Made by a program: the position numbers and the translations under genes
Source of the DNA: Diphasiastrum complanatum
Taxonomy: Eukaryota > Streptophyta > Lycopodiopsida > Lycopodiales > Lycopodiaceae
Direction of reading: 5' to 3'
Length of the DNA: 64,000 nucleotides
Assembly: GCA_029204225.1 (NCBI GenBank)
Contig: MU832049.1
Coordinates: 25,991 to 89,990, forward strand
Shown here: positions 1 through 64,000 of the stretch, in pieces
Numbering within the stretch: position 1 is the first letter of the stretch
Layout of the letters: every line of letters begins with the position of its first letter
The notes under the pieces: model-generated
Told to the model about the DNA's origin: nothing
Databases searched by the model: none
What the model saw: only the letters and a program-made list of their open reading frames with translations

Positions 1-121
1 ATTGTCTTAGCAGGTCCTTCAAAGGAGTTTGAACTAGGTGTAGGTTCGCGGTGTGGCTGCAGTAACTGGATAACAACGTCATCCAGTGTGAAATCTTTAA
101 ATTTTCGTGGAAGATCGAAGG
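1..121 (-). mobile_element. Ty3/gypsy polyprotein scrap (linker region)
   Basis: Read on the minus strand this gives a peptide containing FKDFTLDDVVIQL followed by REPTPSS and FEGPAKT. The same TLDDVVIM-type motif followed by a Q/H-R-E-P stretch and a FEGPA end occurs in the gypsy copies near 6.87 kb (minus) and 11.44 kb (plus), where it sits between protease and reverse transcriptase. It is therefore a fragment of the same gypsy group, cut by the window edge on one side and joined to copia sequence at about 121. Broken fossil; family call rests on this one shared motif block. Confidence 0.7.
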
Positions 122-207
122 GAAGTGCTTTCATCAAGCATAGATCTAATCTTGGAGTTATATCAAGATCAATGCTCAAATCTTCATAGATAATCTTTTA
201 GGAGGAG
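122..207 (+). mobile_element. Ty1/copia internal 3' end with polypurine tract
   Basis: The bases from about 122 match, in reverse complement, the stretch just right of 61642, which is the 3' end of the copia element at the other end of the window. It ends in the purine run GGAGGAG at 201-207, the expected polypurine tract directly before an LTR. The rest of the internal region is absent, since gypsy sequence abuts at about 121. Confidence 0.7.
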
Positions 208-944
208 TGTGAAGAATTGAAAAAGATTATCTATGTTAGATATAGGGGTCTTATGTTTTTTACATCAAGCATCTAGGTGTAGGATGTTGATAGGAATAAA
301 TTTGGCATAGATGGCAAATTACGCATTTCCACTTGTAATGTCACTATTGAGCCAAAATAGAGTAAGAGGCTAAACACTTGCTAATTAGAGTGTAGACAAG
401 TGTAAAGTTTTTGTTTAATGAATTCCAAGAGGTCCAATAGGATATAGAGGTGGAACCTTGTGAGGTCCAATAGGAAATTGAGGTGTGCTTGAATATAGTC
501 CAATAGAATTAAGAGGTGCATAGATCAATGATCCAATAGGATCAAGAGGTGACAAAATGTGGTCCAATCATAGTTAAGCATAGTGGTAGCTCGTGGACCT
601 ACTAGTATCATTGTACTCCTCATTTTGAAATCAATTGATTTGGTGATTTCATGGATTTTGTGAGTTATTGGATTTCTAGCTTTCTCTCTCTACCCGAGAG
701 CTCTTGATGCATTTTCTCTCTCTACCCGAGGAGAGCAGCTTGTTTTTACTTAGATTATTTTTTGAATACTTCCCACACGTGTGAGTGAGAGTTGGAAGTG
801 ATTGAATGCATGTAGTAGTGTGTTTTTGCCATAGGATTCAAGATTGATCTTGAATCTCAATCTAGTCTTGATCTTGGTGCATCTACACACCTTAGGAGAT
901 CACAAGTACATGTAGTGGACAGTTCACACGTGTGAAAATCAACA
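208..944 (+). repeat. Copia LTR (737 bp), plus orientation
   Basis: It begins TGTGAAGAATTG directly after the purine tract and ends in AATCAACA. The whole unit is repeated in opposite orientation at 60908-61642, and the two copies share the 5' end, an array of short GTCCAATAGGA-type subrepeats, a CTCTCTACCCGAG duplication and two CACACGTGTG palindromes (774-783, 925-934; variants in the other copy). It is the 3' LTR of an otherwise missing copia element. Target duplication cannot be checked because the left side is rearranged. Confidence 0.85.
430..575 (+). repeat. Short subrepeats inside the copia LTR
   Basis: Five to six degenerate units of about 30-36 bp built on GTCCAATAGGA...AAGAGGTG. 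The same array is at 61283-61440 in the inverted LTR copy, so it belongs to the LTR family rather than to this insertion site. Confidence 0.75.
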
Positions 945-1285
945 CAAGGTATGTGTGTGTATTTATGTGTTTATGTATGTGTGTGTATTCGTGAGAGTGC
1001 ATATATCTGTGCATGCACGTGGGAATATTTGTATATGTATGTATGTTTGTTTGTATATGTGTGTGTTAGGGTGTGAGTGTGCATGCATGCATGTGTGTAT
1101 GCATAAGCATGTGTGTGTGTATGTGTGTGTGTGTATGCATGTATGTGTCTATGCATAAGCATGTGTGTGTGTATGCATGTATATGTGTAAGCACGTGTGT
1201 GTGTATGCATGTATGTGTGTATGCCTAAGGATGTGTTTGTGTGTATGCATGCATTTGTGTAAGCATGCGTGTGTATATGTATTAC
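945..1285. repeat. TG-rich low-complexity tract (TGTGTGTATGCATG-like)
   Basis: An irregular array of TGTG, TATG and GCATG units, about 340 bp long, starting right at the LTR end. The period is not constant, so it is a degraded simple repeat. Open frames here on both strands (Cys/Val/Met-rich or His/Thr-rich) are compositional artefacts. Confidence 0.9.
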
Positions 1286-1791
1286 GATCGCCAAGTGAAG
1301 ATCTTCAAGAATCCTGTCACATGCAAACCAAAAGGACACTTGTGGAGCATAAACCACCCAACCAACATGAAGAGGCTAGTCAATACCCTAACCATTCACT
1401 CCCAAGCCACAATGAATGAATACAAGAGATGAGAGGAAACTTGGCTCAAGAATCTGAAATTCCAATAGGGAGATGAGCAAGTTTCCATGGTATGTGTTAA
1501 GACCCTAGAGGATTGCCCCTAACATGAGGATAAGAGAACACAATAGAAGAGACTATGGAGCCAAACCGCCCAACCAATCCTAGATCAAACCTGGACCTAG
1601 CCCCAAGCCATGTGTCGTACTATACTAACAGGGTTAATATAGATTTTATAGTAAATAATGTCATTTCCACAGAGGACATCGCTAGAAAGTTATGTTTTTG
1701 GTACAATTATGGCAAGTGGTTTCGAGTGTTATTCTGGTTGTTGACAGACATTAAAAGAAAACCAATATTACTTATATTTGGGATAGATGGA
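1286..1791. other. No gene recognised
   Basis: Mixed-composition sequence without a convincing coding frame, RNA gene or repeat that I can match elsewhere in the window. An 88-codon frame from 1555 has no recognisable motif and runs into a tandem repeat. Confidence 0.6.
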
Positions 1792-1885
1792 GATTCAGAA
1801 CAACAATATGGCCTCTATTGAATAGATTCAAAACAACAATATGACCTCGATTGATTCTGAACAACAATATGGCCTCTATTGAATT
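1792..1885. repeat. Three-unit tandem repeat, about 30 bp
   Basis: Three consecutive units of the form GATTCAGAACAACAATATGG followed by CCTCTATTGA, each with one to three differences. Confidence 0.85.
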
Positions 1886-2455
1886 GGATGAAGTGCGTTC
1901 TACAGATGAGATGTTATCAGAGTAGTACAACAATACTACACTCTGGCTGATTAAGTTGTCAACAAAAAATCGAGAATTGTTCGATGTATTCGCGACTGTG
2001 CAGACAATTAATTACTCGCGTTCGCGAACTATTCCTTTCTAGAAAGAAGTCATCAACAACTAAAGCCCAACTTAATGGTTAAAGAACACAAAGAGCTTTA
2101 GAATGCATTAGAAACTTATGTCAAATAGATCAGAGATTCAATTCTTCAGACAGGGACTGTCATCTCATATGTATTCATACAGCTTTATTTGATGATCGTG
2201 CTAGACTGTACCAAAGATCGTCGTTATTCGAGTGCCGAAAAGAAAGTATTCGCGATAGGCAAATAAGATGGTTTAAAAACAGTTCTTTAGGGCATGCTTT
2301 ACGGAAACACAACAAACGATTGTAATGCACTAGAGCATTCGTCTGATCAGAGAGTAATTCATGAAATGCATTAGAGATTGTTAGCAGACTCAAGATCACT
2401 CACACTCAGTAGTGCGGAGAACAGAAATAAGAGAGAATAACTCACAGAACTCTAT
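1886..2455. other. No gene; possible outer part of an LTR
   Basis: No coding frame of note. Because the flanking 2456-2915 segment looks like one end of an LTR whose other end is not obvious, part of this stretch may belong to that LTR. I could not place the outer boundary. Confidence 0.4.
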
Positions 2456-2915
2456 TCACTTCTTCAATCTCTTACATAAGCATAAACTCTTCTCTCTCGA
2501 TGATCGAGACTGCAGTGTGAGATCAATATAAGTTGTATGGGACGAACAAACACACTTCTAAAACAACAGGTGCGTCGCTCCCGCGAAAGAGTCTAGTTAA
2601 CAATTAGACTGAAAATACGTTCAACTATACCATAGGAGGTATACTTAACTATGAGTTAAAGTTACTCTACTTTATCATGTCTTTTCGTATCTAGTCGTTT
2701 CGTATGGATGACCTAGTAAAGGTTGTCCAAGACAATGTCTTTTCCTTTTAAAGGTCTTGTCCTTAATTACAAGGCAAGTACTTAGGAGATATATTCCCGA
2801 AAAATGACTTAGGCCTCTTCATGATTTATACTTAACCGGCTCATATCTTCATTTTCGAGTATATCATGCCATACATATGTTGATATTCAATATTTAACAT
2901 TGTCATGGCATCACA
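2456..2915 (-). repeat. LTR-like direct repeat, copy 1
   Basis: About 460 bp repeated in the same orientation at 4972-5426 with scattered single-base differences. The right end is ...CATCACA, so on the minus strand it begins TGTGATGCC. It is followed on its right by a pyrimidine run (CCCCTTCCTC) that on the minus strand is a polypurine tract ending just before the TGTG. This fits the 3' LTR of a minus-strand element. Its left limit is uncertain. Confidence 0.65.
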
Positions 2916-4971
2916 TATCCCCTTCCTCAAATGTGAAACATCCTCGTAACATATCATCTTTATTTCGAGGATTATGCGAGAAACATTTTTGTTCGTCAGA
3001 TTTTCGTTGAGGTGAAAAGATATTTCTTTGTGTATTTCGTCCTTTAGATATTTCTTCATCTTAGAGAATATGTGTCTTGCTGTTTCTTTAATTGAATAGT
3101 CGTTTTGAGTTGATCTTTGAATTGCTGATGAAAACTGGAATCAAACTTCAAAACATCTTTAAGCTTCAAAAATTCAGCATCCCATAGGAACATCACCATG
3201 ACAAAGACACGAATGAATATTCAGGAATGATTCAGTTCTTCATATAACTTCTGAGCAAGCTCCAAGTTCTATTGAGCTTCGATCAAGAGCAAGTCTTCTT
3301 TCGATTTGGTATAGCGGCCAACTGGTAAGTTGCCGAATTCTTCTAACTTAACGGGGAGTAATGTTCCATCGAATAGCTCCTGGGTTAACTTGGTATCTTT
3401 GTCTGAATCACTTCATAGAGTGATTTCTTTACAGCAACGAGCTGAAAATCTAATAAAATTGCTTTTAACATAAAGATTTTGAACAAAAAATAATGTCTTC
3501 GTCGCAAAGGTACCAAACTGCCAAAATGTATATGTACAGAATCGCTTATAACGGAATGACTTCCTTCTATCTTGCAAATTATGTCAAATCTCCGCAAAAT
3601 ATTCTGCACGGTTTCACTCACAATCCACATATAGACTGAATAATTCCAGATAAGCCATATTGATATTAATCAGCAGACCTGCATTGTCGAATGCGCCTAA
3701 ATCTGCAATAGCTTGTGGTTTGTACAGCTGAAACTGCGACTTTCGCTTCCAAAAATGTCGCTTATTATCTTCGTTCCTCAAAAATTGAAGTTCTTTGATT
3801 TGAATATATTCGAGAGCATACATAGCCGAAGAGCCTATGTATAACTCTGCCGATTCGAAAGATACGACCTGCAATTTACCCTTGATTATGCCCCAGCAGA
3901 GACATCCTTTCTGCTCGATAGGGAGCTGGGCCCATAACCAGAGAAAGTCGTCCTTCTCGGTCGCTTCCAGTTGTTGAAGGCGATGCCTATTGCGCCTGGT
4001 AGCATCATGTAATTCACACACCATTGCAACTAGATATTAAAAGCATGTGGACACCATTTCCAAAAGCGTTTAGCAAATGCACGAAATCTGTCAGCACATA
4101 CCTTCGACTGAGTTCATCGCATTCGCTTTGGCTGTGTAGTTGCCAAATCTTGATTTTGCAACTTAGTAGCCAGCTTCTGATCTTCCATTTGTCGCTTTTG
4201 GTTCGACAGCTCCTGTTCGAGCTGGTCAATCTTCGCGACAGCCTCCAAAAATCTTAATTGGTCCGAGGCTCCGCTTGGAGTTGTTGTCTAAGTTCATCAG
4301 TTCGCAGTAGGGCCTGAAGGTAGTCATCGTGTGCATCGGGCCCGCTACAAGATGGGGTGGCATCACTAGAGAGCTCCTTCAGCTCCGCCGACTCTTCCTC
4401 GACAAGAGTCTTCGCATCCTCGAGAGGTTGTAAGAACTCGACTCGAAAATTTTTGAGCATCTGGCCTTAGAGCTGGTTCTGCTTCGTGAGATCAACAGTT
4501 ATTGACCCTGCAGTGGTGCTCAGGGACAAAGCAGCTTCTGTCTTTAATCTTGTCATTCGCTCCTCCTGTAGATGTTTCTGGAGTGCAACATTATGTTGAT
4601 TTGCAGCCAAAAGTTGCTGCTTCAAAGAATCATTTTGAGTCTGAAAATTGTCAGACTTGGTCTGAATCGCCTTATTGGTCTGCTTCAAAGAATCGGCTTC
4701 CTTTATTAAAGTCTGAAGCTATGTTTTGAGAGAACGATGTCGTTCGATCAGCTTCGTGTTGTCTGATTTGAGCGAATCGATCTTCTCGAAGGACTCCTTC
4801 AGAGAGTCGAGTGATTTCCTCTCCGAGGTAATAAGCTGCATTGTGAGTTGACGGTGGTACTTGTCGAACTCATATACTTCAGCCACTAGGTTCTTGGCTT
4901 TCTCTGTGTGGATCGAAGCCACTAGGGCTGGTCGTCTGGTTCTTCGTCATCTGCCACAGGTGCCCCAGACT
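2916..4971 (-). mobile_element. LTR-element internal region with coiled-coil coding remnant
   Basis: Minus-strand frames between about 4970 and 3400 encode Lys/Glu/Gln/Leu-rich peptide with heptad-like spacing, for example around 4719-4922 and 4467-4688, then a less repetitive part (3614-4024) containing FLWLWAQLPIEQ. No gag zinc knuckle, protease or reverse transcriptase motif is visible. The composition resembles the coiled-coil region at 16.7-17.4 kb downstream of the plus-strand gypsy pol, so I infer an additional structural protein of a gypsy-type element. It is broken, with several interruptions. Confidence 0.5.
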
Positions 4972-5426
4972 TCTTCAATCTCTTACATAAGCATAAACTC
5001 CTCTCTCTTGATGATCAAGACTGAAGTGTGTGATCAAAATAAGTTCTAAGGGACGAATAAACACACTTCTAAAACAACAGGTGCGTCGCTCCCGCGAAAG
5101 AGTCTAGTTAACAATTAGACTGAAAATATGTTCAACTATACCATAGGAGGTATACTTAACTATGAGTTAAAGTTACTCTAGTTTATCATGTCTTTTTGTA
5201 TATAGTCATTTCGTATGGACGACCTAGTAAAGGTTGTCCAAGACAATGTCTTTTCCTTTTAAAGGTCTTGCCCTTAATTACAAGGCAAGTACTTAGGAGA
5301 TATATTCCCAAAAAATGACTTAGGCCTCTTCATGATTTATACTTAACCAGCTCATATCTTCATTTTCGAGTATATCATGCCATATTTATGTTGATATTCA
5401 ATATTTAACATTTTCGTGGCGTCACA
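4972..5426 (-). repeat. LTR-like direct repeat, copy 2
   Basis: Matches 2456-2915 over its whole length and ends ...GCGTCACA at 5426. Unlike a standard 5' LTR it is not followed on the minus strand by a tRNA-complementary site; the coiled-coil coding frame seems to run right up to its edge. The pair may therefore come from two insertions or a recombination rather than one intact LTR pair. Confidence 0.65.
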
Positions 5427-5574
5427 CCATGCCATGTGAAGCAAGAGGAGAAGAGAGAAACTGGTAACCTAAACCCAATATGTCGACGGGAGAATCCCTA
5501 CCTCATTATATAGAGAGTAGTGTCCTGTGCATGAAACCATGCAACCCCCATGTAGGTCAACAATAAATAGGTCT

Positions 5575-7600
5575 CATCTCTTCATGCAGTCATTGGCAAC
5601 TTTGACAACTTTGGCTTCAATCCACTTGGTCATATAATCAGTTGCTACGATAATGTATCGGGCCTGAGATCCTCGCGCGACAGGATGAATAGGACCAATA
5701 TAAACCAGCCCCCATTTTTCAATTGACGCTTGCGATAAAACCGAATGTAAGGGTTCATAGTTCTGTCTAGTAGGCCGCCGTGCTCGTTGGCAAACATCAC
5801 ATGTCTGAATATAATTTCTGTGTCACTTATGAAACGTAGGCCACCAACAACTTGATTGCAAAAGTTTGTGAACAATAATATCTGTAGAGAAGTGTCCACC
5901 CATGCCATAATGTGAAAACATGATTAAATCTGGGATGTTATGTGCTAAAACACATATATGTAGAATATTGTCTGATCCACAACGATGCAATTGTCCTGCA
6001 ATCAATTGACAAGGTTGAGCCTTATGAATCAATTGTCTCTTTTGTACTTTTGTCAAAGAGTCATTTGGTTGTCCTAGCATCAGGTACTCAACAAAATCCA
6101 ATGAGTGGGTGTCTGTATCTGTGCTATGGACTCCAAGGTCATCCAAGTAAATTTCAAGAAATTTCTATAAATAATTTTTAAAAGCAAATTGCATCACTCT
6201 TTGGAACGAACTTGGTGTATTACAGAGTCCAAACGACATTACTTTATAAGCATAGGTGTCCCATTCTGTTGAAAAAGCTATTTTGTGGTGATCTACGGGT
6301 GCAATCTTGACCTGGTTGTAACCACTAAATAATCCAGAAAAGTATAGGCTTTCGCTCCAGCAAGGTGATCCAAAATGCTTTCAGTAAAAGGTAAAGGAAA
6401 GTGATCATTTCGCGTCACTTTGTTCAAGGCTTTGAGATTTACACAAATTCTCAATTTCCCATTCTTCTTAGGAACAATGACAATCGGTGAAATCCATTCG
6501 GTATGCTTGATCTCATAAATGAAATCGGTGTCAAGCAATCTCTGAAGCTCTTTCTTGATCAGATCCGCAACATTAGGATTACAGCGATAGAACTTTGTAA
6601 CCTTTGGAACTGCATCAGGTATTAAAGTTATGGTGTGTTCAATAACTAATGTCGGAATAGCCTTGAGATCTTTAGAAGTCCATGCAAAGCAATCTTGATA
6701 CTTAATTAGTAACGTTCGTAGCGCTTGAAACTGTTCAGGATTAAGTTGTGATCCAACTTGTACAATCTTTTCTGGTTCTACTGGTCCAGCAAGATTCATA
6801 GGCTGTGTCCTAGCTGGGCCATCATAAACATCTTTCAATTAATTCTGGCACTTGTTCTTCGGATTCATGATGTGCTTTTGGTAACATGATAACCACATCA
6901 TCCAGTGTATAGTGTATAAAATGTTCGGGCATATCATGCTGGACTACATCTGCTTGTTCTTTGTCAAAAGGATTTGACTTGGATCTTCGCTTAGCCGTTT
7001 TAGCAGGAATTGATTGTGGATGTGATGACTTCCGAGAAGATAAACTCTTCTTCGAAGGTGAAGACTTCCTAGACGGTGATGTCTTGCTAGAACTCTGACT
7101 TGCAGAATCATCCTTGACTTTTCCTTTGTCTTTATCCAGTAAGGCTGGCACATTATTTGAATCAACCTTTTGAGGAGGATTTTCCCATTTTAGGACTGTA
7201 TTATAATGTTGCTTGGCTTGTTTCTTTGTCATTGAACCTGTGATCCTGTCTTTCTTCAGTATAACTGCTTTTGGCAATTTTATTGTTGGTTCAACAGGAA
7301 TATTACGCACTCCAAATCTGGTCGGATCCATATGATTTAGAATCTGCTCATCAGTAAGTCCTGCATTATCATCATAATTCAAGGCATGACTCACAAGAAT
7401 GAGTTCATCTTCAATCAGATTTGGTATAGGCTCTATTGGTATGCAAGTTACATTTAGCAAATTCAATGGAAAAGTGATCAGTGTATCCAAAGTTTGGTCC
7501 AATAATGAAATCTCGCTCAAATCTGATTGATTATCTTGTTGACACATATAACTTGCTGTGCAGTCAATCATTGCAAGTGTTTGATTCCAGTTGATAGTTC
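5575..7600 (-). mobile_element. Ty3/gypsy copy, partial and broken
   Basis: Minus-strand peptides follow gypsy order. A linker with TDEQILNHMDPTRFG and HYTLDDVVIMLPKAHHE is at about 7600-6840. Reverse transcriptase with GKLRICVNLKALNKVTR and an FPLPFTESILDHLAGAK block lies at about 6770-6150. The integrase N-terminal region with GMGGHFSTDI and SCWWPTFHK, followed by a TDYMTKW integrase core start, reaches about 5575. Each block aligns with the plus-strand copy at 10.7-13.6 kb, so both belong to one family of Tat/Athila-like aspect. It is incomplete, lacking gag, LTRs and part of pol, with several breaks. Confidence 0.85.
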
Positions 7601-8303
7601 CTCTCTCCCCACCCATAGGGCACCCGCCATCTCTCTCACCCACCATTTCTCTCCACCTTCATCCTCTCTCTCCACCCACCATCTCCTTCCTCTTTTTCTC
7701 ACCCATCTCGCGCGCTCTCACCTCTCCCTACTCTCGGCTCATCTTGCTCTCTCAACAAACATCTCACAACAGCCTACATTCTCACCTTACGTAGCAATAA
7801 TCTATTAGACGAGCGAGCGGTTTTTTTCAAAAGAAGCCATTCTTTAACGGATTTGAAAATCCTTACCATTTTCTCGAGACAACAATGGTAACAAAGACAA
7901 GCATATTCAATCAGAAAACATAAATGGTAGCGAACTAATGCAATGGTAGAGTAAAACATGAATACCGAAAGTATTCATCAGGAAAGATTGGATTGATCGT
8001 CATTATGCAAATGGCATGACTCTCACCTGATTATAAACTTGTTGCTGTAATGAAATTTGCACGAATCTGCTTCTTTGTCAGAACAAGCTCAATTAATGAA
8101 GCATAATGCAAATGCTTTATTGCTTTAGTCGTATTCACTACCAAGAAGAGTGAGAGAAAGATCGCTCACGATTTTGTCAATTTATTAGAAGAAAGAGCTC
8201 TCTCTCTTCAACACCTCACTCTCTCTCTCTCTCTCTCGCCCCCTGAATCGGACTCTCTCTCTCTCTTGTGAAAAGTCTGTCCAAAAAGACCTACCTTGAT
8301 TTT
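7601..8303. other. No gene; pyrimidine-rich stretch
   Basis: 7600-7770 is strongly C/T-rich (CTCTCTCCACCCACC-type), and 8217-8270 contains short CT runs. Frames here are compositional. The AT-rich middle (7800-8150) shows nothing recognisable. Confidence 0.7.
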
Positions 8304-8494
8304 GATCCACAAGGTGATTGTATGCTTGTTAAACAATCTATCAGAAACTAGTCATCAGAAAACAAGATCTAGTTTAGCAGCTTGATAGGAAATAAGTAGA
8401 GACAATCAAAGCATTGATCAATAAGTGTAATCCAACTTCACACGTGTGGAAACAAGGCTGTAGTACGGCCTGTAGACAATGTTTACAAAGTGAC
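8304..8494 (-). repeat. Copia LTR fragment (family of 23063)
   Basis: From GATCCACAAGGTGATTG to GTTTACAAAGTG this matches 23104-23274, the 5' LTR of the minus-strand copia at 18.4-23 kb, including the palindrome CACACGTGTG (8439-8448). It carries a short stretch (about 22 bp) before the palindrome that the other copy lacks. The match stops at the same point in both copies, where PLE sequence begins. Confidence 0.8.
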
Positions 8495-8677
8495 AAAGCT
8501 GGGTTTCATTGGAAATCAAGAGTAATCACCATACAATGAGAGGAAACTTGAGTGTTTCCTGGAGGCTCCAAAAAGTTTCTATCTTCTCACTATGGAGAAT
8601 GGGAATACATAGTAAAACACACTTCCTTTGCTAAGTTAGGTGAAAATCCAGCATGTAATAAGGAAGTAGACTCCACT
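8495..8677 (+). mobile_element. Penelope-like element fragment (5' coding part)
   Basis: Reverse complement of 24573-24757, the upstream coding part of the PLE at 23.3-24.9 kb. It is in opposite orientation to that copy relative to the shared LTR segment on its left. It encodes the region before the RT fingers, with peptide such as EWEYIVKHTSFAKLGENPAC in one frame. Identification depends on the longer copy. Confidence 0.7.
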
Positions 8678-9060
8678 TTCTTGCCCTAATGTGAAAACCC
8701 TAGCCTAGATCCAAGAGTCATGTTTGGTAGGTGCATGGTTAGTACAAATCTCATCATAAATCATGGTCTAGATCCTACAAAGTAGGAATCACTAACAAAT
8801 GGACACAACCACTCCTCTTGACTCATGGTAACCTACTTTAGGTGTGTATGTACAAGTGGCACTTTGGCCATTCAAGTAATCAACAAACAATATTGACAAA
8901 ATGTACAATATTCTACATGGCTAGATTTGCCAAAGTAGGCAATTTTTCACACTCCTCCTCAAATCTAGCCTTGGAGATCACAATGCTTTTATCAATAACT
9001 CCAATTGAAGATCTGTTGGTTGTATTCCCAACAAAGTGTAAATAAATAAAATCCTCCAAT
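8678..9060 (-). mobile_element. Copia 3' LTR part, polypurine tract and coding tail
   Basis: The segment up to 8951 ends ...TTTTTCACA, the minus-strand LTR start TGTGAAAAATTG. It is followed by CTCCTCCTCAAATC (8952-8965), the reverse complement of a polypurine tract. Further right, minus-strand peptide SSIGVIDKSIVISKARF resembles the extreme C-terminus of the copia gag-pol at 36.2 kb (SLGVISKAMIEPS). So this is the 3' end of a minus-strand copia copy, cut where gypsy sequence begins at about 9060. Confidence 0.6.
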
Positions 9061-9234
9061 AAAATGTATTGCGAGGGCATGGCATTCCCTTTCAGTATGC
9101 ACACAAAACCACACAGCGAACGAGTGCCCAGTCCTAAAGCAAAATCTGATACTGACACATCTGCCATCTGTGCAATGCAACATCGCACAATACGACATTT
9201 TGCCCGTTTAATCCCAGAGTTGTTCAACAGAAGA

Positions 9235-9870
9235 GAAGTCCTTATCACTTCTTATTCTTATCATCAAGGGGCACCTAACGTGGCACCAAGGTACGACGCA
9301 CCCAATCAACCACAACGCATGGCCTTACCTGCTCCACCAGGCAATCAACAAGTGGCCCATGTAAACCTGACAGCAACGGAACAAGAAATGCAAATGCCAC
9401 CTCAACCTGAGTAGCAGCAGTGGTACAGACCAGATGAACCATTTATGGATCCTACCATAAATGAATATGTTTCAGCCTATGCATCTCAAACTCAACATCA
9501 AGGTGGAAGAAATTACGGCTGCTACGGATGCGGCGAGGGACACAGAATTGCAGAATGTCCCTACAAGGGACAATATACAACCTCCTGCCAGGATTGCGAT
9601 TATGGACACTCTTTCAAGAATTGTCCATTTAAACCTAGAACCAGTGCACCTCTTAACCTCATTGCCATACAACACCCAACAGTTCCAGCGGGGATGCCAT
9701 CGAAAGGTCGACAAGACCACGCTCCTGTCTTAGCTGTTATGCGAGCACATAAGAGAAAGGAAGTGGCTCCCTCACCACCACCATCGGTCACTGACGACCA
9801 ACCCTCAACTTCAGCACCATATCCAAATGTTAGGGAAGAGAGAAGACAGTACCAAAAAATAAGACACTAG
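9235..9870 (+). pseudogene. gag C-terminal part with two zinc knuckles
   Basis: A Pro/Gln-rich stretch (PNQPQRMALPAPPGNQ) is followed by CYGCGEGHRIAEC and CQDCDYGHSFKNC, two CCHC nucleic-acid-binding knuckles, the second with slightly tighter spacing. In gypsy elements this nucleocapsid part packages the RNA. The N-terminal capsid part upstream of 9235 is not convincingly visible. A basic, proline-rich tail leads towards the protease region. Confidence 0.8.
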
Positions 9871-10239
9871 ATACAAAAAGCACAAGAGGAGAAAAAAGAA
9901 CAAGAACAAAACAATCCCACAGAACCTCCAGTCAGCTTCGAACAGGAATCGCAAATGGGCTCACCACTGCACACTGATCAGAATGATCGGTTGCACCAAC
10001 ATGAACCACCTTTTCACATGGTGGAGCCCGAGGAACCATGCACTGAAAGGCTCACACTTTTGTTGTCAAGCCATGTTAGTTTACCACTCGAAGAACTACT
10101 GCGGATTGCACCACAAGCGAATAGCCTTCTAGTTGAATGGGCCAAAGTGGATGAGGAGCCAGTAGCGCCCGAGCCCATATATTGTGCGGGCTATGATGAG
10201 ACAAGTAACGTTCTCCACATCGAAGCAGCATGGGAAAGT

Positions 10240-10640
10240 GAGGAACACAACATCACTTTGCCAATCAAACACAAGAGATGCGAGGACGAGGCATCAGTGG
10301 TAGATGGAGGATCGGGTGTCAATCTGATCTCCACTACTTTGTACAAAAAATGAGGTTTACAAGGATTGAAGCCAACCGGATTCGCCATCAAGCTAGCCGA
10401 TCAATCCTGTGTGAAACCAAAAGGTGTAGTTGTTGATATTCCCATAAAGATAGCAGACATGCAGTATGTGATTACTTTTGTGGTCATGGATATACATGAA
10501 CCTCCATCTGCATACCGTGTTTTATTGGGAAGACCATGGTTGAGGACTGCGCAAGTAGTACACAATTGGGGTACAGAGAAACTCACCTTCGAGATCAGAG
10601 AACAGGCTGTAAAGGTAGATCCAACCACATGGGCGGTGAA
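10240..10640 (+). pseudogene. gypsy aspartic protease region
   Basis: Contains VDGGSGVNLISTTLY, the retropepsin active-site context in the DGGSGVN form common in Tat/Athila-type elements. Further on, YRVLLGRPWLRTAQVVHNWG matches the second conserved retropepsin block (LGRPWL). The enzyme would cleave the polyprotein in the virus-like particle. Confidence 0.85.
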
Positions 10641-11540
10641 ACCTATTGCACCCAAAGCTGATGACGGATCATCCATGATAGATCATACGATTGATCGCCC
10701 AAGGTCAGCCAAGGGAGGTCACTATCATTCAGAGACGAATGTCATGAGATGGACAGATGCATTAGCAACTATTGACTGCCAGACATGTCAATATGAATCA
10801 GATCCAAAATCGAGTACATTTTCACCCAAATGTTACACTATGGACACACCAATCACATTTGGAGTGAATATGATAAATATAGCATGGCTGTCAGCGGAGC
10901 CGATTGAGAACCCAGTGGACGATGATCTGGTCCCTTGGCAATATGCTCTAACTTATAATAAGGAGATTGAGCTGACTGATGAACAAGTCCTACACCACAT
11001 GGACCCAGATCGTTACAGAACCAAGAAGGTACCAGCTCAACCACCACAAAGGTCTGCTATGGCAAAAGTCTCAAGGATCGATCCACCCAAGGCACCTGCA
11101 AATAAGAAGAATCAGTTGAAGCAACACTATAACTAGGTGATCCAATGGAGTGACCTACCCGAAGAGGCAATAGCTACAGTAGACGTTGATATTCGCAACC
11201 ATGAGGTGAATGTCACAGCAGTCCCGAAGAAAGACCACAAGGATGAACCCACCAAAATGACAAAAAAGAGCAAAAAGAAGGTGTTGGATTCCATGAAGTC
11301 AATCAAGTTGGACTCAGATACAACGTCATCTTCTACACAGGTGACAGAAAATAAAAAAATGACCAGTCAGGCCAAGATCAATATGTTGAAAGAGGAATCT
11401 CGACGAGATCCAGTTCACGAGATGCCTGATACTTTCAAGAATTATACCTTGGACGACGTGGTAATCATGATGCCGCAAGCCCAACGAGAACCTGATCAAA
11501 GTCAAGCACTAGCGAAACAAGTCTTCGAGGGACCTGCGTG
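10641..11540 (+). pseudogene. gypsy protease-RT linker
   Basis: About 300 codons without a catalytic motif: a Cys-containing part (ATIDCQTCQYE), ELTDEQVLHHMDPDRY, a Lys-rich stretch and NYTLDDVVIMMPQAQREP before FEGPA. The same blocks recur at 6.84-7.6 kb and at 1-121, so this linker is a family hallmark. Its function is unknown to me. Confidence 0.75.
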
Positions 11541-11550
11541 AACACAGCCG

Positions 11551-12600
11551 ATGAATCTTGCGAAACCAGGAGAAGAAGAAAGGATAGTGCATGTGGGAGA
11601 GCAGTTAACACCCACGCAGTTCAAGAGACTACGATCCTTGTTGGTGGAATATAACGACTGTTTTGCCTGGAGCTATAGTGATCTAAAGGGCATTCCGCCA
11701 ACAGTAGTCCAACACATCATACCTTTGGTGGACGGATTAGTCCCCAAGGTAAGCCGTTACTACCGCTGCAACCCAAATTATATAGATATGATCAAGCAAG
11801 AGTTACAGAAGCTTATGGATGCAGATTTCATTTACGAAATCGAGAACACGGAATGGGTATCACCGATAGTTATAGTACCCAAGAAGTATGGCAAAATGCA
11901 AATCTGTGTGAATCTGAAGGCGCTTAATGCAGTCACCAAAAAGGACCATATTCCTTTACCATTTACGGAAAGTGTCCTCAATAGAGTAGTTGGCGACGAA
12001 GTCTACAGTTTTTTGGATGACTTCAGCGGTTACAACCAAGTGAAAATAGCCCCCCAGGACCAGCACAAGACAACATTTGCCACAGAATGAGGAACTTATG
12101 CCTATAAAGAAAAGCCATTCGTACTTTGCAATGCCCCAAGCACTTTCCAGTGAGTCATGCAGGCGGCATTCAAAGATTATTTGCAAAAATTTTTGGAAAT
12201 TTTCTTGGATGATCTGTGTGTGCATGGACCAGATTCAGAACACTTATCCAGTTTGGAGAAGGTGCTACAAAAATGCCGCGAATATCAGATCTCCCTGAAT
12301 CCAGAAAAATGTCAATTCTGGGTGACACATGGCTTGATACTCAGCCATATAGTGTCAAGACATGGGATCGCCACAGATCTATCAAAGATCAGGATCATTA
12401 TTGATCTACCACCACTTGGGACGATCCGCGAGGTCTACATTTTCATGGGCCATGCTAACTATTATAGGATCTTCATTCTTGATTTTGCGGAGTTAGCCAG
12501 ACCAATTTACAAGCTCACAACGGATCCACATTGGAATGAGGAAGCTCTAAAGGCTTTCTAGAAGATTAAGGATGCATTGGTCTCAGCACCAATCTTATGA
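11551..12600 (+). pseudogene. gypsy reverse transcriptase
   Basis: Shows the RT blocks in order: VSRYYRCNPNYIDMIKQEL, TEWVSPIVIVPKKYGKMQIC, the LPFTESVLN block, SFLDDFSGYNQV with HKTTFATE, then FLEIFLDDLCVHG corresponding to the catalytic YxDD-type box, and the primer-grip/connection part with HANYYRIFI. Palm and fingers are represented. Broken in places. Confidence 0.9.
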
Positions 12601-13020
12601 CCACCCAATTGGTCCATTGAGTTCCCCGTGCATATGGACGCATCGAAGTATGCAGTTGGAGCAGTCTTAACCCAGCCAAGTGAACACAAAAAGGATTTTC
12701 CAATCCGATTTACAAGCCGAAAGCTCAGTGATACCAAAATGGATTATTCAACCACAGAGCAGGAAGCACTGGCAATGATCTATGCGGTTAAGAAGTTTCG
12801 ACACTATTTGATGGCCACACATTTTGCTTTTTATATGGACCATAAACCCTTGCTATATCTCGTTAATAGAACTTGCAACACTGGGAGAATCACCAGATGG
12901 CTCCTTCTGTTGTTAGAATTTGATTTTCGGATAGTAGTTCGCAAGGAAAAACAACACTACATGGCAAATCATGTGTCACGAATCAAGGGAAAGGAGATTG
13001 CAACCCAACCCGACGATGAG
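12601..13020 (+). pseudogene. gypsy RNase H
   Basis: VHMDASKYAVGAVLTQ is the typical start of the gypsy RNase H. It is followed by TTEQEALAMIYAVKKFRHYL and FYMDHKPLLYLVN, the blocks carrying the acidic metal ligands. It lies between RT and integrase as expected. Confidence 0.9.
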
Positions 13021-13029
13021 CTGGCAGAT

Positions 13030-14255
13030 GCTGCCTTATTTTACGTGGATACAGTACTAGAATGGGCTGTCGACATTGTTGAATATCTAATGCGGGGCCA
13101 ACCAGACAAATCACTACCAAAGGCGGAACAACGAAAATTGATCTTGAAGGCTAGACCTTATCAGCTGATTGCCAGCCAATTGTACCAAAGAGGTCCAGAC
13201 GGAATTCTTCGGCGGTGTATTCTTCCTCATGAGACCACCCAGATCATTTCGCTTTCACATGAAGGCATGGGTGGAGGTCATTTTGCATCTGACATTACAG
13301 TTCGCAAGATCCTGCAATCAGGATGTTGGTGGCCAACAATTCATAAAGACACAGAGGAATACTTGAAAAAGTGCGATGTGTGCCAAAGGGCAAGGAGACC
13401 AATGAGATTGAACTATGATCTACTGCACCCAATCTTAGCCCAAGCACTGTTTGAAAAATGGGAATTGGATTATATTGGTCCAAATCACCCTGCAGCAAGG
13501 AGTTCCCAGGCTCGATACATAATCGTAGCCACAGACTACCTCACCAAATGGGTCAAAGCCAAGGCAGTAAGAGTAGCTGATGCTAGGACCACTGCCAAGT
13601 TCCTTTATGAAAATATCATTGTGCGCTTTGGATGTCCGGTGGAACTAGTCAGTGATCGCGGAAGCCATTTCATCAACGAGACCATCAAGGTCATGTTGGA
13701 GAAATTCTTCATGATCACAGAACCAGTACGCCTTATTATCCTCGTGGTAATGGGCAAGCACAATCATCCAATAAGATCCTGTATAGTGTGCTCACGAAAA
13801 CAGTTGAAGCTACATATAAAGGGAGCACTGATCAAACACCTTTCCAATTGGTATATGGTCAGGATGCTGTGATGCTAGTAGAGTTTTTAGTTCCTTCATT
13901 AAGGATTGCCACCGCGCAACATCTTAATGAGTCCAAATATCTACAACTACGCCACGAAGCTTTGCATAAACTCTGTGAAACATGCTTACTAGCTGTGCAT
14001 GCATTGGCAGCTGAAAAGGAAAGACGCAAAGCTTGGCATGATCGCAGATTACAAAAGAAGGATCTTCGTTCAGGAGTTCTGGTCTTGATGTATAAAACCA
14101 AGGCGATCAAGGGGAAGTTGAAATTCATGGGCGAAGGTCCTTATAGGATCAAGGAAATTCGTAATCATGGGGCCGTGAACTTAGAACAGCTTGATGGGAT
14201 GCCATTCGACACACCCATCAACGGTAGCCGGTTGCACAAGTACTGGCCACCATAG
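13030..14255 (+). pseudogene. gypsy integrase
   Basis: The N-terminal zinc-binding region is present with HEGMGGGHFASD and CDVCQRARRP (HHCC). The catalytic core shows ELDYIGP, YIIVATDYLTKWVKAK and a VSDRGSHFINE block. A C-terminal region has KFMGEGPYRIKEIRNHGAV, a GPY-type motif, and ends NGSRLHKYWPP shortly before a purine-rich GGAGGTGG at 14271. No chromodomain follows. Confidence 0.85.
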
Positions 14256-14260
14256 TAAGA

Positions 14261-15349
14261 TATATCCAGATTGGAGGTGGCACGTTACAAAAAGCTAATC
14301 TGCTCAGCCATCACCGCTAGATCTAAGGAGATCAAGCCAAATCAAGCTAAATCCATCAAGATTCAGCCAGATCTGGCAAGATCGGGAAAATCCATCAGAA
14401 TCCAAGGAGGATCCAGATCTTGATAGGGTAAAAAAAAAAAGCAAATAATCAGATTGACTGATGGATCTACTACCAAGAATCCATCAGAACTTTCAGAGCA
14501 CTACCAACAGTCAGATCAAGCCTGGATGAAGCTGATTACCAGTTTACAAAAGTTAAAAATCAGAAAATCTCGAGATCTCGTCAAAAATCTGAAAGAGCAC
14601 TTTTTTCATGATTTTTTAAGATCACCTGGGAGATAGCTCTTGAAAATTGGACAATCACCAATACATCCATGAAAATCTCTGCGAGAGTTCCTGATGGAGG
14701 AATCATCACTTTTTAGTATATGCGAGAGTTCCCAGAAGTAGAATTTTCAGAAACCTCGCAGAGCATCAAGATCATCTTACCAACTCTCACAAGGTGCCTA
14801 AATGGAATCAGAGTAGTGAAATTAGCCTGCCTACATGGACTGATCTTGAAAATCCAATCACAGAAACAAGTTGTGCTAGCGATCACTTCTTGCGAGAGTT
14901 GAACCCTCGCAGACAGCCTGAACCCTCGCAGAACCTTCGCATAGCAGTCAAATCACCTTCTAAACTCTCGCAGATTTCTCTGAGGTCTTAGAATTTTGTG
15001 AAGAAGGTGCCTGCCAAAATTTGGGTGGAACTGAATAAGGGAAAGTGAATTTCACCTAATACGCACTCTAAATTCTGCTATATAAGGGCTGAATTTGAGT
15101 CATTTGTCACCTTTGCTAGCGAAGCTCTGCCGAAATTTCCACTGAAAATACCAAGTTTTCTGTTTTTAACCAAACTTCCTACCAGCTATCATCTGCTCAT
15201 ATTAAACACTGATCTGCACTCTGAACTACAATCATTGTCCTCCAACACTCATTATTCTCAGTTTTCTGCTGTTTCCACATCTTTTTTTATTTTCCACCGT
15301 TTTTTCTACTTTTTTCCACTTTTTAAACCACTAATCATCATTGCTAACA
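14261..15349 (+). promoter_or_regulatory. LTR-like promoter region with TATA box
   Basis: No coding motif. A clean TATATAAG lies at 15079-15086 in a GC-richer setting (CTATATAAGGGC), and about 260 bp later an ATG (15350) starts a Ser-rich peptide. Between 14.67 and 14.97 kb the motif TGCGAGAGTT and its complement (AACTCTCGCA, CCCTCGCAG) recur about seven times. This is what a U3 promoter plus leader of an LTR would look like, but I cannot identify TG...CA ends, so LTR status is inference. Confidence 0.5.
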
Positions 15350-17870
15350 TGGCCTCCTCATCCTCTGAAGACTCTGGCACCAAACAGGTGATCCAGCGTG
15401 ACATCCCCGAGGCCACGTAGATTTGGCCTCTACCCTCTGACACTCTGATCCAACCATAGCTGCAGACAGCCGCCCCCCTCCTTGAAGCAATGGGTTTTTA
15501 CTTGGCGCTCTTCCATTCTGAGATTAACATGGGCCTCACCCTTCACGCTTACGCCACCTGGGACGAGGACAAGGCTCGTTTCCACTTCTTGTACCAAGGT
15601 ACCACGTACAAGGTCAGGATTAAAGCCGACTCGATGTCACCGTTGGCATTATGTCCGGTAATCATCAACTCATCTCCCATCGCCACGCCAAAGCTCTGAT
15701 CAAACCATTCGTCACCCAAACAATACCAGAAATCCCCATCCAGACTAACAATGGTTACTTTATAGAAGCTATCACGGAACCCGTCATTCAGACGGCTACG
15801 CATCTGTTGAATAACTTTTTGGTTATTTCAACATTTTGCAAGGACAGAATTCAGTCTACGCTACTGAGTCAGAAAGTGGAGTCCTTTTTGGAATTCCCTA
15901 ACCCCTCCGTTGTGCCACACAATTGGCATAGCTTCCTTATTTGAGAAGTAACAAACTCCATCAAACCCAACAACCGTGAGCGAATCGCAGCAGGCCCCCT
16001 GTTGTGTAACTTTGCCTACGCACTTCTCGAGGCGAAAGTGCATGGTTTCCAATGCTCATCCCTCCTGTCTACCCTTGTGCCACATACTAACCTTTATTCA
16101 CCATCTCAAGCATCCACCTCATCCCAACCTGCAGTCATTAACACAATGGCCAACAAACAAATGCGTGGCACTGCCTCTACATCCACATCTCCACATGTTA
16201 CCCGAAGACATGTCTCCATTGCCGCACTAACCACTCCATCAATCATCGCCACTTCTTCTTCTGTGCAACCCCCCACTCCAATTTCTGTTTTCGCTACCTC
16301 TCTTCTTGTTCCATCCACATATGTTTCTGTCTCCATCCTCGTTTCTTCTGTTGATACCACTCCTACTTCTCTTCTAGTGTCCACTGCTCCATCCATCACC
16401 ATCGCATCCTCCATCACTCCTGCCACCACCGTTGCTCCTCTCACATTCAATCCTTCTGATTTGCAACTGTCCCCCGACACTCTGGCATGGATGCAAGTTA
16501 TCAATTTTTCACCCCCACGCCAGACACTTTCTGCTCCATCCTCACCTTCTTCCATACTCCACACCACTCTTCAGTTCCCCACTGTTCCTCCCATCCTCTC
16601 GTTCGGACAAACCATCCTCACCCATGTTTCCACAGTTGTTTCTCACACCCCACCCGCTTCGCCAACAAAGGTTGTCGAGGGAAGCCAATCACTGCATGAT
16701 GACGCATTTGTACAATGATTTTTGTAGCATCACCAGATCGGACTGACCCTACCGCCCAGATGGCATCCGAGACAAATGAAAACTTGATCGAAGACAATGA
16801 CGATGGAATTCCACAAGTCGTCGGGGCCGATACAACACAAGCCCCTGCCAGTGCCAGTGTACCAACTGCTCCCACGGATCTAACGACAACGTACCAAACT
16901 CTAGGAAAATACATCCTGGATGCGGTAGCGGCCAAAGCTATTTTGGAAAGCAGGGTACTACAGTTGGCAACGAGTAATACATAGTTGCGAGCAGACCTCA
17001 CCAAGCTGCAGCAAGAGCTGATTCTAGCTCAGCAACACAAACAAGTAGGGCACCAGGAGATTGCCAAGCTGCAGCAGGAGGAGGAGGGCCTAAACAAATA
17101 TATTCAAAGCCTCTCCAAAGCACTGACTGAGGCCTCCACAAAGGTGCGGGAGCTTCAAGTTGAAGCATCCCAACGGCTTGCCCCCATCCAGGCGCAACTT
17201 ACACTTTTGGAAGCAGAGAACACGCCCCTGGGGACAGAGGTCAAAGCTTTACAAGACAAAAAGCTCGTCTGGTTAGCTCAATCTGCACCGAACACAAGGC
17301 CGTTTTTATCGGACAAGTGCAACGCAAGAGCTCGCCCAAGCCAAGCAAGCCCTCAAGGCATTGGAAACGAAGGCCCAGCCCACCCCCGTGGTAATTCCAC
17401 TACCACCTAATTTTGACGCTGCACAGGCTAGTACCAGCCAAGATCAGAGCCAGCAGACAGCAGGGGGATTTCAGCCAGATCAAGGGTCCGAAGGCCAAGA
17501 CCAAGGACAGACAGATGCGGCCACTGAGACGCGAGACCAGAGCCAAGGCGCAACCACTTGCCAAGGCCAAGCAACATCATCCAGAGGATCGCGTACGATA
17601 TCAACCAGCCGGGCCTTCCGAAGACCGAAGTCCATGGAGGAGAACATCAATGAATTTTTATCCAAATATCCCCACGAGTCATCAAGAGGCAGCTGGCAGA
17701 TATCATTCTCAGCTCAGACCATCAAGGGAAAAGAACTGCAAGCCTTACCCGCCCTCCAACCACAACCGGAGTGGCAACAACAGTTATTTGAGAGAGTCAT
17801 TTTTAAACTTAGAGATCACTTTTTAGAGTTGGGTTCAAATTGGGACTCACATGAATCTTGTGACTTCTAA
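15350..17870 (+). pseudogene. Ser/Pro-rich and coiled-coil protein remnant of an LTR element
   Basis: It starts MASSSSEDSGTKQ. Then comes GFYLALFHSEINMGLTLHAY with a YQGTTYKVRIKADSM stretch, a long Ser/Thr/Pro-rich part (16.0-16.7 kb), an acidic Ala/Thr-rich part, a strongly predicted-looking coiled coil (LQQELILAQQHKQVGHQEIA and following, 16.98-17.28 kb) and a Gln-rich tail. No zinc knuckle or enzyme motif. The minus-strand remnant at 2.9-4.97 kb has a similar layout. It is most likely an extra or gag-like protein of a Tat/Athila-type gypsy element, and is interrupted several times. Function unknown. Confidence 0.5.
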
Positions 17871-18410
17871 TGTACTTTTTGTGGACCCTTGGACAAGTTG
17901 GGTCCAAGATGAATGGATAGGATCCTTGTGAATATTAGCCAATAAGATTGAGGGGCAAGGGCCTTCCCCATTTTATAAAAAGGCACCATTTGTGCACTAT
18001 TTCCATGCTTAATGAGAAGGAGGAAACTCTACCATTTTTGGAAGAGAAGCATCCTCATTTGCTATTCACTACCTGCTATTGCTCTTGGTTGTGTTTTCCA
18101 TTGCTTTCTATTTCCATGTTTATTGTTTGCCATAGTGAATGGTTTTCCATTAACAAGCATAAGGAGCATTTGAGCTAACCTCCACCCTCACTCTCTATCT
18201 CTCTCTTTCTCTTCCCTTCTCAATCTCTTCTTCTCCATTCCTTCTCTTCAACCAAAACTATGATGAATGTTAGTGTAGAGGAGTAGAGTAAAAGAGGAGT
18301 AGTATAGTGGTGAGCAGAGTTAAGGGAGAAAGTAGGAAATTAACTAAAAGTAGCATCTATGCATAGTTAGGTACCTATCCAGTGATCTAATCTTTGTTGA
18401 CAGACGGAAG
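17871..18410 (+). promoter_or_regulatory. LTR-like promoter segment
   Basis: Contains GTGGACCCTTGGACAAGTTG, a TATAAAAA at 17974-17981 followed by GGCACC, and a pyrimidine-rich part (18180-18245). It follows the coiled-coil remnant and stops at the copia coding end near 18418. This is consistent with the 3' LTR of the element to its left, but no repeat partner or terminal TG/CA could be fixed. Confidence 0.4.
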
Positions 18411-18417
18411 GGTTATA

Positions 18418-21400
18418 CTACGAAAGATCTTCGACCCCACAAGATCTAAGCTTGACAAATGAATTTTTAGGTAAAGATTTAGTAAACAAATCAGCCAAGC
18501 AACTTGATGATGGCACGTGTTGGAGCTTGATCTCTTTAGCTTGCACTTTTTCCCTCACGAAATGATGAGCAATTTTGATGTGTTTGCTCCTTGCATGGAA
18601 TGTAGGATTAGTTGCAAGTGATTGGGCTGATTTGTTGTCACAATAGATGATAGGGATCTCCTCTTCCATGGCATGAAGCTCCACCAATAGCCTTTTGAGC
18701 CACAAGACCTCCTTGCATGTTGATGTCAAGGCCTTGTATTCGGATTCTGTGGAAGATAGGGAGATGGTATCTTGCATTTTGGAAAGCCATGATACTACTC
18801 CATCACATAGAAAGGTGGCAAAGGCACTTGTTGATCTTGTATCCACTTTGTCACCTGCAAAATTCGAGTCACTATAGGCTCTTAAGCCAAGATTAGTTCC
18901 TCTAAACAAAATGCCAAAATTTTTAGTGGATGAAATGTATCTAAGAACTCTTTTGGCCATCTTCCAATGTGAAACTAGAGGACTTTGCATGAATTGGCTT
19001 AACTTTCCAACACTATAACTAGGATCAGGTCTAGTTATAGTTAAATAGATCAAGGAGCCAATAAGCCTTCTATATAATGTGATGTCCTCAAAGGATGCTT
19101 CATCACAACCAATAGATGCTTTTACATGTTGTTTTATTGGTGTCTCAATGCCTTTACAATTCTTCATTCCAAATCTATCGAGGATGGATGTAGCATATTT
19201 AGATTGACAAATGAAGCTAAAATCACATCCTCTAATAACCTCTGTTACAAGAATGAAGCTAAATAGGCCGAGATCTACCATCTTAAACTCTTTTGCTAAA
19301 GCAATTTTTACATCTCTAATTCCATCTAGATCATTACCACTCAAAATAATGTCATCTACATACAAAACAAGAATAATGATCATGCCATCATGAAAACTTA
19401 TATACAATGATGGATCATAAGCACTCATTACAAAATTGATGGAAATGAGAAAAGAGTTTAGCCTAGAGTACCATGCTCTAGGTGCTTGCTTGAGCCCATA
19501 AAGGCTCTTCTTCAAAAAACACACCTTTCCTTCATGCTTTGCCTTGATGAAGCCCTCGGGTTTCCTCATGTAGATCTCTTCCTCCAAATAACCATTGAGG
19601 AATGCATTTGTGAAGTCAAGTTGGAATAGCTCCCAATTGAAGGTTGTAGCAAGACTAATGATCAGCATGATAGTAACAAGCTTAGCCATAGGAGCAAAAG
19701 TCTCATCATAATCAATGCCTTTGGTTTGTAAAAAACCTTTGGCAACAAGCCTAGCTTTATGCTTGCTTATTGATCCATCTTGATTATACTTCAATCTAAA
19801 TACCCACTTGCAATCAAGAGGTTTCTTCCCTTGAGGAAGATCCACAAGATCCCAAGTATGATTCTCAATAAGAGCATCATACTCTACTTGCATAGCATCC
19901 ATCCAGCTTTTAGACTTACAAGCATCTTCATAGCATGTTGGCTCATCTAACATTCAAGTAAGAAAGGTGTAAGATGTGAAAGATGATGAGCCTTCCCTTT
20001 GATCACCTTGACCATCATAGGTGAGCCTCAATGGCTCGGATCTTGCCCTTGTAGATCTTCTTGGAGTTCTTGGAGTTCTTAGAGTTATTGCATCTTGAGG
20101 TGGATCCTCAAGTTCTTCTTCACTTGGAAGCTCCTCCTCCATCCTAGCATGATCCTTGGCATCAAGGTGATTAGTAGCATTATCATCCAATCACAAGCAT
20201 GTCCTTCATAAAAAATAACATCCCTACTCACTATCACATTGCTAGTGATGGGATTGAAGACTCTATAACCTTTGCTATTCTCACCATATCCCACAAAGAT
20301 GCCTTTGATGGATGTTGCATCATCCTTCCTTCTCTTATCCAAGGATTGGTGTACATAGCAAGTGGATCCAGAAACTTTGAGATCCTTGAGATTGGGCTTC
20401 TCTCCAAATAGAGCTTCAAATGGTGTGATTCCTCCAATGGCTTGGTTTGGCAATCTATTGCACAAGTAGTTAGCACAAGTTATTGCTTCATCCCAAAATG
20501 GTTTGGATAGAGAAGCATCTAGCCTTAAGGCCTTAGCACACTCACAAAGAGATCTATTTCTTCTCTCACTCACTCCATTTTGTTGAGGGGTGTATGGACA
20601 TGACAACTCCCTCTTTATGCCATTAGAACTACAAAAGTCAATCAACTTATTGGAGATATATTCACCTCCATTATCACTCCTTAATACCTTAATCTTGGTA
20701 CTAAGTTGATTTTCTACCAAAGTCTTGAACTTTACAAAAGAATCAAACATTATTGATTTGCTAGACAAGAGGTACATCCAACAAAATCTAGAATAGTCAT
20801 CAATGAAGATTACATAGTACTTGGCACCACCATTAGACTCATGTGAAAAACTTTGAACATCCGAATGGATGAGTTCAAGAGGAGAATTTGATCTTGATGT
20901 AGATCTTGAGAAGGGTAGTTTGTGAGCCTTTGAGAGGCTGCATGCTTCACATCTCTTCCCACACTTTGACAAATGCTTGGGGAGTCCAACTGCAAGCTCC
21001 TTTGTAGCCATAGATTCCATGGCTTTGTAGTTGGGGTGGCCCAACCTTTTGTGCCACAGTTCCACCTTTGATAGCTCCACCTTTGCCAAGTTAACACTCT
21101 CCACTGCAATATTAGCATCAAGCTTAAACAATCTACCTTGCTTAAAGCCTTTGGCTATACATTCATCATTTCTAAGGATGGAACAAACTCCATGCTTAAA
21201 TTGTACATCTAGGCCATTATCCATTAACTGGCCAACACTAAGCAAATTCCTGGTTAACTTAGGAACATAAAGAACATTATCTAGATTCATCCTTTTGGAT
21301 GATCCCACATACAAGGAAATTGTTCCCACTCCACTTATCTTACATTCTTGACTACTTGCAGTATAGATTGATCTATGTAAGTCATTGTAAGAAAGTAAGG

Positions 21401-23062
21401 TGGAGAATATGTCCTTTTGATATGTCATGTGAGAACTTGCCCCACTATCAATCCACCAAGAATCATTGGTGTTGCTCTTGGATGATGGTGGTTTGTTGGA
21501 AACCATCAAGGATGACTCTTCATCCTCCTCTTCCTCCTGATGTGCAATGTCACTTTGGTTGCTCTTTTGTGCCTTTTTCTTCTTGAGACATTCTGATGCA
21601 AAATGTCCTTTCTTTCCACAGAAAAAACATTTGTACTTGGACTTGTCTTTGATCTTGCCCTTTGAGCTTGAAGCCTCATCCTCCTCCTTGGTCTCCTTGA
21701 AGTGCTTCTTCTTGCCATTGGTCTTCTTCTTGCCTTTGAATGAGAAATTAGCTTTCTCATCACCATCCTGCAGAGAAATAGCATTCATTCTTGCATTGCT
21801 ATGCATCATCCTACACTCTTCAACCACTAATACACTGTGTAGCTTTTCTATAGTAGGCAAAGTGTCTTGGATTGCAAAGCTTTGGACCAAATTTGTAAAG
21901 CCACTCCCTAGACCATTGAGGACAATCTGAACAAGCTCACTATCTTGAATCTTCTCTCCAATGGAAGCTAACTCCCTATTGAGAGACTTGATTCTTAGCA
22001 CATAATCCTGTGCACTCTCATCACTCCTCTTCATGCTTTGTAGAATCTGATTCCTAAGCATGAGAACCCTCGAAGTGTTACTAGACTCATAAGTAGATTT
22101 TAAAGATTCCCAAGCCTCTTTAGCACTCTTACATGATGATACTTCCCTTAAAAGATCATTGCTTCCCAAGCCTCTTTAGCACTCTTACATGATGATACTT
22201 TCCTTAAAATATCATTGCTTACATTCATCTTAATACAGTGAAGTGCAAGCCTAGACCTCTTCTTGTATCTCACTAATTCCTGTGCACCTAGAGGTTCATC
22301 TTCATCATCTATTAGAAACTCAAAGATCCTGGAGCACCATTAGTGACTCCATTCTCACTTTTCAAATAGCATAATTGGTAGAATTTACCCTCTCACTAGC
22401 TTCTAGAACGTAGGCTCCCACTGATCCCATCTTACTAGCAAGATTCTACACCCAAGATATAGATTTGTTTGAACCTGAAACTCACAAAGGTTTCTAACTT
22501 GCAGTGTTTCACTCAAATGTTGACTTCTATTCCAACAGATGGATTTGTAATCACAGTTCTATCACTCCCTCACAAAGCTGGAATGAAGATAAGATGAGAT
22601 GAAAACTACTCTCAAGCAAATCTTGCCAATCTTGGCTATTCTTGGACAAAAACTGACTCTATCTCTCTCATTCACTTTGATGTACTTTCAAGACCTAGTT
22701 TCCACTTTAAGAAGGTATGAAATTAGCCTAGATTAATTAGTTCTCATGAAACAAATTCAAAACTAATCAATGGCAAGTGATCTTGGTAGCTTATCCTAGA
22801 ATTTGCACCAAAAATTACATCAAACTGACACCAGATGAATTTTATATGATCCAACGAATATGCATTATTAAATGCTGGTTCAGAGATGCCCACATGTGTG
22901 AACAGTACGCATTTTGATCCTGAAAAAGTTTGGGATCAAATTCTCTCACCAAAACTTGGATACCAGCTCGACCTTTAAATACTAGTTTTTTGCACCAAAA
23001 CCTGCTAAAACTGGATTAGATTCAGACACTGATCAATGGCCTTGTACTTGGCTCTGATACCA
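18418..23062 (-). mobile_element. Ty1/copia element, gag-pol, broken
   Basis: On the minus strand from the primer site (reverse complement of GCTCTGATACCA, 23051-23062): gag, a zinc knuckle (CFFCGKKGHFASEC), protease (DSGASSHMT), the pre-integrase block (LWHKRLGHPNYKAM), integrase (HSDV..., LRSDNGGEY, PQQNGVSERRNR), reverse transcriptase (CKWVFRLK, LDFTNAFLNG, LYVDDIILSG) and RNase H (AYSDSNFAGD, SSTESEY). Integrase before RT defines copia. Two long open stretches cover most of it with few breaks, so it is fairly recent. The 3' LTR is not seen; the coding end meets LTR-like sequence of another element. Confidence 0.92.
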
Positions 23063-23274
23063 TGTGAGAAGTACAATACTAAGGACCATAAATGGATCTT
23101 TGAATGATCCACAAGGTGATTGTATGCTTGTTAAACAATCTATCAGAAACTAGTCATCAGAAAACAAGATCTAGTTTAGTAGCTTGATAGGAAACAAGTA
23201 GAGACAATCAAAGCATTGCTCCACACGTGTGGAAATAAGGCTGTAGTACGGCCTGTAGACATGTTTACATAGTG
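23063..23274 (-). repeat. Copia 5' LTR, partial
   Basis: Begins TGTGAGAAG immediately after the primer site (in plus coordinates), i.e. the LTR's 3' end in element orientation. It includes CACACGTGTG (23222-23231). The match with 8304-8494 ends at GTTTACATAGTG, where PLE sequence starts, so only about 212 bp of this LTR are present. Confidence 0.8.
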
Positions 23275-24938
23275 CCATAATATGTAGACAAATTACTGAG
23301 ACAAAAACAAAATACAAAATACTAGAAACAAAGCCGACTCCTTAGCTCCCCTCTTTTCTGGACTCTATTATTAATCATCTTAAACATACCAAAAGATGAA
23401 ATACCAAAGATAAAACCAATAGTCTAAAATAGTTCAAACTTTTCTCATGATTTTCTTAAATAAGTAATCCTTATGGAGTAACAAAATGCTTAGATTGCTT
23501 AATTAGTCAACAAAAGCATCTCTACTAGTACAAAGATAAGAAAACATGTAGAATCGAGAAGAGACCTCTCCATTTTTAACATAATCTGAAATATCAGAAA
23601 AATATGAGGCATGCGAATTATGTTCAAGTTATTGCATTTTGGCTGCAACCTTTTGTCAACAATATTAACCAATAAACCTGACTTAGCCTAGCTTATAGAA
23701 AGGTCTAAAATCCTGCACTTATCAGCACTAGTTGTACAATTAAGTTCACACGAGTCTTTAGGATAGATTCCTCTACCAAAAACGTTAGGGTCTTTATATA
23801 GAAAGCTACCAAAATCACGAAGATCGGGAACAAATAAGTCATCAATATATCTTCTAACATGAGTTAATTTATGCAATAAGATGGGACAAGTACCACAAGA
23901 AACTAATCTTTGTATAATTTCAAATTCATAAGAGAAAAAATAAAAGTTAGTTAAGCTGAACAACACAATTAGTACCCATGGAAATACCTATCGTTTGTTT
24001 GAAAAAGCGAATCACCTAGAGAAATATGCAAATTATCCAAGAGAAAGTGCAACCAGGAACACACATCTTCAACATCAACTATTTTAGTAAATTTTTTCTT
24101 CTTTGAATAAAGAGGTGGACGGAATTTAGTGCCTTCAGAAAAGGATTGTTTCAAAAATGATGAAAGATTGATGTATTGTAGTAACAATATGACTTGAAGA
24201 AGATTCACAAAACTGCGAAAAAAAAAGGAGTCACCACAAGAACAAGGGCTATTAAGAATAGACATTTTTTTCTAATATGAAAGATTCCGACCAATATCAA
24301 TATAATTAAAGGCTTTTTGTCCTATAGTGTTAACATATTTCCAAGCAACAACTGGATAATTCCAAAAAAAATATCGCACAAGGAGAAAGAGCATTCATAA
24401 CTATAGGCTTTCTAAAAACAAAACTCAAACTAATTTTGTCAAGATCAGGTGAAGTAAAAATTGTGATGAGTAGATCTTTACTAGTTGTAAAAAGTCTAGT
24501 TTTAAGATTAGCTTTAAAATTTATAAAGCAACTTAAAAGATGTGAGAAATTGTCAAAGAATTGGCAAATCTTAGTGGAGTCTACTTCCTTATTACATGCT
24601 GGATTTTCACCTAACTTAGCAAAGGAAGTGTGTTTTACTATGTATTCCCATTCTCCATAGTGAGAAGATAGAAACTTTTTGGAGCCTCAAGGAGAAACTC
24701 GAGTTTCCTCTCATTGTATGGTGATTACTCTTGATTTCCAATGAAACCCAGCTTTCAACATTGGGTCTACCCAAGAGAATCTGGATTTTTTCGAAATCCA
24801 ATTAGCAACTTATGTTTCGGTACTGATGAGACATAAGCAATGTTGTTTGGCTAAGATTTTTTTGTTTACTGAATTCTATATTTTGGTTTTGATTTAGTTC
24901 CTTTGACTTTTTGGGTTTCTTGTATATTATTTCTAGTT
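23275..24938 (-). mobile_element. Penelope-like retroelement (PLE), degenerate
   Basis: Minus-strand peptides match the PLE reverse transcriptase in order. An N-terminal region (TKICQFFDNFSHLL) is at about 24.57 kb. CSCGDSFFFR and SEGTKFRP follow, matching the usual cysteine and GPKFR-type block. Next are DVCSWLHFLLDNLHISLGD, QTIGISMGTNC, FYFFSYEFEIIQRL, then RYIDDL with the catalytic YIDD at about 23.84 kb, and IYPKDSCELN...RILDLSIS. A thumb-like FSYLCTSRDAFVD lies near 23.53 kb. This order and wording are distinctive for PLEs, not LINEs or LTR elements. No GIY-YIG endonuclease is visible, and only about 165 bp remain after the thumb. Several frame interruptions. Confidence 0.85.
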
Positions 24939-25989
<1,051 letters not shown>

Positions 25990-26500
25990 TTACAATCCCT
26001 GACTAACACCTAAGGCATCATTTGATATGAGAATTGAAGCAACACAACTTTTTAACACTAACAAAATCGGCAGTTGTATGCATCATCACCAAGGCTGATA
26101 TCAGGCCTATTCTCGTCTAGGAAAAGAACACTTTCAATTGTTTAAAGTTGACCACTACAACCCCTTGTAGTTGATATCATAAGCACTATCTTACCTTAAA
26201 AAGCATTGCAATAGAGTTGAAGCAACAAGGCAAAAAACAATTGCTATACAACAGTAAGCTTCCCACCAGCAGCAAGAACGCTAGCCACGACTATCAACTA
26301 AAGCACTACAAGCTTATAGCTGATATCAAAAGCTTTATCCAACTTAAAGCGTTGCAATAGGATCATTGAAGTAACTTAGCCCAAATACAAGTGCTTTACA
26401 GATTTTCCCATCAACAACCATAAGTTTATCCACCACTACCAACTAAAGCAACAAAAGTAACGCTGATATCAACTCAAGCATCACCCAGCCTGAAACATTC
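25990..26500. repeat. Degenerate tandem array, about 145-bp period
   Basis: The phrase TGATATCA followed by a ...GCATTGCAATAG...TTGAAGCAACAA block recurs near 26172, 26321 and 26465, with weaker traces at 26010 and 26095. Units are about 145 bp and quite diverged. It continues into the 287-bp duplication to the right, which is close to twice this period. Confidence 0.6.
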
Positions 26501-27048
26501 CACTAGAATTGAAGCAACAAACCTCATCACAATCACTTTACCACAGAATGCAAGCCACCTGCAGCGAAGGAGCGAAGATCACCAGCAAAAATCACTAGCA
26601 GATCACCAGCAACCAAATTGGAGCTATCACAGGTACAGATGGAGCGATCACTAGTACGAATGGAGCGATCACTAGCACCCATGCATAATAAAGCAAAATA
26701 ACATTGGTTCTTTAGCAAAATAGCCATGCATAGAAAAGCAAATCCTATTTCGGCACAATAGCTATGCATAAAATTCGAAGCAACACTCCACTAGAATTGA
26801 AGCAACAAACCTCATCACAATCGCTTTACCACAGCATGCAAGCCGCCTGCAGCGAAGGAGCGAAGATCACCAACGACAATCACGAGCAGATTACCAGCAA
26901 CGAAATTAGAGCTATCACGGGTAGAGTGGAGTGATCACTAGCACCCATGCATAATAAAACAAAATAATAATGGTTCTTTAGCAAAACAGCCATGCATAAA
27001 AAAGCAAATGCTATTTCGGCACAATAGCCATGCATAAGAAAGCAAATT
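26501..27048. repeat. Tandem duplication, 287-bp unit, two copies
   Basis: Copy 1 (26501-26787) and copy 2 (26788 to about 27048) both start CCACTAGAATTGAAGCAACA. They share the GCGAAGGAGCGAAGATCACC and GCACCCATGCATAATAAA blocks, with moderate divergence and a few indels. The minus-strand frames over it (HSYCAEI, CFALLCMGASD) repeat because the DNA repeats. Confidence 0.9.
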
Positions 27049-27790
27049 CCTTTGTAGTCAGATTGTTCATGCCCTCCTAACATTTCGCGCTTGAGAACAC
27101 ATGCATGCTAATTTGGCCCTTAAGAAAAGTCTATTCCTTTAAAGTTTGGGCTCCCACCACCAACATATCTTTAATATTGACTTTTCACCCAACTCCATTG
27201 ACCAACCTCACCACATAGTATTGCCTTTGCAAGGCAAGGCCAAAAAGTTGCAGGTGCGTGAAAGCCGAGAGTGAAAATCCATGCAAAACAACAGCCAATA
27301 GCATTGGCACAGCTCTAGGGTTCATTTTTTATAGCATGAATGGCTGAGAAATCTGCAACATCCATCAGAGCAGTTCCAAGCTTCAATTTTACAGCCCTCA
27401 ATTAAAATTTAAGCCTTAAAAAATTTTAAACCTTCACCAAATATTAGCCTTTAGCGTTGACTTTCTTACAAACTCCATTGGCCGAACTCAACACATAACA
27501 CATATTAGCCTTTAGCGTTGACTTTCTTACAAACTCCATTGGCCGAACTTAAAAATAAGAGGAGCCGATAAACCCCGGTGCCCAACACGTGGCACCAGGG
27601 CAAGCAGTTTAAAAAAAAAGAAACCTCCCTGCCTGGCCCACCTTGACGCGTGCGCAGGGTGCTAAAAATAAGAGGAGCTCACATAGTATTGCGAGGCAAG
27701 GCCTAAAATAGATATGTTTCAAAATGGCCATTAAACATTGACAGATGGCAGATTAAAACGTGGCATAAATCCAAGTGGGCGCACTTAATT

Positions 27791-27835
<45 letters not shown>

Positions 27836-28553
27836 AGAGAGAGAGGGAGAGGGAGAGGGAGTGGTGCGTAAGCGTCATGGCAGATCGTCACTTTGCGATT
27901 TGTGTGCAGAATCGAAGTGTTTTTGGGAGAAGCTGTAGGAAATGGTTTTGCTTGCGTTGATGAGAATTTCTGCTGTTTTGCAATGTGCTCAATAAGATGC
28001 CTGCGGTAAATACATATTGATTTTTCATGGTGCCAAGTGTCTGTTCGTTCTTTGCAGTGTCATTGAAACGCAAAACTCTATGAACAAGTAAGAAAATTAG
28101 ACCTGATTTGAGACTAAATTATCAAATGTCTTGTATGGAAGCAACTAGACTAACTTCGGCGTTTGTGGCTGTCACGATTCATTTGGTTTAGTCTCATGGA
28201 ATGTAGACTTAGAGAGGTATCAGACATTTAGGAAGGGATGCAGTTTTTCTGATTCAAACTATACCTGCATTGGTTATAGGATCTTTTCAAGTGGTTATAA
28301 TGTCTCCCTTCAATGCCAATTGATCCTTCTTATTTTTCCTTTCAATTCAGCAACGTCGTTGATATCAGAAAACTCTCACTGAACAACTTCCAAAGCATCA
28401 GAGCTCTTATATAACCTTCATGCTGAGAAAGATAGCGTTGGAATAATAAAATTGTTGTTATATTATACATAGACGATGAGGCAGTGAAGCTTTCTCATTG
28501 CTCTGTTGTATATGCTACTGTTGTAGAGCACAACCCCACAGCATCTTGCACGG
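27049..28553. other. No gene recognised; small repeats
   Basis: Contains a two-copy 50-bp repeat (27441-27490 and 27502-27551, ATATTAGCCTTTAGCGTTGA...), the phrase AAAAATAAGAGGAGC twice (about 27550 and 27664) and an imperfect GA tract (27793-27861). GC content rises locally around 27580-27660. Upstream of the 28554 frame this may hold a promoter or leader, but I cannot point to one. Confidence 0.55.
27793..27861. repeat. Imperfect (GA)n tract
   Basis: GA repeats with GGGA interruptions towards the right end, so probably older than the pure tracts elsewhere in the window. Confidence 0.95.
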
Positions 28554-28982
28554 ATGGATTCTAGAGCAGATGAGCGTAAACCTGCCTTTTATATTCTGAA
28601 GATACCATTACTAGACTTACGCGGATTCTGTCAAGACGAGTTATTCCTTGCGGCAGAGTTTTCTGGGCATTTTCCGTATGCCAGGTTTCCAAATCTCGTC
28701 ATACCAGCACTTGACAAAAGAATTTTCAACACAAGCTTAGCAAGCCGGAAGCAGACGTACAGACGTGGACCTCGAATAAGGCCTAAAGCAGAACCAAAAC
28801 CGAACTCGTCAGCTTATCAGACTGCAGTTCGGCTGCAGTTAACAAAGCAAAGGAAACCAAAACCCTTACCCTCAAATAAGAAGCCCCGATTGACAGTAGA
28901 TAGTAAGAACCCGCAACGCGCCTTAAGGGTAGAAGAAAAACGTAAACAAAAACTACAAAGGCTCATAATTTGGAATGACTAG
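28554..28982 (+). CDS. Hypothetical basic protein, 142 aa
   Basis: I do not recognise this protein. The ATG at 28554 is the first in the frame after an in-frame stop about 30 bp upstream and has a purine-poor but GG-following context (CGGATGG). The N-terminal half is hydrophobic/aromatic mixed (AFYILKIPLLDLRGFCQDEL, FSGHFPYARFPNLVIP). The C-terminal half is very basic (RRGPRIRPKAEPKP, KQRKPKPLPSNKKPR, EEKRKQKLQRL), suggesting nucleic-acid binding or nuclear localisation. No transposon motif is seen and codon composition is richer in G+C than the surrounding spacer. It could be a host gene, one exon of one, or a chance frame. Confidence 0.4.
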   Translation: MDSRADERKPAFYILKIPLLDLRGFCQDELFLAAEFSGHFPYARFPNLVIPALDKRIFNTSLASRKQTYRRGPRIRPKAEPKPNSSAYQTAVRLQLTKQRKPKPLPSNKKPRLTVDSKNPQRALRVEEKRKQKLQRLIIWND

Positions 28983-28997
28983 CAAGGTTACTAAGTC

Positions 28998-29168
28998 TGG
29001 ATCGTTGAGAAATGGAAGCAAGAAATGATGGAGTTGAGGGGCATAGACTTCGTGGATGGGGAAGCATCTATGTTGGTGCTGGACGACATATCCAAGGTGG
29101 AGGATACATGGGTGTCAAGGCACATGAGCAAGAAAGACTCTAGTTGCAAGAAAGAGTGGGGAGGGTAA
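28998..29168 (+). other. Open stretch in frame with the 142-aa ORF
   Basis: In the same frame as the frame ending at 28982 and separated from it by only five codons, which include a second stop (28992-28994), an open stretch reads WIVEKWKQEMMELRGIDFVD and on to KKEWGG, then stops. It has protein-like composition (amphipathic, acidic). Either a decayed C-terminal part of a host gene or chance. No plausible intron boundaries span the gap. Confidence 0.3.
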
Positions 29169-29324
29169 GGTGGGCTAGTTGACCTTGCGTATTACAACTT
29201 CTTACAGGTATCCAAGCTCCTCCTAATTTTGTTCCACGTGCATGCTCTTTCTCCTAAAGATCATTGCTGGGAATCATTTGTCTCATTTTTTTAAAAGTTC
29301 TTTTTAGTCTTTCTTTGAAGCTTG

Positions 29325-29328
<4 letters not shown>

Positions 29329-29391
<63 letters not shown>

Positions 29392-29419
29392 TGATGATGA
29401 TGATGACGACGACGATGAC
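29329..29419. repeat. (GA)n followed by (GAT/GAC)n
   Basis: A pure GA run to 29387 changes directly into a trinucleotide GAT run and then GAC (to 29419), a compound microsatellite. Confidence 0.97.
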
Positions 29420-29692
29420 ATTATCAACGTCCACAAAAGACCTTTCATAATGTTAGTACCAAATTCTACAATGCTTTAACTTTCTAGTTTTGTTGATTCT
29501 GAGTTTTTGTTGAATAATCAATCCGTACAAGATTGTCTCACTATTAAAAATTTTGTGATATATGATCTTGGAATACTAGTATTAAGTTGAAACATAACAA
29601 CTAACATATTTTTATATATAGATGTTGTTCTTGTGATGTACGCTTTCATATGCTACACATATCAACAAAACATATTCATCTTTTACTTGTGT

Positions 29693-30152
<460 letters not shown>

Positions 30153-30777
30153 TCAGTATAAGGGACTGTAGTCTGACTGAAGCATTTCAAAAAAGGCAAT
30201 GGTATCTCCCTCTGGTCTCATAGTAGACTGGGCATCTGAATAAAAAGTGCTCCTCAGACTCCACCTCAAACAGAGAACATATCTAGGAAATCCTCTCCTC
30301 TCGTGGGGTACCTTGAAAACGTCCAATCTTAATCTCAAGCTAATGTGATGAGACTCATAACTGACCAAGTGTGAATCTCAGACCATGGGATAATTCTGAG
30401 TCTAAACAGTGTGGTAGAATTGGGGTCTCCACTGCATCCATCTCCAAGAAATGAGTTCGGTAATAGTTGGGTTTGACCCCTAATTGGCCCCACCATGTAC
30501 GAAGATATGCTCTATAGAGAAAATGCCTGATATAGTCGTGGGTGCTCGAGGGGAGGTCCATGATAGAGATGTCGAGGGTATCAAGTAAACGTGATGCCTG
30601 TGAAACATGATAAGCGATAGTCCAGACTATGAAGGTGTTGAGATGATGTGTCCACCGCCTGTGTGTATCTCAGTGCATGCATGACAAGAAATTTGAGCGT
30701 TGTATATATCTGATGAGATGAAAGATGACATCAAGTTGTAGAGGTGGGATTGCAAACTTTGCTAGGATACTGGTGCG
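30153..30777 (-). pseudogene. Unrecognised coding remnant cut by a copia insertion
   Basis: On the minus strand a continuous frame from the LTR edge reads KFLVMHALRYTHRRWTHHLN, VWTIAYHVSQASRLLDTLDI, then DLPSSTHDYIRHFLYRAYL and TWWGQLGVKPNYYRTHFLEM. A neighbouring frame continues (LDVFKVPHERRGFPRYVL). The Trp/Tyr/His/Arg-rich, protein-like wording over more than 150 codons is unlike the AT-rich spacers, so I think it was once coding, either a host gene or a DNA-transposon protein. I cannot name a family. It ends exactly at the copia LTR (30778). Confidence 0.4.
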
Positions 30778-31460
30778 TGTTAAAAATTCACAATTCTAGC
30801 TTGACTAGTTTTGGTCATATGACTTGTAAATAGTTAGATGGTCATGATGTGGCTTGTCACACGTGCCAAATAGCATAGGATTCCATTCATAAGGATGTTC
30901 TCAAGTAGACCTAAGTGTTAGAACCTTTGGAATGAGTCCAAATTATGCTTAGATACAAGGGAGAAAAAATAGGAGCTATTTTTGGTAATTTTTGCATTGT
31001 TGAGGGATCTCCAAGATTCCAACCCTAGCTTGGTAGGGATGAAAGATCCACCAAAATTAGCATTAGGGATAGGTTTAGGGCTACTCATACCTGCCCAAAA
31101 CTGTGATGGATCATGTATATATAGGTGATGATATCTCACCAAAATCTATCAAGCAATTTTATGTTTTTTTCTCTCATAATGGTGCAATTGCTCTCTATGT
31201 TCATAATTGTTTGAGTACTTGTGATTACTAATGATTATAGGAGTGAATGTAGGTCTGGTGTACAGTACTCAGACTGTGGGAGGCCGTACTTTCACATGTG
31301 TGAAGCCTTCTTCAAGGATTTGGGCCATTTAGTGAGGTTCAAGCATAGATTTTTGATGGATTTTGATGGTTCAACTTGTGCTAATCTTATGAAATCATAA
31401 TCTATTGTTTCCCTCATCATTTCAAGTGTTTTAGGATCCTTATTTGCTGTAATTTTTACA
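30778..31460 (+). repeat. Copia 5' LTR, 683 bp
   Basis: Begins TGTTAAAAATTC and ends TTTTTACA directly before the primer site. Contains a TATA-like TATATATAG at 31115-31123 and CACATGTGTG near 31294. The bases before it belong to the unrecognised minus-strand remnant. Confidence 0.95.
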
Positions 31461-31472
31461 TGGTATCAGAGC
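31461..31472 (+). other. Primer binding site (initiator tRNA-Met type)
   Basis: TGGTATCAGAGC, complementary to the 3' end of plant initiator tRNA-Met, starts at the base after the LTR. The same site occurs at 44736-44747 and, on the minus strand, at 23051-23062 and 54349-54360. Confidence 0.95.
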
Positions 31473-32271
31473 CTAAAGGCTGAAATGAGCTAAATCCTTG
31501 GTTTTCATTCAATTTGATCACAATTTTTGATCTAAATCTTGTGTAGATTGGATCTTAGCATCTAGTATTGATTCTAGAACTCAAAGTGAGTCAAATACAT
31601 TGGAGATTGGTGTTGTGTGACTTAATTTGCAGGTGTTTAGGTGTCTAGAACCAGAGGCAAAGTTGAATTCAATTCACATTACCAAGATAGCAAGTTTTGC
31701 TTGCTCCAAGCATTGATTTCTAAGCAAGTTTTGGAGGTGATTTCATAGAGGAGGCTTTCTAGCATTCAAGGAGAGGGAAGATCAGAGTTTTGGGGACTCT
31801 TCAAGGCTTTTCTAAGGTGTAGTAGACACCTCCTAAAGTGATTTAGGTTCAGTCCAACCATTGCTTGACTTGTGCACCAAATTAGATCAATTTTTCATCA
31901 ATTTTGATCATTTTTTGCTTGTGATTGGATAGTAGATTGTGTTGCATCCTCATTAAGTTCCATTTAGATCTTTTACAAGTGATTTTGGAAGTATATTAGG
32001 TTGCTGAAATTCACTCTTGATCAGATCATCTGGAAGCTTTAATGTTCTTTATAGAAAGAGAGGCAATTCTACTAGTATTGTCTACTTCAATCAAGCAAGT
32101 GCATTGTTTCTAGTATTCTATGATTTGATTTTGTTAGAGATCATTCTTAGATCTTTATAGGAAGTCTATTACTGATCTTTTCAGGTCCCTAAGAAGTGGG
32201 ATAAGGTATATCTTCAATCAAATCAATAGAAGTAACCTTCATTTGTGTCAAGTCCTTGACTAGGAGACTAG
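31473..32271 (+). other. Copia untranslated leader
   Basis: About 800 bp between primer site and the gag-pol start codon, without a frame of its own. It presumably carries dimerisation and packaging signals, which I cannot delimit. Confidence 0.6.
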
Positions 32272-35200
32272 ATGGCATCTATAAATGCTTATCTTTTGGA
32301 TACTAATGAAAGGCTCAACAAAACTAACTATTCCATATGGAAAGTTAGAATGGAATCTATCATGATCATGCAAGATCTGATGGAAATTGTAAATGGTAAG
32401 GAGGGTGAACCTATTCATCCTCAAGAAAAAGCCAAATACATCAAGAGGTGCAATGTTGCACTACATTGCATAAAAATGAATGTTGCAAATGAACTCTTAA
32501 GAGAGGTAGGAGATTGCACTTCAGCTCAAGATGCTTGGGAGACTTTGCAAAAGGTCTATGAATCCAAGAACCAAACTAGAATGTTAGCTTTGAAGAATCA
32601 AATCTATAGAAGCTATCAAAAGAAAGGAGAGAGTGCACATACTTTTGTCCTAAGAGTAAAGGAATTGAACAAAGAGCTAGCCTTTATAGGTGACCCTATC
32701 AAGGATGAAGAGCTTGTTCAACTCATATTGAATGGACTAAGCTTTGAATTTGACAATTTGGTTCAGGGATATGCAATTATGGGTAAGCTACCCATACTTG
32801 AAGAACTCCAAGGCACACTCATGGCCGAGGAATCAAGAAGGAGCCAAATGCAAGAGAGGATGGATAGGCTTTCCATCCAAGGTGGATATGACCAAGCTCT
32901 CTTCACCAAAGGCAAAGGCAAGTCCAAAGGCAAAGGATCAACATTCAAGAAGTCTACAAAGCTTGAGGATCAAGAAGGACCCCCAAAGGCATCTCCATCA
33001 ACCACCAAAGTCAAGAAGGACAAATCAAAGGTGAAGTGCTACTATTGTAGCAAGATGGGGCATTATGCCTCGGAATGCTTCAAGAGGAAGCAAGATCAAA
33101 GCCAAGCCAACATGAGCAAAGAGGAGGAGGAGGAGAGTTCACATGAGGACTCTCTCATGATGTCCATATTTTCTTCAACAAGCTTCAAAGGAGAAGATCC
33201 TTGGTGGATTGACTCGGGTGCTAGTTCACACATGACTAGTAAAAGGGAGTTTTTCTCTTCTCTCTTATCTTATGATGGACCTATAAAGTCTATCTATACA
33301 GCAAATGATGAAGCTTGTAAGATTGAAGGAGTTGGTAGCATTCCCCTTTGCTTAGGATCTTCCAAAAAGATCAACATAGAAGGTGTTTTGTACATTCCTA
33401 CAATAACAAAGAATCTACTAAGTGTTGGCCAAATGGTAGACAATGGTTTCAATGTTGACTTTGCTTCAAATGAATGTTTCATCAAGAAGAAGGGTAAGAT
33501 AGTGGCTAAGGGCACTAGACTTGGCAAACTTTATAAGCTGGATGCATTTGTGGATACTAATGTTGTCATGTTGGCTGAGAAGAGCAAGATATCTACCTTT
33601 ACTTTATGGCACAAAAGACTTGGACATGTCAACTCGGGTTCCATGGAGGCTATGATCAAGGAGGAGTATGCTTTAGGCCTACCAAGGTCTATTGGGAAGG
33701 AAGACAAGGTTTGTGAAGCTTGTGCCTTATCCAAGGCACATAAGAAGGTGTTTCCTAACTCCATCACAAAGTCATCTCATCCTCTTGAACTCATACACTC
33801 GGATGTGCACATTGCTAGCACCAAATCTAATGGAGGTTCATCCATGTTTTTAACCTTCAATGATGACTACTCAAGATATTGTTGGGTGTTCTTACTTTCC
33901 TCCAGTTCTCAAGTATTTGATACTTTTGTAAAGTTCAAGTTGTTTGTGGAAAAGCATCATAATCATAGCATCAAGATTCTTAGAAGTGACAATGGTGGAG
34001 AATTCATCTCCAATGAGTTCAAGGCCTTTTGTGAGGAGGAAGGGATCAAGAAAGAGACTTCTTGTCCTTACACTCCTCAACAAAATGGAGTTTCTGAAAG
34101 AAGGAATAGAACATTATGTGAATGTTCTAAGGCTTTAAGATTAGATGCTTGTTTGCCCAAATCCTTTTGGGGTGAGTCTCTTGTATGTGCAAACTACTTG
34201 ATGAATAGGGTGTCTTGCAAAGCAATTGAAGACAAAACTCCTTATGAGATGTTGTATGGAAAGAAACCCAATATTAATCACTTGAAAGTTTTTGGGTGTA
34301 TATGTTATGTGCATGTGCCATTGGAAACAAGAACCAAGGAGGATCCATCTTCCACAAGAGGGATCATGCTTGGATATGCAAGCTCAAGCAAGGGCTACAA
34401 AGTCTATCTCCCATCCTTGAACAAATTTGTTGTTTCAAGGGATGTCATCTTTGATGAACATCATATGCATATGCTTGAAGAAGGCTCAAGTGCTCCAACA
34501 ATCAAGAAGAAGATGGCCGAGGAGCAAGATCTTGGTTTTGAGGAGGAGCTCATGGAGGAGCAAGCACCAAACCTACCTATCACACCAAGGAGATCTTCAA
34601 GGGCAAAAGTGGAGCCATCAAGGCTCACATATCAAGGCAAAGGACAGCAAGTTGAGGGTATCTCATCCACTTCTTATGCTTTATCTAGTTTTGAAGAACG
34701 GTCTAATGTTGAAGATGCATTGAGCTCCAAAGAATGGTATAAAGCTATGTTGGATGAGTATGATGCCTTGATTGAGAATGAAACTTGGTTGCTTGTTGAG
34801 AGACCTCAAAGGAATGTAATAGGATGCAAGTGGGTCTTCAAGCTTAAGTTGAATGCAAATGGGAGTGTTAACAAACATAAAGCAAGATTAGTTGCAAAAG
34901 GTTATGCTCAAGAGAGAGGGATAGACTATGAGGAAACTTTTGCACCCGTGGCCAAGATGGTCACAATAAGACTAATCATTGCACTTGCATCACATTTTGG
35001 ATGGATTCTATGTCAAATGGATGTCTCTAATGCTTTCTTGAATGGTTTTTTGGAAGAAGATATCTATATGGAGCAGCCACAAGGGTTCATCAAGCATGGA
35101 ATGGAGAACAAAATATGCCATCTCCAAAGAAGCATCTATGGCTTGAAGCAAGCCTCGAGATCTTGGAATTCAAGACTACATTGCTATCTTATTTCACTTT

Positions 35201-36240
35201 CTTTTGTTCAAAGTGAATATGATCCCACTCTTTACATTAAGTTTGATGATGTTGGTATTGTACTTTTACTCATTTATGTAGATGACATCATCATTAGTGG
35301 AAATAGTGTTGATGGTATTGAAAAAATCAAGATAGATCTATCCTTAGAGTTCAAGATGGTAGATCTAGGGTGTTTTCACTTCATCTTAGGCATAGAAGTA
35401 CTTAGAGGGTCTGATTTTATCTTTATAAGTCAAGTAAACTATGCTCAAAGTCTTTTGAAGAAGTTTAAGATGGAAGTATGCAAAAGTGTTGACACACCAA
35501 TGGAGCAAGATGTAAAAGTGCCAAATGAAGGTGATGAAAGATCCTTCATGGACATCACTTTGTTTAGGCAACTTATAGGTTCCTTAATGTGGATCACTAT
35601 AACTAGACCAGATATTAGCATTAGTGTATGTAGGTTGAGCCAATCCATGCAAAAGCCATTGAATATCCATTGGAAAAAGGCTAAGAGGATTCTAAGATAC
35701 ATCTCGGGTACATTGGATTTTGGGATTCTATATAGAGGAGATGTGATTAACCTTCATGCATTTAGTGATTCAGATTTTGCAGGGGACAAGAGGGATAGGA
35801 AATCAACAAGTGCCTATTCAACTTTCATAGGAGAAGGTGTGGTTTCATGGCTTTCAAAAAAGCAAGAAACTATATCTCTATCTTCAACCGAGGCCGAGTA
35901 CAAAGCTTTGACAACCACTACAAAGGAGGTACTTTGGATCAAGAGATTATTGGTGGAACTAAAGATCATGGATTCAGAGGAGGAACCAATCATCTACAAT
36001 GACAATATATCAGCCCAACACCTTGCATCTAACCCAATCTTCCATGCAAGATCTAAGCACATTGAGATATGCCATCACTTTGTGAGAGAAATGGTGCAAG
36101 CCAAGGAGATTGCTTTGGAGCATGTTCCAAGCAATGAATGTGTAGCTGATCTACTTACTAAACCACTTCAAAAGACACCTTTTATGAAGTTCAGATCATC
36201 ACTTGGAGTGATTAGTAAAGCAATGATTGAACCAAGCTAG
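32272..36240 (+). CDS. Copia Gag-Pol polyprotein, 1,322 aa
   Basis: One uninterrupted frame. Residues about 15-200 form a UBN2-type copia gag (NYSIWKVRMES, AWETLQKVYESKN, FVLRVKELNKELAFIGDPI). A CCHC knuckle is at 256-269 (CYYCSKMGHYASEC). The protease active site DSGASSHM starts at 314 and the pre-integrase block LWHKRLGH at about 445. The integrase triad is D511, D573 and E609 (D-x35-E spacing between the last two). Reverse transcriptase starts at about 848 (CKWVFKLK) with YVDD at 1002-1005, and RNase H at about 1164 (FSDSDFAGD) with SSTEAEY. The product would be cleaved by its own protease in cytoplasmic particles. Lineage within copia not assigned. Confidence 0.95.
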   Translation: MASINAYLLDTNERLNKTNYSIWKVRMESIMIMQDLMEIVNGKEGEPIHPQEKAKYIKRCNVALHCIKMNVANELLREVGDCTSAQDAWETLQKVYESKNQTRMLALKNQIYRSYQKKGESAHTFVLRVKELNKELAFIGDPIKDEELVQLILNGLSFEFDNLVQGYAIMGKLPILEELQGTLMAEESRRSQMQERMDRLSIQGGYDQALFTKGKGKSKGKGSTFKKSTKLEDQEGPPKASPSTTKVKKDKSKVKCYYCSKMGHYASECFKRKQDQSQANMSKEEEEESSHEDSLMMSIFSSTSFKGEDPWWIDSGASSHMTSKREFFSSLLSYDGPIKSIYTANDEACKIEGVGSIPLCLGSSKKINIEGVLYIPTITKNLLSVGQMVDNGFNVDFASNECFIKKKGKIVAKGTRLGKLYKLDAFVDTNVVMLAEKSKISTFTLWHKRLGHVNSGSMEAMIKEEYALGLPRSIGKEDKVCEACALSKAHKKVFPNSITKSSHPLELIHSDVHIASTKSNGGSSMFLTFNDDYSRYCWVFLLSSSSQVFDTFVKFKLFVEKHHNHSIKILRSDNGGEFISNEFKAFCEEEGIKKETSCPYTPQQNGVSERRNRTLCECSKALRLDACLPKSFWGESLVCANYLMNRVSCKAIEDKTPYEMLYGKKPNINHLKVFGCICYVHVPLETRTKEDPSSTRGIMLGYASSSKGYKVYLPSLNKFVVSRDVIFDEHHMHMLEEGSSAPTIKKKMAEEQDLGFEEELMEEQAPNLPITPRRSSRAKVEPSRLTYQGKGQQVEGISSTSYALSSFEERSNVEDALSSKEWYKAMLDEYDALIENETWLLVERPQRNVIGCKWVFKLKLNANGSVNKHKARLVAKGYAQERGIDYEETFAPVAKMVTIRLIIALASHFGWILCQMDVSNAFLNGFLEEDIYMEQPQGFIKHGMENKICHLQRSIYGLKQASRSWNSRLHCYLISLSFVQSEYDPTLYIKFDDVGIVLLLIYVDDIIISGNSVDGIEKIKIDLSLEFKMVDLGCFHFILGIEVLRGSDFIFISQVNYAQSLLKKFKMEVCKSVDTPMEQDVKVPNEGDERSFMDITLFRQLIGSLMWITITRPDISISVCRLSQSMQKPLNIHWKKAKRILRYISGTLDFGILYRGDVINLHAFSDSDFAGDKRDRKSTSAYSTFIGEGVVSWLSKKQETISLSSTEAEYKALTTTTKEVLWIKRLLVELKIMDSEEEPIIYNDNISAQHLASNPIFHARSKHIEICHHFVREMVQAKEIALEHVPSNECVADLLTKPLQKTPFMKFRSSLGVISKAMIEPS

Positions 36241-36243
36241 ATA

Positions 36244-36254
36244 GTGAGGAGGAG
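36244..36254 (+). other. Polypurine tract
   Basis: GTGAGGAGGAG lies between the gag-pol stop codon and the 3' LTR start, the expected plus-strand DNA primer. The related GGAGGAG at 201-207 and CTCCTCCTC at 8952 occupy the same place in other copies. Confidence 0.85.
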
Positions 36255-36529
36255 TGTTAAAAATTCACAATTCTAGCTTGACTAGTTTTGGTCATATGAC
36301 TTGTAAATAGTTAGATGGTCATGATGTGGCTTGTCACACATGCCAAATAGCATAGGATTCCATTCATAAGGATATTCTCAAGTAGACCTAAGTGTTAAAA
36401 CCTTTGGAATGAGTCCAAATTATGCTTAGATACAAGGGAGAAAAAATAGGAGCTATTTTTGGTAATTTTTGCATTGTTGAGGGATCTCCAAGATTCCAAC
36501 CCTAACTTGGTAGGGATGAAAGATCCACT
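36255..36529 (+). repeat. Copia 3' LTR, first 275 bp
   Basis: Matches 30778-31052 with four differences. Beyond this point the sequence no longer follows the 5' LTR in direct orientation. Confidence 0.93.
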
Positions 36530-41423
<4,894 letters not shown>

Positions 41424-41705
41424 TCAGTAAGTCACCATGGGGCGCTCCCGTTCTTCTGAAAGAAAAGGATGGAGGTTTCTGGATGTGCGTGGATTACAAG
41501 GGGTTAAAACAAAAGTGACTATTAAGAATAAATATTCATTACCTAGGATGGATGACCTTGTAAATCGCTTAGGTAGGGCTAAATACGGTACCATCAGATA
41601 AGAATTAAATTGGAAGATGTCCAAAAGACTAGATTTTGTACTAGATTCATCCATTATGAGTTCTTAATATTGCCTTTTGGATTAATGAATGCTCCAGCAA
41701 CAACG
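41424..41705 (+). mobile_element. Ty3/gypsy chromovirus RT scrap
   Basis: Plus-strand peptide PWGAPVLLKEKDGGFWMCVDY, then a [16 protein letters not shown]-type block and [14 protein letters not shown], are the fingers/palm start of a chromovirus reverse transcriptase. Only about 280 bp remain and the frame is broken. Different family from the gypsy copies at 5.6-14.3 kb. Confidence 0.8.
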
Positions 41706-41723
41706 ATTTGTGTCCATATTTAC

Positions 41724-41868
41724 TCCTAATTAATGACCTAGTACTTTACACCCAAGACAACACACAGACACTCAGAAGCTCAATAACAATTTTATTTGCA
41801 TTCCTTACAAAGGTCACCACAAACTGGTGACTTAGCCATTTATGTATTACAAAAAGTATAGTTGTGCA
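41724..41868. repeat. Direct repeat copy 1 (145 bp), LTR-like
   Basis: TCCTAATTAATGACCTAGTA ... AGTATAGTTGTGCA is repeated in the same orientation at 42881-43032. The TG...CA core and the position next to a chromovirus tail suggest an LTR end. Confidence 0.75.
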
Positions 41869-41899
41869 AAAAACAGTAAACAACCGGGATAGGGAGTAA

Positions 41900-42360
41900 A
41901 AGATGTAACATCCTTTTCCTCTTCAAGTAACATTTTCCATGATGGTGAAGCAAGGGCATTGTGCACGTAGACTGTGTACAGTCTCCCAAGTAGCATCAGA
42001 AGGAGGCTTGCCATGCCAAGCGATCAAGTACTCACGGATCAAATGGTTGCGTAAAAACCTCTTCTGCCTATTCAATACCCTCGCTAGCCCATAAGTTACT
42101 CCTCCTTGCTCCTGAATGCAGACAAACCATTAGAAAACAAGTTATCGCCATTATGTCAAATCCGTTTCAATCTAGAAACATGAAATACATTATGCACTTT
42201 ACGAGTTTCAGGAAAACCCGACTTATAAGAAACATCATTGATTTTTTCAACAACTTTCCAAGGTCCACAATAATGAGAGATATTTGTACCATTTTTCCAT
42301 CTTAAGGGTCTTAGAGTCTTTGGCTCGGAGAAACACCATGTCTCCTACCACAAACTCTCT
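41900..42360 (-). pseudogene. Chromovirus integrase C-terminus and chromodomain remnant
   Basis: Minus strand from about 42360: REFVVGDMVFLRAK, HYCGPWKVVEKINDVSYKSG and VHNVFHVSRLKR form the GPY/F module of chromovirus integrases. After a gap come VLNRQKRFLRNHLIREYLIA and WHGKPPSDATWE, a chromodomain that would guide integration to marked chromatin. It ends near the direct repeat at 41724-41868, as expected if that is the LTR side. Broken fossil. Confidence 0.85.
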
Positions 42361-42707
42361 AAGTGTGATGATGATGAGATATCCAAAACATGGATTTGAT
42401 ACCAAATGTCAAACTCTAATCTGAAACTTAATTCTAAGCCTAGCATATCAAGTACACATAGATTTTCCCTGCATGCACATAACAAACATTACAAGACATG
42501 AAACATGTTGGAGCTAGATGCCTTGTCTCCTCCCAACCTTTGGTGCATAGATTTTGATTAGGAATGCCTTTTTCTAGGCTCACTTATGCACAATCCTCAA
42601 GCACCCTCTTAACCCTAACCCTTCCTAACGTCAACACATGGTCAATTCCATGCACAGTCGATAGTTACCACTTGCAATATCCTGACCCATAGGCAATTGA
42701 GTAGGCT

Positions 42708-42858
42708 AATATGTGTCACTCATACATTAGACCAAGTGTCCCAGTAAGCATGTGACATGTGTCATGTTTGGCCGGTCAACCATGATATGTGTCACTCATT
42801 CATTGGACCAAGTGTCCCAATGAGCATATGGAACGTGTCGTGTTGACTAGTCATACTT
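42708..42858. repeat. Two-copy tandem repeat, about 76-bp period
   Basis: ATATGTGTCACTCAT ... CCAAGTGTCCCA ... CATGTGTCATGTT occurs twice in a row with several differences. Confidence 0.85.
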
Positions 42859-42880
42859 TTTAAGAGGTCAATCTAGCCAT

Positions 42881-43032
42881 TCCTAATTAATGACCTAGTA
42901 CCCTACACCCGAGACAACATGCGACTTAGAGGCTCAAAAACTCTAATGACAGTTTCATTTACATTTCTTACAAAGATTACTAGAGGCTGGTGATCTAGCC
43001 ATTTCTATATTTACAAAAAGTATAGCTGTGCA
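42881..43032. repeat. Direct repeat copy 2 (152 bp), LTR-like
   Basis: Same sequence as 41724-41868 with about a dozen differences and small indels. It is immediately followed by copia coding sequence, so this copy is also truncated or a junction. Confidence 0.75.
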
Positions 43033-44101
43033 TACTCTTATGACGGAAATCAAGAATTTCTATGAACTTGCTACATTTAAAAAAGTGAGGGATAACAAAG
43101 TTTGGCAAAAGGTAATGGAAGACGAAATGGAATCCAATGAGAGGCACAATACTTGAGAACTTGTGGATCTTCCTGCAGGTAAGAAGCCTATTGAGAATAA
43201 GTGGGTGTATAGAATCAAATATCATGCAGATGGATCTATTGCTAAATACAAGGCAAGATTAGTTGTGATAGGCTATGCTTAAAATAAGGGAATAGATTAT
43301 GAGGAGACATTCACGCTAGTTGTGAAGTGGACTACTTTGAGAATCTTGTTTGCCTTATTAGCTAAGTTTGGATGGAAAGTTCATCAGATAGATCTTAAAT
43401 CTACATTTCTAATGGCACTCTAGATGAAGAAATATATATGGCACAACTTGATGGCTTGAGGTGAAGGTATGTAAGTTGCATAAAGCTTTGTATGGCTTAA
43501 AGCAAGCTCCTCGTGCTTGGTATGGATGCATTGATGAGTATTTCATAAGCTAGAATTTTAGGCATACTTCATCAGATTGCAACATATACTCTCTTGTCAG
43601 AGATGGTTCTATTATCTTAATTGTACTTTATGTAGATGATCTAATCATTGCTAGTAGAAATGATAATCTGGTGAAGGAAGTCAAATCAAAACTTTGCAAG
43701 GAGTTTGACATGACACATTGGGACATGATACGTTACTGCTTAGGTGTGGAAGTCTGGCAAAGTGGTCAAGAAATTTCACTTACCCAAACAAAGTATGTTG
43801 CTAAACTACTCAAGATATTTCTCATGGAGGAGGATAGTAAGGTATCATCTACTCCCATTGAAGTTGGTGCAAAACTCTCAAAGTATGATGATAGTGTGCC
43901 CTTTGATGCTACTAAGGATCTCACGCTTTAGTAAGTCTTATGTATCTCATGACTACTGGATCAAATATTTGCCAGGTTGTGGTTCTAGTAAGTCAGTTTA
44001 TGCATACACGGAATCAGTCACTCCGTAAAGATGCTAAACATATTTTAAGGTATGTGAAGGATACAACAAAGTTTGGCTTATTCTATTTCCATGATGGTAA
44101 C
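43033..44101 (+). mobile_element. Ty1/copia RT-RNase H remnant, second lineage
   Basis: Plus-strand peptides include [59 protein letters not shown] and LIVLYVDDLIIAS, then an RNase H approach (FGLFYFHDGN) that is interrupted by the LTR starting at 44102. Wording differs from the other copia copies here, so it is a separate lineage. Several breaks; old. Confidence 0.88.
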
Positions 44102-44735
44102 TGTTAGAGATTTCAACAAGTTTAGTCATATTTTGGTAAATTGTCAATATGAGGCCAAAACTCATTTTAGACTTAGAGATACTTTTTGAAGTTATATTAG
44201 TTTTAAATACATTCAATAAACACTTTTTGAAAGTGTGGGAAAGTTGGTAGTAGAGTTTGAGAGAGATTCAAATTTGAACTTTGGGTACATTGAATCTAGA
44301 CCCAAAAATAGTAGGGTTTACATTTTGGAAGGAAAGCCAAGTGGCCAAATAGCGTTTGGACCTGCTATAAAAGGATGTAACTCATGGAGAGACACATCTT
44401 CTCTCTTCTCTCTCTCATTTCATCATTATACATATGGTTCTCTTTGGGTTCTACTACTCATTGCTACACTCTCATGATGTTATCTTGCAATTCTATGTGT
44501 AGAATGATCATTTATTGCTATTTTCGGTTCCACATGTGTGAAATATAGTAGGTACTATAATTGTACGGACGACAACTATATTTTATGTTTTGGTTCATGT
44601 TTGATCAGTATCTCTTAGAGTTTGCATCTCATTTTGTATGTAGATGCTGATTTTTTCTACATTGGCAGGATTGCTGGTTTGCTGCCAAAGATCAGGGACA
44701 TGGATTGGATCTTGAATGATCTGAAATCCTTCACA
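44102..44735 (+). repeat. Copia 5' LTR, 634 bp
   Basis: Begins TGTTAGAGATTTC within the older copia remnant and ends CCTTCACA before TGGTATCAGAGC. Contains TATAAAAG at 44366-44373 and CACATGTGTG near 44531. The 3' half matches 48590-48846. Confidence 0.9.
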
Positions 44736-45338
44736 TGGTATCAGAGCTATTGTGTTTCAATTTATGAAAGGATTAGCCATCTTTAGCAAGGATTTGGAGG
44801 AGTTACCAATGCTACAGCATGCTAGATTGATTTCTACTAAAAAATTAGCATTTTTGCATATGTAGAATTGATCTTTTGTAGGTCAAAACTCAATATAGTT
44901 TTATATACTTGATCAATTCCGATTTCACACTTGTTTTACTGGAATTAGCCAATTTTTGGTGCATTAGGAAGGTCTCATTGGAGGCTACAAGATGATATAT
45001 CAAGTTTTTAAAAATTGCATGTAGAATTTGAGATATTCAATTTTTTGTGATTTTGTCAAAATCCTAATTTTGATTAGATCTCTAATTTGTGAGGTTACTG
45101 AACTTTATTTGAGTGTGTTTAAATCTTAGGAAGTGGAAAGAATCATTAGATTGAGGACAGATCATAGGTTGATCAAGATTTCACTATTCTATGTGTTGAT
45201 TTTTTAGTTAGAAGTGCTAGAAGAGATTTGAGAGGTTCCATATCTTTGTGATATCTTCTTGAGTTCATTTGTTGACATTCAAGAGAGTGCTTTGTGCATT
45301 GGAAAAGGTTGAAAGAAGAAGATCAGGTCATTGCAACA

Positions 45339-46360
45339 TGGCTACAAGTGGTGGATTCATGTTGGAAGGCAATGATAGGCTTACCTCAATCAACTATTCT
45401 ACTTGGAAGGTGAGGATGGAGTCCTTATTGGAGATGAATGAGTTGATGGAGATTGTTGCAGGTGTGGAGGAGAGACCTCAAGCACCTCAAGATCAAGTGA
45501 GGTATGACAAGAGAGCAAAGAAGACTCTACACATGATAAAGATGAATGTTACCAATGAACTTCTCAAGGAAGTTGGTAAGTGCACATCATCTTTGGAGGC
45601 TTGGGAAGCTTTATGAATCCAAGTCTACATCAAGAGTGCTTACTCTTAGGAGGCAAATCTTTCAAAGTTTTCAAAAGAAGGAAGAGAGCACTCATGCTTT
45701 TGTTTTGAGGGTTAAAGCATTCAATGATGAGTTAGCATGTATTGATGAAAGCATTAAGGAGGTAGAACTTGTTCAAGTTATACTTAATGGCTTGTTGGAT
45801 GATCATGCTAATCTTTTTCAAAGTTTTGCTATTCATAAGACTTTGTCAAGTATTGTGGATTTGCAAGAGATCTTGGTGAATGAGGAATATAGGCTTCAAT
45901 AAACAGGAGGTGGATCTACATCAACATCTCAATATGAAGAGGAGGCTATGTTCATCAAAGGCAAGTACAAGGGCAAAGGCAAAGACAAAGGCAATTGGTA
46001 TAAAGGGCAAGATCAAGGTGAGACTTCCTCTTTTGGCAAGAAAAAAGATAAGTCTAAGTTGAAATGCTTTTATTGTGGAATCAAAGGGCATTTTGCAAAT
46101 GAATGTTTGAAGAAGCAAAGAGATGAAGGTAGCAAGCAAATTAACTTTACTACTAATGATGAGGATTTAGGTGGTGGTGATTCTCTTTTGATGTGTTCTT
46201 CAAGTCCAATATCAAGTGAAGGTGACAAAGATTCATGGTGGATTGATAGTAGAGCTAGTTCACACATGACTAGTCACAAGGAGTTCTTTACTTCTTTGGT
46301 CACTTATGATGGAGCCAAGAAAGCAATTCACATGCCAATGATGGTGAGTGTGTGATTGAA
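45339..46360 (+). pseudogene. Copia gag and protease region
   Basis: Gag peptide NYSTWKVRMESLLEMNELME, HMIKMNVTNELLKEVGKCTS and FVLRVKAFNDELACIDESIK, then a Lys/Gly-rich spacer (GKYKGKGKDKGNWYKGQ), a CCHC knuckle CFYCGIKGHFANEC and the protease context WWIDS...SSHMTSH. The spacing matches the intact copy at 32.3-33.3 kb. Not continuous. Confidence 0.85.
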
Positions 46361-48589
46361 GGTATTGGTTCAATTCCTATTTGTCTCTTTTATTAAGCAA
46401 GACTTGATGGTGTTATTTACATTCCTTCACTTTCAAAGAATTTGCTAAGTGTTGGTCAAATGATAGAGAAAGGATACATGGTGAAGTTTGGTGGTGATGC
46501 TTGTTTCATTACAAAGGAAGAAATCCTGGTTGCTAGGGGCAATAGACAAGGTAGACTTTTCAAGCTTGATAGTTTTGTTATGGCTAACAAAAAGGATGAA
46601 ATGGAAAAGGAGATTGGTCTCAACTTTCCAAAGTTACCTTTTAGCATCAATAAGATTGGTGCATCTTATGCAAAGTCTAAAAAGCTTTCTTATTCTAGAT
46701 CTAGGTCAAGATCTAATATGCTTCTTGGAGATGTTCATCTTTGTGCTAACTTGGCTAGTCTTGAGGATAATGATGGTGTTTCAATGGTTCTTTATGGAAA
46801 GTGCAAGCATGCAAAAGATAAGAAAAAAACTAACTTCATCAATGGAGGTGGTGAAAGTTTTTCCTTGGAAAAGGATTTCTTTGATCATATGGAAAAAGAT
46901 GTTGCTAGGTGCATGCATGAAGGAGATGGTTCTTCTACATTCTTTTGTGATGAGTCCAAGAAAGTCATTTTTGCAGCAAGTGGAGTCACATGTCTTCATA
47001 AAGAGAGTAGATCAAATGGTTCTATCAAGAGACTTGGTGAGGGAGATAGTCACAAGTCAAGAAGAAGAGAAGTATGTGAAGAGTTCAAAGTAGGATGTAC
47101 TTTGAATGATGTCATTGTGAATAATAGTGAGGAAGAATCATTATCATATGAGTCATTACCTAAAACATCAAATAGAAGTTCTTGTTTGAAAAAAGAGAGT
47201 ACTTCAATCATCCTTATGTTGAAGGTACTAATCATTTTTTCATGGCTTCTAATATCTTTGAGATTTCTACTTCTTATGATACAATCATTAAGAGGGAGTC
47301 TTATGAAGGAAAGAGAAATGAAAGGTTGGTTCTTGGGAAGCTCCAATTCATGGATCTCACATCTCTTCATCAACTTAAAGGATTCTATGATTATAAATTG
47401 ATCACTCATGATCAAGATGGCAAAAGGTTGGTTGGAGAAGACTACATGGAGCAAATCGAGAGATAATTTTTTCAAGGCAAGGGAGATCTCATTGGTGAGC
47501 TTATTGAGGTTTTTTATGGACTCAAGAAGGCTGGATTTATTAGGTTTGATACTCATCTTTACATACTCTACTTCATGTTGGATGGAAAGTTTGGAATCTA
47601 TCTTTTGATTTATGATGGTGCCACCAATGGCATTGTTTTCACTAACCTTTGTGAAAATTCGAGATCAAGCATGGATGAGATCTTGTTGGATCTAGATCAT
47701 ATGTTTGAGAAGGAGCATTTCCAGAGGTTCAAGTCTAAAGATATTCATATCTTTGATGTTCAAGAAGAAGGTAAGCAAGTGGAAGCGACACATTTTGCTT
47801 TACTCACATGTTATGGAAAATCTCCTTGTGTAGATGATGCTAGCAAGTGGATATTGGTTCTCATGGTTTTCATGCTGGAAAATAAGTAATGGATCTGGAA
47901 AACAAAGTTTGTTCAATGGCTTTGATGGTCAAGAGGAAGATCAAGAGGTTGGTCTCAAAGGGCTTCAACAACACAAAAGGAAAGGTGACAATTTGGAGCT
48001 AGTCAAGAGCTATGGATCTATTTTTGCAGGTGTTTGAAAACTCAAGTAAGGTCAAAGGAGCAGAAAGGAAGTGTTGTTCAAGTTTACTTTACTTGTTCTA
48101 TCTCATGTTTGAGCAATTTCATGTGGATATGTGCAAATTGTCAAGATATGGCAAAACTAGCTACATTGTCTTGCAATATCTTATTGATGGAGTTGTACTA
48201 GAATTCTTGGCTGATTTGCTAATGGAAATGAAGCTGTTGGAGGTTCATTATGTCACTCATCCATGCCTAAGTTCTCAAGTGTTGAGCTACTTGGTGCCAA
48301 TACTTGGAGGTTGTCAATTTTTGGTGAATTCATGGTCATTTTCTTGTGTCAAGTAAATTTTGAAGATGGATTAGTGCAACTTGCTTGGTTTATGGAGTCA
48401 TGTGATGCTGGATTTGCATCATTGATGTACTCACCTACTCATGGATTTCCAAGGTTTGATGGTTTTTTGTGGCAAGGTGGAGATGGAGGCTCATTCATGG
48501 AGTTTTATGGTAGAGACATATCAAGAAAAGAAAATGTTGGAGGAGACAAGCAAGCAAATGGCCATCACTCACATTTATTGTTTGGTTCT
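46361..48589 (+). pseudogene. Highly diverged copia pol-position coding remnant
   Basis: A block LSVGQMIEKGYMVKFGGDAC, then VARGNRQGRLFKLDSF, corresponds to the copia pre-integrase lead-in. After that the wording departs: KKLSYSRSRSRSN, LCANLASLEDNDGVSMVLYG, a long acidic/Ser-rich stretch, then VFYGLKKAGFIRFDTHLYIL and GKFGIYLLIYD, which sit where RT (YGLKQA...YDPSLYI...LLIYVDD) should be. The order is kept but similarity is weak. Inference: pol-derived sequence that evolved without selection for activity, or was partly replaced. Confidence 0.5.
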
Positions 48590-48846
48590 TGTAATTTTTC
48601 AATGTTTATTTTATGCTATTTTCGGATCCACACGTGTGAAATACAATAGCTTACTGTTTTTGTACGGAGGACAGCAACTGAATCATATCATACACTTGCT
48701 GTTTGATCAGGTTCTTATTGAGTTTGCATCTCTTTCATATAGTAGATGTTGATTTTTTTACATTGGCAACATTGGTAGAGTTGATCTATTTTTAACCAAA
48801 GATCAGGTTATGGAATTGGTCTTAAATGATCTGAATTTCTTCATAC
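48590..48846 (+). repeat. Copia 3' LTR, distal part
   Basis: TGCTATTTTCGGATCCACAC to GATCTGAATTTCTTCATACA matches the 3' part of the 44102-44735 LTR, with the palindrome CACACGTGTG at 48629-48638 where the 5' copy has CACATGTGTG. It looks clearly more diverged than the LTRs of the 30.8-kb element, so this insertion is older. Confidence 0.8.
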
Positions 48847-51212
48847 ATAAGCCTTTCTATTAAGTAACAGTCCTTATTAAACCAAGAAGTTCTAAAAAAA
48901 TGCAAGCTTTTTGAGAATAATTTAAAAAGGGTTTCCTTAGCACTGGATGTCATGGACAACCTTTTTTTTAATCTTCATCCAACTGTTTATCCAGTTCTAT
49001 GGATTTTCATGTGTCTTTATATAGTCTGCAAAATTACAAGTGCCATAGTTTTACTAATTAAGCCAAGGGATGATATAAGCTTCAAAAAAACATTCTTTTG
49101 AAGAGGCTTTCTCAATATATCAACAATGCATTCTTCACTTGAAACATGCTCCAATGAGACCTCCTTAGTTTGGACCTTTTCTCTTACAAAGTGGTGAGCA
49201 ATCTCTATGTGTTTGCTCCTTGCATGGTAGATTGGATTGGATGCTAGGTGTTGGGCTGAGATGTTGTCATTGTAGATGAGTGGAATGACACCTGATCTGA
49301 TCACTTTGAGCTCCTAAAGCAACCTCTTGATCCATAGTACTTCCTTGGTTGTGGTTGTTAGAGCTTTGTACTAGGCCTCGGTTGATGAAAGAGATATTGT
49401 TTCTTGCTTCTTTGATAGCCAAGAAACCACACTTTTCCCAATGAAAGTTGCAAAGGAACTTGTTGACTTTATATCCTTCTTGTCCCCTGCAAAATCTGAA
49501 TCACGAAAAGCATGCAAGTTAATGGACTCACCTCTATAAAGGATCCCAAAATCTAGTGTGTCCGAGATGTATCTCAAAATTTTTTTGGCACATTTCCAAT
49601 GGATAACTAATGATCTTGCATAATTTGACTAAGCTTGCAAACACTATGCAAAGATCAGGTCTTGTTATGGTTATTCACATTAAGGAGCCAATAAGTTGCT
49701 TATAAAGAGTGATGTCCTTGAAGAAAGATCTTTCATCCTCTTTATTGGATACTTTTACATCATGCTCCATAGGAGTCTCTACATGCTTGCATCCATGCAT
49801 GTTAAATCTAATGAGTAATGAAATAGCATACTTATATTGACAAATGAAGACATAATCTAAAGATCTAAGTACTTCCATACCCAAATTGAAGTGCAAATGT
49901 CCGAGATCTACCATCTTAAACTCTTTGGATAGATCTAGCTTAGTTTTTTCAACACCTTCTAAATCATCTCCACTGAGTATGCTATCATCAATATAAAGTA
50001 ATAAAAGTACAATGCCTTTTGCACTAAATCTTATGTACAAAGTGGGATCATACTCACTAGGAGTAAATCCAATAGAGTTAAGAAAAGTATTGAGCCTTGT
50101 GTTTCAAGTTCTAGAAGCTTGTTTCAAACCATGCAAGCTCCTCTTGAGATGGCACACCTTGTCTTCCATACCTTGCTTGATGAAGCCCTCGGGTTGCTCC
50201 ATGAATATGTCCTCTAATGACCATTTAAAAATGCATTTGACACATCCATTTGAAACAACAACCCATCAAAGTGAGAAGTAAGAGCAATGATTAGTCTTAT
50301 GGTGACCATCTTTGCCCGAGTGCAAAGGTCTCATCATAATCATTCTTATCCATAGACAGATCAACAAGCATCCAAGTATCATTCTCCATCAATGCATTGT
50401 ACTCATCACACATAGCTTGAAACCACTCATTTGATTCTAAGCCGTCACTAACATTTGAAGGCTCTTCAAAAGATGCTCTAGCTCCTCCTCATGATCAAGC
50501 TCCTCCTTGATCTCGGCTACCTCTCTTCCAATAGAGTGGTTAGGTGAATCATCTTCAAGCTTATGCATTCTAGTCTCATCAAAAATAATATGTCTAGAAA
50601 TGACAATCTTTTGAGAAGAGAGAATGAAGATTTTATAACCTTTGCTTGCATTGCCATAGCCTACCATGATCCCCTTCATGGATGATGGATCCTCCTTGGT
50701 TCTTGTGTCCAAAGGGACATGTACATAGCAAATACATCCAAACACCTTCAAGTTTTTGAGATTAGGCTTTTTTCCATAACACAACTCATAAGATGTTTTA
50801 CCATTTATAGAGCTACATGGAATTCTATTACATAAGCAGTTAGCACACATGAGAGCTTCTCCCAAAAAGACTTAGGTAGGCATGCATCTAACCTAGAGCT
50901 TTAGAACATTCACATAGTATCCTATTTCTCCTCTCGGCCACCCCATTTTGTTGAGGGGTGTAAGGGCAAGATAACTCCTTCTTGATCCCTTCTTGATCAC
51001 AAAAGTCTTTAAATTCATTTGAGATATATTCTCCTCCATTATCACTTCTAAAAAACTTGATCTTGTGATCATGATGCTTTTCAACAAAAGTCTTGAACTT
51101 GACAAAACTCTCAAAGACATTTGCTTTAGAGGAAAGTAGATATACCCATCCATATCTTGAGTAGTCAACTATAAAGGTGACATGCATTGTAGCTCCACCA
51201 TTGCTCTTTGTG

Positions 51213-52706
51213 CTAGCAAAATGCCAATTCGAGTGGATCAACTCGAGAGGATGACTTGTCTTTGTGTGTCTTAGCCAAGGCACAAGCTTCACATACCCTT
51301 TCCTCCTTTGTCAAAGATCTTGGAAGGCCGAGAGCAAGTTCCTCCTTGCACATGGCTTCCATGGACTTGGTGTTGATGTGACCAAGCCTCATGTGCCACA
51401 AATCAAATGTGATCATGTTGCTCTCCTCGGCTACCATCACAAATTGGTTAGGATCTACAAAAGCATCAAGCTTAAATAACCTCCCAAACCTTGTTCCCCT
51501 TGCTATGCTCATCCCACTTTTCTTGATGTTGCATACATTAGTAGAGAACTCCACAATGAAACCATGATCTAATAGTTGACCAATACTAAGCAAATTCTTA
51601 GTGATGCTAGAAATGAAGAGAACACCATCTATCTTAGTCTTCTTGGAAGATCCTAAGCATAAGGGAATGGATCCCACACCTTCAACTTTACATTCATGAT
51701 CTGTAAAAATGGACTTTATAGGTCCTACATAAGGTGTGAGTTGAGAAAAATACTCCCTTCTACCCAACATGTGGGAGCTAGCCCCACTATCTATCCACCA
51801 AGGATCTTCACCTTTGACATTTGATGATGAAAAAGTTGACTTCATGAGTGAGTCCTCATGAGAACTCTCTTTCTCCTCTTGTCCCATGTTGGCTTGACCT
51901 TGAGCTTGCTTCCTCTTGAAGCATTCTGAGGCATAGTGCCCCATCTTGTTACAATAGTAGCACTTGATCTTAGATTTGTCCTTCTTGGGCTTGACTTGTG
52001 ATGATGATGATGTAGATCCTCCTTGATCTCCATCCTTTGCTTGCTCCTTTTTAAATGCTCTTCCCTTGTTCTTTGCTTTGCCTTTGCTCTTGAAAAATAA
52101 GGCTTTGTCATCACCATCATTGATGGAGAGCCTCTCCATCCTTGATCTGATATGAGCCTTTTTCCTACTCTCCTCTGCTATCAACACACTTTGAAGGTCT
52201 TCACGTGTAGGCAAGTTTCCCCTGATGGAATAGCTTTGGACAAGATTAGTAAAATCACTACATAAGCCATTCAAAACTATTTGCACAAGCTCACTCTCTT
52301 TAATAGGTTCACCAACATAAGCAAGCTCTTTGTTCAAATCTTTTACTCTCAAAACAAATTGATGTCCATTCTCACTCTTCCCTTGGAAGCATTGAAGAAC
52401 TTGGTTCTTGAGGGAAAGTAATCTTGAGGTATTCTTGGACTCATAGATCTTTTGAAGAGTCTCCCAAGCCTCTTGGGCTGAGATACATGCTCCTACTTCT
52501 TTGAGCAAATCAATTGCAACATTCATTTTAATACAATGGAGTGTAATCTTGCACCTTCTCTTGTATTTAGTTGCTTCTTGTGGATGGATTGGCTCATCTT
52601 CCTCTCCATTCACAATATTCATCAAATCTTGCATGATAAGAATGGATTCCATTCTTAACTTCCAAATTGAATAATTTGAAGAGTTCAATCTATCACTAGA
52701 ATCCAA
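51213..52706 (-). pseudogene. Copia gag-protease-pre-integrase part, long open stretch
   Basis: 497 codons open from MDSSDRLNSSNYSIWKLRME. Gag, a Lys/Ser-rich spacer, CCHC knuckle, protease (WWIDSGASSHML), then LWHMRLGHINTKSMEAMCKE. It is the best-preserved part of the element. Compared with the intact copy the start methionine lies about 11 residues further in. Confidence 0.88.
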
Positions 52707-53201
52707 AAGATAGGCACTATGGATGCCATCTTCAATGATAGGGAGATAGATTCAATTAAACAAGATAGATTGTATAAGATATGATCACAACTAGCTATCC
52801 CACTCTCTTTGGGACTTGAGATGAATCATTCTCTGATTTCTCAACAAGATCTAAGATGATCTTGAGTTTGATCAATCTTCAAGATCCAAACTTAGCTCAA
52901 TTTACTATAGATTTGATCAAAACTAGTCTCCTCCTTGATCTCAACTTCACAAGAAGGGTGAATCCACCTATACTGAACCAAAAGCACTTTAGAGCACACA
53001 AATGTCTCACAAATAAATCCCTCTAAATTCAGATTGAATCACATTTACATATTCAATCACAAACCTATTCAAAATCGAGTAGAAAAGAAACAAAATTTTC
53101 ACTAGTTTTGCATTTCTAGATGAAGAAAACATCAAAACACTTGATCTGAACCTAAAAGGTGTATTTTATGACCTTAAGAAGCCTAAGAACGACCTAATTA
53201 A

Positions 53202-54031
53202 TGTGGAAAAAGTATAAAAAGGACCAAGAGTGGATCCTAATCTGATCCTCAAGAGGGATTGGTTGTCAGATTACTTGATCTATCAATCTACTTCATATTA
53301 AGATCAATCTAGATCAATTCTAGACACAAAATCCTAACAAGAACAATCATTAATTGAAGGTAAGTGTACTTTATGGTTTCACACGTGTGAAACACTGTTT
53401 GAGTATGGACTCCAACCTGAAAATCAAGTACACATTGATAGAATCTCAAAACAATCAAAACAAATGTAGACAAATGGAGAGAATCACTCAAAATTGCTTC
53501 CAAAACCAAGATTGGTGTCTCACATTGATTATGGCCAAATGTGGCTCTATATATACAATAAGTGGGATCTCGTGGTACTGATCATCCCTTTGATCCCACA
53601 TGTGTGAAGGTGCTTTGTCATATGATGATTCATCATGCAAAACTGACACTTGGACAAAACCTTCTATTTTGAGCACTTTTGGCCCATTTTCCTTCTATAT
53701 GGAGATCTACTTGAAAATCTTCTAGAAGTCAAAATTCGTCTACTTCAGCTTATTCCACACATGTGAGCTGTCCTCTACATGGGATGTGACACCTAACCAA
53801 AGGATGTGCCTCATGCAAGCAATAGACTGATGCCATGTGTCATATGTCTAGAAAACTAGTTTTTGGCCTTTTTAGCCACTAGAACTTGAATTAAATCATA
53901 TGTACAACCTATATGATTATGGTACATGACAAGTACACTATTTTCACACGTGGAAACAGGCTCCACACATGTGTGTTTATCTATATACAAGATTTTTGGC
54001 CTCTACCAAGCTTATTTTTGTATTTTTCACA
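53202..54031 (-). repeat. Solo LTR (830 bp) with target duplication
   Basis: Begins TGTGGAAAAAG, ends TTTTTCACA, and is flanked by the 5-bp direct repeat ATTAA at 53197-53201 and 54032-54036. A second copy of the same LTR is at 58562-59394. It contains CACACGTGTG (53380-53389), several CACATGTG-type variants, and a TATATATA-like box near 53550. It lies in the untranslated leader of the surrounding copia element, so it inserted later and lost its internal region by LTR-LTR recombination. Confidence 0.93.
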
Positions 54032-54360
54032 ATTAAGCTCTCAAATGGCTGATTCAAATTCCTAAAGAGTGATGGCATTCAAATCCTTATGAAAATCTCT
54101 ACTAGGAGACATGTACTCCAAGATTCAACTCCTAAGAACTTTCTAATTTGGTTTGGTTGAAAGGAAATGGCTCAATATCGGTTCCTGCAGCTATAACTCA
54201 ACAAAACAAGTTTCCTTTGATATATTCTCACTCAAATGAAACCAAATTTGGCACTAGATTAGCAACTAGTAGCAAGGACAAAGCCAATACTACTCAAATC
54301 TAAGATCTAAGCTTGAGAAAATCAAATCTAAAGCTCACTTTTGATCAGGCTCTGATACCA

Positions 54361-54998
54361 TGACAAAATTTTACATCAAAATGAATCCCAATCAATTCTA
54401 AAAGTGATGGAGGATGCACAAATCAAAGACCTAGATCCAAACTATGAGCTAGAATTAAGACTAGTTACCGAAACTAGCTAATTTGGCATTTAACTCCACA
54501 ATGGCCAAATAAATTTGATCAAATACATAAAAGTAAAGTGCAGCAAGCTTCTCAGACCTATAATCAACTTCAGTACCTTCCAAATCATGTAATTAATGCA
54601 TAAAATCACTCACATCCAATAACTATAACTCGTCACTCAAAGACAATGTTGATAGAAGTGGTAAAACTCAATTTTTCACTATATTTTGATGGAGATCCCA
54701 TCAGATATTTATACATTCCAAGCTCGGATTTGAGCATATTAGGGCACCTCTGAACTTATATCTGAAGGTCCAAAAATAATGTAAAACATACTATTTCTAG
54801 ATCCTAGAATTTCTCTAGCCTATCTAAACACATTTTGGCCTCATTTCAAAGATGCTATCACAATGTAATATGAGGAGTGTAGTCTTTGGAAAGCATCCTA
54901 TGTGATTTGGCACGTGTGGCATCTATTTACATGGCCTTCTTGCCAATTACAATGCATGTGACCAAAAATGGTGAAGCTAGAATTGTGAAATTTCAATA
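54361..54998 (-). repeat. Copia 5' LTR, about 638 bp
   Basis: In plus coordinates it starts TGACAAAATTTTAC right after the primer site and ends near GAAATTTCAATA. The minus-strand start (GAAATTTCACAATTCTAGCTT..., CACACGTGCCAAATCACATA) aligns with the first 110 bp of the 30778 LTR, confirming the shared family. Confidence 0.85.
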
Positions 54999-55003
54999 AA
55001 ATT

Positions 55004-55365
55004 GAGAGCCAATTAATCCCAAAACATAGAGATAATGACCCAACAATGCACATCATTTCTAAATATCATCAAAAAAAGCAACTACCCAAGTCATGGAATT
55101 GACAAGAATAGACTTTCCAAGACATTTATTTTTGGACCCTATTTCAAGATTGGTTGGAACAAAAAAAATGTGACACTATTGATGTGAAATTGAGAGCCAA
55201 TTAATCCTAAAACATAGAGATAATGACCCAACAATGCACATCGTTTCTAAATATCATCAAGAAAAGCGACTACCCAAGTCATGAAGTTGAAGGGAGAGAT
55301 AATGACCCAACAATGTACATCATTTCTAAATATCATTAAGAAAAGCGACTACCCAAGTCATGAAA
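55004..55365. repeat. Three-fold repeat, 75-100-bp units
   Basis: GAGATAATGACCCAACAATG followed by ...CATCATTTCTAAATATCATC and GCAACTACCCAAGTCATG occurs three times (about 55020, 55205, 55300). The first two copies also share the GAGAGCCAATTAATCC lead. It starts just outside the copia LTR. Confidence 0.9.
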
Positions 55366-55459
55366 TAGAATAGACTTTCCAAAATAATATTTCCTAAACC
55401 CTAAACACTTTCTAATTACCAAATTAAGGTCTAAAAGAAATATATGGCCAAACAACTTA

Positions 55460-55860
55460 CAAGAGTGACTCTAGTTATGTGAGAGCTTGCTCCACTATCA
55501 ATCCACCATTAATTAATATTATCAAACTAAAAGACATCGCATCACAAAATAATCACATGTATTATGTTCATCCTCATCTAAAGTGATATTGCCTTGCTTC
55601 TCTCTTTAATCTCTCTTTCTTTTAAACAAATACTAGCAAAGTGGTATTTAATGCCACAGTAGAAGCACTTTAGCTTTGACTTATCTCTTTTCTTACTACC
55701 ATAAGAAGAAGCCTCACCTTGATCCAAGTTACCTTTCTTGAACCTCTTACCTTTGTCCTTGTCTTTGAACTTACCCTTTGAGAATAATGCCTCTTCTTGT
55801 GCACCATAAGTATGCACTAAGCACTCACTCTCCTCTCAAAAAATGTAGGTAAACACAAAT
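55460..55860 (-). pseudogene. Copia gag-protease remnant
   Basis: Minus strand: ALFSKGKFKDKDKGKRFKKG, a zinc knuckle region CFYCGIKYHFAS and, downstream, a WWIDSGASSHIT protease context near 55500. Wording is nearest to the 44-48.8 kb element (CFYCGIKGHFANEC). Short and broken. Confidence 0.8.
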
Positions 55861-56476
55861 TTAGAACCTCTCAATACTATCTATCTTTGTGATTAGCTGA
55901 CTAGTATATATTTGGAAAGAACATGTTCAACATATGATCTACACACAATAGATTGAACCTAAGATTTGATCAAAGCAATCAAAATACCTTGCTTAGATTG
56001 AACCTTTTGTTAATAATCTTGCTCATACACAAAGGGAGCTTGTTGTGTTCACCCACAAATTGAAAGTAGAAAATTTCACATGGGGAACAAGATTCATCCA
56101 CAAAAAAAAAAGTTTCATCACAAGGGGATCAAAGATCAACCACAACAAAATTGTCTATCCACAAGGGGAGCTTAGCTCATCTACGATGGAGATTATTAAC
56201 TAGAAACTATAATTGTCAGCTTGAATTTACAAAACCTTTCCACCAAACAAAGATTTTTTTTTTTATGAATGAAATAAAATAGACCTACTCCTAGCTTCTG
56301 AGCTTCAATTGACATGTAAATGCTATTTAATCTTGAGGATCCATTCGCATCAAAGTGTTAGTATGGATTTGATCAACACAAATGCATAATAATATGCTAG
56401 ACTTAAGTTCGCCCTTGAATCTCTACGAAAAATAGCAAATTTATTATTTTTGACCTCCAACTAGCTCTAACACCAA
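55861..56476 (-). other. Probable copia leader; degenerate primer site
   Basis: No coding motif. GCTCTAACACCA at 56464-56475 looks like a mutated reverse complement of the tRNA-Met primer site, and the next bases (TGTGAAATTTTAG) could start an LTR. This would fit the gag remnant to its left. Confidence 0.4.
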
Positions 56477-57445
<969 letters not shown>

Positions 57446-57620
57446 GAAATAGTATACAAGAAATCCAAAAAGTCAAAGGAACTAAATCAAAACAAAAATA
57501 TAGAATTCAAAAAACAAAAAATCTTAGCCAAACAACATTGCTTATGTCTCATCCGTATCCAAGCATAAGTTACTAACTGGATTTCGAAAAAAGATTTTCT
57601 TGGGTAGACCCAATGTTGAC
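57446..57620 (+). mobile_element. PLE 5' fragment, inverted
   Basis: Reverse complement of about 24755-24935, so it is head-to-head with the PLE copy starting at 57708. It ends at the same internal PLE point (around 24757) at which the fragment at 8495 begins. Confidence 0.75.
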
Positions 57621-57707
57621 TAAGAAGGAAACGACAATCATTAAGAAGAAATAAAAGATAATAATAATGATAATAATTAAAATAAAATAAAAGAAAATTA
57701 ACATGGA
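57621..57707. other. AT-rich junction between inverted PLE parts
   Basis: Mostly A, T and G in AATAATGATAATAATTAAAA style. It could be a junction filler or a degraded tail. Confidence 0.6.
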
Positions 57708-58561
57708 CCATAATATGCAGATGAATTACCAAGACAAAGACAAAATACAAAATACTAGAAACAAAGCCTACTCCTTAGCTCCCCACTTTTTTTGGACTCT
57801 ATTATTAATCATCTTAAACATACCAAAAGATGAGATTGCTTAACTGGTCTACAAAAGCATCTTTACTAGTACAAAGATAAGAAAACCTATAGAATCGAAA
57901 GGAGACCTCTCCATAATTTAACATAATCTAAAATATTAGAAAAAATTTGAGGCATGCGAATTATGTTTAAGTTATTGTATTATGGCTGCAACCTTTTGTC
58001 AACAATATTAACCAATAAACCTGACTTAGCCTAGCAATAAGATGGGACAAGTACCACAAGAAACTAATCTTTGTATAATTTCAAATTTATAAGAGAAAAA
58101 AATAAAAGTTAGCTAGATGAACAACACAATTAGTACCCATGGAAATACCTATCGTTTGTTTGAAAAAGTGAATCACCTAGAGAAATATGCAAATTATCCA
58201 AGAGAGTGCAACCAGGAACACATATCTTCAACATCAACTATTTTAGTAAATGTTTTTCTTCTTTGAATAAAGAGGTGGACGAAATTTAGTGCATTCAGAA
58301 AAGGACTTTTTCAAAAATCGATGAGGAAGGATTGCTGTATTAGTAGTAATATGACTTGAAGGAGGTCACAAAACTTCAAAAAAAAAAAGGAGTCACTAGA
58401 AGAACCAAGGGCTTAAGAATAGACAATTTTTTCTAATATGAAAGATTCCGACCAATATCAATATAATTAAAGGCTTACTAGCGGTAAAAAGTCTAGTTTT
58501 AAAGATTAGCTTTGGAATTTATAAAGCAACTCAAAGATGTGAGAAATTGTCAAAGAATTGG
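57708..58561 (-). mobile_element. Second PLE copy, shorter
   Basis: Matches 23275 to about 24557 in the same orientation, starting at the same base (CCATAATATG), but lacks about 185 bp containing the YIDD region and some upstream sequence. It is cut on its right by the LTR at 58562. It retains the QTIGISMGTNC-like, TSRDAFVD-like and cysteine-block regions in decayed form. Confidence 0.8.
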
Positions 58562-59394
58562 TGTGCAAAAAGTACAAAAAGGACCAAGAGTGGATCCTAA
58601 TCTGATCCTCAAGAGAGATTGGTTGTCAGATCACTTGATCTATCAATCTACTTTAGATTAAGATCAATCTAGATCAATTCTAGACACAAAATCCTAACAA
58701 GAACAATCATTAATTGAAGGTAACCTGTACTTTATGGTTTCACACGTGTGAAACACTGTCTGAGTACGGACTCCAACCTGAAAATCAAATACACATTGAT
58801 AGAATTCAAAACAATAAAAAAAAAATGTAGACAAATGGAGAGAATCACTCAAAATTACTTCCAAAAGCAAGATTGGTGTCTCACATTGATTATGGCCAAA
58901 TGTGGCTCTATATATACAATAAGTGGGAGCTCGTGGTACTGATCATCCCTCTGATCCCACATGTGTGAAGGTGCCTTTGTCATATAATGATTCATCATGC
59001 AAAATTGACACTTGGAAAAAACCTTCTATTTTGAGCACTTTTGGTCCATTTTCCTTCTATATGGAGATCTACTTGAAATCTTCTAGAAGTCAAAATTTGC
59101 CTACTTCAGCTTATTCCACACATGTGAGGTGTCCTCTACACATGTGATATGACACCTAACCAAAGGATGTGGCTCATGCAATTAATAGATTGATGCCATG
59201 TGACATATGTCTAGAAAACTAGTTTTTGGCCTTTTTAGCCACTAGAACTTGAATTAAATCATATGTACAACCTATATGATTATGGTACATGACAAGTACA
59301 CTATTTTCACACGTGGGAACAGGCTCCACACATTTGTAATCATCCTATATACATGATTTTTGGCCTCTACCAAACTTATTTTTGCATTTTTCAC
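58562..59394 (-). repeat. 3' LTR (833 bp), same family as the solo LTR at 53202
   Basis: Begins TGTGCAAAAAG and ends TTTTTCACA, followed on the right by CTCCTCAAAAATC, which reads as a polypurine tract on the minus strand. It is nearly colinear with 53202-54031, sharing the palindrome (58741-58750) and TATATATA box. It inserted into the PLE copy; the preceding 5 bp are ATTGG. Confidence 0.9.
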
Positions 59395-60907
59395 ACTCCT
59401 CAAAAATCTAGCTTGGTAAATCTAGCTTGATGGAAAACATGATGATCTTGAACTTGACTCCATGGGTTGAATTGGTCTTTGCTGGTTCAAAAGGTGTGAT
59501 GATCAGCCAATGAGCTTGATGTTGATCTGAAATCACCATATCCATGATAGTGCTTCTTTGATGTTGACATCTTTGATGACTTGAGAGCTTTGCAACATCT
59601 TCATGTAGATGCTTGACTTTGAGGCTTGCTCCTTCTTCATGTGCATGCTCCTCCATGAGAAATAAGATTTCTCTTTTTTATTTATTAGGATCACAAAGAT
59701 CTAACATCATGTTACTACGATCTAGAGAATTAGTCTCATCCAAATTGGCAAGACTATGCATGCTATAATAACAAAGTGTTTGCAATATATCTTCATGCTT
59801 GTTTACCATCCTAATCTCAGATCCAATGAGGCTAAATACTTCATTATGGAGATAAGTGTCTTTAGAAGATGACTCACTTACTCTCATAAAGAGTTTACAA
59901 TTTGCCTCAATACAAATTTCAAATTATTAGGGAAACAAATCACTTTTGCTCTTGCATGACTCAAGAGCATACATTTGATGAAATAACCATTTGCTTTTGA
60001 ATTGATTTAAAATCAATTTCAATCTTTTAAGAACATCATCTATGTTCTCAAGAGAGACTTCATACTCAACTAGTATGGCTTTACTCCAATTTTGAGATGC
60101 AATGATCTCACTAAAGCAAATTGATTTATCAAATGACATAAGAGAAGTAAGTATGAGATGTATACCACATGAGATATGCTCCTCTTTCCCTTGAAATGTG
60201 AGCCACATGGATTCAACCATATTTCTTGAGTTTATTTTTGGAATCACAATTTGAGAAGGTCTCTCCTCCTCAATCGTTGGCACACTTGAACCTTGAGAAG
60301 GATTCTCCTCCTCAATCCTTGGCACATTTGAACCTTGAGATGACTCCTTAAGATCCTCTTCATGGTGCTCCTTTTTGGTGGAAATCTGAGACCTCCATGT
60401 CTCATAATGATCACAACAAGTATGACCATTCAATATGCACTTCCTATGATTATCAAGATTACTTATTCTAGAAACATAAGTCCAAAAATCACACAACTTG
60501 GCATGATTTTTCCAATATTGAAATCAAAAGGTATTTCCATCTCAATAAGGCTAACTACTTGCTTATGGATATAAGTGTCCACTTTGGATGCCTCATTATT
60601 CTCATAAGAAGTTTACAACTTGCCTTTAAGATTGAAAACTTACAATTTTCATCTTTATGAATGAACACATCATTCATGATCTTATTGAAACCAAAAGATC
60701 CTACATTATGAAGGTATTTCCATTTCCTTGACTTCATAACTAATGTAAGCTTACAAGGAAAACATATTTTGCTATCTTTTAAGGTATCACACTCAACTAG
60801 CATTTCCTTAAGCCACCTTGAGATACAAAAAATCCCTTCAAAGCAAAATGATCTTCATAAGTTGAATGAGAGCATAAATGAAACTATTTTCATTTGTGAT
60901 TGATGCT
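59395..60907 (-). mobile_element. LTR-element internal region with duplicated unknown module
   Basis: Polypurine tract at its left edge, no recognisable protease, integrase or catalytic RT box. Two related peptide modules lie on the minus strand: one with ICFSEIIASQNWSKAILVEY and, further, KWLFHQ (about 60150-59940), the other with CFEGIFCISRWLKEMLVECD (about 60850-60800). Each is followed by a CKL(L/F)MR stretch. The underlying DNA is also duplicated (about 59819-60155 against 60538-60890). The wording faintly recalls the start of copia RT (NxW..AM..EY..L). An acidic/Pro repeat (SQGSNVPRIEEENP) occurs twice between them. Broken; cut at 60908 by another LTR. Confidence 0.55.
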
Positions 60908-61642
60908 TGTTGATTTCACACGTGTGGACTGTCCACAACATGTACTTGTGATCTCCTAAGGTGTGTAGATGCACCAAGATCAAGACTAGATTGAGATTCA
61001 AGATCTATCTTTGATTCTATGGCAAAAACACACTACTACATGCATTCAATCACTTCCAACTCTCACTCACACATGTGGAAGTATTAAAAAATTATTCTAA
61101 GTAAAAACAAGCTGCTCTCCTCGAGTAGAGAGAGAAAAATCATCATGAGCTCTCGGGTAGAGAGAGAAAGCTAGAAATCCAATAACACTCAAAATCCACA
61201 CAATCACCAAATCAATTAGCTTCAAAATGAGGAGTACAATGATACTAGTAGATCCACGAGCTACCACTATGCTTAACTATGATTGGACCACAGTTTGTCA
61301 CCTCTTAATCCTATTGGACCATTGATCCATGCACCTCTTAATTCTATTGGACTATATTCAAGCACACCTCAAATTCCTATTGAACCTCACATGGTTCCAC
61401 CTTTAAATCCTATTGGACCTCTTAGAATTCATCAAACAAAAGCATTACACTTGTCTACACTCTAATTGGCACGAGTTTAGCCTCTTACTCTATTTTGGCT
61501 CAGTAGTGGCATTACAAGTGGAAATGCCATAATTTGCCATCTATGCCAATTTGTTCCTATCAACATCCTACACCTAGATGCTTGATGTAAAAACATAAGG
61601 ACCCCTATATCTAACATAGATAATCTTTTTCAATTCTTCACA
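60908..61642 (-). repeat. Copia 3' LTR (735 bp), same family as 208-944
   Basis: Begins TGTTGATTTCACAC and ends AATTCTTCACA next to the polypurine tract. It contains CACACGTGTG (60917-60926), CACACATGTGG near 61069 and the CCTCTTAATCCTATTGGACC subrepeat array (61283-61440). It is inserted into the element to its left; adjacent 5 bp are ATGCT, and the partner duplication would lie beyond the window. Confidence 0.9.
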
Positions 61643-64000
61643 CTCCTAAAGTATATCTATGAAGATTTGAGCATTGATCTTGATATGACTCCAGATTAGA
61701 TCTATGGATTGATGAAAGCACTTTTGCTCAAAGGCTTGGTGAGTAGATCGGCAATACAAGAGGACGAGTTGACATGCTTCAAATAGATTTCTCCTCCAGT
61801 AAGCTTTTCTCTCACAAAATGGTGTGCCACTTCTATGTGGTTGCTTCTTGCATGAAATATGGGATTATTGGCAATAGCTTGGCCGAGATGTTATCTAAAG
61901 AAATGCATGCATGTACAGTGACATATGTCACTAGTTCTTTAGTTATCACTTTAGATGTGGATGAAAGTAGAAGAGAGAAGGCTCTACCTGGAGCTATTCC
62001 AATCCCCATAATATGTGTAAGCTCTCTCATAATTTATGTTGATGAACCAAGCTTTGAAGCTATTCCATGTCAATTTGGATCTACCATATTGTTTGCTTGA
62101 TTTTGCTCTCTCTCCTTTCTCTCTCTAACTCGAGTAGAAGGTTATGCTAATGCATTAAATTCTTGTACTTCTTCTCTTTTGATATTAAAAGCAATCATTC
62201 TTTGATTAATATCATGCTAGATCGTGCTTTGGTCATAAAATCTAGAACTAGAATCTTGATACTCAATCTAGAATCATTTCTTTTGTTTGTAGTAGTAAGT
62301 GCCTTATATTCAGCTTCACAAGATGAGAGTGATATAGGGTATCTTGCTTTTTGGAAAGCCAAGATATTAAGTTTCCTCCAAGGTATATGACATATGCCTT
62401 GTAGATTCCGATCTACTTGTCACTAGCAAAATCCGAGTCAGAATAGCCAGCAATATTTTGTATAACAAACCATACTCGTAGGTAGAAGATATGTGCCTAA
62501 GTACCCCTTTTTGGCCATTCTCCAATGATGAATAGTAGGATTTTGCACAGCCTGGCTCAGCTTATGAACACTAAAACTTACATCAGGCCTAGTTATGGTA
62601 AGCCAAATTAAGGAGCCTATAAGACTCCTAAAAAGAGTGATGTCCTCAAAGGATCTTTTATCCCCTTTATTAGGGTCTTTTACAATTTGCTCCATGGGAG
62701 TATCAATACTCTTACAATCTAGCATATTAAGCTTTTTCAACATTGAAAGAGCATACTTAGATTGACAAATGAAAGCCTTTTCATTATGGAAGTCAATCTC
62801 TAACCTTAAGATATAATGAATTCTTCCAAGATCTTGCATCTTGAATTCTCCTCCAAGTGCAATTTTAGTTTCCTCAACTAGATTGATACAACTCTCACTT
62901 AGGATAATATCATCAACATAAATTGAAAAAATGACAATATCACTAGCATAGAACTTGATATACAAGGAAGGATCAAAGTTGCGAAGATTGAATCCTAGTG
63001 AGATAAGAAAAGTGTTAAGTCGATAATACCACAATCTTGGTGCTTGCCTTAGTCCATAGAGACTTTTGAAGAGCAAGCAAACTTTGGTCATGTCTTGGAC
63101 AAACCCAAGAGGTTATTCCATATAAATCTCTTCTTCTAGATATCCATTTAAGAAAGCATTTGAGATATCTAGTTGAAAAATTTGCCATTTGAAAAAACAA
63201 GCAATAGCTATGATGATTCTTATTAACACCATCTTTGCAACAGGAGCAAAGTCCTCCTCATAATCAAGTCCATAAACTTGAGCAAAGCCCTTTGCACAAA
63301 GTCTTGCCTTATACTTGTTGATTGTGTCATCTTGATTATATTTGACTCAAAAAACCCATTTGCAGCCAATAGTATGCTTGTTGGATGGAAGATCCACAAG
63401 CTCCCATGTCTTGTTGGTAATCAATGCATAATACTCCTCCTTCATGGCTAGAAACCATTCTCTTGAGTTGAGTGCTTCATGTACATCCTTTGGCTCTTCA
63501 TGTAAAACAAAATATGCATAATTGGTGGAGTTGAGTTCCACTTGTTTGCCTTTATCTCCATATGAGAGCCTCTTAGGCTCGGATTTTTCTCTTTATGATC
63601 TCCTTGTGAGAAGACTCGAGGTGACTCCTCCTCAATTCTCGGCCCCATCCCTCCATGATAGTCTTCAAGGGTGATGATAGGAGAATCTTTTTGAGAATCT
63701 TTGATCTCGGCCTCATCAAAGATGTATCTTTTAAAAAATGACATCTCTACTCTCAATTGTAACTGAGGTAGAGGGAATATACATTTTGTAACCATGATCC
63801 TTTGATTGAATTTGGATCATCTCTTTTCCTTGTTTCCAAGGGTACATGAACAAAGCAAGCACATCCAAAAACTCTAGGGTGATCAACCTTAGGTTGCTTC
63901 TTGAATAAGACTATCAAGGAGGATGATCTACCATTGATCATGTGTGACAATATTTCAGCACAAGCCCTTGCCAACAATCCAATATTTCACATGCAAGGAG
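61643..64000 (-). mobile_element. Ty1/copia element, 3' half, broken
   Basis: From the right edge on the minus strand: integrase C-terminal part (PKVDHPRVFGCACFVHVPLE), linker, RT start (EWFLAMKEEYYALITNKTW, TIGCKWVF), RT (LFKSLYGLRQAPRLWYYRLN, IYVDDIILSES, FKMQDLGRIHYIL) and RNase H pieces to about 61740, where a CIADLLTKPLSK-type ending precedes the polypurine tract. It belongs to the LTR family at 208-944. Several breaks. The 5' half is outside the window. Confidence 0.9.
61895..62280. other. Non-copia segment within the RNase H region
   Basis: Between two recognisable RNase H stretches lies about 385 bp that does not align with other copia copies here. It contains the 16-bp perfect palindrome AGTGACATATGTCACT (61917-61932) and a CTCTCTCTCC-type run. 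It may be a small insertion. I see no terminal inverted repeats or target duplication. Confidence 0.4.

Follow-up and report, generated by a model that had tools for sequence, protein, structure and literature searches.

A decayed Penelope-like retroelement of probable N-terminal-nuclease type and its second, likewise defective copy

The locus and its parts

The window, which is the whole stretch of 64,000 nucleotides analysed here, carries the reverse transcriptase (RT) blocks of a Penelope-like element (PLE) on the minus strand of the interval 23275–24938. The initial annotation had recognized these blocks from five peptides, and the reading is borne out by homology and by the telomerase-like fold predicted for two relatives, P0001 and P0091. 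All five peptides were found on the minus strand within 23506–24271 in the order stated, distributed over three reading frames: GTKFRP (23972–24271), QTIGISMGTNC (23950–24015), RYIDDL with CELNCTTSADKC...LDLS (23691–23987), and FSYLCTSRD (23506–23628). When P0001, one of a set of 125 related proteins (P0001–P0125), was compared with the window by tblastn, an E value of 4e-61 was obtained with a best piece of 174 bits, while the best piece in shuffled windows (n = 100, dinucleotide-preserving) reached 27.7 bits; the match is therefore not a matter of chance. Judged from these alignments and from the predicted fold of its relatives, the interval is a decayed remnant of a Penelope-like, telomerase-related retroelement.

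General domain libraries do not name the enzyme. Pfam named an RT in none of the window pieces nor in P0001–P0009, and NCBIfam in none of the window pieces tested or the fern-like proteins; in the wider family the Pfam RVT_1 scores were weak (0.053 for P0116 and 0.0043 for P0103). Sequence search of the PDB returned no match, whether the query was the joined window pieces, P0001 or P0091. The search for DNA of the relatives gave 4 + 119 pattern matches in viral contigs and 57 in prokaryote genome contigs, none of which was confirmed by tblastn.

The coding region, designated unit R, is a 5′-truncated and internally deleted PLE frame on the minus strand at 23264–24564, delimited by tblastn with P0001 and P0005 and held in common with 57698–58561. 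Read in its own direction, its first matched part is an N-terminal pre-RT piece (24375–24539), which corresponds to residues 81–135 of P0005 with 54.5% identity by tblastn, followed by the CxC region from NSPCSCGDS to GTKFR (24119–24364; P0005 139–221, 48.8% identity, one internal stop). An internal-deletion join of 15 bp (24104–24118) leads to an RT piece before motif B (23999–24103; P0001 324–358, 77% identity) and to the motif B′ piece, FKQTIGISMGTNC (23953–24003; P0001 357–373, 76% identity), which has a frame change on both sides. Motif C (RYIDDL) and later blocks lie at 23691–23954 within the match to P0001 373–581, which runs from 23954 to 23331 at 43% identity (tblastn), and the C-terminal (thumb) part at 23331–23687 contains stops and frame changes, with FSYLCTSRD in another frame. 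The motif names used for the window and P0001 (A, B′, C, 1, and 2) are those we presume to apply. At the 3′ end of R an LTR-like minus-strand piece, outside the PLE, occupies 23062–23275 and is followed by TGGTATCAGAGCC (23050–23062) and a copia element (18443–22432); no second LTR was found at 17600–18500.

Copies of the element and adjoining repeats

At least four PLE pieces had been counted in the window at first, a number that has to be lowered to two RT-bearing copies, since what lies at 8495 and at 57446 is non-coding repeat sequence. All 579 of the 579 tblastn matches with P0001–P0125 (E ≤ 0.01) fall at 23–24 kb and 57–58 kb on the minus strand. The second copy of R (57698–58561, minus strand; self-BLAST and tblastn) has extra deletions, including motif C. 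Compared block by block, three blocks of the two copies are 89–94% identical, and the fourth, at 81%, is lowered by a deletion, as is the 82% self-BLAST block at 23392–23692, where the alignment runs across one. Both copies begin at the identical base (CCAATTCTTTG; 24564 and 58561) despite different upstream neighbours, and the 5′ end of copy 2 abuts a solo-LTR-like repeat. This shared start may be a true 5′ end or a coincidence.

About 370 bp of the interval first noted (24573–24938) belong to two non-coding units on the plus strand, and no protein match was found there by tblastn with P0001–P0125. Unit S2 (24573–24755) has an inverted copy on the minus strand at 8495–8677 (97.8%, self-BLAST) that lies beside a copia-type LTR piece and shows no RT by tblastn. 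Unit S1 (24755–24939) has an inverted copy, 90.3% identical by self-BLAST, on the minus strand at 57439–57619, which is ~80 bp downstream of R copy 2 and opposite in sense to the main one. At the main locus S2-S1 stand head to head with R across a gap of ~9 bp; at copy 2, ~80 bp of AT-rich DNA separate R from S1. S1 and S2 may each be the 3′-terminal part of a PLE fragment lying in inverted orientation. Both units are inverted relative to R at the main locus, and S1 is at the opposite side of R in copy 2, which would fit the 5′-truncated repeats in direct or inverse orientation that characterize PLEs.

Other repeats were recorded in the window. A 94% identical pair, 53196–54031 and 58556–59395, is solo-LTR-like; the first member has a 5-bp direct flank, ATTAA, and the second, which abuts R copy 2, has none. 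A copia gag-pol frame of 1322 aa at 32272–36240 contains no stop. In a search that scored the 7992 candidates sharing most words, it had 28–43% identity in the best 120 of 182 matches, the named ones mostly from angiosperms and some from insects or fungi; such values single out no close host and would suit one distant from those angiosperms that have been sequenced well. A 98.5% direct pair (30777–31051 and 36254–36528) surrounds this frame, and just outside it sits a 138-bp pair in perfect inverted agreement (31072–31209 and 36687–36824), the right copy of which lies between (TC)38 and (GA)93, an arrangement suggestive of an inversion between two microsatellites facing each other. An inverted repeat of ~820 bp, 92.8% identical, is formed by 123–944 and 60908–61723.

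A shared defect and how the copies arose

The two RT-bearing copies have a defect in common. From GTKFR to KKKKFTKIVD, 15 bp of the window stand in place of residues 26–323 of P0001, and the same join is present in copy 2, so that both copies are without the same 298 residues, including the region of catalytic motif A. The missing part of P0001 is what we take to be motifs 1 and 2, an insertion, and FDFTTLYTKLD of the motif A region. In neither copy could a nuclease be detected. Copy 2 has lesions of its own, namely ~162 bp (main 24316–24477), the motif C stretch (main ~23693–23873), and ~90 bp near the end, and the differences between the copies in the BLAST blocks are 20/212, 21/212, and 23/212 by codon position. 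The common central loss, the separate later deletions and the even divergence over codon positions indicate that the ancestor was already defective. Both copies descend from this one ancestor, which was unable to make a working RT and yet was copied. With an identical central part of the enzyme missing from both, neither copy could have moved alone. The earlier statement that the family was active here thus holds in part: copying took place, as two copies derive from one defective ancestor, and activity of an intact element does not follow.

The shared deletion suggests a non-autonomous PLE, in which an intact relative supplied in trans the machinery for copying the defective ancestor. In an intact element, the nuclease would nick host DNA and the telomerase-like RT would use the free end to copy the RNA of the element, a process expected to give 5′-truncated and inverted partial copies often. 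Neither a target-site duplication nor a flank pattern common to both copies was seen that would mark separate insertions of R, and two copies are few. A block duplication is a serious contender, with a little over one chance in three in our estimation. It holds that the copies of R are one insertion within a larger duplicated block, later broken by LTR elements, with no movement in trans, and it accounts for the 5′ end that is the same to the base, for the same internal deletion, for S1 near both copies of R, and for the LTR nesting at both loci. Nevertheless, self-BLAST revealed no sequence shared by the two loci beyond R and S1, and S1 lies on one side of R at one locus and on the other side, in reverse sense, at the second. 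Because the loci share nothing found beyond these units, movement in trans is the most economical explanation. The shared internal gap may alternatively be a spliced intron rather than a deletion.

Domain order and type of the element

The type of the element was derived from its relatives. P0091 (938 aa, a EukProt transcript) and P0121 (966 aa) are end-to-end homologues (30% identity, E 2e-119), and both show CxC, GHVxT, and GTKFR and then the RT. The N-terminus of P0091 alone was identified by Pfam as GIY-YIG (3.7e-5, above the curated cut-off); with the whole protein the match (3.4e-4) falls just below the cut-off, and that of P0121 is weak (0.01). The CxC motif is CSC in the window (NSPCSCGDS, 23972–24271) and CCC, CPC, CQC, or CAC in the relatives. 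The window keeps NSPCSCGDS and GTKFR and lies without a nuclease region: none of the window pieces matched a nuclease in Pfam, and none was found in the fern-like proteins P0001–P0009, all of which are partial with their starts missing. The frame in the window ends like P0001 near 23331, soon after the RT, with the LTR-like piece ~56 bp beyond.

Craig et al. in 2021 reportedly gave the order of Naiad/Chlamys PLEs as nuclease, CxC, and RT. The upstream CxC, the N-terminal GIY-YIG of the relatives and the end of the frame after the RT together point to this order. The architecture, rather than the phylogeny, suggests the type, and we consider it likely that the locus holds a dead PLE copy of the N-terminal GIY-YIG type (Naiad/Chlamys order) whose host is a fern or an allied plant. 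An Rfam search of the window gave no match at the gathering score, and so no hammerhead ribozyme, a weak result as the copies are truncated; Naiad/Chlamys PLEs are not known to carry this ribozyme.

The absence of a detected nuclease from the window and from P0001–P0009, though all of these proteins are partial, would also agree with a nuclease-free PLE tied to chromosome ends, as in Selaginella and conifers, and ferns may have lost the nuclease, as the fern protein starts are missing. We regard a nuclease-free PLE as improbable, for P0091 and P0121, members of the family that align with each other over their full length, carry the nuclease and the same CxC region, and the window copies are placed among ordinary LTR elements. 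Still less probable, with a very small chance, is a Dryad-like PLE with a C-terminal nuclease and nick-primed reverse transcription, of the conifer type that followed an arthropod transfer. Dryad is not known to have a CxC linker; the window and the relatives alike have the CxC region before the RT. The nuclease of P0091 is N-terminal, and both P0001 and the frame in the window stop shortly past the RT with no C-terminal GIY-YIG found, the frame being cut off by the LTR-like piece ~56 bp on. According to passages of PMC9033089, Dryad belongs to the Penelope/Poseidon group and is, among the PLEs of land plants that bear a nuclease, the best known; in that clade the nuclease is at the C-terminus according to passages of PMC11167929. 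The parallel with conifer Dryad elements drawn initially is thus not supported by the upstream CxC, the N-terminal GIY-YIG of the relatives or the end of the frame.

Predicted fold of the relatives

The telomerase-like RT was observed with the relatives P0001 and P0091, not with the deleted window copy. For the predicted RT fold of P0001, the top 17 of the 50 solved structures listed are telomerases, and for that of P0091 telomerases take ranks 1–16; the nuclease part of the P0091 model is of low confidence. In the P0001 model, helices at 193–253 stand between the strands of motif 2 and motif A, a region deleted in the window. Naiad/Chlamys PLEs have an insertion within the RT fingers domain, and the modelled helices would fit such an insertion. 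An RT of LINE, group II intron, or DGR type with its own mechanism, instead of a PLE, is scarcely credible, although R2 ranks less than 1 Z unit below the lowest telomerases for P0001: the telomerases at ranks 1–17 align over 352–505 residues and the top-placed rows for R2, DGR, and group II over 240–327, the P0091 ranking agrees, and those classes are not known to have a GIY-YIG N-terminal to the RT.

Placement among relatives and implications

The only named relative among the matches listed is P0009 of the fern Ceratopteris richardii. The tree, confined to the family found here, has 121 rows; of 123 sequences aligned, 2 proved too short and were removed, and P0005–P0008 had been left out beforehand. 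The two window copies pair with an SH-aLRT of 100, and the 14-row group that unites them with the Ceratopteris clade has a support of 85, under the 95 mark. A 100-row clade apart from this group has a support of 99; its members, within P0010–P0125, are related RTs from JGI, NCBI, and ENA contigs of up to 347 kb. This placement favours a fern or allied plant. The PLE, taken at first as the strongest clue to the host lineage, accordingly leads toward ferns through P0009, with the 14-row support of only 85, and not toward conifers. No report of a fern PLE was found in the literature searched, a scope outside which Craig et al. 2021 lies, and "Penelope" occurs 0 times in the main text of each of three fern genome papers, on Ceratopteris, Alsophila, and Brainea. 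Land-plant PLEs reported in passages of PMC9033089 and PMC12477314 are Dryad, the nuclease-free PLEs of conifers, and the PLEs of spike moss.

We tentatively propose, with a little over one chance in three, that ferns carry a non-autonomous PLE family, without the nuclease and half of the RT, that was copied in trans by intact telomerase-like relatives and is marked by the fixed 5′ end CCAATTCTTTG and the internal deletion. Such a family would be to PLEs what the parasitic SINEs and MITEs are to other elements. Among mobile elements, PLEs stand closest to telomerase. If true, a fern lineage with an N-terminal-nuclease PLE would bear on vertical descent from algae, and a subfamily with one deletion would provide a natural test of whether PLE machinery copies other RNAs in trans.

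Comparison with known systems

Known hosts of Chlamys are green algae, spike mosses, and slime molds. A Chlamys-group PLE also occurs in Ectocarpus, as seen in passages of a paper that names the "Chlamys group of PLEs" and cites Craig et al. 2021 (PMC12477816). The element resembles Naiad/Chlamys in the GIY-YIG, CxC, and telomerase-like RT that its relatives have in this order, in the lack of a hammerhead match, and in the putative inverted partial copies. It differs in that the nearest named relative is from a fern and in that the window copies are without the nuclease and half of the RT. With Dryad it has in common that it is a PLE in a land plant, while the Dryad nuclease is C-terminal (passages of PMC9033089 for the group and of PMC11167929 for the order). 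The nuclease-free PLEs of Selaginella and conifers likewise represent PLE RTs in seed-free plants and conifers (passages of PMC9033089 and PMC12477314); they have the nuclease in no member, whereas the present family has full-length relatives with it. Finally, the predicted RT folds of P0001 and P0091 are like that of telomerase, including part of the pre-fingers region, with only 9–14% identity in the structure alignments, and the RT here lies within a repeated mobile element.
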